Shown piece by piece: positions 1-64,000 of a stretch of 64,000 nt of DNA. The stretch's first letter is position 1; every line of letters begins with the position of its first letter. Under the pieces are notes generated by a model. The model was not told where the DNA came from and ran no database searches. It was given only the letters and a program-made list of their open reading frames with translations. Source of the DNA: Lacinutrix neustonica (GTDB taxonomy: Bacteria > Bacteroidota > Bacteroidia > Flavobacteriales > Flavobacteriaceae); contig NZ_CP113088.1 of NCBI RefSeq assembly GCF_026625145.1, positions 558,001-622,000 of the forward strand, read 5' to 3'. The translations under genes were made by a program, and so were the position numbers.

Positions 1-205
1 GCGTCACCGCTAGTTTTGCAAACTCACTTGGAACTAACATAGAGCTTTCTATATGAATGTGCGCATCTACAAATCCTGGTAAAATGTAATGCGTGACCTC
101 GTGGTCTTTTTCTACAATAGCTTGTATTTTACCATTTGCAATGGTGACTTCGCCTTTGTATATGCTTTGGTTTGGTATGTCTACTATTTGGCCTTGGATT
201 TTCAT
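1..205 (-). CDS. ade: Adenine deaminase, N-terminal part (runs off left edge)
   Basis: This is the N-terminal 68 residues of an amidohydrolase; the rest lies left of the window. The ATG at 205 opens a short beta-sandwich start, followed by the metal-binding segment [20 protein letters not shown]. The HxH pair followed by IESSM is characteristic of adenine deaminases, which convert adenine to hypoxanthine in purine salvage, and separates them from dihydroorotases and hydantoinases. No other protein domain can be judged from this fragment. The gene is read leftward, like dsbD and tilS to its right, but a 46-bp gap with a repeat lies between it and dsbD. Confidence 0.8.
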
Positions 206-240
206 ATAATTACACTTCGACAAGCTCAGTGTGACATTTC
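206..240. repeat. Flavobacterial interspersed repeat, half-site
   Basis: The gap between ade and dsbD contains the segment cttcgacaagctcagtgtga (about 217-236). A related sequence in the opposite orientation, ctgagcgtagtcgaagtg, occurs near 39590. From general knowledge, such CTTCGAC...CTCAG...GTGACA palindrome halves are scattered between genes in many Flavobacteriaceae genomes. Their function is unknown. Confidence 0.5.
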
Positions 241-251
241 GGTATTAGTTA

Positions 252-2639
252 CTACTTCTTAAAATTTTCCAAACCATTTTTCAACCACTCTAAATACTCA
301 TCTTCATTGGGTGTGTAAGCAGTGGTGTGGTTTAGCAATTCCATATCATGATTTAATAATACATAAAAGGGTTGCGAATTGTTTTGGAAATTCACTGTTT
401 GTAGGGTGGCCCATTGATCACCAATGGTTTTAATTTTCTTAACTAAACCATTGGCTTTTATGTATTTGAATTGCTCTGCTTCGGGCAATTCTTTTCTATC
501 ATCGACGTATAATGAGATGATGATATAGTTGTCATTTAAAATTTGATAGATTTTATCTTGACTCCAAACCTGCTCTTCCATCTTTCTGCAGTTTACACAG
601 GCATACCCCGTAAAATCCAGCATAATAGGTTTATTTTGCTCTTTTGCAGCTGCTATGCCTGCTTCTAAATCCTTATAACAGTTGAGACCTAATGGACATT
701 CTGAATCCTTTTCATATAAACTATAAGGCAGTGGCGGCGGGAAACCGCTCAACAGTTTCAAATTCGCATACTTTGTATTGGTTAATCCTGGAATTAAATA
801 CACAACAAATGCTGCCACTAAAAAGATAAAAGCGCCTTTACTAAAGCTTATTTTTTTGAAAGGGCCATCGTGTGGAAACTTGATTTTTCCCAATAAATAA
901 AGCAACAAACCAATTCCAATGATGATCCAAAGGCCAATAAATACCTCTCTTGGTAAAATGCCCCAGTGTTTTACTAAATCGGCATTCGATAAGAATTTTA
1001 AAGCCAGTGCTATCTCGATAAAACCTAACACCACTTTTACTGTATTTAACCAACCACCGGATTTTGGCAATGAGTTTAACCATTTCGGAAACATGGCAAA
1101 TAATGTAAATGGTAAAGCCAAAGCCAAACCAAAACCACTCATTCCCGCTGTTAATTGCATCGCTCCTCCATCGCTTGTTAGGGAACTTCCTAACAGCGTA
1201 CCCAAAATAGGTCCAGTACAAGAAAAGGAAACAATGGCAAGCGTCATGGCCATAAAAAAGATACCTATAATACCACCAATACTATTCGCTTTATTATCTA
1301 AAGCGGCACTCCAAGAATGTGGTAAGGTCAATTCGAAATACCCAAAAAACGAAAACGCAAAGGCAATGAATATGACAAAGAAAATAATATTTAAAGTCAC
1401 ATTCGTTGAAATGTTATTTAGTATTTCCGGATCTAAAGAGTCTAATACATGAAAGGGTAAACTGAGTAAAACGTAGATTAAAAAGATAAAGAAGCCATAG
1501 AGTATTGAATTGGCCAAGCCTTTTTTAGAATCGCTAGCACTTTTAGTAAAAAACGAGACGGTCAAAGGTATCATAGGAAACACACAAGGTGTTAACAAGG
1601 CGATTAACCCCCCTAAAAAGCCCAAAAAGAAAATGGTAAAATTACTCTTCTTAGCGATAGCTTCCTTTTTGTAATTATCCCAACCGGTGACCCCTAGGTT
1701 TAACGCTTCAGATTTCGCCTGACTCGCTGCATCTAATCCTATAACCTCTGTACGTTGTGCTTGGCCGTCTAGAGAGGTATTAAACTCGAAGACCGTGGGT
1801 GCTAAACACTTTTCGTCATCACAGGCTTGATAGAATACTTCTGCGGTAATGCTTTTTAATTCAGGGTTTAATATTTTAAAGCGTTGTTTAAAAATGGCTT
1901 GGTTTTCAAAATAACGCACCTCCATTTGAAACGCTTGTTCAAATACCGTTTTGGTTTTAGACTCAGAGGTCTCTCCTAGTAACACATAGTCTTCTGAATC
2001 TTCAAAAGTGAATGCCGTAGGAATGGGCCCCATGTCTTCGCCTTCTATTTGCGAGTAAAAATGCCAATGGTCATCAATTAACCCCGTATAAATAATTTCA
2101 TATTCTGTCTCTGAAATTTTCTTAGCTTCCGAGGTCCATTTTACTGGATCTATAATATTAGATTGTTTTTTAGGAGCCGTTGCGGGTAAATTAAACGTTA
2201 CCAATTCACTTTCAAAAATACACATTTTATCATCACAGGCCTGATAAGAGATTTCGGCCTCAATGGACGTGATACTAGGGTTTAAAATTTCAATTTTTTG
2301 TGTAAAAGTCGCTTCGCTATCAAAATACGTAAGATCCATTTGAAAGACCTTATCAAATTTGGTGATACTTTTGCTCTCTTGTGCTTTACCTATCAATTTA
2401 AAATCATTTGTTTTTGACAATGAATCGTAAATAAATTCGGTAGGAATAGCGCCGCCTTCTGGTAAATTTTGAGAATATAGATGCCAATGCGACTCTATGT
2501 CAGCGGTATAGATTAAATTATATTCTGTGTTAGACACTTTATCTACCGAAACATTCCATTTTACAGGTTCTAACACTTGTGCTGAAATGGAGTTAATAAA
2601 AAATAAAACGAATAAGAGTAGATTTAAGAGATACTTCAT
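252..2639 (-). CDS. dsbD: Thiol:disulfide interchange protein DsbD family, 795 aa
   Basis: A membrane electron shuttle that passes reducing equivalents from cytoplasmic thioredoxin to envelope thiol proteins. Residues 1-20 are a signal peptide. Two tandem DsbD-alpha-like domains follow (about 25-155 and 165-295), each ending in YQACDD plus a second Cys. The membrane domain (about 335-600) carries the redox cysteines in TPCVFPM and FSCTGPILG. The C-terminal thioredoxin domain has CVNCRK near residue 690. The duplicated alpha domain makes it longer than E. coli DsbD (about 565 aa). Its ATG overlaps the tilS stop by four bases (ATGA), so the two are probably co-transcribed. The frame is intact throughout. 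Confidence 0.93.
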   Translation of the reverse strand: MKYLLNLLLFVLFFINSISAQVLEPVKWNVSVDKVSNTEYNLIYTADIESHWHLYSQNLPEGGAIPTEFIYDSLSKTNDFKLIGKAQESKSITKFDKVFQMDLTYFDSEATFTQKIEILNPSITSIEAEISYQACDDKMCIFESELVTFNLPATAPKKQSNIIDPVKWTSEAKKISETEYEIIYTGLIDDHWHFYSQIEGEDMGPIPTAFTFEDSEDYVLLGETSESKTKTVFEQAFQMEVRYFENQAIFKQRFKILNPELKSITAEVFYQACDDEKCLAPTVFEFNTSLDGQAQRTEVIGLDAASQAKSEALNLGVTGWDNYKKEAIAKKSNFTIFFLGFLGGLIALLTPCVFPMIPLTVSFFTKSASDSKKGLANSILYGFFIFLIYVLLSLPFHVLDSLDPEILNNISTNVTLNIIFFVIFIAFAFSFFGYFELTLPHSWSAALDNKANSIGGIIGIFFMAMTLAIVSFSCTGPILGTLLGSSLTSDGGAMQLTAGMSGFGLALALPFTLFAMFPKWLNSLPKSGGWLNTVKVVLGFIEIALALKFLSNADLVKHWGILPREVFIGLWIIIGIGLLLYLLGKIKFPHDGPFKKISFSKGAFIFLVAAFVVYLIPGLTNTKYANLKLLSGFPPPLPYSLYEKDSECPLGLNCYKDLEAGIAAAKEQNKPIMLDFTGYACVNCRKMEEQVWSQDKIYQILNDNYIIISLYVDDRKELPEAEQFKYIKANGLVKKIKTIGDQWATLQTVNFQNNSQPFYVLLNHDMELLNHTTAYTPNEDEYLEWLKNGLENFKK

Positions 2640-3953
2640 TTCTGAAAGCTGATTTTTAATAGTTTACGGGTTTGTTTAGTGACTTTAAAACGGTCGTCTG
2701 CCCGATGATTGATGACCCAAATGATGTCGTCTTGCGAACACAATAACAGACATTTTTCTTTATCTAGCAAAGATAGCTTTTCGTCTTTAAAGAACTTACT
2801 CAACTTTTTCTTGCCTTGCATCCCCAGCGGACAAAAATAGTCGCCTTTTTTCCAATGTCTTACTATTAAAGGAAATTTTAACGTTTGTGCATCGACATAG
2901 ATCTCATGCTTTCCTGGAACAGCGCGTGTTTCAACCTCCTCAAAAAACAAAAGACCCTGCTCGGTTTCTATCGTTTTATCTTCGGAAGTGATAAGAATAT
3001 CGTTTGGAGTGTCTTCAGAAACTAAAGCCGTTAAAATCAACGTGCCCCTATTTTTTAGTAATTTGTGTGTGGCAGAATAGACCTGTTTTCCACTTTGAGC
3101 GGTTAATAAGCTTTCGACATCATTCCATTCTGAGAAGCCGTAGGCTTTAAACACTTCAAATAAGTAAGCTTTAGGATTATTTAATTTTATAAATGCCTCA
3201 ATATTATAGACTATCGCATGTTCATCCATACTTTTTATGGCACGTTTTAAAACTGCAGCAACACTTTCTTCAACAATATCTGCTGTATCATTTAAATGAC
3301 TAATGGTCTGCGCTATATTTTGAAGTAATTGCGGGTTGATTTCTTTCAATATTGGGATTACCTCATGCCGGAGCTTGTTTCTTAAATACTTAGTAGAAGC
3401 ATTACTACTATCTTCCCGCCATTTTATATCTTGGGTTTTAGCATAGGTTTCTAATGTTTCCCTCGAGTATTTTAATAAAGGACGCACGATATTGCCATTA
3501 ATTTCAGGAATTCCAATGAGACCGTCAATACCGGTACCCCGTGTTAAGTTAATGAGCAAGGTTTCTAAATTATCATCGGCATGATGTGCGGTAAGAATGT
3601 AATCAAATTTAAGTTGTGCCGCTACATCTTGAAACCACTCATATCGTAACTCCCGGGCAGCCAATTGAATAGACACTTTATGCGTTTCCGCATAAGTTTC
3701 CGTTTCGAAATGTTGAATAAAGACTTCTAAATCTAAAGCATCAGCCAAGTCTAATACAAAAGCTTCATCTGCATCACTTTCTCGGTCCGCGTAAATTAAA
3801 ATTGCAATGTGCTAATGAGATCTTTAGCTTTAATTCATGACATAAATGGGTAAGCACTACACTGTCCGGACCGCCGTAAATAGCAATTAAAATTCTACTT
3901 CCTTGTAAAAAAGACAAGCTATTATTTATATGATGTTGAAACGCTTTAAGCAT
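2636..3953 (-). CDS. tilS: tRNA(Ile)-lysidine synthase (one TCCGG frame error)
   Basis: TilS modifies C34 of tRNA-Ile(CAU) to lysidine with ATP, allowing AUA decoding; it is normally essential. The frame breaks at 3780-3785 (ctcgg where ccgg is needed). Restoring it gives 438 residues from the ATG at 3953, with HCNFNLRGPESDADE and the AHHADDNLET motif. The C-terminal domain ends with the family's PLGMQGKKKLSKFF segment. One oddity: the PP-loop reads YGGPDS instead of the canonical SGGxDS, with Tyr in place of the first Ser. This could be another sequence error or a real change. It overlaps dsbD by 4 bases. Confidence 0.9.
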
Positions 3954-3962
3954 GACACAAAT

Positions 3963-4782
3963 TTAGTGTTTGTCCAACCATTTTACTATCGTTAGTAGCA
4001 TTTCTTCGGCACAGACATCATGATGTAACTCGTGATACCCGTTGTCGTACAATTTTAACTCTGCACCATGGGCTTGGTTAGTAAAATCTACTGAACCTTT
4101 ATAATCAATAATTCTATCGCCTGTTCCATGGGTAACTAAAATGGGAATCTTAAGCTTATAGGCATTGGCAATTGCATATTCACCAGCGTCAATGACAGGA
4201 AACAGATACATAGGACTAATTTTGCCGTGAATTAAAGGGTCTTCATGATAGCGTTTTACTTCCGCGGGAATGCTTGATATTGCTGATTCTTCAATAGCAC
4301 TAGGCAAGGTCACCGATGGGGCTAATTTAAGCATTAATTTACCCAAAGTCACCTTCCATTTTGGTGGTTGGAATGCTAAGCGTAGAAACGGGCTTGTCGC
4401 CACAATGGCTTTAATATCTGGTTGCTTCCTTAGGGCATAGTTAATAACAATATTCCCACCTAAACTATGACCATAGAGAAATACTGGAACCTCTCGGAAA
4501 TAGTGTTTTTGCTTTTTCTATAACGCTCTCTAGGCTCTCCAATAGTGCTTCATAGCTAGGACAATGCCCGCGTTTTCCATGAGACTTTCCATGACCGAAT
4601 TGATCAAAGGAGACCACCGCATACTTGTTTTTTAAAAAATAAGGCACTACAGCTTCTTCATAACGGCCAGTAATGTTCGCCCATACCATGCACCAAAAGA
4701 ACGACGCCTTTTGCTTTTTCCGAGTCCAGTATTGACCAAATAATTCTACATTTCTAATATTAAAAGTGAAGGTGTTTTTCAT
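3963..4782 (-). CDS. Alpha/beta hydrolase, lysophospholipase / monoacylglycerol lipase-like (three frame errors)
   Basis: Three breaks at TCCGG sites (about 4492-4497, 4666-4671 and 4720-4724) split this gene; correcting all three gives 272 residues from the ATG at 4782. The repaired protein has the serine-hydrolase pattern of the Hydrolase_4 family: an early VHGMGEH oxyanion segment, FDQFGHGKSHGKRG, the nucleophile elbow GHSLGG, an acid near THGTGDRIIDY and the catalytic His in YHELHHD. These proteins hydrolyse monoacylglycerols or lysophospholipids, but the substrate here cannot be read from sequence. It lies upstream of tilS in the same direction with a 9-bp gap. Confidence 0.85.
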
Positions 4783-4835
4783 AGTTACTCTTTTATCTTC
4801 CGGCTTTTCTCTTTTACCACGTACTTATAACCTTA

Positions 4836-6128
4836 TTAACTCTCCGGAACCTCCCGCATCGCCTTTGCCTTCACTAAGCATTCTTCGTATTCCTTTACCG
4901 GATCGCTTTTAGAAGTAATGGCACCACCTACAGAATAGGATACATATTTTTCTATGTCGTTATACAAGATGCTTCTAATCACCACGTTAAAATCAAAATC
5001 GTCATCAGGTGTGATGTAACCCACGGCTCCCGAATAGAGTCCGCGTTTGGTTTCTTCAAGGCTTTCTATGATTTGCATGGCGGATATTTTTGGTGCTCCA
5101 GTCATACTTCCCATAGGAAACGTAGTTTTAATGATGTCAATAGGATTGGTGTTTTCTTGAACCTTAGAAACTACAGTAGAAATCATTTGATGAACTTGAT
5201 TAAAACTATAAACGTTACAAAGTTCTTCCACGATCACACTTCCTTTTATTGCCGTATGTGATAGATCATTTCTTACTAAATCTACGATCATGACATTTTC
5301 ACTGCGTTCTTTTTCATCGAAAGCCAACTCATGTTTTAGCAAATTATCTAAAATGATGTCCTCTTCCCGTTTTGCGGTTCCTTTTATAGGTTGAGAAATA
5401 ACTTTTTTACCTTCTTTTCTTATATACCGTTCCGGTGAGGCAGACATTAAATATCTATTTCCCATTTTTAAATAAGTGGCAAAGGGAGGATTAGAAATGG
5501 CGTTGAGTTTATTATAGGTATCAAGAGGATCAATACTTGTGTCTTCCGCATAGAACTCTTGACAAAAATTAGCTTCATAAATATCTCCTCTATGTATATG
5601 AGAGAGCATCGTCTTTACTTTCTCCATGTAGTCGTCTTTATGAATTCTCAGCCTTATTTTTATATCGTTTTTAGTGACCGCTTTTTTTTCTGTATGGTAA
5701 TTCCTGATAAGCTCAAAATCATTTTCCAGCTCCTCTGCAACCCCATTTAAATACAAGATTTCAATGTCATTCCCTTTGAATAAAAAAATCTTTTTAGGTT
5801 GAAAGAAATACAGGTCCGGAAAATGCAAACCATCAAAATTATTGGATTCTAGAGCCTCTACATCATTTTTAAGGTCATAAGTTAAGTAGCCAAAAATCCA
5901 GTCTTTAGTTAGCGCTTGATATTCTTTCAAGGTATTAAAAGCGTCTAAATAATCTGTTTGTATTGCGGTAAAGGCATCGACAGCCAATACAGCATCATAG
6001 CTGGAGTAGTTTTGCTCATAATGATTAGAGTCCAACCGGACCACATCATCAAATTGTTGGGCCCAAGCTAAGAGGTTTTGCTTGAAACTATCGCTATTCT
6101 TTAATGTATGTGTTTGCTGTGTTCTCAA
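4836..6128 (-). CDS. pabB: Chorismate-binding enzyme, aminodeoxychorismate synthase component I-like
   Basis: A member of the anthranilate synthase I / PabB / isochorismate synthase family. The C-terminal chorismate-binding core is clear: YEANFCQEFY, SPERYIR, QPIKGTAKR, NVMIVDLVRNDLS, TFPMGSMTGAPK, RGLYSGAVGYI and the C-terminal EYEECLVKAKAM. The PIKGT segment fits PabB, which makes 4-amino-4-deoxychorismate for folate. No glutamine amidotransferase or aminodeoxychorismate lyase partner is visible nearby. The frame stays open to 6320, but that region overlaps the divergent epimerase gene. I prefer the TTG at 6128 (MRTQQTHTLKN); a GTG at 6134 is also possible. The frame is intact. Confidence 0.85.
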   Translation of the reverse strand: MRTQQTHTLKNSDSFKQNLLAWAQQFDDVVRLDSNHYEQNYSSYDAVLAVDAFTAIQTDYLDAFNTLKEYQALTKDWIFGYLTYDLKNDVEALESNNFDGLHFPDLYFFQPKKIFLFKGNDIEILYLNGVAEELENDFELIRNYHTEKKAVTKNDIKIRLRIHKDDYMEKVKTMLSHIHRGDIYEANFCQEFYAEDTSIDPLDTYNKLNAISNPPFATYLKMGNRYLMSASPERYIRKEGKKVISQPIKGTAKREEDIILDNLLKHELAFDEKERSENVMIVDLVRNDLSHTAIKGSVIVEELCNVYSFNQVHQMISTVVSKVQENTNPIDIIKTTFPMGSMTGAPKISAMQIIESLEETKRGLYSGAVGYITPDDDFDFNVVIRSILYNDIEKYVSYSVGGAITSKSDPVKEYEECLVKAKAMREVPES

Positions 6129-6210
6129 TATCACGAAATGAATGGTAAAGTTAGTGAGAATTGATAAAAAATGGGCTATTTTAGTTACATAGTTATTGAA
6201 TCCAGTAAAC

Positions 6211-7101
6211 ATGTATACCTTATCTAATGCGCTTTTAAAAATAGCGGTCAACCCAATTGGAGCAGAACTTTGTCGTATTGCTTCCGTAAAAAATAAAAAT
6301 GAATTTATGTGGGACGCCAACCCTGATATTTGGGGTAGCTTTGCCCCTAATCTTTTCCCTATAATTGGTACTTTAAAAAATGAGGAATATATTTATAAGA
6401 ATGAGACCTATACCCTGCCGAAGCATGGTTTTATTAGACATTCTAAAGATATAAAATGCATCTCTCAAACGAGTACTTCTCTTATTTTTAGTTTAAAACA
6501 CAATAAAAAATTATTAGAATGGTATCCTTTTAAATTTGAATTCTTAATAACCTATACCCTTCACAGTAATGCACTAGAGATTCTTTATACCATCAAAAAT
6601 TTAGACAAACAAACCATTTATTTTTCTGTTGGTGGCCATCCCGCTTTTAAATGCCCCTTATACGCTGGTGAAAAATATTCAGATTACAGTCTCGTGTTTG
6701 AAAAAGAAGAAATTTCAAAAAGCTATTTATTGAATAAAAAAAACGGTTTACTAACAGACCAAACTAAAGCGGTTTTCGACACCCCAAAAAACATTACTTT
6801 AAAACCCGATTTATTTAATAATGACGCACTTATTTTAAAGGATTTAGCCTCAAGATCAGTGGCTTTAGTAAGTAAAAATAATGGAGAAATACTCACTGTT
6901 TCTTTTAAAGAATATCAATACTTAGGTCTTTGGGCAAAACCAAACGCCCATTTTGTATGTATTGAGCCCTGGTTGGGTATTACAGATCATGAGAATACAA
7001 CAAAACAACTCATAGAAAAAGAAGGTATAATAGCCTTACCCATTGATGAAAGCTTCGACGCAAGCTATACGATACAAATACATGAGAGTCATTTAGCGTA
7101 A
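6211..7101 (+). CDS. Aldose 1-epimerase family protein (galactose mutarotase-like)
   Basis: A 296-residue cytosolic beta-sandwich protein of the LacX / YeaD-like aldose epimerase group. The ATG at 6211 (MYTLSNALLKI) is preferred over the upstream TTG at 6196. Diagnostic segments are GAELCRI, WDANPDIWGSFAPNLFP, the LPKHGFIRH histidine region, VGGHPAFKCP and the C-terminal FVCIEPWLGITD containing the expected Glu. These proteins interconvert sugar anomers, but this subgroup is often of unknown substrate. It is transcribed divergently from pabB, and their 5' regions are close or overlapping. Confidence 0.85.
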   Translation: MYTLSNALLKIAVNPIGAELCRIASVKNKNEFMWDANPDIWGSFAPNLFPIIGTLKNEEYIYKNETYTLPKHGFIRHSKDIKCISQTSTSLIFSLKHNKKLLEWYPFKFEFLITYTLHSNALEILYTIKNLDKQTIYFSVGGHPAFKCPLYAGEKYSDYSLVFEKEEISKSYLLNKKNGLLTDQTKAVFDTPKNITLKPDLFNNDALILKDLASRSVALVSKNNGEILTVSFKEYQYLGLWAKPNAHFVCIEPWLGITDHENTTKQLIEKEGIIALPIDESFDASYTIQIHESHLA

Positions 7102-7141
7102 ACAAAATAATAGTAGTAATTTTGCAATCTAAATAATTATT

Positions 7142-8497
7142 GTGAATTTCAGAGACTTAAATTTAAACACCCCATTATATAATGCGCTTGACGACCTAGG
7201 TTTTACAACACCTACTCCTATTCAAGCGGAAGCGTTTAGTGTTGTTGCCAGCGGCAAAGATATGGTTGGTATTGCACAAACGGGTACAGGAAAAACCTTT
7301 GGCTATATGCTTCCCATTTTAAAGCATTTACCATTTTCTCAACAGGAAAATCCCCGTGTCTTGGTTTTAGTGCCTACACGTGAATTGGTGGTTCAGGTTG
7401 TGGATGAGATTGAAAAGCTCTCAAAGTATATTAACACCCGTGTATTAGGGGTTTATGGTGGCACCAATATTAATACACAAAAACAAGCCATTGCACAAGG
7501 GGTCGATATTTTAGTAGCCACACCAGGACGACTATACGATTTAGCTTTGAGTCGCGTGTTACAATTGAAATCCATTCAAAAATTAGTTATTGATGAAGTC
7601 GATGTTATGCTGGATTTGGGGTTTAGACATCAATTGATAAATATTTTTGATATCCTGCCGGAACGTCGCCAAAATATTATGTTCTCTGCAACCATGACTA
7701 AAGATGTGGAGTATTTAATTGACGATTTCTTTATCGCACCAGAAAAAGTGTCGATTGCCACTTCGGAACACCCTTAGAAAACATTAAGCAAGAACGTTAC
7801 GACGCTCCAAATTTCTATACCAAACTCAATTTATTAAAACACTTACTTCAAGACGAAGAAACCTTTAATAAAGTATTGATTTTTGTGGCCTATAAAAAAA
7901 TGGCGGATCGCCTATTTGAGGCCTTAGAAGAAGAATTTAAAGAAGAACTTTGTGTTATTCACTCTAACAAAACACAAAATTACAGATTGCGTAGTATTGA
8001 ACAGTTTCGTGAAGGTTTTAACCGTATCCTAGTAGCGACAGATGTTATGGCTCGTGGACTGGATATTGACAATGTGTCTCATGTCATCAATTTTGATACC
8101 CCGAGACTACCCCGAAAATTATATGCACCGTATTGGTAGAACCGGACGTGCAGAACGAGAAGGTCGTGCTTTGGTATTATCAACCGAAAAAGAACAGCAA
8201 GCGTTACAAGACATAGAAGCGCTAATGGACATGAAAATTCCATTATTAGATTTGCCTAAACAGGTTGAAGTTTCCAAAGAATTGATTGAGGAAGAGCGCG
8301 AAGTTATTAGAGAACGTAACAATCCGCACAAGAGAAAGAAAAATGATGAAGAACCTGGTGCTGCTTTTCATGAGCGATCAGAAAAAAATTCAAAAGAAAA
8401 TTTAGGCGGTTCTTACAAGTTTAAAATTGCGGCTAAGTACAAAAAGCCAAAAACGAAGGGGGACAAAAATTACAACAAAAGAAACAAGAAAAAATAA
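7142..8497 (+). CDS. DEAD-box type RNA helicase, RhlE-like with DEVD motif (two frame errors)
   Basis: An ATP-dependent RNA helicase, 451 residues after correcting breaks at 7762-7767 (tcgga for tccgga) and 8101-8106 (ccgaga for ccgga). Start is the GTG at 7142. Motifs in order: Q motif (TTPTPIQ), AQTGTGKT, PTRELVVQV, GG, TPGR, DEVD, SAT, the helicase-C segment ATDVMARGLDID and HRIGRTGR. Motif II is DEVD rather than DEAD, seen in some Bacteroidota RhlE-type helicases. The basic, Lys-rich C-terminal tail (about 60 residues) probably binds RNA. A TAATTTTG box at 7117-7124 resembles the Bacteroidetes -7 element. Confidence 0.9.
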
Positions 8498-8611
8498 CTA
8501 TGTAACTCCCAGTGTTTAAACTTTTTAAGTAAAACATCGATAGATTTACCACCTTTATCTAAAAACTTGCGTTTCGTATACGAATATCGATCTAATTAAT
8601 TAGATTTAAAT

Positions 8612-9203
8612 ATGCAAACGGTTCATAACATACTTTCGAACAACAAATTATATCCGAGAGGATTCTAATTTTATTAATCGCTTGGTGAATAATAACTGGG
8701 TGCTTGTTAATGAGATTAAACAAACCAAGACCGTTTATAATTTCTTTGCAGACAATTTACTCACGATTTCCACAGATGGTGCTGTTGCACAAGCGAAATG
8801 GCATTATGTAAACCCGTAATATATTAGAATTACCAGTAACAATGAAATAAACGTCATTAAAATTAGTTTTAGAGATGATGATATTTTAACCTTAGATATC
8901 GACAGGCGCTCCAAGGCGTTAGCTGTTTTTATTAATGAAAGCAAAAGCAACAGCCCTCTAAATTCCCGAGATGCCATCACTGAATTTTTACATAAAAAGT
9001 ACATTAATAAAGCCGTAACAATCATTTACAATCACGAATACTATTACATTGAAAACTCCATTGAGTATGGCCCCTTTACTGCAAAGCAATTAATAGATAG
9101 AGCAGAAAATGAGCGTATTAGTTCACACTGTTTTATTCGTGAAACCCAAGATGACGATTATAGTAAAAGATTACGTATTCGAGATTTAATCGAAGCTATT
9201 TAA
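8612..9203 (+). CDS. Conserved hypothetical protein with C-terminal GYF_2-like segment (two sequence errors)
   Basis: This gene is hidden by a frame break at 8654-8659 (ccgaga for ccgga) and a stop produced at 8814-8819 (ccgtaa where ccggaa is expected). Corrected, it encodes 196 residues from the ATG at 8612 (MQTVHNILSN). No signal peptide is seen. The last 55 residues (YYIENSIEYGPFTAKQLIDR...) have the Tyr/Gly-Pro-Phe pattern of GYF_2 (DUF4339-like) domains, which are thought to bind peptides. The N-terminal 140 residues match no domain I recognise. It ends just before a bidirectional terminator and lies downstream of the helicase with a 114-bp gap. Confidence 0.7.
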
Positions 9204-9233
9204 ACAGTTTTCCTCAGACTTTATATAACAAAC

Positions 9234-9267
9234 AAAAAGCGCCTCTAATAAATTAGAGGCGCTTTTT
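9234..9267. terminator. Bidirectional rho-independent terminator
   Basis: A perfect hairpin with 16-base arms (AAAAAGCGCCTCTAAT and its complement) separated by two bases. It sits between the convergent GYF-like gene (+) and the MotA/TolQ-like gene (-). A and T runs on the two flanks let it act in both directions. Confidence 0.85.
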
Positions 9268-9285
9268 CGTGGTAAAATAAAAGTG

Positions 9286-9660
9286 TTATTCTTTTAGTAT
9301 CCCTCTTAAAATTAATATCCCTATTCTAGAAATAACAAAGGTAAAAAGCCCGAAAGTTGCAGTTAGCAAAGACACTTTGAGACCTCCAGCCAACACTCTT
9401 GAATCAATATTAGCGATAGATTGAATGACATCAAAGGCTTGGATAAGCCCTAATACAGAGCCTAAAAAACCAAGCGTCAAGCCTAAAAGACTTGCATCTG
9501 TTGCTAAACTGATCATTTTTATAGAAACGGCTTCATCTTTCTTTACATTTAAAAAACCTTTAATGATAAAGAAAACAGAAAGTAAAAGTGACACTAAAAT
9601 AAGTGACATAAATAATGGTCCGCCTTCGACGAAGCGATTTGAAACTAATAATACATTCAT
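9286..9660 (-). CDS. MotA/TolQ/ExbB proton-channel-like small membrane protein
   Basis: A 124-residue integral membrane protein with three predicted transmembrane segments: about 15-35, 60-80 (the glycine-rich LGLTLGFLGSVLGLIQAF) and 90-115. The G-x-L-G-x-V-x-G-x-I-x-AF spacing and the following AGGLKVSLLTATFGL match the MotA/TolQ/ExbB core (usually about 200 aa). This is a minimal version without the cytoplasmic loop. Bacteroidota genomes commonly carry such short MotA-like proteins alone. No ExbD/TolR partner is next to it, so whether it forms a working ion channel is open. Confidence 0.7.
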   Translation of the reverse strand: MNVLLVSNRFVEGGPLFMSLILVSLLLSVFFIIKGFLNVKKDEAVSIKMISLATDASLLGLTLGFLGSVLGLIQAFDVIQSIANIDSRVLAGGLKVSLLTATFGLFTFVISRIGILILRGILKE

Positions 9661-9851
9661 AATTGTTAGGTGTTTTGATTAAGATGATTCAAACTTAGTG
9701 CGAATATCACATCAAAAAAATAAAATGCGGCAAACGACGGGTTTAGTAAGCGATTAAACAAACGGCCAAAACAATTGCTAAACGCGTCATTCGTCTATAA
9801 AACATGAAATACCTTCAAAAATATGTTATTATTGTAAGAGTTTTATAATTC

Positions 9852-10921
9852 ATGCTAGAAAAGAGATTCTTATTTAAAAAACTGGTGCAGCTACTATCAC
9901 ATAGTGTGTTTTGGTGTATCGTACTATTATTTTTTACGTATTTTTTTGGAACCGATAGTAAAAATTACCATAACGTACTCGCATTTTCTCTGTTCTTAAT
10001 GCCCATTACTATTGCGACTACGTATGTTTCTATATATAAACTAATACCGAGTATTTAGTCACTAAACGCTATTTTCTATTTGCTGTTTACAGCTTATACA
10101 CGCTAATCATCTCGGCGTATTTAATCATGCTTTCTATCTTTTTTAGTTTGATTTATTTGTCAAATTTTAAACATGACCAAATGAATCCCATCACTAAAAA
10201 CTTATTGTTTGTAATGACAGGCGTTTACTTGATAGTTGTTGTGGTTAGCGCTTTTAAATTATTAAAATTAAACTTAAAAAATAGTACAAAAGCGAATCTA
10301 TTAGAAAAGAAAATTTTAGAAACGCAGCTCAAATTAAAAGAACAGGAATTGCATTATTTAAAGATGCAAATTCACCCCCATTTTTTATTCAATACCTTAA
10401 ACACCATGTACGGTTTTGCCTTAAAGAAAGCAGATGAAACCCCGTAAATGATTTTAAAACTTTCCAATCTATTAGATTATCTGCTTTATCAAGCGGATAA
10501 ACCTTTTGTGAGTTTAACAGAGGAAATAAATCATATAAAAGATTACATCGCTCTAGAACAATTGCGCTTTAACGACCGGTTGAACGTATCTTTTACTTCA
10601 AAAACAGGCGTGGGAACACCCCAAATTTCACCTATGTTATTTTTACCGTTTGTTGAAAATAGTTTTAAACATGGGTTTATTAAAAATGGAACACTCAAGA
10701 TAGACATTGCTATCGCCTGTGAAGACGAAACCATAGTGTTTCATATAAAAAACACCTCCCATAATACAACGAATAGCAAGCATGGTATTGGTTTAGAGAA
10801 TATAAAAAAGCGTCTTGAATTATTGTACAAAGACCATTACGAATTAAAAATCACAGAGGGGAATACGTGCTTTGAAGTCACACTGAGCCTAAACATTAAA
10901 AGATTAGAAGCCCATGTCTAA
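9852..10921 (+). CDS. LytS-type sensor histidine kinase (two sequence errors)
   Basis: A membrane sensor kinase of the His_kinase (PF06580) family that pairs with LytTR regulators. A missing base at 10047-10051 (ccgag for ccggag) and a stop at 10442-10447 (ccgtaa for ccggaa) break it; corrected it has 356 residues. The first 140 residues hold four predicted membrane helices, and a coiled coil follows. The phosphoacceptor segment is QIHPHFLFNTLN. The ATPase part has PMLFLPFVENSFKHG and the Gly-rich GIGLENIKKRL. It overlaps the response regulator by 8 bases, which supports a two-component operon. No extracellular sensing domain is visible. Confidence 0.88.
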
Positions 10922-11625
10922 TACAATAAAATGTATTATAGTAGATGATGAAAAAATGGCCGGAGAAATCATTGCCACACATGTATCTAAAATAGATGCT
11001 ATAGAAATCGTTAAAAGCTGCAGCAATGCTATTGAAGCATTTAATTGCATTAATACGCATAACATAGATTTAGTGTTCCTTGATATCAATATGCCGGAGA
11101 TTTCGGAATCGCCTTTGCAAAATCTATAAATAAGCATATCAAGGTGATTTTTACTACGGCATATCGGGATTATGCTGTGGAAGGTTTCGAACTGCAAGCC
11201 GTTGATTATTTACTGAAACCCATTGCCTTTGAGCGATTGTTAAAAGCTGTAAATACTTATTTTGAAGTCTACAATACTTACAAAGAAGACGCGATCCAAG
11301 CTCATAAGGTCAGTGATTTTATGTTTGTGCGTTCAGACAGACGTATGATCAAAATTGATTTTAATATTATTGTTTACATTGAAAGCTATAGCGATTACAT
11401 CAAAATTCATTTAGCAACAGAAACTATAATTACTAGAGAAACCATTAGTACCATTGAGGCTAAATTACCAAAGCCGAATTTATGCGTATTCACCGTTCGT
11501 ATATTATTTCTATAAAACATATCGTTTCTTTTACCAATGAGCATATTAACATCATTGAGAAAGCATTACCTATCAGTAGGAGTTACAAAAAAGAGGTCTT
11601 ATCTGTTTTAGAACAATATGGTTAA
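10914..11625 (+). CDS. LytTR-family response regulator (two frame errors)
   Basis: A 237-residue transcription regulator after restoring bases at 11103-11107 and 11474-11478. The receiver domain (1-120) shows the acidic pocket VDDE, phosphoacceptor D in VFLDINMPEISG, the Thr of TTAY and the KPI lysine. The C-terminal LytTR DNA-binding domain (about 140-237) includes FVRSDRRMIKI, YIESYSDYIKI and FMRIHRSYIIS. It is co-transcribed with the kinase. The target genes cannot be inferred from this window. Confidence 0.88.
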
Positions 11626-11663
11626 TAGTCTTTGTCTTTGTCTCTATCTCAAACGCGTACTTA

Positions 11664-11707
11664 TTATAAATAAAAAGCGAGTCCTAGGACTCGCTTTTTA
11701 TTTATAA
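11664..11707. terminator. 44-nt perfect palindrome, bidirectional terminator
   Basis: The arms are 22 bases each with no spacer, centred on CCTAGG between 11685 and 11686, and flanked by A and T runs. It lies between the convergent response-regulator gene (+) and lpd (-), where a two-way terminator is expected. Confidence 0.85.
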
Positions 11708-11749
11708 CGCACCCTTCAACTAGTGAAGAGTGCTCTTTTTATTTTTTTG

Positions 11750-13148
11750 TTACACATGTAAAGCACGATCATCCGTTGCGGCTAAAGCGGCTTCTTTTAC
11801 TGCTTCTGCAAAGGTAGGATGTGCATGAGACATACGTGCAATGTCTTCGGCAGAGGCTCTAAATTCCATCGCCACTACGGCTTCTGCAATTAAATCGGCA
11901 CAACGTGCACCAATCATGTGTACACCCAAGACTTCATCTGTTTTCTCATCGGCTAAGATTTTTACAAATCCGTCAATATCCATACTGGCTCTACTTCTTC
12001 CTAAAGCACGCATTGGGAAAGATCCCACCTTATACTTTACGCCTGCTTCTTTTAGTTCTTCTTCTGTTTTACCAACAGCAGCGACTTCGGCCAAGTGTAA
12101 ACGACTCCTGGAATTAAATTGTAATCAATATGTGGTTTTTGACCTGCAATTATTTCAGCAACCATAGTGCCTTCTTCAGACGCTTTATGTGCGAGCATCG
12201 CCCCTTTAACCACATCTCCAATAGCATAAATATTTTTAATATTGGTTTGTAAATGATTGTTAGTTTCTACTTGCCCCCGGTCTGTTAATTTAACCCCTGC
12301 AGCTTCAGCATTTAATCCCTCTGTGTAAGGACGACGCCCTACAGATACCAAACAATAATCTCCTTTAAATGTGACTTCTTCACCCTTTTTATTATCGGCT
12401 TTCACGATGACTTCGTCTCCAACACGCTCCACAGACTTCACCTTATGGGAGACTTCCATCTTAAATTTCGCCTTCTTAAAAACTTTATTTAATTCTTTAG
12501 AAAGTGAGGCATCCATGGTTGGAATAATACGATCCATATATTCTACAATGGTAACTTCTGCACCCAAGCGTTTGTACACCTGACCTAATTCTAATCCAAT
12601 AACACCGCCGCCAATGACAATCATGTGTTTTGGGATTTCTTTAAGTTTTAAAGCTTCCGTAGAGGTAATTATTCTTTCTTTATCTATAGTTATAAAAGGT
12701 AAACTCGAAGGCTTAGATCCTGTTGCAATGATGGTGTTTTTAGCTTCGATTTCAGTAGCATCCTTACCCGTGATTTTAATATGTGTCGCATCGACAAAAC
12801 TCCCAACCCCTTGGTATACATCAATTTTGTTTTTCTTCATTAAGAATTCTATACCACCAGTGGTAGTGTCGACAACAGATTGTTTACGAGCAATCATTTG
12901 TTTTAAATTCACTTTTACTTCTCCTGGAATGTCAATACCATGTTCTTCAAAGTGTTTTACAGCATCTTCATAGTGATGAGACGAATCTAAAAGTGCTTTA
13001 CTTGGAATACAGCCTACATTTAAGCAAGTACCACCCAGCGTCGCATATTTTTCTATTAGTGCCGTTTTCATTCCTAATTGTGCGCAACGTATTGCGGCAA
13101 CATATCCTCCAGGTCCGAGCCAATAATGGCTACATCATATTTACTCAT
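11750..13148 (-). CDS. lpd: Dihydrolipoyl dehydrogenase (two frame errors)
   Basis: The E3 flavoenzyme of 2-oxoacid dehydrogenase complexes, which reoxidises dihydrolipoamide with NAD. Missing bases at 12086-12090 and 13115-13119 (tcgg for tccgg) are restored to give 466 residues from the ATG at 13148. Features in order: FAD-binding GSGPGGYVAAI, the redox disulfide GGTCLNVGCIPSK, NAD-binding GGGVIGLELGQV, the second FAD motif YAIGDVV and the C-terminal catalytic HAHPTFAEA (His-Glu). Length and motifs are typical. It lies alone, away from the E1 and E2 genes. Confidence 0.95.
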
Positions 13149-13282
13149 AAGATTTATTTTTGTTTTCTTATACAGGGCGTAAAATTACAAAAATAAATAG
13201 CGAAGTCAATGAAAGATTTTTCTTTTAAACCCAATGCAATTTATCTGTTTTTACTTCATTGCACTCATTACCTATTATTTGA

Positions 13283-13325
13283 AATAAAAAAAACCTGTTT
13301 ATAATAAATAAACAGGCTTTTTCTT
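13283..13325 (-). terminator. Terminator of the cysteine-rich peptide gene
   Basis: Arms CCTGTTTAT (13294-13302) and ATAAACAGG (13308-13316) with a five-base loop. On the minus strand the hairpin is followed by a T run (13283-13293). It lies 25 bases past the stop of the small peptide gene. Confidence 0.75.
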
Positions 13326-13340
13326 ACTAGTACTATATCT

Positions 13341-13533
13341 TTATATTTCCTCATTACAAGTATAAACCTGAGGACAAGCCATAATTTTATGGCAATAAGC
13401 GGGGCCTGTTACCGATCCACTGCAAGAACAACCACATTGTGATGCATTATAACCGCCAGATCCCATAATAGTTCTTTGACTTTCTCTCGGATAACACGTG
13501 CATACCTTTAATGTTAAAAATACTACTTTTCAT
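13341..13533 (-). CDS. Cysteine-rich leader peptide, candidate RiPP / bacteriocin-like precursor (one frame error)
   Basis: Repairing one inserted base at 13485-13490 (tctcgg for tccgg) gives a 63-residue protein. The N-terminal part MKSSIFNIKGMHVLSGESQR followed by TIMGSGG resembles Bacteroidota natural-product leaders: a short K/I/N-rich stretch, a Leu-Ser and a Gly-rich end like a double-glycine cleavage site. The remaining 36 residues hold six Cys (positions 33, 35, 37, 47, 53, 59), enough for three disulfides or thioether rings. The gene has its own terminator. No modification enzyme or peptidase-containing ABC transporter is in the window, but a PAS-LuxR regulator and a CPBP protease lie just upstream on the same strand. 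Leader type and fate are inferred. Confidence 0.7.
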
Positions 13534-13604
13534 AATTTTTGGTTTTTAATTAATATTAAATTAAATATACGAATAAAAAGTTTAAAAAATTATTACTGTG
13601 ATTG

Positions 13605-13672
13605 CACAATTGAAAAAAAAAAAAAAAACAGCCATCTCATAAAAACCAAGACACTTGGTTGGAAACGGCTGC
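13605..13672 (-). terminator. Terminator of the PAS-LuxR gene
   Basis: A two-part hairpin: an inner AACCAAG / CTTGGTT stem and an outer CAGCC / GGCTG stem. A run of about 14 T follows it on the minus strand. It lies downstream of the regulator ending at 13764 and upstream of the small peptide gene. Confidence 0.75.
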
Positions 13673-13763
13673 TTAATCAAATAAATTAATTAATAGCGAT
13701 TATAAATATCAACTAATTCTCTAAAGTGAACAATACTCAATTTGAGTATTTTCAATATCTATA

Positions 13764-14534
13764 TTACAAAAGGCTTTTATTCATTTTTAACATACCTATT
13801 AATTCTCCTGTTGAAGAAATCTTCAGTTTTTTTAAAATATTTCTTCTATGAGTGTCCACCGTATGCGAACTTATATTCAATTTTTCTGAAATTTCTTTAC
13901 TGGAATGGTTTAAAACCAGTAATCGTACAATATCGCGCTCCCTATTACTAATACCATTTTCCAATAATTTTTGAGAAAAGTTATTAAAATAAACGGTATC
14001 ATACTCCTTTTGTTCATTTAGTAGTTTAGCTGTTGCCGTTATTGGCATTGTAATATTTGAATCTAATACTGTGTAATGTGCCAAACCAATTATGGGTTTC
14101 ATATCAGAATCGAAAGCAAGAGGCGTCGTGTTTTGAATGATATTAACATAATTATCATTGGCATCTTTAAATCTAAAATTCCAGGTATAATTCGCATATG
14201 GTCTCTTGTTTTCGGGAATTTCTTTGAGTGTAAACTCCATTAATTCATTTAATGCGCTTAGCCACACCTCAACATCCTCAGGATGAATTCTACTCCAAAA
14301 ATAACGCATGCCTTTAGTTTTAAGAATATTGGCATCGATGCCCAAACAAGCATTGAAATTTTTACTGATGTATTCAAAAATTAAATCTTGAGTATTAGTC
14401 ACGCAAAAAAAAGTAGAACTGTATGGCAGGAATTTATCTAACTCCATGACTTTTTTAATATGGGTTTCAAGCGACGGCTTCTCGTAAGACTCAAAAATGG
14501 ACTTGTAAGAATCCTTAATCTGGTTATATTTCAT
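13764..14534 (-). CDS. PAS-domain LuxR-family transcription regulator
   Basis: A 256-residue cytosolic regulator. Residues 30-165 form a PAS-like sensor (FFCVTNTQDLIFEYISKNF, then RIHPEDVEVW and a YTWNFRFKDANDNYV segment). Residues 190-250 are a LuxR-type helix-turn-helix: ISNRERDIVRLL, SSKEISEKLNISSHTVDTHR and LKKLKISSTGELIG. The signal it senses cannot be read from sequence. It lies between the cysteine-rich peptide and the CPBP protease, all on the same strand, and could regulate either. The frame is intact. Confidence 0.88.
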   Translation of the reverse strand: MKYNQIKDSYKSIFESYEKPSLETHIKKVMELDKFLPYSSTFFCVTNTQDLIFEYISKNFNACLGIDANILKTKGMRYFWSRIHPEDVEVWLSALNELMEFTLKEIPENKRPYANYTWNFRFKDANDNYVNIIQNTTPLAFDSDMKPIIGLAHYTVLDSNITMPITATAKLLNEQKEYDTVYFNNFSQKLLENGISNRERDIVRLLVLNHSSKEISEKLNISSHTVDTHRRNILKKLKISSTGELIGMLKMNKSLL

Positions 14535-14595
14535 AAATTGATTGTGATAGTATTGTCAATTTATAAAAAAAAATTTATTTAAACTAAATTCTTTA

Positions 14596-15222
14596 TTAAG
14601 AAGGAAAACCAAGCAGTTCTCCCATTCCAACTGTAAATAACCAACATCCATAAACAGCATGTTCTATGGTAACCAATAGTGTTGATTTCGTCTTATTGAA
14701 TGTAAAGGCAAATAATAAGCCGCCAAAAAAAGTTATAATAATCACTAAAACATTTCTAAAAAACAAATGTGCTAAACAAAATACGGTGGCATTTAAAAAT
14801 ATAAACACATTCTTATTTTTAAACAGAGATTCATAACGTTGAAAATAAAAAGTGCGGTAAATTAATTCCTGTGGATACACTGAAAACACCGAGTAAACAA
14901 CCAACAAAACCAACCAAAGTAATGGTTTATTTACAAGTACTTTAAAAAGGTTGGAAGGCTCTAAAAGATAAACAAACACCGTAGTAATAATCGCAATAAT
15001 GATAAATTTTATAGTGGTTGCTTTAAAAAACAGTTTCCAATGTAGATCCTCTTTTATTTTAAACTTGTTTTTTTCTATTTTAAGCAACACATAAATAACA
15101 TATATGAAACCTGTAATGCTTAACCCCATTTTAATCCAAACTGGGAAAGAAAGCACAAAACTTATAGGAATTAAAATAAAGAATATAAAAAATTCTGTGA
15201 GTTTATAAGTGGTTGATTGCAT
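14596..15222 (-). CDS. CPBP (Abi) family intramembrane metalloprotease
   Basis: A 208-residue membrane protein with about six predicted helices. Conserved CPBP motifs are present: QELIYRTFYFQRY (motif 1, Gln-Glu in place of the usual Glu-Glu, followed by the Arg), the motif-2 His in CLAHLFFRN and IEHAVYG (motif 3). Homologues include CAAX-processing proteases and bacteriocin self-immunity proteins such as PlnI. The nearness of a cysteine-rich leader peptide gene makes an immunity or processing role thinkable, but that is inference only. Confidence 0.8.
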   Translation of the reverse strand: MQSTTYKLTEFFIFFILIPISFVLSFPVWIKMGLSITGFIYVIYVLLKIEKNKFKIKEDLHWKLFFKATTIKFIIIAIITTVFVYLLEPSNLFKVLVNKPLLWLVLLVVYSVFSVYPQELIYRTFYFQRYESLFKNKNVFIFLNATVFCLAHLFFRNVLVIIITFFGGLLFAFTFNKTKSTLLVTIEHAVYGCWLFTVGMGELLGFPS

Positions 15223-15240
15223 GTACTAAAGATACAATAA

Positions 15241-15699
15241 TTACAAACTAATAGCCGTGGTATGCTTCACCTCATTAATCATAAACATACTATGTGTACT
15301 CCCAATATGATTAATACTCGTTAGCTTACTCACCATAAATTCTCTAAAGGCTTCCATATCTTTTACAAGAACTTTCAATAAATAATCATAGTCCCCACTT
15401 ATGTGGTAGCACTCTGTAACTTCTTCAAGATTAGTAACCTCTCTTTCAAACTTAACCACATAATCATGCGTGTGTTGCGTTAGTTTAATATGGCAGAAGG
15501 CTACAAACGCTTTATTGACCTTATCTTTTTTAATTAATGCCACATACTTATCTATAACCCCGGTTTTTTCTAGTTTTTTAATACGCTCGTATACGGCAGT
15601 GACGGATAGATTTAGAGCATTAGATAACTCTTTGTTTGTTTTTTTACTATCCTTTTGTAATAAGCTTATTAGTTTTTTGTCAATGAGATCAAACTGCAT
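15241..15699 (-). CDS. Lrp/AsnC family transcription regulator
   Basis: A 152-residue regulator: N-terminal winged helix (FDLIDKKLISLLQKDSKKTNKELSNALNLSVTAVYERIKKLE) and a C-terminal ligand-binding RAM domain with CYHISGDYDYLLKVLVKD. It is divergent from the flavoprotein / PLP-lyase / OsmC operon starting at 15857. That arrangement is typical when an Lrp-type protein controls amino-acid metabolism genes, so it probably regulates that operon. Confidence 0.9.
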   Translation of the reverse strand: MQFDLIDKKLISLLQKDSKKTNKELSNALNLSVTAVYERIKKLEKTGVIDKYVALIKKDKVNKAFVAFCHIKLTQHTHDYVVKFEREVTNLEEVTECYHISGDYDYLLKVLVKDMEAFREFMVSKLTSINHIGSTHSMFMINEVKHTTAISL

Positions 15700-15856
15700 A
15701 ATTGAAAAATTTTCTGTTAAAAATGAATAAACACAAATATTACTTTAAAATAAACTAAAATAAACAAATACCATAGTTTTATATTCCTAAAATATACATA
15801 ATGATTGACTAATAATCTATAAAAGCCTAGATTTGGCTAAAAAATTAATCAGTTTA

Positions 15857-16942
15857 ATGAAAGATTTTATTGTCATTGGAGGTGGTCAAGCTGGATTATC
15901 GATTGCTTACTATTTAAAGGAGCAAAATCAAGATTTTTTGGTTGTTGATGCCAACGCTGAAACTGGAGCACCATGGTTGAAACGCTGGGATTCTCTTAAA
16001 TTATTTACACCATCAGAATTTAATAATTTACCAGGGTTCCCTTTTCCTCATAAAAAGGGACATTATGCAAGTAAATATGAAGTCGCCCATTATTTAAAAA
16101 AATACGTAAGTACCTTTGATATTCCAGTGCGTTATAACGAAAAAATAATCGCTTTAAAAAAAGAAGACAACCACTTTGTTATGTATAGCGAAGACCATGT
16201 CTATAAGGCAAAACAGGTTATTGTATCTACTGGTCCTTTTCATACGCCTTTTATACCTCCTTGTCATTCAAAGATTTCAGAAAGCATCTTTCAAATTCAT
16301 AGTGAGTATTACAAAAATGCCAATCAACTACAAAAAGGTGACACCCTAGTGGTTGGCGCTGGAGATTCGGTGTACAAATTCTCCAAGATATTTCTGAAAC
16401 AAAAAGAACCGTTTATTTTTCTGGAAACACCAATATATCGACATTACCACAAGAAATTTTAGGAAAAACATTATGGTGGTGGTTTAAAAAAATTGGCTTT
16501 TTAACAGTCACAAAATATTCTTGGATTGGTAAAAAACTAGTTTCAGGAAGACAACCGGTAATAGGTACAGATGTTAAAAAATTATTTAAAAAACCAAATA
16601 TTCATTGCGTAGGTAGAACCTTAGATGCCAATAAAAATGACATTGTTTTTGAAAACAAAACCTTATCTTCTATAAAAAATATTATTTGGGCCACGGGATT
16701 TAAACCTAACTTTAATTGGATAGAAAATGAACAAATGGATGCCAATAATTATCCTAAAAACTACAGAGGCGTAAGTACTATTAAGGGACTGTATTACTTA
16801 GGATTACCTTGGTTGCACACCAGGAGGTTCTGCTACATTAGGTGGCGTAAAAAAAGATGCCGAATATTTAAGTCAATACATATCAAAAACGGCGCCCGAA
16901 TTAAACACCGCACAAAAACAAACCACCAAAATACTTGTCTAA
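15857..16942 (+). CDS. FAD-dependent oxidoreductase, CzcO/flavin-monooxygenase-like (two frame errors)
   Basis: Corrected at 16366-16370 (tcgg for tccgg) and 16820-16825 (ccagga for ccgga), this is a 361-residue flavoprotein. The ATG at 15857 (MKDFIVIGGGQAGLSIAYYL) begins right at the FAD-binding GxGxxG. A second nucleotide-binding GAGDSG follows near residue 170. The ATGF-like segment IIWATGFKPN and the C-terminal GLPWLHTGGSATLGG are typical of CzcO/YUCCA-like proteins. It is the first gene of an operon with a PLP-dependent lyase and an OsmC protein. A sulfur- or amino-acid-oxidising role is possible but not proven. Confidence 0.85.
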
Positions 16943-16957
16943 CATAATATAGTCAAA

Positions 16958-18236
16958 ATGAATAGTAAAAAAGATATATGGCTAAACGATTTACAGCGCA
17001 GAAGAGAAAATGGACCTACACTTCACAAAGCTTCCTATTCTGAATGTAAGGATTCTACAAAATCTGTACATGCAGGGCAATACAATGACCCAAATACAGG
17101 CGCATTGGGAACTCCCATTTTCCAATGTTCTACATTTTATTTAAATGACGCTTCATATAAAGCCATAGAAGAAGGTCGCGGTAGAGATGAAATGATTTAT
17201 TCAAGGTATGGAAATCCTTCACAATGGAGTGTTCAAGAAAAACTATCGGCATTAGAACATGCTGAGAGTTCTATCGTTTTTTCTTCCGGAATGGCAGCCA
17301 TATCTTCCACTTTATTAGCGCTTTTAGACAAAGGAAGTCATGTGGTCTCTTCAAGAGATATTTATGGTGGCACATATAACTTCTTATACGAAGATTTATA
17401 CCGCTATGGGATGTCTGTAACGTTCACCTCCCCTACCAATATTGAAGCTATTGAAGCCGCCATTCAAGAGAACACAAAAGTGTTATATTTTGAAGCCCTA
17501 ACCAATCCTTTATTAAAAATAACACCGCTGAGCGACCTTGTTGCTTTAGGAAAAAAATACAATTTAAGAGTCGTAATTGATAATACATTTTTAACACCAT
17601 ATAATGTAAAACCTTTAGATTTAGGTGTTGATTTAGTTGTTAATTCAGCCACAAAATATTTAAATGGTCACTCCGATTTAATTGGAGGTACCGTCTCAGG
17701 ATCCCGTAAACTTATTGATACTATTTGGCCACAAATGCTTAAAAATGGAGGATCAATGGACCCACACGCCTGTTTTTTATTAGAAAGAAGTTTAAAAACT
17801 TTCGCTCTTAGAATGCGCACTCACAATGATAATGCACTTCAACTGGCCTATTTTTTAGAAGCACAGGACACTATTAAAAGAGTTTATTATCCAGGATTAC
17901 TTTCTCACGACCAATATGACTTGGCTCAATCTCAAATGAAAGGAAAATATTCTCGGAATGATTAGCTTTGAAATTGAAGGAGGCAACGAAAATGCTCATA
18001 AATTACTAAGCTACTTAAAATTGCCCAAAGAAGCGACGAGCTTAGGAGGCGTAGAAAGTTTAATCTCGCTCCCCTATAATACCTCACAGGCTTCCTTAAC
18101 CAAGGAACAACAAAAAAACATAGGCATCAACGAAGGTCTTATTCGTTTATCTGTGGGTATTGAAGATATTGAAGATCTAATAACAGACTTTGAACAAGCA
18201 ATTAATAACGTATTTAAAAAGGAATTGGTATGTTAA
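16958..18236 (+). CDS. Cys/Met metabolism PLP-dependent lyase (one frame error)
   Basis: A 425-residue fold-type I PLP enzyme of the cystathionine gamma-synthase / gamma-lyase / methionine gamma-lyase family. One inserted base at 17951-17956 (tctcgg) separates the last 90 residues. Motifs: YSRYGNPS, FSSGMAAIS, VIDNTFLTPYN, the PLP lysine in NSATKYLNGHSD, and SLGGVESLI near the C-terminus. The subfamily reaction cannot be assigned. It carries an unusual N-terminal extension of about 30 residues. It sits 15 bases after the flavoprotein and overlaps osmC-like by 7 bases; the divergent Lrp gene suggests amino-acid-responsive control. Confidence 0.88.
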
Positions 18237-18780
18237 ACAACATAAACATCGCTGGATTAAGCGAATTTACTAATGAAGTAAAGGAAAGCACTACAGAAGG
18301 ACAAGCGGCCTATGGCATTACTCTAGATTGGGTAAGTGGTACTAAAACAAAAGTAAAAACCAAGAATATGGTTTTGGGTCACCATAAAATAATAAGAGAT
18401 TTCGAATTTATTATAGATGAACCTTCTCAACTATTAGGCGTGAATCATGCTCCTAATCCAGCAGAATACATGTTAGGTGGTTTAGCGGGTTGTATGGCGG
18501 TAACTTTTATGGCTGGAGCAACAGCTATGAAGGTGGAGATTAATGAACTAAAAATTGAAATTGACGGAACATTAGATTTAAGTGGCTTTTTAGGAATAGA
18601 CCCCACTATAAACTCTGGTTTTCCGAATTAAAATTCATTTTTCATGTTAAGGGAAATGGTACACCGGAGGTTTACAACACACTTATTGAACGCGTCATGC
18701 AGCACTCTCCTAACTTTAATACTATAAAAAATGAAGTAAGGATGATCGGAGAATTAAAAACAGAGGCCATACTAAATTAA
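18230..18780 (+). CDS. OsmC family protein (one frame error)
   Basis: A missing base at 18623-18627 (ccgaa for ccggaa) is restored to give 183 residues. The OsmC/Ohr fold signature is present: an N-terminal beta region (LDWVSGTKTKVKTKN), NPAEYMLGGLAGCMAVTFMA with the redox Cys, and a repaired C-terminal NGTPEVYNTLIERVMQHSP. Only the first of the two peroxidatic Cys is obvious; the second position has Ser (QHSP instead of HCP). Classic hydroperoxide reductase chemistry is therefore doubtful. Translationally coupled to the PLP lyase. Confidence 0.85.
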
Positions 18781-18784
18781 ATAA

Positions 18785-18815
18785 AAAGGCCGTAACAATT
18801 AGTTACGGCCTTTTG
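18785..18815. terminator. Bidirectional terminator
   Basis: AAAGGCCGTAAC and GTTACGGCC flank a five-base loop, followed by a T-rich tract. It lies between the convergent osmC-like gene and the SPOR gene. Confidence 0.85.
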
Positions 18816-18838
18816 TTTTTTTATGCAAGGACTCAGGT

Positions 18839-19456
18839 TTACCAAGCTTCTTCAATCCTAATACGTCTCCCATTTTCGTACGACGCTATAAATGCATCTC
18901 TAAAACCTATTCTCAAAAGTTCTTTTCTAAAGCGTTGTGCTTCATTTAAGTTGTCGAAATTACCTATAGAATACTTATAGAATTCATCCTCCTCAAATTC
19001 TTTTAGATTCATAAAGGATTCAGAATAGGTAGACACCATGCGCTCTTCAAAGGCTCCAACCTGAACAGCATACACCAATTCATCTTCTATGGAAGCACGA
19101 GAATCCTCCTCTGAAAAATCATTAGAGGCTAACAAGGTGTTATCTCCTTCTCCATAGCCATTAAGTTGTGTTTCTAATGAATCAATTTTAACGGTTTCAT
19201 ACATTTTAAATCCATCATCCTGAAGGGCACTTTCATTTATTAAAATAGCAGGACTGGCAAAGTATGTAGTAACACCAATAAGTAAAAGAAGCAGAAATAC
19301 TGAGGATAACCCGATAAAAATATTGCGTTGGTCTTTTAGCGTCTCTGTTTTACTTCGCTCTCTGTAAAAATTTTTTTCAAATTGCTTAAGTTCTTGTTTA
19401 CTTTGATCTATCTGCTCATGCATAGCAACTAGATCTTTTTCATCTATAAATGGCAT
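18839..19456 (-). CDS. SPOR-domain membrane protein
   Basis: A 205-residue protein: an N-terminal coiled coil (about 8-45, rich in E/K/Q), one transmembrane helix (about 47-68), an acidic linker and a C-terminal SPOR-like domain (about 125-205: VYAVQVGAFEE, YSIGNFDNLNEAQRFRKELLRIGFRDAFIASYENGRRI). SPOR domains bind denuded septal peptidoglycan, so a role at the division site is likely. Topology puts the coiled coil in the cytoplasm and SPOR outside. The frame is intact. Confidence 0.88.
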   Translation of the reverse strand: MPFIDEKDLVAMHEQIDQSKQELKQFEKNFYRERSKTETLKDQRNIFIGLSSVFLLLLLIGVTTYFASPAILINESALQDDGFKMYETVKIDSLETQLNGYGEGDNTLLASNDFSEEDSRASIEDELVYAVQVGAFEERMVSTYSESFMNLKEFEEDEFYKYSIGNFDNLNEAQRFRKELLRIGFRDAFIASYENGRRIRIEEAW

Positions 19457-19574
19457 AACTGTAGGTTATTGAGGTTAATAGGTTTGCAATATAATAATTT
19501 TTAATTATTATACAGGATTCAACATACATTATGTTAAAAAAAAACACTAATATAACTATTTGATTTGCTGTTTT

Positions 19575-20597
19575 TTAAACCCCTGTCAGTCGTTTCCAAA
19601 GGGCAAACATTGCGGTTCCAAAATCCTCTACTTTAGGTTTAAAATCTCGCATATTAAGCCTGTTCTTTTCTATATAAAGCTGTAAACTAAATACAGTTTC
19701 ATAACCCTTTTTTGTTTTCATCAATGGATAGCGCAAGTCATTATACAAATATTCATTATCTGAAGCCCTCTCAACACTGTAATACTGCTTACTAAACCAT
19801 GCTAATCTTTTTATGTCCCGAAATCCTGTTTTAGAAAGGGCACGTGTCTTCGAAATTTTTTGCCATTCCGAAAAACGAGGCTTAGCATCTAATAAAGAAT
19901 AGAATGCCATTTGATATTCCGTTTCAGTTTCTGCAATACCATACCACAAAATATTATTTAATAAAGTAGGCTGCGTACTATACCGCGTGTACACTATGTT
20001 GTTTTCTGCGAGTGATTTTTCAAAAACAGAATCTATATAAACTTTATTTATAAGAGTAAATAACAAATAGACAGAACTGATACTGATTGCCATGCGAAGC
20101 CAACGGCTTCGTTTTTGAGAGCTTCTTTTAAAAAACATTAAAACCAACATACCAATTAAAAAAGGTAGGGTATACAATGGATCTACAACGGCAATACTAT
20201 TAAATGCTACGCGATAATTCGAGAAAGGAGCAAACAATTGCGTACCATACGGGGTAAAACAATCTAAAATAGGATGAGTAAATAAGGACCAAAAAAACAA
20301 CAAAATCCACTCTTTCTGTGTGGTCGTCTTTATTCGTTTGCCGAAATTATATAATTTAAAAACCAACCAGCCACAAAGAAATGCCCCTAAAACCGAAAAT
20401 AAGATAGAATGCATAAAGCCACGATGAAAAAGCATGGCATCTATTTTATTTCCATATAAAAGATTCCCGATGAAAACATCTAAATCCGGAATAGTACCGC
20501 CTAGAGCCCCAAAAAGTAATGCTTTATTTCCTATTTTCTTTCCTAAAACCGCTTCTCCACAAGCAGCTCCAAGTACAATTTGAGTAAGTGAATCCAT
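19575..20597 (-). CDS. YdjM-like metal-dependent membrane hydrolase (DUF457 family)
   Basis: A 340-residue membrane protein. The N-terminus (MDSLTQIVLGAACGEAVLG, GGTIPDLDVF, FHRGFMHSILF) carries the His/Asp pattern of the YdjM/YbcI family, and another His-Pro-Asp lies in THPILDCFTPYGTQLF. Five to six helices span residues 1-180; the C-terminal 150 residues are soluble. Family members are called metal-dependent hydrolases from sequence, but the reaction is unknown. Divergent from nhaC. Confidence 0.85.
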   Translation of the reverse strand: MDSLTQIVLGAACGEAVLGKKIGNKALLFGALGGTIPDLDVFIGNLLYGNKIDAMLFHRGFMHSILFSVLGAFLCGWLVFKLYNFGKRIKTTTQKEWILLFFWSLFTHPILDCFTPYGTQLFAPFSNYRVAFNSIAVVDPLYTLPFLIGMLVLMFFKRSSQKRSRWLRMAISISSVYLLFTLINKVYIDSVFEKSLAENNIVYTRYSTQPTLLNNILWYGIAETETEYQMAFYSLLDAKPRFSEWQKISKTRALSKTGFRDIKRLAWFSKQYYSVERASDNEYLYNDLRYPLMKTKKGYETVFSLQLYIEKNRLNMRDFKPKVEDFGTAMFALWKRLTGV

Positions 20598-20683
20598 ATA
20601 AATAGCTAATTTACAGTAAGGAATTGAATTTGCATAGCTTATTGTAATATCGTAACATTACAACTCTTAAAAAACGAACCGAA

Positions 20684-22150
20684 ATGCAAGACGATAACCT
20701 TTCAAAAATTGATATCGAAGACCAAAAAATAATAGATAATAAAGAGCTTAATATATGGGAAGCTTTAATTCCTGTCATTATCTTAATGGGCTTATTAGCT
20801 TATAATATCTTTTTTGTTGATGGCCAAGAATGGTTTGGTACTTATACCAATCAAATCATTTTACTTATGGGAGGTGGAGTTGCACTGATTGATGGGTTTT
20901 TAAATAAAGTTTCTTTGCAGGTGATGCTCAAAGAGGTTTGGGAAAATTTAAGAAGTGTTTTTGTTCCCATAATGATTCTTTTTTTAGTGGGCGCCTTAGC
21001 AGGAACCTGGTTGGTTAGTGGTATCATACCCGCAATGGTATACTACGGCCTTCAAGTATTAAATCCTTCTATATTTTTACCTGCTTCGGTTATTATCGCA
21101 GCCATTATTTCAATCGCTACAGGTAGTTCATGGACCACTTCTGCCACCGTAGGTATTGCTTTAATAGGTATTGGAAGTGCTTTAGGAATTCCCGCAGGAA
21201 TGATTGCTGGTGCCGTGATTTCCGGCGCCTATTTTGGAGATAAAATGTCTCCATTGAGCGACACTACAAACCTTGCTCCTGCCATGGCTGGAACCGATTT
21301 ATTTACGCACATACGTTACATGACGATTACAACGGTACCAACTATTATCATCACTTTAATCGCTTTTACTTTTATGAGTATGACCGTAGATACCACTGGA
21401 AGTGCGGATATAAGTGGGCTTTTAGCAACTATAGATTCGACTTTTAATATTTCACCTTGGTTATTCACGGTACCTGCAGTGGTTGTCGCCCTAATCTTAT
21501 TTAAAACAAAACCCCTAATAGCTCTAGCAACAGGAGTCATTACGGCTGCTATTTTTGCCTTTATTTTTCAGCCAAATATTTTAGACGGTATTGCCGATTC
21601 AAAATTAGGCGCCATCACTAACGCTGTTTTAACAGATACCAGTATCATTACAGATAATGAAAAGCTTAACGATTTATTTAGTTCAGGAGGCATGAATGGC
21701 ATGCTTTGGACTATTTTTCTTATTTGTTGTGCGATGGTTTTTGGTGGTGTTATGGATGCTATTGGTGCCTTAGCAAGAATTACTAAAGAACTATTAAAAT
21801 TAGCAACCACCGTTTTTGGCTTGTTTGCAAGTACCGTAATCAGTTGTTTGGGATTGAATGTTATTGCTTCAGATCAATATTTAGCCTTAGTTATTCCTGG
21901 AAAAATGTTTAAAAAGGCCTATGAAGATCGTGGTTTAGCTCCGGAAAATTTAAGTCGTACACTAGAAGACTCAGGCACAGTAACCTCTGTGTTAATTCCT
22001 TGGAATACCTGTGGGGCCTACCAAAGTGGTGTTTTAGGCGTTGGCGTTAGCGAGTATTTTGTTTATGCAATCTTCAATTGGTTAAGTCCTTTTACCACCT
22101 TGTTTTTTGCCGCACTTAATATTAAAATAAAACAGCTTAAAGCTAAATAA
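20684..22150 (+). CDS. nhaC: Na+/H+ antiporter, NhaC family
   Basis: A 488-residue inner-membrane antiporter with about 12 predicted helices. The conserved NhaC region is clear: IATGSSWTTSATVGIALIG, GAVISGAYFGDKMSPLSDTTNLAPA, and CLGLNVIASDQYLALVIPG with LEDSGTVTSVLIPWNTCGAY near the end. It exports Na+ in exchange for protons, fitting a salt-water habitat. It is monocistronic, ending at a strong palindromic terminator. Confidence 0.95.
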   Translation: MQDDNLSKIDIEDQKIIDNKELNIWEALIPVIILMGLLAYNIFFVDGQEWFGTYTNQIILLMGGGVALIDGFLNKVSLQVMLKEVWENLRSVFVPIMILFLVGALAGTWLVSGIIPAMVYYGLQVLNPSIFLPASVIIAAIISIATGSSWTTSATVGIALIGIGSALGIPAGMIAGAVISGAYFGDKMSPLSDTTNLAPAMAGTDLFTHIRYMTITTVPTIIITLIAFTFMSMTVDTTGSADISGLLATIDSTFNISPWLFTVPAVVVALILFKTKPLIALATGVITAAIFAFIFQPNILDGIADSKLGAITNAVLTDTSIITDNEKLNDLFSSGGMNGMLWTIFLICCAMVFGGVMDAIGALARITKELLKLATTVFGLFASTVISCLGLNVIASDQYLALVIPGKMFKKAYEDRGLAPENLSRTLEDSGTVTSVLIPWNTCGAYQSGVLGVGVSEYFVYAIFNWLSPFTTLFFAALNIKIKQLKAK

Positions 22151-22193
22151 CTGTAGGTTAAAGCTTTAAATCCTAACTATAATCAAAACTTAT

Positions 22194-22232
22194 AGCCTAA
22201 TAAAATTTTAAAATTTTATTAGGCTTATTTTT
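22194..22232 (+). terminator. Terminator after nhaC
   Basis: A perfect palindrome with 16-base arms (AGCCTAATAAAATTTT), 22194-22225, followed by TATTTTTTT. It lies 43 bases past the nhaC stop. Confidence 0.85.
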
Positions 22233-22290
22233 TTAACTACTGCTGTACTTTTGTCTACTGAAAAAACAATTAATTATAAAATTTAAAAAA

Positions 22291-22935
22291 ATGGCAATAG
22301 TAGGAAAACAGTTTCCAAACTTAAGTGTGGATGCAATGAACGAAATGGGTGACACCTTTAAATTAAACGTTCTTGAGGAAGCAAAAAAAAATAAGAAAAA
22401 AGTATTATTATTCGCGTACCCGAAAGATTTTACTTTTGTTTGCCCAACAGAATTACATGCATTTGAAGCTGCTAAAGCAGAATTTGAAAAAAGAAACACC
22501 ATCGTCATTGGAGCTTCTTGCGATACGCCTGAAGTACACTTTGCATGGTTAAATACTCCAAAAGATAATGGTGGTATTGAAGGTGTTACCTACCCCATTT
22601 TAGCAGATTCTAACCGTAACTTAGCGTCTACACTTGGTATTTTAGATATTAGTAATGAAACGTATAACGAGGAAACAGGCGTAGTGACTGTTGAAGGCGA
22701 CAATGTTACCTATAGAGCCACTTATGTTATCGATGAAGAGGGAACTGTACAACACGAAGGGGTAAATAATATGCCCATTGGTAGAAATGTAAACGAATTT
22801 TTACGCATTATCGATGCTTTAACCCACGTTCAAGAAAAAGGAGAAGTGTGTCCTGCAAATTGGGAAGAAGGAAAAGATGCTATGAGTGCAAACAGATTAG
22901 GGACTGCTGAGTATTTAGCAAACCACGTAAACTAA
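22291..22935 (+). CDS. ahpC: Peroxiredoxin, AhpC/TSA family (2-Cys)
   Basis: A 214-residue cytosolic peroxiredoxin that reduces hydrogen peroxide and alkyl hydroperoxides. The peroxidatic Cys lies in KDFTFVCPTELHAFE and the resolving Cys in GEVCPANWEEGKDAM. A TACTTTTG box at 22246-22253 resembles the Bacteroidetes -7 promoter element. It is followed after 6 bases by a thioredoxin gene, its likely electron donor, and then by the DUF6952 gene. No AhpF is present, so thioredoxin-dependent recycling is likely. Confidence 0.95.
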   Translation: MAIVGKQFPNLSVDAMNEMGDTFKLNVLEEAKKNKKKVLLFAYPKDFTFVCPTELHAFEAAKAEFEKRNTIVIGASCDTPEVHFAWLNTPKDNGGIEGVTYPILADSNRNLASTLGILDISNETYNEETGVVTVEGDNVTYRATYVIDEEGTVQHEGVNNMPIGRNVNEFLRIIDALTHVQEKGEVCPANWEEGKDAMSANRLGTAEYLANHVN

Positions 22936-22941
22936 TTAAGC

Positions 22942-23249
22942 ATGATTCAAGAATTAAGTCAAGACAACTTATCTGAAATTATTGCGACTAACGATACTGT
23001 GGTAGTACAATATTCTGCAAGTTGGTGTGGTAACTGTCGTATTATGAAACCAAAAGTTAAGAAATTAGCTGGAGCGTTAAATAATATAACCTTTGTTATT
23101 GCTGACGCCGAAAAATTTCCGAATCGAGACAATTGGCAACAGTAGATAATTTACCAACTTTTGCAACTTTTAAAGATGGAAAATTTGTAAATCAAACACA
23201 GACAAACAAATTTGACGTTTTAAAAGCATTAGTTGATGAAGTCGCATAA
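22942..23249 (+). CDS. Thioredoxin family protein (one frame error)
   Basis: A missing base at 23119-23123 (ccgaa for ccggaa) is restored to give 102 residues. The active site is SWCGNCR, differing from the classic WCGPC by Asn for Pro. The cis-Pro lies in NLPTFATFKDGK. It sits directly after ahpC and probably reduces it. Confidence 0.88.
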
Positions 23250-23293
23250 CAAAAATATTTTCGCATTATCGAAAATGAAAAATATAGGTATCG

Positions 23294-23551
23294 ATGAAAT
23301 TACCAGTAATTAAACATTTAACACAATTTATTGAAGACAATGATGAAGATTTTATTGTTGAGACTATAGAAACTTTGGAAGCTTTAACAGAAATTCCTTC
23401 GTTAAAAGATGAAGAACTTGACGTTATTGGTGAACTCATTTCTAATATGTATGGCGCCATTGAGGTGAATAAAATGATTAAAAGCGGGACCTCAAAAAAA
23501 GAGGCTTTAAATGGTTTTATGACACGAGTATTAGGCGCTATTGACAAATAA
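23294..23551 (+). CDS. DUF6952-type small conserved protein
   Basis: An 85-residue soluble, acidic, mainly helical protein without signal peptide or cysteines (MKLPVIKHLTQFIEDND...). From memory it matches a family found beside ahpC/thioredoxin genes in Flavobacteriia. Function unknown; co-transcription with ahpC and the thioredoxin (45-bp gap, then a shared terminator) points to peroxide metabolism. Confidence 0.75.
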   Translation: MKLPVIKHLTQFIEDNDEDFIVETIETLEALTEIPSLKDEELDVIGELISNMYGAIEVNKMIKSGTSKKEALNGFMTRVLGAIDK

Positions 23552-23571
23552 AAATAGAACTTAGCGTAATT

Positions 23572-23606
23572 AAAAAAGCCACTTCAAAATGAAGTGGCTT
23601 TTTTTT
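23572..23606. terminator. Bidirectional terminator
   Basis: AAAAAAGCCACTTCA and its complement with a three-base loop. It closes the ahpC operon and faces katG on the other strand. Confidence 0.9.
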
Positions 23607-23657
23607 ATTTCTCTAACAGGTTAAAAAACCCGGAGTGTTTTGTTTATCTATTATCAT

Positions 23658-25878
<2,221 letters not shown>

Positions 25879-26016
25879 CTATTTTATAGTTTTCTTAAAT
25901 TTAATGATTTAATTGATTATAATAAAATTAAAAAATTGATAGTTCTTATTTTCCAATAACTATAAACTATTATAAGGCGTTAAAATAACATTGGAGACTA
26001 TGATTCTAGATTTAAT

Positions 26017-26050
26017 AAAAAAAGCCACCCCAATGGGAGTGGCTTTTTTT
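26017..26050. terminator. Terminator of the fasciclin gene
   Basis: GCCAC-rich arms (AAAAAAAGCCACCCC / GGGAGTGGCTTTTTTT) with a short loop, lying 29 bases past the stop of the minus-strand fasciclin gene. Confidence 0.8.
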
Positions 26051-26078
26051 AAAATTAAAGAGACTGTCCTTAGACATC

Positions 26079-26659
26079 TTAAGATTTTGGTAATAGTACC
26101 GCATCAATGACATGAATCACACCATTCGATTGGTTAACATCTGCAATAGTCACTTTTGCTGAGTTTCCATTTTCATCAGAAATATAAAGGTCTTCACCTT
26201 TTAACCAAGCCGTTATCATTCCTCCACTTACAGTTGTTATTTCTGCTTTTCCTTTACCTTTTTTAACCCGCTTTAAAAGCGCTTTTGCATTCCATTTTCC
26301 TGAAACCACATGATAGGTTAATACCGTTTGTAATGTTTTTTTGTTTTCTCGGCTTTAATAATGTTTCAACGGTACCATCTCGGTAATTTCGCAAAGGCAT
26401 CATTTGTTGGCGCAAAAACAGTAAAAGGTCCTTCGCTAGCTAATACATCAACGAGCTCTGCGGCTTTTACAGCAGCTACTAAAGTGGTATGATCTTTCGA
26501 ATTAACGGCATTTTCAACGATGTTTTTACTAGGGTACATAGCGGCCCCACCAACCATTACGGTTGTCTCGTTCATCATTTTGTCTTGAGAAAAACCACTA
26601 AGCGAAGCAAAAATGGCCATAGTAAAGAAAGTTGATTTAATTAATTTTGATGTTTTCAT
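26079..26659 (-). CDS. Secreted fasciclin-domain protein (two frame errors)
   Basis: Insertions at 26347-26352 and 26378-26383 (tctcgg for tccgg) are removed to give 192 residues. A signal peptide (ending near FSQ) is followed by one FAS1 domain of about 140 residues: H1 motif [17 protein letters not shown]-like PDGTVETLL, the YHVV segment and the H2 motif [16 protein letters not shown]1 proteins mediate adhesion or bind small ligands at the cell surface. An extra basic stretch ([11 protein letters not shown]) lies between the two motifs. Confidence 0.9.
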
Positions 26660-26886
26660 AATTTTGATTTTTAAACTGTTATTTTATTGTTTCAGTTACA
26701 TAAACGTAGTTTGCCTCCTGCCGGTTTTCTCTTCATTTGAGCTTTAACATTATATTAACGCCATTGAATCACTTAACTATTTATATGCCATATTGTTATG
26801 TTAAAATCAAAAAAGTAAAAAAAGAGGAAACAAATAGTTTAAAGCTCTAATTATTCTTAATTTTATATTTTTAAAAACATAAAACT

Positions 26887-27393
26887 ATGGCAAAAATAAC
26901 GTTAGGAGGAACACCTGTTGAAACCTCAGGACAGCTTCCGGAAATAGGTGAAAAGGCACCCGAATTCCATTTAACTACAACCGATTTATCCACTCAAAAA
27001 TTATCAGATTTAAAAGGCCATAAAGTCGTTTTGAATATTTTTCCAAGTGTAGATACGGGCACCTGTGCGCAATCTGTTCGTGAGTTTAATAAAAAAGCAG
27101 GAAAGATGAACAACACCAAAGTGTTATGTATCTCGAGAGATTTACCCTTTGCACAAGCGCGTTTTTGTGGCGCAGAAGGTTTAGAACATGTTTTAATGCT
27201 GTCTGATTTTAAAACAGGCGATTTTGGTAAAGCTTATGGTTTAGAGTTCACAGATGGTCCTTTTGAAGGGTTACATTCTCGCTGCGTTCTTGTATTAGAT
27301 GAAAATGGTATTGTTACATACACACAACAAGTAAAAGAAGTTGGAGATGAACCAAACTATGAAGCATCCTTAGATGCTTTATTAGGTGAATAA
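26887..27393 (+). CDS. tpx: Thiol peroxidase (atypical 2-Cys peroxiredoxin)
   Basis: A 168-residue peroxidase of the Tpx family. The N-terminus MAKITLGGTPVETSG, the peroxidatic Cys in DTGTCAQSVREFN and the resolving Cys in ARFCGAEG are as expected. It reduces lipid and organic hydroperoxides with thioredoxin. Together with AhpC and KatG it makes a local group of peroxide-defence genes, each with its own terminator. Confidence 0.95.
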   Translation: MAKITLGGTPVETSGQLPEIGEKAPEFHLTTTDLSTQKLSDLKGHKVVLNIFPSVDTGTCAQSVREFNKKAGKMNNTKVLCISRDLPFAQARFCGAEGLEHVLMLSDFKTGDFGKAYGLEFTDGPFEGLHSRCVLVLDENGIVTYTQQVKEVGDEPNYEASLDALLGE

Positions 27394-27418
27394 ATAACTC
27401 GACATTCAATAAATCACA

Positions 27419-27450
27419 ACCTGTCACGTTTAAACACATGACAGGTTTAT
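27419..27450 (+). terminator. Terminator after tpx
   Basis: AACCTGTCA and TGACAGGTT with a 12-base loop followed by TATTTATAT. Lies 26 bases after the tpx stop. Confidence 0.65.
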
Positions 27451-27460
27451 TTATATATAT

Positions 27461-27828
27461 ATGAAAAAAAAGACTCTTTCTTAGTCAACAGAATTAAAAG
27501 CGTGGGTTATGCCTTTAAAGGGGCTTATTTGTTAATCACAACGGAAGCCAGCTTAAAAGTGCAATTCGTTTTAGGTATTATAATGACTTTGGCTGGATTA
27601 TACTTTGGATTATCCTCAATAGAATGGTGTATTCAAACTTTAGTTATAGCCCTTATCATGGCTATAGAAGGTATTAATACTGCTGTTGAAGAAATGGCAG
27701 ATTTTATTCATCCTGAGTATCACCCAAAAATTGGACTTATAAAAGATTTGGCAGCAGGGGCCGTATTTATTGTGGCCATTGCAGCAATCGCTATAGGCTT
27801 TATCATTTATATTCCTAAGATATTTTAA
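27461..27828 (+). CDS. dgkA: Diacylglycerol kinase, prokaryotic DgkA type
   Basis: A small integral membrane kinase with three helices. The family core is present: AFKGAYLLITTEASLKVQ, EGINTAVEEMADFI (the DGK signature ENxxxE variant) and the third helix. The ATG at 27461 starts a run of eight A; nine are needed to enter the frame of the protein, which would then be 122 residues. Without that, a GTG at 27502 is the only start and gives 108 residues. This break is in a homopolymer, not at TCCGG. Confidence 0.85.
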
Positions 27829-27892
27829 ACACCATAACTAATTAGGTTAAACGGTAGTAATTTGTATTTTTGTTTCATTCTAAACATTGATA

Positions 27893-30302
27893 ATGGCGAA
27901 AGCGAAAAAGACAACTAAAAGAAAGTCGGCACCCAAATTAAAAAAACCCGATTTTAAATTATCAAGTCAACAAAAACTTATTTTTGGGAGCTTATTAGTA
28001 CTCTGTGGCGTGATGCTTTTTATTGCATTGCTCTCTTATCTATTTACTGGTAAAGCAGACCAAAGCTTATTAAGTGCATTCCCCTCACGTACTTCTGAAA
28101 CACAAAATTGGGCAAAATCACTTGGTAATTGGTTAGGCGATTTTTTAATTTATAAAGGTTTTGGAGTCGCTTCATTTATTTTTTCTCGGATTGATATTTT
28201 TATCGGGAATCTATATTTTGTTGGATTTAAAAAAAGGAAAACTGGCACAACATTGGATTTGGGGTACTATAATCGTCATTTGGTTGTCTGTATTATTGGC
28301 TTTTGCAGCACCTTTAAGTGATTATCTAAGTGGCACCATTGGCTTTGAACTCAACAGCTATTTACAGGATTATGTTGGAAAAGTAGGGATTATATTATTA
28401 CTAATTTTCGTGTTAATAACTTATCCGGCCATTCGGTTTAAATTTACACCTGAACGTATTGGCGCTTTGTTTAGAAGTGCAAAAAAAGAAATAAAAACAG
28501 AATTTAAACAAGCTTCAGAAGATGTTTTTGTTCCTATTGACAATGCATTAACTGATGAAGCCGAAGCTATAAAAGCAGCTTTCGAAAACAAATCAGAAAC
28601 TCTTGACCCTACCATTTCTAAGCCCTCCAAAATGGATCAAACGGAGACTCTAAAAACGGAATCAACTTCTGCAGCCTTAGAAATCGAAATTCCAAAAGAA
28701 GAAGAGGAAGAGCATCTTGACATAGAAGTTGAAAAAATAATTGAAGAAAAGTCTGAAACAGATAACCTTTCTGATAAATTAGTAGCAGATTTTGGTGAAT
28801 TTGACCCCACTTTAGAACTCAGTAATTACCAATTTCCGCCTTTAGATTTATTGAAAAAATACGACAATGAGGGCGTTACTATAAATCAAGAAGAACTTGA
28901 AGAAAATAAGAATCGAATTGTAGAAACCCTAAATAATTATAAAATTGGTATTGCAAGTATTAAAGCAACTATTGGCCCTACCGTAACCTTATATGAAATT
29001 GTACCCGATGCTGGCATTCGAATTTCTAAAATAAAAAACTTAGAAGACGATATTGCATTGTCCTTGTCTGCTTTAGGTATTCGAATTATTGCTCCAATTC
29101 CAGGTAAAGGAACCATTGGTATAGAAGTGCCTAATAAAAACGCAACGGTTGTTTCTATGCGATCGGTTATTGCTTCTCAAAAATTTCAAAAAACAGATAT
29201 GCACTTACCAATCGCGATTGGTAAAACCATTAGTAATGAAACTTTAGTCATCGATTTAGCAAAAATGCCTCACCTATTAATGGCTGGTGCCACAGGACAA
29301 GGAAAATCGGTAGGTTTAAATGCCGTACTAACCTCTCTATTATACAAAAAGCACCCTGCTGAAGTGAAGTTTGTTTTAGTTGATCCTAAAAAAGTAGAAT
29401 TGACGCTATTTAATAAAATTGAGCGCCATTATTTAGCCAAATTACCTGGGGAAGCTGAGGCCATTATAACTGACAATACCAAAGTAATTAACACCCTTAA
29501 CTCACTGTGTATTGAAATGGATAACCGATACGAAATGCTTAAAAATGCGTTGTGTCGTAATATTGTAGAATATAACAAAAAATTTAAAGACCGTAAGTTA
29601 AACCCTAATGATGGCCATGCTTACTTACCCTATATTGTTTTAGTTGTAGATGAGTTTGCCGATTTAATTATGACTGCAGGCAAAGAGGTTGAAACTCCTG
29701 TTGCGCGTTTAGCACAATTGGCTCGTGCCATTGGTATTCATTTAATAATTGCGACACAACGGCCTTCTGTAAATGTTATTACAGGTATTATTAAAGCCAA
29801 TTTCCCAGCGAGAATTGCCTTTAGAGTCTCGAGTAAAATCGATTCACGTACAATTTTAGATGCTGGTGGAGCCGATCAACTTATTGGTCGTGGCGACATG
29901 CTGTATACCCAAGGCAACGATATGATACGAATACAATGTGCTTTTGTTGACACACCCGAAGTTGAAAGAATAGTCGATTTTATTGGCGCGCAAAAGGCTT
30001 ATCCCGATGCTTATTTACTTCCTGAATATGAAGGTGAAGAAGGTGGCACGAGTCTTGATATAGATATATCTGAAAGAGATAAACTGTTTAAAGATGCTGC
30101 CGAAATTATAGTTACAGCACAACAAGGCTCTGCTTCTTTATTGCAACGTAAACTTAAATTAGGTTATAACCGTGCAGGTCGTATTATTGATCAATTAGAA
30201 GCCGCTGGTATTGTTGGCGGATTTGAAGGCAGCAAAGCAAGACAAGTTTTAATTACAGATTTAGTAGCTCTTGATCAATTATTAGAAAACGAAGGTCAAT
30301 AA
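27893..30302 (+). CDS. ftsK: DNA translocase FtsK/SpoIIIE (one frame error)
   Basis: A septal DNA pump that clears the chromosome dimer-resolution region at division. One inserted base at 28184-28189 (tctcgg) splits off the N-terminal 98 residues; the corrected protein has 802. Four N-terminal membrane helices are followed by an acidic linker and the motor: Walker A MAGATGQGKSVGLN, Walker B YIVLVVDEFADLIM, ATQRPSVNVITG. The C-terminal gamma winged helix (GSASLLQRKLKLGYNRAGRIIDQLEAAGI) binds KOPS-like sequences. Followed by lolA. Confidence 0.95.
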
Positions 30303-30366
30303 ATTATTAAAATAACTTAAAATTTCTACGCTATACGCTAGTAGAAATAGCAAATTAACATTTACC

Positions 30367-31003
30367 ATGAAAAAATTATTACTTTTATTATTCATCACTA
30401 GCAGCACGCTTTTTGCTCAAAGTGACTCTAAAGCAAAAACACTTTTGTCTGAAGTTTCAACAAAAGTTAAAAGTTATGACAACATTGCTATCGATTTTAA
30501 ATATGTTTTAGAAAACACTGCGGAAAAAATTAAGCAAGAAACCGGAGGTGACGTCACCATGAAAGGCGATAAATACCATTTAAACATTTTAGGCGCGACT
30601 AGAATTTTTGACGGTAAAAAACTATATACGATAAGTCCGAGATGATGAAGAGGTAACCATTTCTACAGAAAACAGTGATACTAACACCATTACACCAAGT
30701 AAAATGTTGTCTTTTTATGAAGATGGTTTTTCTTACAAAATGGATATTATTCAAAATATAAAAGGACGTCAAATTCAATACGTTAAATTAACCCCTATAG
30801 ATTCAAATTCAACCATTAAATATATCCTTTTGGGCATAGATGCCCAAACCAAGCATATTTACAATTTGATAGAAATTGGTGATAATGGTACCAAAACGAC
30901 TTTAACTGTTAATTCTTTTAAAACAAACGAAACTATCTCGAAAACCTTGTTTACTTTTGACGAGAGTAAATTTAAAGATTATTACATCAATAAACTAGAC
31001 TAG
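30367..31003 (+). CDS. lolA: Outer-membrane lipoprotein carrier LolA-like protein (one frame error)
   Basis: An insertion at 30637-30642 (ccgaga for ccgga) is removed to give 211 residues. A signal peptide (ending near LFAQ) precedes a LolA-fold domain: VKSYDNIAIDFKYVLEN, DKYHLNILGATRIFDGKKLYTISP and a C-terminal TFDESKFKDYYINKLD. LolA carries lipoproteins across the periplasm. It lies between ftsK and the lptF/G-like gene, a neighbourhood common in Flavobacteriia. Confidence 0.85.
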
Positions 31004-31011
31004 ATCTCTTA

Positions 31012-32880
31012 GTGAAAATACTGGATAGATACATATTAAAGTCTTATCTTAAAACTTTTATCAGCGTGTTTTTTATTCTCATGCTGATTTTTGTATTACA
31101 GGCGATTTGGCTATATATTAAAGAATTAGCTGGAAAAGACTTAGATATTTCTACAGTTTTGAAATTCTTATTCTACATTACGCCTACTCTAATTCCTCTA
31201 ATTTTACCGCTCACCATCTTGTTAGCTTCAATCATGGTATTTGGTGATTTTGCCGAAAATTATGAGTTTGCTGCTATGAAATCAACTGGTATTTCGTTAC
31301 AAAGGGCTATGGCTGGATTGAGTGTTTTTATTGTATTACTAGCGATAACCACTTTCTTCTTTACTAATAATGTGATTCCCAAGGCGGAATACGAAAGTTA
31401 CAATTTACGTAAGAACATTGCTAAAGTAAAGCCGCAACAATTTATTGCAAAAGGCCAATTCAATCAACTCGGTGACAATTTCAATATTAAGGTGGAAGAC
31501 AAATATGGTCCCGAGGGAAGACTATTAAAGGGAGTTGTTATCCATAAAGGTCAAACTAAAATATCAGGAAACCATACTGTAATCGTTGCGAAGACAGGGA
31601 AATTAGCAAGTGCCGAAGACTCTGAAATCATAAAATTAATTCTCTATGATGGTCATTATTATGATGACACCCCGCCAAGTAAACCTGCAGAAAGAAAAAA
31701 GAATCCCTTTGTAAAAAGCGTATTCAAAGAGTATACTATAAATTTAGACTTGTCTCAATTAAACCCTGTCGATTTAGATGACAAGAGCACAGATAATAAA
31801 TATTCCATGCTATCTATTGCAGAATTAGATAATAAAACAGATTCATTAATAACAGAGCGTCGAAATACGTATGAGCAGTTTGGCGAGACACTATATAATC
31901 GCTCTAATATAGGGACGTTAAACCTAACGGTTGACTCACGAAAAGACACCCTGTACTCGGGTAACATTCTTGATCTCTTTAACACTAGGCGTCAAGTTCA
32001 ATTGCTCGATTATGCTATTAATGCCACCGCTAGTACAAAACAAATTATTGTTGCTAAAGAAGATAATGTTAAAGCGAAAACCATCTGGTTAAATAAACAT
32101 ATTATCGCTATGCATGAAAAATTCGCATTGGCTATTGCTTGTATTATATTATTTTTTGTTGGCGCCCCTCTTGGTGCTTTAATTAGAAAAGGAGGCTTGG
32201 GCTTGCCTATGGTGATCGCCATTGTTTTATTTTTAAGTTATCATTTTATTGGGATTTTTGCTAAAAATAGTGCTAAAGATGGCTCTTTTAATCCGGCGTT
32301 AGCTACTTGGTTCTCCACATTGATTATGCTCCCTTTAAGTATCTTCCTTACCCGAAGAGCGACCGCAGATCGTGGTCTTTTTGAGTTTGATCATATTACA
32401 GAACCTCTTAAAAAATTATTTAAAACCCCGGAAAAACTTAATGCTAAAGGTAAAAAAATACAAACTGTAGAAGATTACGATACCATTAGAAGAGTTGAAC
32501 AATCAAGAGATTATAGGAACTTAAGGAAAGCATATAAAATATTTCTAAATTATTTTATAATAAAAAATATAGACTATGAAACAATAAGCGATTCAATGCA
32601 TAAGCTTATTGAAACAATGGATATAACTAGCATTGGAATCAATATACAAAAAGGAGAACCAACAACCTATTTGATTGATTTTGATGATAAAATAAAGTCC
32701 GAAATCGTGACCACTTTTATTGAAAATTTAAAAAAAGATTGCAAACAACCATTAGACATCGTTTCTAATGAGAACATTACTATTGAAATAACTTCTCATG
32801 ATTTCTATCATGCTTTTGATCTTATTAAGCATCCTGTTTTTAACGACATAACAGCTAACAAAAGCCTTATTAACGATTAA
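31012..32880 (+). CDS. LptF/LptG family permease
   Basis: A 622-residue inner-membrane protein of the YjgP/YjgQ family, which drives LPS extraction with LptB. Start is the GTG at 31012, 8 bases after lolA. N-terminal helices (about 10-125) include IPLILPLTILLASIMVFGDFAENYEF; a periplasmic domain follows (about 125-365), then C-terminal helices (about 370-450) with FFVGAPLGALIRKGGLG. The extra 170-residue cytoplasmic tail exceeds the E. coli proteins (about 360 aa) but is common in Bacteroidota. The frame is intact. Confidence 0.88.
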   Translation: MKILDRYILKSYLKTFISVFFILMLIFVLQAIWLYIKELAGKDLDISTVLKFLFYITPTLIPLILPLTILLASIMVFGDFAENYEFAAMKSTGISLQRAMAGLSVFIVLLAITTFFFTNNVIPKAEYESYNLRKNIAKVKPQQFIAKGQFNQLGDNFNIKVEDKYGPEGRLLKGVVIHKGQTKISGNHTVIVAKTGKLASAEDSEIIKLILYDGHYYDDTPPSKPAERKKNPFVKSVFKEYTINLDLSQLNPVDLDDKSTDNKYSMLSIAELDNKTDSLITERRNTYEQFGETLYNRSNIGTLNLTVDSRKDTLYSGNILDLFNTRRQVQLLDYAINATASTKQIIVAKEDNVKAKTIWLNKHIIAMHEKFALAIACIILFFVGAPLGALIRKGGLGLPMVIAIVLFLSYHFIGIFAKNSAKDGSFNPALATWFSTLIMLPLSIFLTRRATADRGLFEFDHITEPLKKLFKTPEKLNAKGKKIQTVEDYDTIRRVEQSRDYRNLRKAYKIFLNYFIIKNIDYETISDSMHKLIETMDITSIGINIQKGEPTTYLIDFDDKIKSEIVTTFIENLKKDCKQPLDIVSNENITIEITSHDFYHAFDLIKHPVFNDITANKSLIND

Positions 32881-33149
32881 AATACGCGTTTAACAGGTAT
32901 CACTACTTTTTTGTTTTTAACTATTTCATTTTTTTTCATAACCATTCCGTCACTTCGCATAGATTGTATTGATAGAGATAGCAGCATACTTAGCGTTATT
33001 CTAATGAAGTAATCCAAATGGGTTATAAAAACCATTGTAGTGCCTTTATACATCTTTTTATCTATTCCAAAATCAAAAAATCAAATGTGTATTCAGCCCG
33101 AAAATCGTAAATAAGCAATATCTTTGCGCTGTATTTAAAAAAAATTTAA

Positions 33150-34302
33150 ATGATTACTAACACCAAATCAAAAGTGCCTTTTAAATTAAACACCATACAA
33201 GAAGCAATCGACGATATTAAAGCTGGAAAAGTAATAATTGTTGTAGATGATGAAGATAGAGAAAATGAAGGTGATTTCTTAGCCGCTGCAGAATTAGTAA
33301 CACCAGTAAATGATTAATTTTATGGCCACTCATGGTCGAGGGTTAATTTGTGCACCTTTAACCGAAAATCATTGTAAAGATTTAGGTCTTCATATGATGG
33401 TTACGAATAACACAGATCCATTAGAAACTGCTTTTACTGTATCGGTAGACTTAAAAGGTAGCGGCGTTACCACAGGAATATCTGCTAGTGATCGTGCATT
33501 AACCATACAAGCCTTAGTTAATAAAGACACAAAACCCTTTGATCTTGCAAGACCAGGTCATATTTTTCCTTTGGTAGCAAAAGAAGGCGGTGTGTTGCGT
33601 AGAACAGGCCATACAGAAGCAGCCATAGATTTTGCACGTTTAGCAGGCTTAGAACCCGCTGGTGTGATTGTAGAAATCATGAACGAAGACGGTACCATGG
33701 CGCGATTACCACAATTGATTGAAGTCGCTAAGAAATTCGATTTAAAATTGGTTTCGATTGAAGATTTGGTAGCCTATAGGATGGATCACGACTCTCTAAT
33801 TGAAAAGAAAGAGGATTTTAATATAGAAACGCGTTTTGGAAGTTTTAGATTAAGAGCCTACCAACAAACCACTAATAATCAGGTGCATATTGCCTTAACG
33901 AAAGGAAGCTGGGCTACTAACGAACCCGTATTAACTAGAGTGAATTCTACCTTAGTCAATAATGATATTTTAGGAACGCTAACGAATAATGCGGATGAGA
34001 AATTAGATGATATGTTTCGTGTCGTTACCAAAGCCTCTAAAGGCGCCATACTCTTTATAAACCAACAATCGCAATCCTTAAATTTATTAAAACGACTTAG
34101 CCTTTTAAAAGACAAGCAAGTGGAAGGACAAATTGTAAAAGCACCAGCTATTGCAATGGATACTAAAGACTTCGGCATTGGTGCACAAATTCTTCACGAT
34201 TTAAATATCCACAAACTAAAATTAATTTCTAACTCACAACAAACCAAGCGTGTTGGTATGATTGGTTATGGTTTAGAGATTGTTGAATATGTGACTTATT
34301 AA
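33150..34302 (+). CDS. ribB: 3,4-dihydroxy-2-butanone-4-phosphate synthase with degenerate GTP cyclohydrolase II-like domain (one frame error)
   Basis: A sequence error at 33303-33308 (ccagta where ccgga is needed) hides the first 50 residues; corrected length is 383 from the ATG at 33150. The N-terminal RibB domain has the catalytic [18 protein letters not shown] and [16 protein letters not shown]. The C-terminal ~180 residues have the outline of RibA (ending [10 protein letters not shown]), but the zinc-binding Cys cluster and the SECLTGD motif are replaced by [19 protein letters not shown] cyclohydrolase activity should therefore be absent. A TATCTTTG box at 33119-33126 may be the promoter -7 element. 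No FMN riboswitch is seen. Confidence 0.9.
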
Positions 34303-34402
34303 TAAGTACCTAGAGTACAATCATTAAACCACTTATTGGTGGTGTCTAATTTACGTACGCATTGAAAAGTACGCGTATGGCCCTAATGGGCTGTAATAAT
34401 AA

Positions 34403-34442
34403 AGGGCTACCATCATTATTCTATTAAAATGATGGCAGCTTT
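34403..34442. terminator. Terminator between ribB and the aminotransferase gene
   Basis: GCTACCATCATT and AAATGATGGCAGC flank a nine-base loop, followed by TTTTG. It separates the convergent ribB and aminotransferase genes. Confidence 0.65.
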
Positions 34443-34462
34443 TGAAAATTAAAGACTTTCGT

Positions 34463-35656
34463 TTAAAGCGCTGCTTTTATCGCTGCTACCATGTGAGCAG
34501 CACGACTATGCACCTCTTCTTCTGTCCACGACAATTTAATAAGACAGGAGATATTACGCCCTATATAATGATCACTTTGCTCAAAAGAAGCTGTGTTTAA
34601 TGTATTCAACGCTTGTTTAATTTCAGCAGACAATGGAAATAGTGATTTGGCTGTTTTTAAATGCTCCCATTCACGAACATAATGCCAGCTATTGTCGTAA
34701 TAGTGCCAACAAGCATCTACTCCATTAGTCTTAAAAGCTTCAATTGTTTTTCTTGCACTCTCTAGATCGGGCAAAAAGAAGTTTAAAAAAGCATAACTTT
34801 CCTCTCCACCCTCGGGAACCGTTCTAAAGGTCACTTCAGGAATTGTAGACAATGCCGCTCTTAATATGGTATGGTTTTTTTTCTGAATCGCAATAAATTC
34901 AGATAAACGCTTAATCTGAGCTAACCCCACAGCCGCATGCAGCTCTGAAATTCTAAAATTGTAACCTAAAAATGGATGTGTTTCTGCCCCTCTATCATTG
35001 CCGACATGATCATGACCGTGGTCACTATAATGATCTGCATTTAAATAGTATTTTTCATTATTTGTAATTACAGCACCGCCCTCACCACATGTTATTGTTT
35101 TTACAAAATCGAAAGAAAAACAACCTAAATCACCAACACTTCCTAAGGGCTTCCCCTTATAGGTGCCTCCTATGGCTTGACAGGCATCTTCAATTAATAC
35201 TAAATTATGAGTATCACAAACCACTTGTAACTCGCTCATATTTGCCATACTCCCACACATTTGCACGACCATAACGGCTTTAGTTTTTTCAGTCACTGCA
35301 GCTTCAACAGCACGTGCATCTAAACCGAGTGTGTCATCGATATCCACTAACACTGGAATAGCGCCTAACATCAATATAGCTTCAAAACTGGCAACAAAAG
35401 TAAATGTTGGCATGATCACCTCATCTCCAGCCCCTACCCCTGCACTTGCTAAAGCGACAGATACAGCTGCCGTTCCGCTAGATACTAATTGGGCATGCTT
35501 AGACTCCAAAGTTTTTTGTAGTTCGACCTCTAAAGACTTCGCTTTCCAGTGTCCATTTCGCATGCCATCAAAACCGTAACGCATCAAAACTCCATTGTCT
35601 AATACATCTTGTAATTCCTTTCGTTCTTCCGTTCCAAAGCGTTCAAATCCTGGCAT
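34463..35656 (-). CDS. DegT/DnrJ/EryC1/StrS aminotransferase, KdnA-like
   Basis: A 397-residue PLP sugar aminotransferase. The N-terminus MPGFERFGTEERKELQDVL, VSSGTAAVSVALASAGVGAG, VLIEDACQAIGG, the PLP lysine segment SFDFVKTITCGEGGA and the YSDHGHDHVGNDRGAE region are complete. From memory the sequence is closest to KdnA, which makes the 8-amino-8-deoxy form of Kdo in Shewanella LPS. No kdnB partner is adjacent, so the sugar substrate is uncertain. The frame is intact. Confidence 0.88.
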   Translation of the reverse strand: MPGFERFGTEERKELQDVLDNGVLMRYGFDGMRNGHWKAKSLEVELQKTLESKHAQLVSSGTAAVSVALASAGVGAGDEVIMPTFTFVASFEAILMLGAIPVLVDIDDTLGLDARAVEAAVTEKTKAVMVVQMCGSMANMSELQVVCDTHNLVLIEDACQAIGGTYKGKPLGSVGDLGCFSFDFVKTITCGEGGAVITNNEKYYLNADHYSDHGHDHVGNDRGAETHPFLGYNFRISELHAAVGLAQIKRLSEFIAIQKKNHTILRAALSTIPEVTFRTVPEGGEESYAFLNFFLPDLESARKTIEAFKTNGVDACWHYYDNSWHYVREWEHLKTAKSLFPLSAEIKQALNTLNTASFEQSDHYIGRNISCLIKLSWTEEEVHSRAAHMVAAIKAAL

Positions 35657-35701
35657 AATTGTGTTTTAAATTGACCGCAAAATTAGCGGAAATTCCTCAA
35701 T

Positions 35702-35737
35702 AAAAAAAGCCTCTAAACTAAGTTTAAAGGCCTAATA
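35702..35737 (-). terminator. Terminator of the thioredoxin-like gene
   Basis: GCCTCTAAAC and GTTTAAAGGC with a three-base loop; on the minus strand it is followed by seven T. Lies 20 bases past the stop at 35756. Confidence 0.7.
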
Positions 35738-35755
35738 AAATAAAATATATCTAGA

Positions 35756-36218
35756 TTACTGATTTTCAATAATGCTATCTATAAAGGTAAAATGTCTACC
35801 TGTTTCACGTAAAAAGGTATAGCCGAGATAGCTCTCCTATGACCTGCAGTTTTTTATTAAGTGCTACAATATTGGGATACCCCCCGTTTGGGTTGTATTT
35901 TTTTATTAAAATTATATTTTTCGCTTTTTGTTCGGGAGTAATAATGTCTGATCGTCTTGGCATGTCTATCTCTAATAACACAAAATTTTCAGATTTAACT
36001 ATAAATGCGTCTGAATTGAAAAAATCGGTTTTTAAGGATTTGCATGGCCCACACCAATCACTACCAGTAAAATACATTAAAATGGGCTTGTTGGAAATTT
36101 GTGACTCCTTTGCCGCTTGATCAAAATCTGTTAACCAATTGAGCTTTGAATAGTCTTCCTCCTGAGAAAAACTGAGCGTCCCCATACACAAAGCTAAAAG
36201 TATAAATAGTTTTTTCAT
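35756..36218 (-). CDS. Secreted thioredoxin-like protein (one frame error)
   Basis: An insertion at 35823-35828 separates the last 22 residues; corrected length is 153. A signal peptide (ending near SFSQ) is followed by a thioredoxin-fold domain with GSDWCGPCKSLKTDFF, so the redox pair is CGPC, and cis-Pro in GGYPNIVAL. The repaired end continues after GELSG. Probably an envelope thiol reductase, possibly fed by DsbD. Confidence 0.87.
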
Positions 36219-36288
36219 TCCTTGTTTCCTTTAAACGTTAGATCCCTTAAAAAACACAAAGTAACAAAAATCCTGCCAAGACACTGTA

Positions 36289-36918
36289 TTACAACACAAT
36301 AACACTATCCTTTAACTCTTTACGTACCTTTCCTAATTTAGACATAAAGTCATCTTGGTCTCTATACCCCACAGGCATCACTAATACAGACTGTAGCCCT
36401 TTTTCTTTTAAGTGTAAAATGGAATCATAATCTTTTGATGAAAATCCTTCCATGGGACAGGCATCAATGCGTTCTAAGGCACAAACTGTTAATAGATTCC
36501 CCATCGCTAAATAAGCCTGTTTTGTTGCCCACTGCTCTATTCTTTCTTTAGGACTATTTTTAAAATCTTCAATTAAAAAATCTTTAAAAGGATCGATTAT
36601 AGCATCCGGAGTGTCTCTTATGGTTTTAATGCGCTGAAAATAATTTTCAATATATGCCGTATCGACAACCCTTTCAATACAATAAATAAAAACATGAGAC
36701 GCCTGTGCTACTTGCTCTTGATTCATAGAATGCTCGACCAATTGCTTTTGAAGTGCTTTATTTTGTAGTACTACTAACTTAATAGGCTGTAAGCCATATG
36801 AGGTCGCTGTTAAATTAAAAGCTTCCATGAGAATATTAAGTTTCTCTTCGGAAATTATTTTGGTCGCATCAAAGGTTTTGGTAGCATAGCGCCAGCGTAG
36901 TGCGTCAATTGCATTCAT
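36289..36918 (-). CDS. NAD(P)H-dependent nitroreductase family protein
   Basis: A 209-residue FMN-binding oxidoreductase of the NfsB group. Signature segments: ALRWRYATKTFD, AFNLTATSYGLQPIKLVVLQN, QAYLAMGNLLTVCALERIDACPMEGF and the C-terminal GKVRKELKDSVIVL. Substrates of such enzymes include quinones, nitro compounds and dihydropteridine. Divergent from the thioesterase gene at 37009. The frame is intact. Confidence 0.9.
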   Translation of the reverse strand: MNAIDALRWRYATKTFDATKIISEEKLNILMEAFNLTATSYGLQPIKLVVLQNKALQKQLVEHSMNQEQVAQASHVFIYCIERVVDTAYIENYFQRIKTIRDTPDAIIDPFKDFLIEDFKNSPKERIEQWATKQAYLAMGNLLTVCALERIDACPMEGFSSKDYDSILHLKEKGLQSVLVMPVGYRDQDDFMSKLGKVRKELKDSVIVL

Positions 36919-37008
36919 AAATTCGTGGTATAACTTTTTGCAAAAATAGGGTTACATTCGTATATATAATGATAAAGAGTGATAAATTAAAATGATACTA
37001 TTATAGTT

Positions 37009-37398
37009 ATGAGTACTACCGAAGAATTAATCAATGCTTCCGAAACAAGAATATTTAAAGCTATATTCCCAAATACAACCAACCATTACAACACCCTATT
37101 TGGGGGAACGGCCTTACACATGATGGACGAGGCTTCTTTTATTTGCGCCACGCGCTTTAGCCGAAAAAAAGTAGTGACCATATCTACAGATAAAATAGAT
37201 TTCGAAAGGCCTATTCCTGAAGGGTCCATTGTTGAACTCATCGCCGGAATTTCTAAAGTGGGAACCACCAGTTGTACTGTTAAAGTCGATATTTTTATGG
37301 AAAACATGTATAGTTATAAGCGAGAATTAACCGTCACCGGTTTCTTTAAGTTCGTGGCTATCAACGATGAAATGAAACCCATCCCTATTCTAGATTAA
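37009..37398 (+). CDS. Acyl-CoA thioesterase, hot-dog fold
   Basis: A 129-residue protein of the YciA/BFIT group: FPNTTNHYNTLFGGTALHMMDEASFICATRFSRKKVVTISTDKIDF carries the catalytic Asp and the HotDog core. It hydrolyses acyl-CoAs, probably medium or short chain. Monocistronic, upstream of tRNA-Ser. Confidence 0.9.
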   Translation: MSTTEELINASETRIFKAIFPNTTNHYNTLFGGTALHMMDEASFICATRFSRKKVVTISTDKIDFERPIPEGSIVELIAGISKVGTTSCTVKVDIFMENMYSYKRELTVTGFFKFVAINDEMKPIPILD

Positions 37399-37424
37399 AA
37401 ATTTATAAAAAATCTTATTTTTTA

Positions 37425-37456
37425 TTTGATAAGAATGAAAAAGGACACTATATTTG
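37425..37456 (+). promoter_or_regulatory. Bacteroidetes-type promoter of tRNA-Ser
   Basis: TTTG at 37425-37428 and TATATTTG at 37449-37456 are 20 bases apart, matching the -33 TTG / -7 TAnnTTTG consensus of the Bacteroidota primary sigma factor. The tRNA begins 39 bases downstream. Confidence 0.75.
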
Positions 37457-37494
37457 CAGCCGCATTCAGGCAAATAGCTTGATAAGGCACTCAA

Positions 37495-37579
37495 GGAGAA
37501 ATGGCAGAGTGGTCGAATGCGGCAGTCTTGAAAACTGTTGAGGGTCACACCTCCGGGGGTTCGAATCCCTCTTTCTCCG
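37495..37579 (+). tRNA. tRNA-Ser (anticodon UGA)
   Basis: An 85-nt class II tRNA: acceptor GGAGAAA pairs with TTTCTCC, discriminator G, anticodon loop CTTGAAA with TGA, a variable arm (about 37535-37555) and T-loop GGTTCGAATCC. No CCA is encoded. A decayed integrase lies 238 bases downstream, in keeping with tRNA-Ser as an integration target. Confidence 0.93.
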
Positions 37580-37602
37580 CTAGGAATGAATCAAATTCCA
37601 CC

Positions 37603-37637
37603 AAAACCCTATAAACATTATGTTTATGGGGTTTTTT
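37603..37637 (+). terminator. Terminator after tRNA-Ser
   Basis: AAAACCCTATAAACA pairs with TGTTTATGGGGTTTT (one G-U), loop of about four bases, followed by T6. Confidence 0.8.
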
Positions 37638-37687
37638 AATTACCTCCTATATCAAACAAAACCATATAATATTAAATAAAAGGAGCT

Positions 37688-37731
37688 TGATTCGGTGCTT
37701 AAAATTACAAACAAAAATAAGCACCGAATCA
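37688..37731. repeat. Perfect 14-bp inverted repeat upstream of the integrase
   Basis: TGATTCGGTGCTTA (37688-37701) and its exact complement (37718-37731) are separated by 16 bases. It lies between the tRNA terminator and the integrase start and could be an operator, an attenuating hairpin or an integrase arm site. Confidence 0.7.
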
Positions 37732-37817
37732 TCTGTTAATAATTGATAATCAAACAGTTGATTGTTTTTTTATTAATATTTTTTTGTATCTTTAAGAGAA
37801 ATATAAAACAAGCACCT

Positions 37818-38750
37818 ATGCAAACTACATTTTCTGTATTGTTTTACCCAAAAGGAAGTAATATTGATAAAAAAGGTATGACTCCCATCTATTTGAGGAT
37901 TACGGTAAACGGCAAGCGCAGTGAATTTAGCATCAAACGAAAAGTACTATTGACTAAATGGAACTCTGAAGCAGGAAAGGTTCGCGGGACTACCGCTGAT
38001 GTTCGTGAGCTTAATAGATATATGGATGCTATTAAAGTCAAGGTACATAAGATCCAAGAAACCCTTTCGAAAAATAAAGGATTGATTACCTCCGAAATTA
38101 TCAAGAACATCTATCTAGGTAAAAATATAAAGCACAAAATGCTATTAGAAATCTTCCAAGCTCACAACGATAAAATTGAAAGACTTGTAGGTAAAGAATT
38201 TGCTCCTGGCACCATAGAACGCTACAAAACTGCAAAAAAGCACGTTTCAGATTACATCAACCTAGAATATCGCATAGCCGATATTCCTGTAAAAGATGTT
38301 GATCATAAATTCATTTCAGGATTAGAATACTACCTTAAAACAAAGCGCAAATGCGCTCACAACACAGCTATTAAATACGTCACTAACTTCAAAAAAATAA
38401 TTCGCATTGCATTTGCCAATGATTGGATAACCAAAGACCCTTTTATAAATTGGAAAGCAAAACTCAAAATCGTAGATCGAGAATTTCTAACTCAGGAAGA
38501 AATTCAAAAGATGGTTGAGAAGGAACTTCATGCAGAGCGTTTAGATCAGGTGAAAGATATCTTTATATTTTCTTGCTTTACAGGATTAGCCTATGCAGAT
38601 GTTAAAAAGCTTTCTAGAAATGATATAGTGATAGGTATAGATGGTGATAAATGGATTAAAATAAAGCGCTCAAAAACTGAAACACGAAGTAGCATTCCAT
38701 TATTACCTACTGCTCTTGATATTTTGGATAAATATAATGACTATTATTAA
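37818..38750 (+). pseudogene. Tyrosine recombinase / integrase, C-terminally truncated
   Basis: A Bacteroidota-type phage integrase remnant, 310 residues against the usual 400 or so. It has the arm-binding N-terminus (FSVLFYPKG, PIYLRITVNGKR), the SAM-like domain (about 110-210) and the start of the catalytic domain (REFLTQEEIQKM, SCFTGLAYADVKKL, KTETRSSIPLLP). The reading ends at DKYNDYY, before the HxxR motif, the second His and the nucleophilic Tyr, so it cannot recombine. The end coincides with the truncated end of a convergent RadC-like gene. A possible -7 box lies at 37787-37794. Confidence 0.85.
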
Positions 38751-38910
38751 GTAAGAGTACCTTAAAACATTCTTGAAGTTCAATTGTTTTTTTATCCCAA
38801 TTATCAAAAACCAACCTTGCTGCATCCTTTGAATTTTGAATTTTATATGCTTTACTAGCACTAATTTTTTCTTGATAACTTACTTTTATTTCACTAACTT
38901 GTGTTCTCAT
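38748..38910 (-). pseudogene. RadC-like JAB-domain protein, N-terminal fragment
   Basis: About 50 residues match the N-terminus of the mobile-element type of RadC proteins: QVSEIKVSYQEKI, SSKAYKIQ-like, AARLVFDNWDKKTIELQECFKVLLLNNS. Similarity stops there, before the JAMM metal-binding motif. The break is at the same bases where the convergent integrase ends, so one deletion probably removed the 3' halves of both genes and everything between them. Confidence 0.7.
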
Positions 38911-38944
38911 TTTAATTGTCTTTTAAAGGATTTTTAATAATGAA

Positions 38945-38980
38945 AAAGAGGGCGCATCTTTCCACAGGAACGCCCTCTTT
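38945..38980 (-). terminator. Terminator of ssb
   Basis: AAAGAGGGCG and CGCCCTCTTT with a 16-base loop; in the minus direction it follows the ssb stop (38991) by 11 bases. Confidence 0.7.
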
Positions 38981-38990
38981 GTCTTTTTAG

Positions 38991-39347
38991 CTATTCAGTA
39001 GAATTTTCTTCGCCCTTTATACCAAGCAATAAAATTTCGTTAGCTACCACTTCGGTAACATATCTTTTTTCTCCTGCTTCTATTTCATAGCTTCGTGAAG
39101 TCAATTTACCTTCAATAGCGACTTCTTTTCCTTTGTCCACGTATTTATCTACGATTTCGGCAATTTTACCCCAGGCTACAATATTATGCCATTGTGTATT
39201 TTGTACTTTTTCTCCGTTTGAGTTTTTATAAAACTCATTGGTAGCGATTGAAAAATTAGCAACTTTTTTACCGCTTTCTAGGGTCTTGATTTCAGGCGCA
39301 TTTCCCACGTTCCCGATTAACTGTACTTTGTTTTTTAGAGTGATCAT
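38991..39347 (-). CDS. ssb: Single-stranded DNA-binding protein
   Basis: A 118-residue OB-fold SSB: LKNKVQLIGNVGNAPEIKTLE, FSIATNEFYKN, WHNIVAWGKIAEIVDKYVDKGKEVAIEGKL. It lacks the long acidic C-terminal tail of the chromosomal SSB. That and its place in the tRNA-Ser element suggest it is an element-borne copy. Confidence 0.9.
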   Translation of the reverse strand: MITLKNKVQLIGNVGNAPEIKTLESGKKVANFSIATNEFYKNSNGEKVQNTQWHNIVAWGKIAEIVDKYVDKGKEVAIEGKLTSRSYEIEAGEKRYVTEVVANEILLLGIKGEENSTE

Positions 39348-39358
39348 AATTAAAAGAT

Positions 39359-39502
39359 TTAAAGATTAATATTTATTTGAATTATTGATTTACTTATTAT
39401 ATCCGGAGCGTTTTCCTTTTGTTGTTTTTTTAACTTTTGTTCCGCTTCCTTTTTGAGGATTTTGTAAGATCTCATAAGATTCATTTTAGATTTACTTCCC
39501 AT
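39359..39502 (-). CDS. Small basic hypothetical protein
   Basis: A 47-residue Lys-rich reading (MGSKSKMNLMRSYKILKKEA...) 11 bases upstream of ssb. No domain recognised. The frame remains open to 39631, but the upstream part overlaps an intergenic repeat, so I take the ATG at 39502. May be a leftover element gene or not coding. Confidence 0.35.
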   Translation of the reverse strand: MGSKSKMNLMRSYKILKKEAEQKLKKQQKENAPDIISKSIIQININL

Positions 39503-40192
39503 AGAGCCGTTGCTGTTACCTTTTTTTGTTGCTTGGTGCTTTCGATATTCAGCTTTGTTTAGACATATAAAAAGTGCGAGCGAGTTTACGCTGAGCGTAG
39601 TCGAAGTGAGCCTGGTTATGCTGTCGTTCAAAGCTGAATGTTGTTATTTTGCTGTCAAAAAAAGGTATGGTTGTGATGGCTCGGGAGGTGAGCCTAAACT
39701 TCTTGTGAAGTATAAAACATAAGAAGTGGAACAAAATGCAAATAGATTTTTCCTTATTTAGCGGACTTGATTCACGCTTTTTACTTGGGAATGTAGTGTT
39801 CCTTTCCAGCAGAGCGGAAAGGGTTAACGGAATGAAGAGTAAAAAGTGGGAATTGTGTCCAAGACTTATTTTAAATAAGCTCTTTTCTTGGAATGTAGCT
39901 TTTCGCAGAATGTAGAGGAATGTGCTGAGTGGATTTATTATCTAAAATTTACTCCCGAACCTAAAAAAAATATTATAACACTCGGAGTTTTCATATTTAA
40001 AATGTTGAAATCTCAAAAGAATAAAATTGTTTTTCAGTAACAAAAAAGTGCAATATTCTTAATTGCCGAATTCAACCCATAAGTGCAACAAATATATTAT
40101 TTAGGATTTCAATTAGTTATTAATAAAATACTTACATTAATGCTTTTTAAGCATACACGTTTTTAATTAAAGCCCTAAAAAATGAATATTAT
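39503..40192. other. Long intergenic region at the right end of the decayed element
   Basis: About 690 bases without a convincing gene. A flavobacterial repeat half (ctgagcgtagtcgaagtg) lies near 39590-39607. A 58-codon plus-strand reading starts at 39736 (MQIDFSLFSGLDSRF...), but nothing supports it. No second copy of the tRNA-Ser 3' end was found here, so the right attachment site of the element remains unidentified. Confidence 0.5.
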
Positions 40193-40711
40193 CTACTCAT
40201 TTTGATTCTTCAATATGGATTTCAATTCGTTATTCATTTCGACTATAATTGAATCCCTATACACTTTTTTTAAAGCAATGTCTTCTAATTTATCTCCTTC
40301 CCTTAATTTAAAGAGTTTATTGTCGATTTTTATCAATATTAATTCAGAAGAACTATTTATTCCTTTAATTGTACCATAATATCTAAGCTTAGGCCATTTA
40401 ACAACTATACTTATTTTATTATTTAATGCTTTTTTTACATTCTTTTTGTCCGGTTTTTGTTTAGGCTTCCCTACCGTTACATTCACTTTTCTTTCTCTCA
40501 CTTTATCTAAAAATGGGTCTCTGTCAATTCTATTTAATTGAAAGGTGTCTTTAGACAAAGTTTGCAAAGAACTTTCTGCATAAATAACATCTTTCGAAAG
40601 GTAGGTTGTTTGATTATCTGCTTTAAAAAAATTAAATAGTTTGTATATAACGACTATCCAAATAGCGAACATAAAAACCATTAAAATAATATTTAGTAAT
40701 CGTCTATTCAT
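40193..40711 (-). CDS. GspC/PilP-like inner-membrane protein of the T2SS-like operon
   Basis: A 172-residue protein, last gene of the secretion operon. One N-terminal membrane helix (about 8-28) is followed by a periplasmic linker and a small beta-rich domain (about 105-165: YYGTIKGINSSSELILIKIDNKLFKLREGDKLEDI). That layout and pattern match the GspC homology region, which docks on the secretin N0 domain. Its ATG overlaps the stop of the upstream lipoprotein gene (TAATG). The assignment rests on architecture and position more than on sequence identity. Confidence 0.65.
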   Translation of the reverse strand: MNRRLLNIILMVFMFAIWIVVIYKLFNFFKADNQTTYLSKDVIYAESSLQTLSKDTFQLNRIDRDPFLDKVRERKVNVTVGKPKQKPDKKNVKKALNNKISIVVKWPKLRYYGTIKGINSSSELILIKIDNKLFKLREGDKLEDIALKKVYRDSIIVEMNNELKSILKNQNE

Positions 40712-41669
40712 TATTCTACAGTAAACTTTCTTGGTTCACTTGAAACACTTTCATTCCCTGCTTCATCCCTTGCTCTCACTCTCCAATAATAATCACCTAC
40801 TGAATTTATTAAAATCTGTTGAGATGTAATATTTGTAAACTCTGTTTGAATGATATTTGTAAAATTAATATCGGTAGCGATTTCAAGAACACTTGCTAAA
40901 GGAGAAAGGACTTCTCCTGAATCATTTCCCAAATCCCATACAAACTCTACTGTACTATTCGTAATTCCATTAGAATCGGAGTATTCAAAAAAGGTTGATT
41001 AGGAACTTGAGTATCTAATAAAATTTGTCTTGAAGAAAATTCAGTTTCGCTGTTTTCATTTACCGCTTTTATTTTCCAAGTATAAATTGCATCTTCCATT
41101 AAAATTGTTGAATTCAATGTATAACTATTATTAGTTAAATCGCCGATTTGAAAATCTGTAATGGTATTTCCTTGAACGGTTTTATCGACCTCTAAGCTAT
41201 ATGTGTCTGCTGCTTGAATATTATTCCAAGTTAATATTATAGTATCTCTATTGGTATAAAAATTTTGTGAAGGAGAATTTAAAAAAACCGTTTGAGTGAA
41301 CAAATCATTTGAAAAAATCACTGAAAAGGATGTAGGAAAATTATACGCCGTTTGATAAGCAAAATTTTCCGCCCTAATGCGCCAATTATAATTACCTGGA
41401 TTAAGGTTAAAAGTAAAACTATTACCGGTTACCAAAGAATCTAAAAAATTCCTTTGCGTGTTTTCTTCTACAACTTGAATTCTATAATTTTCGGCACCTT
41501 TTAAAGCATTCCATTTAAATTGAACTGAATTACCATTAATCACACTTTGGTTTTGTGGGGATGATACGGTCACCAAATCATTGGTTATATCTTCTTCAAA
41601 CACATCATCACACCCGATAATTAGAAATAACAAGGACGTAAATAACGATACACTAATTAATTTTTTCAT
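40711..41669 (-). CDS. Fibronectin-III-like lipoprotein in the T2SS-like operon (one frame error)
   Basis: A missing base at 40975-40980 is restored to give 319 residues. Signal peptide and lipobox (LFLIIGCDD), then three Fn3-like repeats, each with a W-x-x-x-x-A-xx-Y core: FKWNALKGAENYRIQV, LTWNNIQAADTYSLEV and a repaired third ending YYWRVRARDEAGN. Such repeats usually bind protein or sugar. Its place between the GspM-like and GspC-like genes suggests an outer-membrane accessory part, perhaps a pilotin or substrate receptor. This last step is inference. Confidence 0.7.
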
Positions 41670-41698
41670 AATTTTGAAATATTACTTTAACTCTTAAT

Positions 41699-42178
41699 TT
41701 ATTTTTTTGGGTCTCGGTATTCTTTTTCTTTTGAAAAGGCTATGCTAACAATATTGGATGACTCAAATTCTTTTTCAAACTCATATATTATTTCAATTAA
41801 AGAATTATAGTCTCCTTCTAGAATTAATTGATTTGTAATTATACTAAAACCATCACTTTCTGCGACATGTATTTCTTCCATACCAAATATACCTACTTTT
41901 TCAAATGAGGTGGTAAAGTTTAATATACTCTGCTGGACAATCTCTGGTTCCATCCCTTGTATTCCAATAATCCTATCATATAACTTTAATTCTCTTTCTA
42001 GCTGTCCAATATTTCCAGTAGAAGCATTTACATAATTCAATTTTTCTTTTAATTCGCCTATTTGAGTATACGCTTGCTTTGTTATTGTAAATGATCGCTT
42101 ATTAGCTGCAAAGAACAAAAGGAAGGCTACTATTCCTAGTCCAAATAATTTTTGCCTATATGTGAAGTTTGAAAACAC
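41699..42178 (-). CDS. GspM/PilO-like inner-membrane protein
   Basis: A 159-residue protein: a membrane helix (about 8-26), a coiled coil (about 35-65) and a ferredoxin-like periplasmic domain (about 80-155: QSILNFTTSFEKVGIFGMEEIHVAESDGFSIITNQL). This is the GspM/PilO plan. It follows the GspL-like gene by 16 bases, the order seen in T2SS and type IV pilus operons. Confidence 0.7.
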   Translation of the reverse strand: MFSNFTYRQKLFGLGIVAFLLFFAANKRSFTITKQAYTQIGELKEKLNYVNASTGNIGQLERELKLYDRIIGIQGMEPEIVQQSILNFTTSFEKVGIFGMEEIHVAESDGFSIITNQLILEGDYNSLIEIIYEFEKEFESSNIVSIAFSKEKEYRDPKK

Positions 42179-42194
42179 TATTTAATTATAATTT

Positions 42195-43358
42195 TTAAAG
42201 TAAACTTACCGATGTTTTTTCTTTTATTGCTATAGTCCGAATTTCAATTTTTGATATCCAAGTTTTCGTTTTTAAGTCCTTTACCCATGTATTCAATGGT
42301 AAACTTGAATCTGAATCGCCTTGTATCAAGATGGTATTTGGTTCTAAAATTATTTTTTCAGTGCGTTTGTTTTTATTAATTTTTGGATTGACTACCAAAC
42401 TCATTAAACTTATGTTATTTGGTATATTATTTACAATGTCATTAACATAAAAGGCAATAAAATTTTCTTTTAGCACTCTGCATTCTTGTAGTATAATAAC
42501 TTTATCCTGTCGTTCTGCCTCCAGTTTTCTAACCTGATTATAAGTGTGATTTAAATTATACAATTGAGACTCGTAAGTAATATATTGATTGTTGTAATAA
42601 TTTAACAACAAATAACTCGATAATAGTGCTCCCAAAAAAAAGATTCCCAAAAACGCCACAGAACTATTGAAAATCTTTTTTAATTTTAACTCCTGCTTAT
42701 TTGGTTTAAGAAATTCAAAATCATAACTAATTCTCTCGAAAGGATAAAGATGGTTTAATAATGTTGTAAATAGGGGTACTTGAGAACTACTGATTTTATC
42801 TTGACCAATAGCATAGTTGTCAATATTTTTGATGTCATTATTAAAATCCACTAGTAAATCTTCTTCAAAATTCAATTGAGAATCACCTGAAAAAAACAAT
42901 TCTTTATTCAATATTTTTTTTAACATTACCCCTACAAATGGACCAATACTATAATCTAATACCAAATAGTTATCTTTTCTAAATAAGCCAAATAAATTGT
43001 CTAGAACTTCTTTTCTAGCAATAGAAACAAACTCATATTTATCTTGATGTAATTCATAGATATAAAAATCTTCTGGAGATGCATTAAACAGAATCTCTTT
43101 TAAATAATTTACTTTATAAAGTACTTTTTTACTAACAACTCCTTTACCTGAAAAATTCAGAAGTATTGGAATTGACAGATCAACTTTCTCTTTAATTTTA
43201 TCGAAATGTTTTGTAGAAAATGAATCAATTATTGATAGATTATCTAATTTATTATCCAAAACAAGGATCTCATAAAAGGGTACTTCCCCCATTACAATAC
43301 CAATAATGGCAAATTTTTTCTCTTGGAAAAAGTTTATATTTTTTAGTTTATCAAACAT
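42195..43358 (-). CDS. GspL-like (fused PilM+PilN-type) assembly protein
   Basis: A 387-residue protein with a degenerate actin-like cytoplasmic domain (about 10-220), a membrane helix (about 237-257), a coiled coil and a periplasmic PilN-like domain. This PilM-PilN fusion is the hallmark of GspL and argues for a T2SS over a type IV pilus. GspL links the ATPase GspE to the membrane platform. The ATG overlaps the gspD stop by one base (TAATG). The frame is intact. Confidence 0.75.
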   Translation of the reverse strand: MFDKLKNINFFQEKKFAIIGIVMGEVPFYEILVLDNKLDNLSIIDSFSTKHFDKIKEKVDLSIPILLNFSGKGVVSKKVLYKVNYLKEILFNASPEDFYIYELHQDKYEFVSIARKEVLDNLFGLFRKDNYLVLDYSIGPFVGVMLKKILNKELFFSGDSQLNFEEDLLVDFNNDIKNIDNYAIGQDKISSSQVPLFTTLLNHLYPFERISYDFEFLKPNKQELKLKKIFNSSVAFLGIFFLGALLSSYLLLNYYNNQYITYESQLYNLNHTYNQVRKLEAERQDKVIILQECRVLKENFIAFYVNDIVNNIPNNISLMSLVVNPKINKNKRTEKIILEPNTILIQGDSDSSLPLNTWVKDLKTKTWISKIEIRTIAIKEKTSVSLL

Positions 43359-45258
43359 TAATATACTACTGTAGGTTTTATAAATACGTGTAGTTTAGAT
43401 TTTTGTTTTCTTTTTATTTTACTGCTAAAAAACCATTTTATAACTGGTATTCGGATAAAAAAGGAGTTCCAGTACCTGAATTTTCTCTTTCTAATTCATC
43501 CAATCCGCCTAATAAGATCATTTCTCCGTTTCTAACCCTTACCATAGATTCGAACTGTTGTGTAGATTTTCCTGGTGGTGCGTTTTCTCCCGCTCTACCC
43601 AAAAACGCACTTTTTTCGACCTCAATGATTAGTGTAATTTGCTCATCTTTAGACACAAAAGGTTTTATATTAACACTCAAATTGGCATCAGTAGCCTTCC
43701 ATTGTCCAGATTGTAAAATATCATTACCTAATCCACTATTAATCAACCTATTGTTTTGTTCAAAATAATAACTCGTTTCACCAATAGAAAGCTTGGCTTC
43801 GTGCCCGCTTAGAGTTGATATTTTTGGAGTAGATTGTAATCGAATTATAGAATTGTTTTCTAATGCCTTTAAATTGAGGTAAAAATCCTCTGCAACTTTT
43901 CCTAAATTAAAAATACCAAAGCCGTTGAATGCATCTATCAAATCATTTACAGAAGAAGAATTGAGAGTGACATCACTGGTAGGAAACAATACTCCGGAAG
44001 TTGTTCTGTTTTGCTTATCGATACCTGCCTGTATACCTGTTTGTATTTCATGTCCTTTTTGATATTGTACTATGAGCACTTCAATAAAAATCATAGGAAT
44101 AACCTTATCAATTTGCTTTATATATTCTTTCAATTCCTCTATTCTAGGCCTAGAACCGTGAGCTACAAAACCATTGAGTTCTATAAACTCCTTTAGTTCT
44201 ACATTTTCTGTTAAATCTTTCGGCAATGTTTCTATTACAGTTTCGATGGTTCGATTTTCTAATTGAATGAGCTCTGTACTTCTTAAACCTTCTGAGTTTT
44301 GATCGCCTATAAGATAAAAATCATCTGTTTTTTTATAAGTACTCCTTTTTCCTTTGAACACATGATCCAAAAGATCATCAAAGGTTATGTTATTGACCAC
44401 CAAAGAGGTTTGATCTTCATCTGGTTTTGCATACAAAAAGTAGTTAATATTTAGCTTCTCTGCAGCTTCCATAATTAAATCTGTTATAGAAGCATCAAAC
44501 GCCTTTATACTTAAAAACCCATTTTGCTGCACAACTATTTCGGAAGAAGACTCTGAACGCTTTGAACTCTTATTTTTTGAGTTACTCTTTGCTAAACTTT
44601 CATTTGCTACTGGTGTCCGAATATCCTTTTCTACATAATAAAAATCATTCTCATCCTTAGTGATTAGTAGTTGATTAGACTTGGCCATCATGTCCATAAC
44701 TTGATCAAACGGTCTATTAAGGATATAAGCCGACACCCGCTCTTGCTTTACCTCCGGTGCAAGGACTATACTTTTTCCCGAGACATCCGTAATTTTTTGA
44801 ATAACACTTGGTAAAGAATCATTTTTTAAATTAATTGTGAGAAAGTCATTGAGGGCATTATAAGTCACTTTAATTTCTTTCTCAAGTTTCTTTTTAGGTT
44901 CTTCTTTAATTTTTTGTTGTTTTTTAAATACTATAATATTATTTATATACTCGATATTTAGATTGTATTTTTTAATCACAAACAGAAAAACATCTTTCAC
45001 AGGAATGTCAAAAAAACTACTAGAAACGACTTCGTTTAAATCAGAATCTACACTAATATTTAATTTATGTTCTATAGCTATTGAAGTTAAAAAGTCATAA
45101 ACTGTAAGACCTGACACATCTATCTGGATCGTTTCATACAGTGCAGGCTTATCTATCGCATATTCATTTAGTTGTTTCTCTATATTTTCGATATCGCGCT
45201 GACCAAAAGAAAGTTGTATGCTTAAAATTAATAAAAAGTACAGTAATTTTTTTTTCAT
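43358..45258 (-). CDS. gspD: Secretin, GspD/PilQ family (one frame error)
   Basis: The outer-membrane secretion channel, 633 residues after restoring a base at 43451-43455 (tcgga for tccgga). Signal peptide (ending SFGQ), then three STN/secretin N-type domains (about 30-110, 125-215, 240-325), a further N-domain with the RPRIEELKEYIKQID hinge, and the secretin core: PMIFIEVLIVQYQKG, VLFPTSDV gate region, QSTPKISTLSGHEAKL, VRVRNGEMILLGGL. Repair completes the end, PFLSGIPVIKWFF followed by a KLHVFIKPTVV strand. Confidence 0.9.
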
Positions 45259-45260
45259 AT

Positions 45261-46677
45261 TTATGAGTTAATTAACAAAGAATAAATCTCTTCAAGAGAA
45301 GTTTCTCCTTTTTCAAGAAGGCTAAATGCTTTACTTGAAAGACTTCCGTATTTGTAATGTAAATTTTGTTTTAATAGATGAGTATCATCTTTAATAGCTC
45401 TCATGACGTCCTCTGTCACTGGCAGTATCTCATAAATAGCCCTTCTTCCTTTATATCCAGTATAATAGCATTCCTGACATCCACAGGCTATGAAGTGGGT
45501 TTTTAGCGATCGTGGTAATGAATAGCTTATAGGAAACTCATTGTCATCTAAAGTCGCTTCCAATTTACAATGGTAACACAATGTCCTTACCAATCGTTGG
45601 GCTACTGATACATTTAAAGTTTCTGCGATATAGAAGGCTGGCACTCCCATATCTACGAGTCTCGAGATTGTTCCTAATGCCGAATTTGTATGAATAGTAG
45701 ACAATACCGAGATGTCCTGTTAGCGATGCTCTAATAGCCATTTGAGCCGTTTCTGCATCCCTAATTTCACCAAGCATAATGATGTCAGGATCTTGACGCA
45801 AAAACGATCGTAAAGCAGCGGCGAACGTTAATCCAATATCTTCTTTTAATTGCACTTGATTGATCCCTTTTAAAGTATATTCTATTGGGTCTTCAACAGT
45901 AACTATATTTCTTTTAATATCATTAAGCAGCTTGAGTGTTGCATACAAAGTAGTTGTTTTTCCAGATCCAGTAGGACCACTAATTAAAACAATACCATTA
46001 TTCTTTTTTACAGCTTCTAGATAAATTTCTTTTTCTTCACTTTCAAACCCTAAGTCCTCAAGATTGATATTAGAGGCATCTTTTCCTAATAAACGCATAA
46101 CCACTTTTTCTCCATGTAGTGTTGGAAGTATAGACACACGTACATCAAAACTATCATAATTGATGCGGCCGTCTTGTGGGAGCCTTTTTTCAGTAATATC
46201 AAGATTAGAATCAATCTTAATTTTATTTATTAATTCTAAATAATTCTCTTTTGGAATTTTATATTTTTCTACTAATACCCCATCTATTCTTAATCGAGCT
46301 CTAGCTTCTTCTTCAAATACTTCAAAGTGTATATCACTACTACCAATCGCTTCAGCTTCAAATATTAGATCTTCAAGAAAATTATTGTCTTCTGCCGAAC
46401 CAGTATTTACTAAGGCTTGATCTGAATCATTCTTTCTATAGTAAACAAAGAGCGCTTTATTTAATTGTTCTGACTCAATTTTCTCAAATGTTATTGATTT
46501 ACCTAAGTATAATTCTAACTCCGCTTCAATATCAGTGCTCCATTTCTTTTTATCAATATATAATTGCAACTGTTCTTTATGGTTATTTTTAGGCACTATC
46601 CTGTAATGATGTGCCATATCTGTACCAATAAGCTGTTGTAATTCTACAGATATTTGTATGTCTCCTTCTATTTTCAT
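45261..46677 (-). CDS. gspE: GspE/PilB-type secretion ATPase (one frame error)
   Basis: The cytoplasmic motor of the T2SS, 471 residues once the insertion at 45707-45712 is removed. N-terminal domain about 1-100; the ATPase core has Walker A GPTGSGKTTT, the Asp box EDPIEYTLKGINQVQ, Walker B DPDIIMLGEIRD and the His box TGHPVLSTIHTNSA. A zinc site is made by CYHC and CGCQEC. No PilT-type retraction ATPase is in the operon, which supports secretion rather than twitching. Overlaps gspO by 4 bases and lies 2 bases from gspD. Confidence 0.92.
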
Positions 46678-47159
46678 ACTATATTTCCGTAAAAAATATT
46701 AATAGGAAAAAGGAGATCAGAAATCACTAATACAATAATATATAATGATAAATATCCTGCCAAGGGAATGGTGTTCTGAGAATATTTCCTGTAAAAAATC
46801 CCATATAACGTAAGCGTAAAGATCATTCCTGTTATAAAAAACAACATATAATTTCTAAATGTAAACATTGGAATCACACCTATCAAAAAAATTAAATCTC
46901 CCCACCCCATGTGCTTTTTAAATGGATTTATTAACTGTGCCTCTTTTACTGAAAAGTAACCAATAATGCACGCAAAATTAATTACTAAAAAGGCTATTGA
47001 TTTTATAATATCAATCGCATTGATCCAGCTTGTATTAAGATAAAAGCTGAGTAAGAATATCAAAATAGGTAGACTGACATGTATATGTCTAAATTTTAAA
47101 TCTTGATATACGATTATCCCAAAAAACAACACTAAAAAACAGAGTATTATAAATTCCAT
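46674..47159 (-). CDS. Prepilin peptidase, minimal GspO/PilD type (A24)
   Basis: A 161-residue, six-helix aspartic peptidase. The first catalytic Asp is in IVYQDLKFRHI and the second in HMGWGDLIFLIG (the GxGD motif). It lacks the N-terminal methyltransferase domain and the zinc CxxC pairs of E. coli GspO (about 225 aa), so it may cleave without N-methylating. It should process the neighbouring pseudopilins, whose predicted sites have Ala before the cut. Confidence 0.82.
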   Translation of the reverse strand: MEFIILCFLVLFFGIIVYQDLKFRHIHVSLPILIFLLSFYLNTSWINAIDIIKSIAFLVINFACIIGYFSVKEAQLINPFKKHMGWGDLIFLIGVIPMFTFRNYMLFFITGMIFTLTLYGIFYRKYSQNTIPLAGYLSLYIIVLVISDLLFPINIFYGNIV

Positions 47160-47581
47160 TAGTCTCTAACCGTTTCTTTTAAAAGTTTATTATGGTCAAT
47201 TTCCCAAGTATTGAAATTCCCATCACCATCAAAATCTGATTGAGAAACGGCTTTAGCTCTGAATGTATTTGTTGAAGCTTCAATAATTTCAATTCTATAA
47301 ACAGCCTGTCCTCCTTCATTTACTGATAACGCAGGCTCAAATCCTAAAGCTTCAAAATCGTTAGTATACTTAGAATATCTAAAAAAATGACTTTTTTCCA
47401 ACCCATATAAGTGATTTAACATACTCTGAGCCTCAATTGCTTTAGCTTGTGCTACTATAGACGTTTGGTTAGGTAATACTAACAAAATCAATATGCCTAT
47501 AATACAAAGCACTATGACTAACTCTGACATCGAATAAGCCTTTGCATACCCTTTATTTATAATTTCTCTTTTATTTTTCAT
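47159..47581 (-). CDS. Major pseudopilin, GspG-like
   Basis: A 140-residue type IV pilin-like protein. The ATG at 47581 (MKNKREIINKGYAKAYSMSE) is preferred over an upstream open stretch. Prepilin site: KGYAKA^YSMSELVIVLCIIGI, with Glu at +5 and Ala at -1. A 20-residue hydrophobic helix follows. Near the C-terminus DFDGDGNFNTWEID is an EF-hand-like Ca2+ loop, echoing the calcium site of GspG. Overlaps gspO by one base. Confidence 0.82.
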   Translation of the reverse strand: MKNKREIINKGYAKAYSMSELVIVLCIIGILILLVLPNQTSIVAQAKAIEAQSMLNHLYGLEKSHFFRYSKYTNDFEALGFEPALSVNEGGQAVYRIEIIEASTNTFRAKAVSQSDFDGDGNFNTWEIDHNKLLKETVRD

Positions 47582-47591
47582 TTTCTTATAT

Positions 47592-48724
47592 TTAAGAAGG
47601 TTGAATAATTTTACTAAGGTCAAACATGGGAGAATACATTGCAATCAAGACGGTACCTACCACTATTCCAATAATCACAATAATAAGCGGTTCCATGACA
47701 ACACCAATCATCTTTGTTTGATGTTGCACTTCTTCATCATATTGCTTTGCCAAGCGCTCAAACATCGCATCTAGTTCATTTATTTGTTCTGCAACACTTA
47801 TCAATGAAATTAATTTAAAATCATAAATACTATGTTTAGATAATGCTTTAGAAAACAAACCTCCTTTAGTGATTTCAAGCTTTACACTCTCTAGACTGTT
47901 CTCCGGAGGATAAAATGCTATCATTTTTTGAACCAAATTTAAGGCATTCACTAATGGCGTCTTTGCGGCTAATAATAGACTCATAGATTGACAAAACCGA
48001 GTAATGTATATTTTCTTTATTAGTTTTCCAAAGAAAGGAAGTTTGATTACTATATTACTAAGATATTTTCTATATACGTTGTTATTTTTAAAATAAACAT
48101 GTAATCCAATTATACTCAACAGGAAGCCTATAAATACTAAACTAAAACTCGAAAAATGTTCAGATACGTAAATAATTTTCTTTGTAAGACTAGGTAACTC
48201 TTTCCCAAATTGTTTAAAAACCGATGCAAACATAGGTACTACATATTTCATCATAAAATATAATACACCAAAGGTTAGTAGTAATACAAATGCAGGATAG
48301 GTAAAAACAGATAATAGCTGACGTTTCATTTTTACTTTTCTATCAAAAAATTGGTGTAATTCTAAGAGCACTTCACCTAGTTTTCCGGTTTCTTCCCCAA
48401 TTTTTATACTGTAACACTCATATGGAGTGAACTTCCCGATTCCTGTAATGCTTCAAACAAAGATTTTCCTCGTACCACTTGTTTTGTTATGGAATGCATT
48501 AAGTCTTTATGTTTAGCTTTCTTTTGTTGTTCTTTCAAAATTTCTAAAGCTTTTCTAAAATCGACTCCTGAATTTAATAAAACGGAAAACTCTTTATAAA
48601 GCCCCATCTTATCTTTATCAGAAAAATGATTTCCAAAACTTAATTCTCCGGAAAAAAAATTGGTTCCTTTTTTTGATTTAAGGACGGTTTTTTCTGCTTT
48701 ATATGTAGATATATTAATACTCAC
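47592..48724 (-). CDS. gspF: GspF/PilC-type membrane platform protein (one frame error)
   Basis: A missing base at 48434-48438 is restored to give 377 residues, beginning at a GTG at 48724. Two GspF repeats: the first with FSVLLNSGVDFRKALEIL, KQVVRGKSLFEALQES and the repaired YSIKIGEETGKL; the second with SMSLLLAAKTPLVNALNLVQKM and EVQHQTKMIGVVMEPLIIVIIG. Three membrane helices are present. Typical size is about 400. Confidence 0.9.
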
Positions 48725-49208
48725 CTAAAAGATAGTTGTTTAACCGTTTAGCTAAGGTTATTTTCTTTTCTTCAAAAACGATAATATCTTGTCCAAGCAA
48801 TGTCGTTTTTAATCGAATGACTTGGTAATGCTCATCTATACTCTCTTTAGCGTTTAATTCCAGCTCTTTAACATTGATATTAAAAGTGTCTCGGGTTTTT
48901 CCTTGTCTAATAACGTGACCATTTGCAAAGAAATATTGGATATCTTCTTGTGCCATTAACAATTTTACACGCTTTGGATCAACTGGCATCAGTTCATTAC
49001 ACAGCCTTATATCTGCTGACCATATATTTTGAAACTGATTATATTCCATTAGTTCAGATTGTTGTTTTGAATATTCCACTATTTGTTTAGAAATGTTGGT
49101 ATAAATAATATAAACCATCGATATGACTATAGAGGAGATTGCTAATCCTATAACCAATTCCATTATAGTAAACGCCTTAAGGCTAATATGTTTCTTAGTA
49201 ATTAACAA
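48714..49208 (-). CDS. Minor pseudopilin, GspJ-like
   Basis: About 164 residues. The signature is KHISLKA^FTIMELVIGLAISSIVIS: Ala at -1, Phe at +1, Glu at +5. Start is uncertain: the frame is open to 49256, and TTG at 49208 gives a short leader as expected. It overlaps the upstream pseudopilin and GspF genes at both ends. The J-like label rests on operon order and size. Confidence 0.75.
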   Translation of the reverse strand: MLITKKHISLKAFTIMELVIGLAISSIVISMVYIIYTNISKQIVEYSKQQSELMEYNQFQNIWSADIRLCNELMPVDPKRVKLLMAQEDIQYFFANGHVIRQGKTRDTFNINVKELELNAKESIDEHYQVIRLKTTLLGQDIIVFEEKKITLAKRLNNYLLGEY

Positions 49209-49536
49209 TATATTGATACTTCTTTTTAGAATTATGTGTCGTGACCACAAATACAATTTTAAAACTCGAATCGCTATCCAACTCTTCTACTCTTTTTTGA
49301 ACTTTAAAAGATTCAAAATTATAATCTATGTTTTCAATTCGTTTTTTTATTTTGGTTTCTAATAATAATTCCTTGACTTTCTGTTGTGACTTATAGAAAG
49401 CTATATTATGATCCGTTTGTAACACTCTACTGTAGGTTATAATAGCTATAGTAAGACATGTTGCAATGATTGACATAGCAATTACGGTCTCTGTAATAGA
49501 ACTCGCTTTAAAATTACATTGGTTTAATAGCGCCAT
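49195..49536 (-). CDS. Minor pseudopilin, GspI-like
   Basis: A 113-residue protein beginning at the ATG at 49536 (MALLNQCNFKA^SSITETVIAMSI): Ala at -1, Glu at +5, then a hydrophobic helix. Small size and position before the J-like gene favour GspI. It overlaps the end of the K-like gene by 23 bases. Confidence 0.75.
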   Translation of the reverse strand: MALLNQCNFKASSITETVIAMSIIATCLTIAIITYSRVLQTDHNIAFYKSQQKVKELLLETKIKKRIENIDYNFESFKVQKRVEELDSDSSFKIVFVVTTHNSKKKYQYIVNY

Positions 49537-50753
49537 ATAATCGGTTGTGGTTATGTTGAAAAAGCGGAATTCTAACAAAATCATTGGGAAGGTTTTTCCT
49601 GTCAATCATTCCGTTCATAATGTAATTATCATAGGTTGAAGCTTCTGTCTTGAGATAAAAGCTACTCGTATATACGGTTCCAATAATCTTACCTGTTAGT
49701 TGAATCTTACCACTACAAAACACATCACCAACAACTTCAGCCTTTTTATCTATTTTAATTATCTTATGGGCACTCTTATCTTGATCATAAACCACAACAG
49801 CTCCCAAAACCTTACTGTTTTTTTTTAATCTTACTTCTTTTTTCTCTGAAACGCCCTTATTTATTAAGATACCCGAAGGATATTTCAGGATCACATCTTC
49901 GTTTAATACTACTAATTGCTCTGCCAATACCTGCACACTTCCCTGAAAACCGGTTTCGAACACAACTTTTGGCGCCTTAATAATAATATTATCAAGGAAA
50001 TTATCTTTCTTTATATAGATAGAATCCTTAGATTCTAAAATAATATTGCCAGTAAAGTGATTTTTGTTGTAATAAAACCTCTTTGATATTAATAACTAAA
50101 GTTTTTTCAAAAAAACTCTGATAGTACCTCACTGAATCCTTAAGTTCTTTATAATTCATCCTGTCGAGTTCTTGATTAGCATAATCAAAAACAGAGGGGT
50201 TTATCTCTCGTAAGCTAGATTTAGAAACACTTTTGCTTCCTGATAAATACTTAGTGTTTCGATAGGCATTAGAGGTAATATACCCCTCTTTTATACCTTT
50301 TTTAGGTAAAAAAACATTACCGAGAATTTGAGCATCATCCACCATAAATAGCGCTTTACTATTATCTGTTAAATATAATGCCAAGGCATTGTCTTCTTGC
50401 TTTTCTCCAATCAACATGGATTGCCTTATCGTATCATTCTTGAACCTCGAAGCTGTTAGTAAAACCTTATAAAACCCCCAAGGTAACACCACAGCAGAGG
50501 ACATTATCCCGTTATCAAAAAGATCTGTAGAAGTGTCTTCCTCTTCTAGAGTATCAATATGATTTAAAAAGTAGTGTTGTGCAGATTCATTATTAGAAAT
50601 TAACTCAGTATAGGTCAATAACATCGTTTGATGTATTCTTGAATAACTACTCATAATCACTAATGAGTAACAAAATATCCCAACTACAATACAAATAAAG
50701 ATAGCATAAGCTATAGATCCCGCTTTAAGCATTTTATTTATCTTTTCTACCAA
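49514..50753 (-). CDS. GspK-like pilin-related protein with bactofilin-like C-terminus (one homopolymer frame break)
   Basis: The frame breaks near 50068-50075, where the minus strand has four T and three are needed; corrected length is 412. The N-terminus MVEKINKMLKAGSIAYAIFI has a KA cleavage-like site and a membrane helix but no Glu at +5, as in GspK, the tip pseudopilin. It is the largest pilin-like protein of the set. The C-terminal 150 residues show short repeating beta strands (KVLGAVVV, AEVVGDVFCSG, GKIIGTVYTSS) like a bactofilin beta-helix. GspK proteins are not known for this, so the label is tentative. Confidence 0.6.
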
Positions 50754-51483
50754 ACAACCTTTTAAAAAAACTAGGGTTATTGTTCGGCTTATTGTTAGGT
50801 TTATTATTTGGCTTCCTCTTTGGTGTTTTATTATTTACAACCTTCTTTCCTTTTTTAGAATTTGTTTTATTTAATGTATTATCTCTTTCGGTATTCTTTT
50901 TAACCTGTTGCTCTTCAGTCTTATCTCTTTTTAAGAAAAATCGTTTAAAAAAATGAGGTTTAGAAACCTCCTTATCCTTCACTACTTTCTCTCCTTTTTT
51001 ATAAAGGATGGTATCTCCTTTCACAGGATATATCCATAGTCCTGATCGCAAACCGTTTTTATATTTTCCTTTGGAAATAAGGTTCCCAATACTATCCTGA
51101 AATGTATTTTTACCGGATTGTTTCCCATTTACCCATCCTTCAGTAGTCGCTATTTGTCCGTTTTTATACCAAGAAATCCAAATACCTGTTTTTACTCCCT
51201 TATTAAAATGTCCTTTCTCAGCGAGTTGATTGCTGTAATAGTACTTAAGATATTCACCATCTAACAAATCTCCAGCATAATCTCCCTGGGAGCTGTGGAC
51301 TTTCTGAGATTTAAACCAATAATACCTTTTAGTTAATTTAGCATTTGGTGCTTGGCTAGTAATATTAAAATGTTCTTTATATTCTGTATTACTGATAACT
51401 TTTTTTGTAAAAGGTTCATAAGTACTTTTACAACTTACTATACAAATGAAGACTACAGCAATATATATTAGTTTACGCATCAT
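50734..51483 (-). CDS. MORN-repeat (YwqK-like) lipoprotein
   Basis: A 249-residue lipoprotein (lipobox IVSCKS). Residues 60-165 contain four MORN_2-type repeats such as GEYLKYYYSNQLAEKGHFN and GIWISWYKNGQIATTEG. The C-terminal 90 residues are very basic with NKP repeats, and the motif FFKR(F/L)F occurs twice. MORN_2 proteins are usually outer-membrane associated in Bacteroidota. It overlaps the K-like gene by 20 bases, so it belongs to the secretion operon. Confidence 0.8.
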   Translation of the reverse strand: MMRKLIYIAVVFICIVSCKSTYEPFTKKVISNTEYKEHFNITSQAPNAKLTKRYYWFKSQKVHSSQGDYAGDLLDGEYLKYYYSNQLAEKGHFNKGVKTGIWISWYKNGQIATTEGWVNGKQSGKNTFQDSIGNLISKGKYKNGLRSGLWIYPVKGDTILYKKGEKVVKDKEVSKPHFFKRFFLKRDKTEEQQVKKNTERDNTLNKTNSKKGKKVVNNKTPKRKPNNKPNNKPNNNPSFFKRLFGRKDK

Positions 51484-51484
51484 T

Positions 51485-52399
51485 CTATATCTTTAATTTC
51501 CAACCATATCGATTGTTCACTTTTTGGGCCAACTTACTTGTAGCATATTTAAGATATTTTACTTTAATAACCTCTTTTACCGTTTGTTCATTGCTAAAAT
51601 GTAATCCTCCAAAGCTATTAATAGATAATATAGCCCCATCACTAGCGTTAACAACAATCCACATATAAAGTTTGTGTTGAGGAGACCAAATAATTTTTAT
51701 ATAAGATTTACCTGTTTCCTTGTTTAGTATGAGCTCTTGGTACGCGTTAAAATCAACGAGTTGATAATCATGTTTATAATAGTCTTCTATTTTACTACTG
51801 TCTTTTTCTTTAAACAGGAACCTTGGCATCACCAATGTAGAGTTTTTTAACTGCTCAAGATTTCGATTTACTTTAAAAAAGTGCCAAGGTTTTTTTCCCT
51901 CTGCAGAAGCTTGTATCAATAGTGATAATTGCTGGTATAAGAATAAATGATCTGTTTCAATTAGGTTATTAGTGCCAAAATCGATGGATGTAACAAAATG
52001 ATTTTTTCCTTCAATTAAAATATTGAGAAAGTAGCGGTAAGAAGAAAAAGTGAAGGCTTCATAAGTACTAGAGCGTCCTAAATTATCTTCTCTAAATCTA
52101 CGTTCGCTGTATTTACTCGCCTTCTGATATAAAAAGGAATACCCGTTTTTATGGATATTTCTAAGACTATCTATTCCTGATCGCGTTAAAAAAAGTACTT
52201 CTGTATGCTTCCAATTGTTGATAAATACTTCTTTAACGCTACTATTCATAATTGCGTTATACTCACTTTCTCCATCTAGCAACTCAACCACTAATTTACT
52301 GTCTAGAACCAATTGAGCATACTCTTGTTTTGGAAACTTGTATTGTGAAAAACAAACGGAACAATAACAAAAAAAGAAAAACATAGTTATATATCTCAT
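51485..52399 (-). CDS. Secreted hypothetical protein at the head of the T2SS-like operon
   Basis: A 304-residue protein with a clear signal peptide (MRYITMFFFFCYCSVCFSQ). I recognise no domain in the mature part, which is of mixed alpha/beta character and rich in Tyr and Lys. It lies 5 bases after the FG-GAP gene and 1 base before the MORN lipoprotein gene, so it is certainly co-transcribed. Probably periplasmic or exported. The frame is intact. Confidence 0.75.
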   Translation of the reverse strand: MRYITMFFFFCYCSVCFSQYKFPKQEYAQLVLDSKLVVELLDGESEYNAIMNSSVKEVFINNWKHTEVLFLTRSGIDSLRNIHKNGYSFLYQKASKYSERRFREDNLGRSSTYEAFTFSSYRYFLNILIEGKNHFVTSIDFGTNNLIETDHLFLYQQLSLLIQASAEGKKPWHFFKVNRNLEQLKNSTLVMPRFLFKEKDSSKIEDYYKHDYQLVDFNAYQELILNKETGKSYIKIIWSPQHKLYMWIVVNASDGAILSINSFGGLHFSNEQTVKEVIKVKYLKYATSKLAQKVNNRYGWKLKI

Positions 52400-52404
52400 G
52401 GCAA

Positions 52405-54021
52405 CTATCTTTTTATCAATTTTGTAGTATAAATTTTACCCTCTACTACTAATCGTAAGATATAAGTCCCTTGAGAAAAATTGGCCTTTATTTCATACGC
52501 CCCATCAATGATGGTATTTGGATTTGTATATACTATTCTCCCTAACACATCTGTTATTGTGATGTGACACTCTTTTAAGACCGTTTGAGATTGAATATAT
52601 AAGACATTCCGCACTGGATTAGGATACGTTACTATGGACTTATTTTCTATATCATTATCTGTAGTTGATAAAGATTGGGGTATCTCAAAAATATGGGCAG
52701 CACCTGATCTTTGTAATTCTAAATTCTGATCGGCACCGTTATCATTGGCATCTCCAATAATTATGTTTTCGTCATCCAAAATTACTTTTATTCCAAATTC
52801 TTTTGAGGAATAATTGACTTCCGCCTTTATGGTTTGTATCGGGTTCCAGGTGTCTGTACTCAAGTCTAATTCATATAGATAACACATACCTTTTCCGGAA
52901 GTAATGCTTGATATGTTTTTTTCATTAGCGGAAATAAGTAATCGATTACCGAGACGCACTCACAGATTGTCCAAATTTTTCATCAAAAACACTTACATCA
53001 TCAAGGAATAAATATTGAGTTTCTTGCCAGCTCCCATTCGTGTCTTTTTTAAAAACATAGGCCGCACCAGTTTGACTGGTATTACCGGATGCTGCGTAAA
53101 CGGCGTGTCCTGATGCCCCAATAAAAATATAATCCCCACTTATTGCCACAGCCTCTCCAAATTGTGCCCCGTTTCTTCTATTAGAGGCCTCCAGTTTTTG
53201 TCTTTCTACCCATTCTCCCGTCTCATCTTTAGTAAATACGTAAGCAGCACCCACCCGGAAATCATTCTCATAATTCTCCTGGAGGCTTGCGCCAATTATA
53301 ATAGTCCCATTATGAATATCTACCATTTTACCAAACATGTCGTGTCCTACAGGATCAGATGGCATCAATTTTTTTACTTTTACCCATTGGTCTGTATTTT
53401 CGTCTTGTTCAAAAACATATACAGACCCCACTTTCGCCAAATACTCTCCATTAGACCATAGACTCGTTTGTAAAGCGCCTACTAAAATCACCCCATCCCT
53501 TATCACTACAGGAAAACCAAATTTTTCGCCTGTACGCCGCTCATTGCTAGCATGTATCAATTGGTGTTCCTGCCGATTCCGTTGGCATCTCTTTTGTAGA
53601 TCATTGCAGCACCATAAGAAGTATTGACATTGGCCTCATTAGGGTCGTCCATATCCTCTCCAAAAATACCAACAACAGCATAATCACCTTCTATAGAGAC
53701 CGCTATCCCAAAATTATCTACAAACCAACGGTGTTCTTGTACCAGTTTTTGTTTAAAAACCCAGGCCTCATTTTCTTTTTCAAAAATATAAGCTGCCCCA
53801 GCATCTTCAATCGCATTTTCTTCATTGGCATCAAATTGTTCCCTATGAGCTCCAGTTATGGCATAGTTGCCACTAATACCTACAGCATGCCCAAATCTTT
53901 GACTTGCATGTCGCGCATTAGGATAAAGTTTTGCCGTTTCTACAAAATCTTGTGCAAATAAAGTTGCTATAGAACATAGCCAAATACCGATGAAAAAACA
54001 CCTCTTACTAGTAGTGAACAT
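52405..54021 (-). CDS. FG-GAP beta-propeller protein with T9SS sorting domain (two frame errors)
   Basis: Corrected at 52949-52954 and 53573-53577 to 538 residues. Signal peptide (ending TLFAQ), then about seven repeats of the integrin-like FG-GAP type (RFGHAVGISGNYAITGA, NFGIAVSIEGDYAVVG, MFGKMVDIHNGTIIIGAS, QFGEAVAISGDYIFIGAS). The last 75 residues are a type A T9SS C-terminal domain: YPNPVRNVLYIQS ... GTYILRLVVEGKIYTTKLIKR. It should be exported by T9SS to the cell surface. It is the first gene before the T2SS-like genes. Confidence 0.88.
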
Positions 54022-54168
54022 AAGTCTTTTGGGGATTAAACGCTTAACTTTAAGGATTAAGGGTATATGCTAATTTTGGTGTAAATATATTATATAAAAA
54101 TTGAGTAAAAAATTATAAATTAACTTTTTTTTAAGAAAAGTTTAAGGAGAATTCTCACATGGGTTCTC

Positions 54169-54423
54169 TTAATTTAACCAAATAGTAGCGTATGAAAATG
54201 CGGGTAAGCTATTATCGTTTATATAATTATAACGTTCTGCACAATGGGGCGCCATGTGCGCCACATTATGGTATGTTATAAATACACTTGTCGAAGCGGG
54301 GTGACGCACGACTACGGTTTTCGCCTGTGCATCTATAGGCGTAATGGCATCATCATTAACTAATTCTAATCCGGGTATTAATGCGCCCTGAGTATCATAG
54401 AGTAACAATACAGAGGAACGCAC
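54169..54423 (-). pseudogene. Partial duplicate of the rhs gene
   Basis: An 84-codon fragment whose first 40 residues (SVLLLYDTQGALIPGLEL, AKTVVVRHP) nearly repeat part of the giant RHS protein at 58575-58705. The DNA match covers about 115 bases. The rest (FITYHNVAHMAPHCAERY...) is a diverged form of the same region. It has no plausible start of its own, so it is a remnant of a displaced rhs copy. Confidence 0.75.
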
Positions 54424-54542
54424 GAGCGAGACGCTCGCGCTAGCCGTTACTTATCTTTGTTTGCGATGCTCGGGTATTATAAAACAAAAGGCTATCTTTT
54501 TCAGTAACCTTATACTTATTTTCATCATAACTCAAAATTATA
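54424..54542. other. Junction region with inverted repeat
   Basis: Directly at the end of the rhs fragment is gagcgagacgctcgc (about 54423-54438), a GC-rich palindrome in AT-rich surroundings. It could mark a recombination or repeat-element insertion point. No gene is seen. Confidence 0.4.
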
Positions 54543-55055
54543 TCACCAAGATATACTAAATATTAAATCATTAAAATCCAAATCAGGATAACCATCATTG
54601 CAATGATAAATTCGCTTATTTTCATTTTCTTGTTTTACCTCTATGGCGGCTCCGTTATGCCAATAATGCATAACACCATCTCCAACATCCCAAACATTGT
54701 AAATTAAAAGAGTTTTATCTTTAGAATCAACCGTTACTTCAATATTTTGTGGCATTGTATCTTCCCAAAAGACTATGACATTTTCAATCATAGGTCGTCC
54801 TTCTATTTTAAAAGTTCCTTTAGTTTTTAACACAAAGCCTTGCTTCCATTGACTATTGGTTTCAAGTAAAATTAAATTAAACCGCATCTTTTTTGATATC
54901 ATCTTAAAGCGGTCTAATCCAACTATTTCTTTACCATTTATGGCTATTGGCGCCCCTTTAGACTCTATAAAAAGCTTCTCTATATCAATATTTTTAGCCT
55001 CCTTCATTATTTTTTGTTTTATTACCTGTAGGTCTGTAGGGATCTTGAGCAGCAT
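54543..55055 (-). CDS. Hypothetical protein in the RHS accessory region
   Basis: A 170-residue soluble protein without signal peptide. The first half contains KGAPIAINGKEIVGLDRF; the second is beta-rich and ends GYPDLDFNDLIFSISW. I recognise no family. Its place among orphan rhs pieces and a barstar gene makes an immunity protein or a displaced effector piece possible, without direct evidence. Confidence 0.5.
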   Translation of the reverse strand: MLLKIPTDLQVIKQKIMKEAKNIDIEKLFIESKGAPIAINGKEIVGLDRFKMISKKMRFNLILLETNSQWKQGFVLKTKGTFKIEGRPMIENVIVFWEDTMPQNIEVTVDSKDKTLLIYNVWDVGDGVMHYWHNGAAIEVKQENENKRIYHCNDGYPDLDFNDLIFSISW

Positions 55056-55083
55056 GTTAGTCTGGCGAAAAAGAGCTAATATT

Positions 55084-55614
55084 TCATTTATCTTTTATAT
55101 AAATCTCATTTAAACTACTTGGCTTAGCTATATTATTATGCTGTAAATTAATTGCTTTATAAAATACTATAGTATCCTTAGATATTCTGCCATACTTAAT
55201 AATATTATACATCTTTTTGTATTTAACTCGTAAATATTCTATTTCTATTTCTTCATTATTAATTCTATAACGATAATTATTTCTGTTTTTTTTATCTAAT
55301 TCATTTGAACTCATAATTACTTTATCAACTCCCGAAAGAACAGCACGACCATCGGTATAGAACTTAATAGATTCATATAAATTATCATCCCCTTTTCTTG
55401 AATACACCTCTTCTTTTGAAAATACTTTATTCGTACTAACATCTACATAAAGAGGAAAAGTATACTAGTTACTTAAAATAGAATCATACTGCAATCGAGT
55501 TATTTCCTTGTTTAAAAGGGCTTTTCTAGCAGAGTTAAATACACTATATTTAGTTGATGAACAACTAGTCAAAAATAGAAATGCAAAAACACTTAATTTA
55601 AAAATTACATCCAT
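55084..55614 (-). pseudogene. Small lipoprotein with an in-frame stop
   Basis: An ATG at 55614 opens a signal with lipobox (FLTSCSS); 49 codons later an in-frame TAG (at about 55466) interrupts it, after which the same frame continues for 127 codons (YTFPLYVDVSTNKVF ... NEIYIKDK). The whole would be 176 residues. The stop lies in actagt; it may be a sequence error or a real nonsense mutation. No domain recognised. Confidence 0.5.
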
Positions 55615-55644
55615 TAATCTAATTTTTTGGTTCAGTTTCAATAC

Positions 55645-55760
55645 CTAAATATTGAGTTCTGTTGGATAAAGAACTTGAAGATAATGAAAATGTTTTGTAG
55701 GATCTTCACTATCTTCAATAGCTTCATGCATTTTATTTGATGGCGCTTCGCTTTAACCCA
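55645..55760 (-). other. Short coding relic
   Basis: A 35-codon open stretch (SEAPSNKMHEAIEDSEDP...ending in TELNI and a stop at 55645) with protein-like composition but no start upstream. Probably the tail of a lost gene in this rearranged region. Confidence 0.3.
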
Positions 55761-55825
55761 ATAAAAAAAGCCGCTACATTACTGTAAAAGCTTTCTCTTT
55801 GTTATTTCTTACTCTTATACCAATC

Positions 55826-55858
55826 TGTAACGCTACTAGCTAAAAGCTAGCAGTAGCG
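55826..55858. repeat. Inverted repeat
   Basis: CGCTACTAGCT / AGCTAGCAGTAGCG flank a short A-rich loop about 40 bases past the end of the barstar gene. It may be a terminator-like hairpin without a T run, or a mobile repeat. Confidence 0.5.
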
Positions 55859-55899
55859 CATATTATGGAACAGCGGGGAGAAAACGTTTAAATAACAAT

Positions 55900-56229
55900 T
55901 TACTTAATAATATTTAAATGAATACTTGACGAGTTTCCTTTATCAATCTGTCTTGAATTTACTGATTGAATTGCTCCTATTAAGATATAAAGCGCATCCT
56001 CATTCAAAGAATAAACATTTTTTAGTGTTAGTAATAAAACTTCATTTTTTTCAAGGGTAATTTTGATCATACCTTCTTCAGGATATCGTAAGCCGAGATA
56101 GGCAGTCTATCAGTGCATTTATATTATTTCCATAAAAATCGGAAATCCTAAATTTGACTTTAACGCATCATGTAATTCATCAACACTATTTATTTTTGAT
56201 AAATCAATTAGTTTATTCTTATACTTCAT
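55900..56229 (-). CDS. Barstar-family (barnase inhibitor-like) protein (two frame errors)
   Basis: Not visible as one frame: a missing base at 56139-56143 and an inserted one at 56093-56098, both TCCGG sites, must be corrected. The result is 109 residues from the ATG at 56229. It has the barstar pattern: an early LIDLSKINSVDELHDALK helix, then FPDFYGNNINALIDCLSGL (the FPxxYGxNxDAxxDxL signature with the Asp that enters barnase's active site) and LNEDALYILIGAIQSV. Barstars inhibit secreted or polymorphic-toxin RNases. It lies downstream of an RHS gene, so a toxin-immunity role is likely. Confidence 0.8.
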
Positions 56230-56320
56230 TTTGCGATCATAATTTATCTAAATTAATTTCAATAAAGGATTCACAGTGATCGGCGATTTCTTACCATAAA
56301 ACTAAAAAAGCATATTCATA

Positions 56321-56351
56321 AAAAAAGCTACCCTATTTGGGTAGCTTTTTT
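56321..56351 (-). terminator. Terminator of the rhs - membrane protein unit
   Basis: AAAAAAGCTACCC and GGGTAGCTTTTTT with a five-base loop, 30 bases past the stop of the small membrane protein. It separates that unit from the barstar gene, which then needs its own promoter. Confidence 0.85.
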
Positions 56352-56380
56352 TATTTTGTTTCTTATTATCAAAACATTAA

Positions 56381-56689
56381 TTAATCAGATAGTGTATTTT
56401 TCTTTGTAAAGAATAGCACACTAAATATAATGAAACTTAATACAGAAATAGGGACGTGTACAAAATATAAAACCCCTAAAACCATTAATTCTAAATCAAA
56501 ATATACAAGAAGAATTAAATATATCATATAAAACGCAAAACAGAATAGAGAAGTAATTAATCCTTTAAAATAAAGTGAAACTTTGCCATTATACTTCGAC
56601 CTTATCTGTTTTGCTAAAAAATAGAAACTAAGTGGTATTAAAACAAATAGTATAACAACAAGTATGTTAAAGATTATGTATTCTTTCAT
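56381..56689 (-). CDS. Small membrane protein, possible RHS immunity protein
   Basis: A 102-residue protein with three predicted helices (about 5-25, 40-62, 68-93) and a short charged tail. No family recognised. It lies 11 bases after the rhs stop codon and before the terminator, the usual place for the cognate immunity gene of an RHS effector. That would suit a tip domain acting at the membrane; this is inference. Confidence 0.65.
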   Translation of the reverse strand: MKEYIIFNILVVILFVLIPLSFYFLAKQIRSKYNGKVSLYFKGLITSLFCFAFYMIYLILLVYFDLELMVLGVLYFVHVPISVLSFIIFSVLFFTKKNTLSD

Positions 56690-56700
56690 AATAAAAATTA

Positions 56701-59700
56701 TTAATCAATTTCTCCTTCTTCTGACTCTATTAATTTCCCTTTACCCATTGAACCTTTTGGGTCATATTCAAACTTCTCTATTTTTTTTGTAACAGTCGTT
56801 TCTTCCTCTGTTTTATTCAAAAATTCTCTTACAGTACCCATAACTATTTCCCATTGCTTAACTTGCATTATTCTAGAAGGCCCTATCTTACTTAAACCAA
56901 AAGATTCTCTTGTTTCTGTGAGAACATCAAAAGAGACCTCTCCTGTTTCCTCATCAAATGATCCGAAAAATTTAACATAACCTGCTTCCGGATGACCATA
57001 AAGTGTTGCAAATGTTGCTGAAAATGAATTTGTTTTATCTTCAACATTCATAACTCTAACAAAAGCAAATAAAATAGGAGCTGTTGGTTTTATAGCTATC
57101 TCATCACCCATTGAAATTTTATCACCTTTCATTTGAGCTGGAAAATAGATTGCTAGAGGGTTATTTGTTATCGTTTGAGGGCTCTTTAAAAAAGTTTCTT
57201 TAAGATTAGAGAATTCTTGATGATTACCTAAAACCTTTAAAGTAAATAATTGAGTTTGTACGTTTCCAAATGCATCATCAACAGTTTTAATTTTTAAAGC
57301 ATCAACTCCATATCTAGTGACTATAGCATTTGCATGTATATTTTCAGCCTCCAAACCTTCTAATTCGACAGCATCTATAACACGATTCTCACTAAATGCA
57401 TATGGCGAGTTATGTGGATATTTTGATGCTAGTGGGTCAACAGCGAAGAAACGACCAACACGTGGGTCGTGCATACGGAACTTATAATTGATACTATTCC
57501 CTTCCCCTTTAATCTCATCATCCTTCTCCTGTCCTTGGAAGCCGTATCTATATGATTTCGAATCTTTATGCCTACCAGGTTGTAGCATTCCAAAAGCATA
57601 GTAGTTGTTATAACTTTCTACATTGGCTGTCAAGTCGCCAGTCGCAGGATCCGCATTTTTTCTATCGCCTACTACCGTTCTAACATTACCTAAGTGATCC
57701 TTGATCTCATAGTATTTATGCCCTATATTTCTATAAACAATACCATCTGTAGCTTCTTCTACTGCTTTAAGGATGGTATAGGCTTGATACGGCTGGTATC
57801 CTGTACTACCTGCTGTAGAGGCTGGTAGGTTGTTTAGCGCTGTAACGGTGCGGGTATCCAGATTCCATTCTTGCCCACTATCTGTCGTGCTTACAAACTG
57901 GTACAGCTTATCGTCTTTGTTAATTCTAAGATCACCAAAGCCACCAGTCGCTACTACCGCTCCATTAGAGGCTTGTTTTACAACCTTATTATCGGTACTG
58001 CTTGATACTTCTTGGGTATACTGTGTATAATAGATCTCATCTCCCGTATTTATCAAAGAACCTTTACCTATATTACCATTAACTACTGGCGTGATTACTA
58101 CGCTCGTTACCTCTGGCAATCTGGTCTCTGCATCCAGCTGCCATGTGCGAATTTCTGCTGCTGCATTGTCTGTCCACTGCTCTGGTAACGACGTATTGTG
58201 ATAGATACTAATGGCACTACCATTTAAGGCGATTTGTAATTCACCATTACCTTCACTATCAAAACTATCGAAATAAGCTGGTAACAACGCACCATCGAAG
58301 GTCACTGCTCCCGCTTGGTCTATAGTAAAGCGTACCAGGTTTATTCCTGCTGGTGTGCTTATTGTCCCACCGTCTTCAATCACCGCTGCACTATGCATGG
58401 TGGCATAAAGATACGCCTTTTTTTGTAGTTCATCCTGGATCACCGCCATATGACGCCCGTAATTACTATAGGCAAAATTCTCATGCTTAGTAATTGTTAA
58501 ACCGCCTGAGTTACGCAAGGTCGCGCAATGCAATCCTGCCGCTCTATCTCTGTAAAATAATAAATACTCCGTTGGGTTCGATGGGTGACGCACGACTACG
58601 GTTTTCGCCTGTGCATCTATAGGCGTGAGGGAATCATCGTTAATTAATTCTAATCCGGGTATTAATGCGCCCTGAGTATCATAGAGTAACAATACAGAAC
58701 GATCGGGGTCTGCACTAAAATAATTACGGGCAACCAAGCCATAACTAATCACCTCGCCTTGGCTATCTTCAATCAAGATCACGTTGTTACCTGAATGGAT
58801 TGGTAATACGGCAGCATTGTCTTGCTGAGGCTCATACTGCAATGCATTAAAGGCCTTGTTCGCTTTTGCTTTGGCTATGGTAGTGGCTTCAATTTGTATG
58901 GTCCCCCCATTAACATCGGTAAGTTCCTGGTTATTATTTTGTACTAACAATACATTGCCTAACGCATTGGTAATGCTGCTACTAAAATCTACGGCAATCT
59001 CTTGATACTGTTCTATGCCATCAAAACCATAGGTTCTTGTATACACCACTTCTTCAAATACATCTTGTCCTACACGATCACTACCATAAATAGGTCGCTC
59101 TGTAATACTAAAGGTCGCAGTATAAACAGTATCGTTAGCATCATTAGGGTTTGCTTTTTCATCTTCACGCTTATAAATACCCATGACGTTACCAGGAGGC
59201 ATCATAAGAATAATAAGTGGTCTCTACCGCTGCTGGGTTATGAATTTGTGGCCCCTCTCCTGCAGTATTATAAGGCAAACGGTTTACTTGTTTTACGGCA
59301 CGCATACCCATACCTGTATAGGTGATGGACATGTGTACTTTTTGAGTATCTCGGATTGTTAGTGTTATCAGGAATGATTTCTGATACTTTTCCTGACGCA
59401 GTCCACACGTAAGTTAGGCCTTCGCTATAATCGCGAATCAATTGACCCGTTTCATCATACTCGTAATTGCCATCAGTTTGATTAGGGAGATCATTGATCT
59501 CTGCACTAATCGGCCGACACCATCGTTTACGTGGGTTAACCTATTTGAGAGATTAGGACTAGTCAGGTCGTAATGGTACTCCAAATCGTCCATTAACAGC
59601 CCATCTTCCTTATAACGCTTTAGGGTTTGTAGATTTCCGTTTTTGTCATAACTATAAGACGTCTTAAACGCATTGGCATTACCGTCTATAGCATCATAAC

Positions 59701-62700
59701 TTTCATTTGTGTCACTGTATAAGGCAGTAGTAGCCGTTTTAATGCGGTTTAACTGGTCATAACGGTAGGCATTTCCTGTAAGGTAACTCGCCCTGTTCTT
59801 CTCTTTAGCTTCTTCTGCAATTTGAGACGTCCAGGTACTAATATTACCATTATACAGGTTTTGCTGTACCCCACCTACTTGGTTTTGTAGGTTAAACGGA
59901 TTGGCTGCGGTTAAACCTGAGTTTAATACGCCTTCACGCGTAAAGTCTCCTTGGTAATACCCCAAAGCCATCCCAAACTCATCTTTGGCATGCTTTGTAG
60001 GGCTGTCGCCACGGTTGTTATTCCCATCCGGGTTATAGGCATTCTGCTCTAAGTTTGGTGTGTTAATTCCCTTTAACCAGCCGTGAATAGTATAGGTATA
60101 GTCCAAGCCTTGTATCTTGTCTTCTCCTATTTCGGTTCGCATTAACGGTCCATGTAGGTAATAATCATAACGCGCATCTTCATCCCGGATATAGCCATCT
60201 TTAGATGTTTTTACAGCTATAATCCTATTATCTTCATCGTAACTATATTGATGACGGTATTCACCTATTTGTCCCTTATTAAAGTGTACTTCGTTAACAT
60301 TACCTGAAATTAAATCGTAGCTATAGGCTACTGCTGTTCTTCCTATTCCTGGTAGTTCCTGGATACACCATTCTACATTGCCATGTGGATCATAACTATA
60401 ATAGGTTTTAGTAACCGCTCCATTTTTATCTTTATTATTAATAAAACTAACCTTGTTTCTTAAAAAACGTTGGGTCTGTCCCAAATAGTTGATCTCCTCA
60501 ACCTTATCATTATAGGTGGTCCGGATGTATTCTACCTTATCTGCGTCTAGAATACTTAATGCTACTTGCGGATTGGCCTGGTTATTTACTAAGAAATCTT
60601 CTCGGAAAACTGTTTCCGTTCAATTTTGCTTCTCCTCCTTCAAGCACGCGCCCCAACTCATCATAGATTACATAGGAGTATACTTGTTCTCGAATCTGCC
60701 TCTCATTCTGAGAGTACCATAACTGCCCAATATTATTATATACAAACTGAGAACGTCCTCCGTCCGGGGTATTCTGATTTGATAATTGAGAGATACTATT
60801 ATAATCGTATCCAGTAACGTAAGTATGTGCAGTGGCTACGCGATCATTAACCGTTTGTACGCCTTCTGGTGGAACAGTTCGTACCAAACTACCAGCTCTA
60901 TCATAATAATACAACGTAAAATGGTAAACATCACTTACGCCTTGATTGTATTTTAACAAGACAGCATCATCTAGTGCATCAACATCATTAATTGCGGCAT
61001 CTACATTTGCTTCTAGTTGTAGTTTACTATCAACCACACAACGCTCTACATTAGCAGCTATGGCTTGCCTAAAATCTGAGGGGCCTAACGGTGGTATTTC
61101 TTTAGTCTCATCCTCTGCTTCTGGTTCTGTTTCTAATATTACTGGTGATTCCCAACTTAAGCATATATTATAATTACGTGCTACTGGTGGTTGTGTTACC
61201 GCTGTAACAGTAGTTTCGGTAGTACACCCATTAGCATCGGTAACTATAACCATATAATTCCCTGCTAAAATGCCTTCAAAACTTGAGGTTTCTCCATAGG
61301 CTACTTGTTCTTCATACACTAATACCGGTACTTGTTCAATAACAGGATCTCCATCTGCTATAATAATTTCTTGTTCTATTATTTCATACCAAGCAAAAAC
61401 ATAAGGAGCCGTTCCTGACGTATATCCGAAGCTGTCCCTCCTAGGGTTCCTGAACCAGACACCGCATCACAGCTGGTCTGTATATCTTCAATAATAGGGA
61501 TCTCTAATGGAGCAGGATCTTCTAAACTAAAAAGTATAGGATCTGTACTACCACAACCACTCGCATCGGTTATAATCACCTTATAATCTCCTGCTAGTAA
61601 TCCCGTAGCGCTATATCCTAAAGAAATAACCTCTCCTGTTGTTACATTTAGCCATTGGTAACTAATGGTCCCTGCGCCTCCAGTAACGATGACATGGGCA
61701 GTACCACTAGCGTCCCCGAAACACCTTGGATCCTTAGACACCACTTCTGCTGTAAATTTAGACTTAGAAGTAATCTCAAAGAATAGTTTAGCTTCACAAG
61801 AAGCAATATCATCTGGATAATTACTCACCGAACTTGGTAGTACACTTACTTTATAACTACCTACCCCAACATCGGTAAGCTCTAATGTGGCCCCTACATT
61901 GTTAAAAACTTGGGGGCTACTTATAAATTCTTGATTGCCATCTACCAAACCAAAGAAAACGGTGTAAGACTCTATTTGAAAATTAGTACATTGATTGATA
62001 TTATCAGCGATTGTTACTGTAATATTACGAGTGTCATTCGAAAAGCATACTTCATAGAAATCGGATCGGTGTCATTAGCAATTTGAGGAGACAATTGTAA
62101 CACCCGTGGTCTGAAAGCTCGGTATAGGTACATCCATTTTCTGAAATGATCTCTAAGACATAAATGGCAGTCGATGTCACATTAGCTAATTGATGGATTT
62201 GAGTATCTGTAAAGGTCCCTGTAAAGGTCACAAGGTCCTCATTAGATCCTGAAGAAGCTTGGTAGATACGTCCTGTATAATTAGTGCCTGTTACTGCGGA
62301 ATGCACATCTAAAGTTCTAAAAGACAGCTCTATATCTCCACTCGTAGTACCACAAGCTAATAGAGTGGTACATAAATTAGCAATAGGATTATTAACTCTT
62401 GGTATATATATGGTTTTCTCGAAAGTACAGCCATAATTATCTTTTATAGTGACACTAAAATTCCCTTCAGGAAGATTGTCTATGATTAGTGTTTCACCAT
62501 TCTGTAATTCTTGACCAATGGTCACTAAATCGGATAGGTTGCATTAATAACTTCAAACGGTGCCTGATCTACATAGCCAGTACCCTGCTCTCCACTTATA
62601 ACAAGAGACACTTGACCATCTGCCTGATCTGTACAACTTACGCCTTCTATTAACGTCATGTTAAGTGTAGCGCCTGGATAAACCTCAATATCAATAGTAG

Positions 62701-64000
62701 CCGTACCACTACAGTTAGCAGCTGTATTGGTAGCAGATTGTACTGTAACCTGCAATTGCGTACTATTAAAAGGATTAAAAGTAAATTGATTGCCATTAGT
62801 AGAAACAGGCGTTACATTCCAATTGTAAACATAAGAACCCCCACCAACTGTTCCGCTGAGCAACACTTCTACTACAATAGCCTCTCCTTCACAGACAGGG
62901 AAATTAGTTAAAGGATTGATAATTATCTCTCGGAAATGGCGTATTTAAAACTTCAATAAAACCTTCTGCGGTGGTTACTTTAAGATCACACACCTCATTA
63001 TTTTCTAAGCAGGTTGCTTGTCCGTTCCGGATCGTCTCTACATGATACTCTAAGCTTAAACTATTAACATCTATTAGTCTAGTATTAATTTTAAAGGTCT
63101 GTGTGGTAACGGTTTCTAAATCGGTAAGTTCCAGCTTACAGTTGTAGGTGTCGTTGTATTAGGTGGAGGAAATCCTGAAACAGAACTCTCAAATGCCACT
63201 CCTACTGGCAGGGTAAGTACTAATTGCTGTTGAGCAATCGCTTCGGTGCTATTATTATTTACAGTTATAGTGACTTCATTAAAATCATCACAAACTAAAA
63301 AATTATCTGCTAAAATATCAACATTTAGATCGGGCAATACTAAACCTTTAATTGGAATATAACGTCCCAACTCTAAACTTATATTTTCTGAACAGTTTGT
63401 AATTCCGTCTAGTGTAAATTTTACTGGCTTACCAGGATTATAATTACAATCTGAGTTCAAGCTTAATTTAAACGTGATTTCGTTTTTACCTGTTAATCGA
63501 ATCCCTGGTATCGTACTTTCTGTAGCATCAGTAATATCACCGAAGCTACTAATAAAGAGGTTACCAAACCGGAGGCATCGATCTTAACATCTTCTATATC
63601 TGAGATGTTTTGTAGAATAAAACCAGCGGGCACTTGTGTATAAGGTGCTCCATCATATGTATAACTCCATTGCGCAATATCGGTAACGCTAACGCCTTCT
63701 GGTAGATCGACACTAACGGCAACATCGTACACATTGGCAAACTTGGCACTTACTACTTTAATTTCAAATTCTGTAGCTTCACAAAGTTCTACTTCATCTT
63801 GTACTCTATTTACTTCCCAATCTAAATCACCTGTCTTATAGCGAAGTGTTACAATATCTTCAATAACACCAAACTGGCACGATAAAACACCGCGAGTCGG
63901 TAATTGAGTTAACCGCCAAAAGTTCGGTGGTCTCATCGTAAGAAGTGCCTTCTAATGGAAATGTATCACAAGACCAGCTGGAAATGAGATTAATATTTTG
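56701..64000 (-). CDS. Giant SprB-repeat / RHS protein, C-terminal part (runs off right edge, at least eleven frame errors)
   Basis: One gene of more than 7.3 kb, split by TCCGG errors at 59192, 59349, 59510, 60600, 61425, 62061, 62118, 62531, 62933, 63120 and 63540 (starts approximate), and perhaps two more near 63920. In protein order: DUF11-like beta domains (64.0-62.6 kb), SprB-type repeats (about 62.6-61.2 kb, e.g. GDASGTAHVIVTGGAGTISY, LLAGDYKVIITDASGCG), RHS/YD repeats (61.0-57.4 kb) and the core end DHLGNVR, YGFQGQEKDDE, FRMHDPRVGRFFAVDPLA, NSPYAFSENRVIDAVELEGLE. The last 200 or so residues are a variable tip with no family I recognise. Probably a secreted adhesin or toxin delivery protein. 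Confidence 0.85.

Follow-up and report, generated by a model that had tools for sequence, protein, structure and literature searches.

Do the broken reading frames at one end of this stretch encode a single giant protein, and how might the toxic tips of such proteins be varied and released? The stretch (the window) is 64,000 nucleotides of Lacinutrix neustonica (GCF_026625145.1, NZ_CP113088.1, positions 558,001 to 622,000), part of a single 3.9-Mb contig of 84% completeness. The first-pass annotation proposed that one very large protein, starting outside the window, joins DUF11-like domains and SprB-type repeats to an RHS shell and a variable tip, and that it is a surface-tethered or gliding-linked RHS effector. 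The giant hybrid gene was confirmed. Its interpretation was only partly supported, as the joining of these domains in one protein holds but the gliding link is not supported. Comparison with relatives showed that the tip sits at a recombination site and that the recurring neighbor is a type II secretion system (T2SS). Genomes and loci are designated below by G and L numbers, respectively; G000 is the present genome and G084 is the nearest relative (locus L022).

The giant gene and its domains

The gene lies on the minus strand and extends beyond the window to about position 67396, starting about 3.4 kb outside it with MKNFYTLLFLGLSLLGYSQ (signal peptide by inspection only). The homolog in G084 is one open frame of 3,299 codons from stop to contig end. 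A tblastn search with this protein (3,290 aa used) aligned residues 1 to 3290 over window 67396 down to 57535 in ten main pieces, in order, with at most 19 query residues missing between pieces and nine frame changes, about 0.9 per kb; compensating shifts inside a piece were not counted. The T2SS genes next door showed 0-1.9 changes per kb, while the value of 4.19 for the nearby FG-GAP gene is inflated by its repeats. The breaks are therefore most likely assembly errors. A genuine stop or start between the SprB and RHS parts had been named in advance as the result that would overturn the single-gene reading; none was found, as both parts lie in one open frame in G084.

From the N- to the C-terminus, the protein comprises the signal peptide, DUF11, a long unassigned region, one SprB repeat, RHS repeats, a long unassigned segment, the RHS-associated core and the tip (Table 1). 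RHS repeats and core are both present, and a tip follows a core that is shared with relatives. Only one SprB repeat passed its cut-off (a second had E=0.061), and the clear DUF11 domain (E=1.5e-7) is N-terminal and outside the window, inside which only E=0.08 was obtained. The NCBIfam MurB hit (22.1 bits, cut-off 277) and the Pfam Sh_2 hit (18 bits, cut-off 27) were set aside as sub-threshold. The G084 frame has DUF11, one SprB repeat and a sub-threshold RHS_repeat hit; it is cut at the RHS head, so its tip lies on another contig. A phmmer search of the RHS frame (56704-59205) against PDB returned a single weak hit, the 3,398-residue protein SGS4 (9on3_A, E=0.0029), a giant of similar size. 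Upstream lies a second giant gene with a sub-threshold DUF6443 match. Eight giant loci (L022, L025-L027, L029-L032) show a small ORF of 141-269 codons just before the giant gene B, with another large gene before it in most.

The tip itself was found in no other of 395 genomes of the order. By pairwise blastp, a headless tip in the G084 array is related (32% over 114 residues, E=4e-13 against that one sequence). A single-sequence AlphaFold2 model of the unbroken window frame gave a pLDDT of only 33, so no fold search was run. The ORF after the tip has three hydrophobic segments, while the tip has none at the same threshold; its function was not assayed, which leaves its role as an immunity gene undecided. 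DUF1990 includes Oep23, a cation channel of the chloroplast envelope (PMC4331141).

Table 1. Features of the locus, in window coordinates
Coordinates	Strand	Feature	Support
56701..64000	-	Giant RHS protein B, C-terminal two thirds, in about a dozen broken frames	
61637..61741	-	Single SprB repeat above cut-off	41.9 bits; E=1.3e-9
59438..60619	-	RHS-repeat region	PF05593, E=6e-6
57800-58800		Long segment before the RHS core, about 300 residues; part of it is the stretch copied as a fossil at 54226-54450	No Pfam match
57355..57603	-	RHS-associated core, the conserved head shared with silent cassettes of relatives	TIGR03696 (Rhs_assc_core), E=4e-9; residues 535-617 of the frame
57584..57606	-	Counterpart of the relatives' recombination site at the YYAFGML codons	The only copy in this genome with up to 3 mismatches to a 32-base pattern at 57564-57595
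56704..57348	-	Toxin-like tip; DUF1990 match at about 56881-57120	Residues 696-775, E=2e-6, 28.4 bits (cut-off 23)
56381..56689	-	102-aa ORF starting 11 bp after the tip; candidate immunity gene	Three hydrophobic segments (3-TM)
56282..56365		Fossil similar to non-tip DNA of the G084 cassette array	87-bp alignment at 88.5%
54226..54450	-	Fossil: partial copy of the giant gene	116 bp at 95.7% identity (54299-54414)
50734-51483		MORN-variant protein with a lysine-rich tail	Homologs recur between T2SS genes and RHS heads in many relatives; role unknown
40193..50753	-	T2SS-type cluster: secretin 43438-45258, ATPase E 45261-46677 (two frames), F 47592-48724 (two frames), pseudopilin 47159-47644, A24 peptidase 46674-47159, PilN-like 42195-43358; further ORFs unassigned	Secretin, E and F over cut-off; A24 peptidase just under (23.9 against 26.5); pseudopilin by a weak ComP_DUS hit and homologs
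37495-38750		tRNA gene directly followed by a tyrosine integrase of another type; possibly the edge of an integrated element	About 28% identity to the RHS-linked recombinase

Tip cassettes and a tyrosine recombinase in relatives

The C-terminal frame hit 42 of 149 genomes of the family, mostly through the core. Near giant genes, or on contigs of their own, lie short ORFs that begin with the same RHS head and end in different tips; many have stops or unrelated DNA just before the head. The 135 complete tips from the recombinase loci form 115 clusters; tip ORFs that were cut, held X, or had under 130 aa after the head were left out beforehand. These tips hit 30 Pfam families at E<=0.001, among them PT-HINT, GH-E, WHH, LHH, Ntox21, Ntox35, Ntox43, Tox-PL-2, colicin DNase, RES, lysozyme, CHAP and YkuD. 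A same-strand ORF of at least 80 aa directly follows 127 of 135 tips, against 11 of 135 on the opposite strand. Of 18 pairs of related tips, six join an expressed and a silent tip, five of them in different loci.

A tyrosine recombinase (PF00589) sits beside these arrays. At E<=1e-30 it was found, in single copy, in 7 of 149 family genomes, all 7 among the 42 with RHS heads. In 67 aligned recombinases, R177, K204, H290, R293, H316 and Y326, the usual catalytic set, are each conserved in at least 65; a phmmer search of the recombinase against PDB returned no hit. A scan of GTDB contigs gave 70 loci, of which L122 (a spurious 20-residue match) was dropped. Of the remaining 69, 62 hold at least one head, at a nearest distance of median 1.47 kb and maximum 4.9 kb; four of these (L086, L094, L095, L120) hold only a head fragment. 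The head profile was built from 33 heads of earlier loci, and some of the 69 contigs are those same contigs (L075 has the length and coordinates of L023; L053 and L069 likewise match L028 and L025). In all seven loci without a head (L059, L061, L081, L089, L108, L115, L118), the recombinase lies within about 1.3 kb of a contig end. Some RHS cassettes or operons (L033, L036, L126) lie beside sets of three genes that include two different tyrosine recombinases, which looks like another mobile route for tips.

In total, 133 heads point toward the recombinase and 19 away. Where the recombinase lies between a giant head and an inverted head, its strand relative to the giant gene is the same in 7 loci and opposite in 8, whereas outside the pair it is 9 same and 0 opposite (Fisher p=0.0095; p=0.019 without L080, whose giant frame has only 244 aa before the head). 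A flipping segment predicts this pattern; five of the nine outside cases are related Chitinophagaceae/Bacteroidetes MAG loci, so these are not nine independent cases. Four more loci (L068, L069, L107, L121), all same-strand, had a giant frame but no inverted head and were left out of this test. No flip was seen directly: in eight pairs of loci compared by blastn, none showed one segment inverted between matching flanks, and no population reads were examined. Seven contigs (L075, L083, L085, L088, L090, L101, L105) have inverted heads within 450 bp of both ends, as repeats that break assembly would give.

The recombinase was also sought in 296 genomes drawn from the phylum, and four have it at E<=1e-40. 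All four hold RHS heads in the stretch examined around it. In single-contig G305, the site of the giant gene and an inverted silent site share the same 32 bases, with the recombinase between them and T2SS-cluster genes next to the silent head. In the two distant genomes G638 and G562 (42% and 36% recombinase identity, respectively; G638 was not analyzed further), the site differs, and the heads of G562 all lie on one strand.

The tip junction

Giant and silent heads of the same genome were aligned on the PFG codons (24 loci, 33 pairs). Identity was 0.25-0.55 upstream, 0.88 in the last 6 bp and 0.98-0.99 at the site, falling to about 0.6 near +100 bp. Third codon positions at the site were 0.95-1.00 identical, against 0.33-0.71 between genomes. 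Individual alignments mostly showed a left edge at GATTACTAT and, in the most diverged pairs, a shared block of about 20-24 bp, ATTACTATCCnTTYGGnATGCT; a few silent heads (L067, L070, L097) lack the left arm. This block can be read as two imperfect 11-bp arms around about 5 bp. In G084, the end of the giant contig equals one end of the 14.6-kb array contig exactly (77 bases), and the other end, inverted, likewise shares its terminal 77 bases exactly with the start of the contig that carries the FG-GAP and T2SS genes. The order there is giant gene, site, array with recombinase, inverted site, T2SS.

State of the locus in this genome

The present genome is syntenic with G084 on both sides, yet only 2.7 kb remain between the tip and the FG-GAP gene, with the copy of the giant gene listed in Table 1 and short stretches similar to the G084 array. 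A single site was detected in this genome, and neither a recombinase ortholog nor silent heads were found. The best reading is that the switch was lost here, or is missing from a poor assembly; the tip appears locked.

Linkage with a type II secretion system

The neighboring cluster contains the secretin, E ATPase, F platform, pseudopilin and prepilin peptidase of a T2SS. Its secretin was found in 31 of 149 family genomes; 28 of these have RHS heads, against 14 of the 118 others (p=1.1e-16, not corrected for relatedness). The head search scored at most six candidates per genome, and 18 of the 28 genomes with both could be placed on one contig from the tabulated matches, while the other ten could not. 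In all six single-contig genomes with both, secretin and nearest head are 10.7-27.9 kb apart. In G113 the two operons are divergent neighbors, and in G148 one response-regulator gene lies between them. Of the 42 RHS genomes, 14 have no T2SS hit, among them single-contig G142 and G134, which has recombinase and cassettes; conversely, G049, G075 and G125 have the T2SS without an RHS hit. In the 69 recombinase loci, 12 show T2SS D, E, F or G within a flank of at most 10 kb, which is a lower bound.

Discussion

These results suggest, with moderate confidence, that the gene encodes the toxin-bearing subunit of a secreted RHS polymorphic-toxin system made of two giant proteins (A upstream, B here). 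In this view, B enters the periplasm by its signal peptide, folds as an RHS shell around the tip, and is most likely carried over the outer membrane by the nearby T2SS; it would then deliver the tip to competing bacteria while the small membrane protein next door protects siblings. In the wider family, the tip would be exchanged by a dedicated tyrosine recombinase at a ~22-bp site inside the conserved NDYYPFGML codons, where inversion between the site in B and an inverted silent head swaps which tip-immunity cassette is fused to B. Whereas the single hybrid gene rests on direct alignment, the switch is well supported by comparison but was not observed happening, and export, delivery and protection are inferred. 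T2SS export is considered slightly more likely than not. That the tip attacks membranes is a tentative first guess, a weak inference that no structure supports and that rests on the DUF1990 match and the hydrophobic segments of the candidate immunity protein.

A bolder reading, about as likely as not, is that of a widespread Bacteroidota weapon: giant two-part RHS toxins exported by a linked T2SS, whose toxin-immunity tip is reprogrammed by a recombinase that inverts cassettes at a site hidden in conserved core codons. A clone would then be a mixed population armed with different toxins, and some lineages, like this one, would have lost the switch and fixed one tip. If true, this explains how RHS tips are exchanged so cleanly in part of one phylum, by site-specific inversion rather than rare homologous recombination. 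It also gives an exporter candidate for Bacteroidota RHS proteins that have a signal peptide but no recognized T9SS tail; both ideas are testable in culturable marine strains.

Among the alternatives, it is possible that the T2SS is not the exporter, and that RHS and T2SS genes merely share a variable genomic island while the RHS proteins leave by another route or on lysis. The genomes with only one of the two systems favor this view, a Bacteroidota T2SS was tied to cellulose use in Cytophaga (PMC5553014), and only linkage was examined here, not export. However, the linkage holds with two diverged secretin groups (52-80% and about 36-41% identity to the present one) and in six of six single-contig genomes.

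It is unlikely that tips are exchanged by ordinary homologous recombination in the RHS head, as proposed for Salmonella Rhs, with the recombinase a hitch-hiking mobile gene. Recombination of orphan tips onto the main gene is known (PMC3967940), heads stay 0.6-0.9 identical for about 100 bp past the site, and several silent heads lack the left arm. Against this stand the sharp left edge, the short shared block in the most diverged pairs, the single-copy recombinase with RHS heads in 7 of 7 family genomes, and the strand pattern.

It is equally unlikely that the gene in this genome is a real pseudogene: it has nine or more frame changes and fossils next door, but the adjacent T2SS genes show changes as well and the tip frame is open for 834 codons. 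Least likely is a surface-tethered or gliding-linked effector using T9SS: besides the SprB and DUF11 matches, only the FG-GAP gene nearby, which ends like a T9SS substrate by inspection, points that way, whereas the protein lacks the many SprB repeats of a gliding adhesin, no T9SS sorting domain was listed for the C-terminal frame at E<=0.1 (an internal piece has a sub-threshold Por_Secre_tail hit, E=0.024, 14.6 bits against a cut-off of 23), and Pfam searches of two more giants (L025, L032) listed no SprB or DUF11 at E<=0.01. The many-repeat SprB hits lie elsewhere in the genome, at 1594-11117 and 3892528-3902051 of the contig; the same hits appear at both ends with the same spacing, so the circular contig probably keeps a redundant overlap.

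Comparison with known systems

Literature searches showed no paper that joins RHS tips to a tyrosine recombinase, or RHS to T2SS in Bacteroidota, and none on DUF6443, although description in print elsewhere is not excluded. The T2SS of Cytophaga hutchinsonii likewise belongs to Bacteroidota and has D, E, F and G, but it is tied to cellulose use and Rhs is not mentioned in that text (PMC5553014). Tse5, a T6SS Rhs pore-forming toxin, is similar in that an RHS shell delivers a membrane-directed tip (PMC10684867); it is a T6SS effector, and the tip here is DUF1990-like and was not tested for activity. Oep23, the plant DUF1990 channel, conducts cations in bilayers but is not a toxin, and the relation rests on one Pfam hit (PMC4331141). 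In Ornithobacterium hominis, of the same phylum, an rhs gene of >9 kb has displaced tips and immunity genes (PMC6421346, PMC13183296); the accounts examined describe displacement and T6SS delivery and name no recombinase or T2SS for RHS, and its genome was not tested here.

Enterobacterial Rhs loci have a main RHS gene plus silent tip-immunity fragments without starts, and recombination activates an orphan tip (PMC3967940; cf. Jackson 2009); there, homologous recombination over 522 bp is involved and there is no T2SS, whereas relatives of the present gene have a dedicated recombinase and a short site. The R64 pilV shufflon has a tyrosine recombinase, inverted sites and partial C-terminal gene segments, but varies a pilus adhesin on plasmids, not a toxin tip with immunity genes (PMC3414803). 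As in a shufflon, the relatives have a recombinase beside the varied gene and inverted short sites with a sharp edge, while in this genome the recombinase and a second site were not found. The system in relatives combines two known kinds of system in a new way, and the gene in the window is a member whose tip appears locked.
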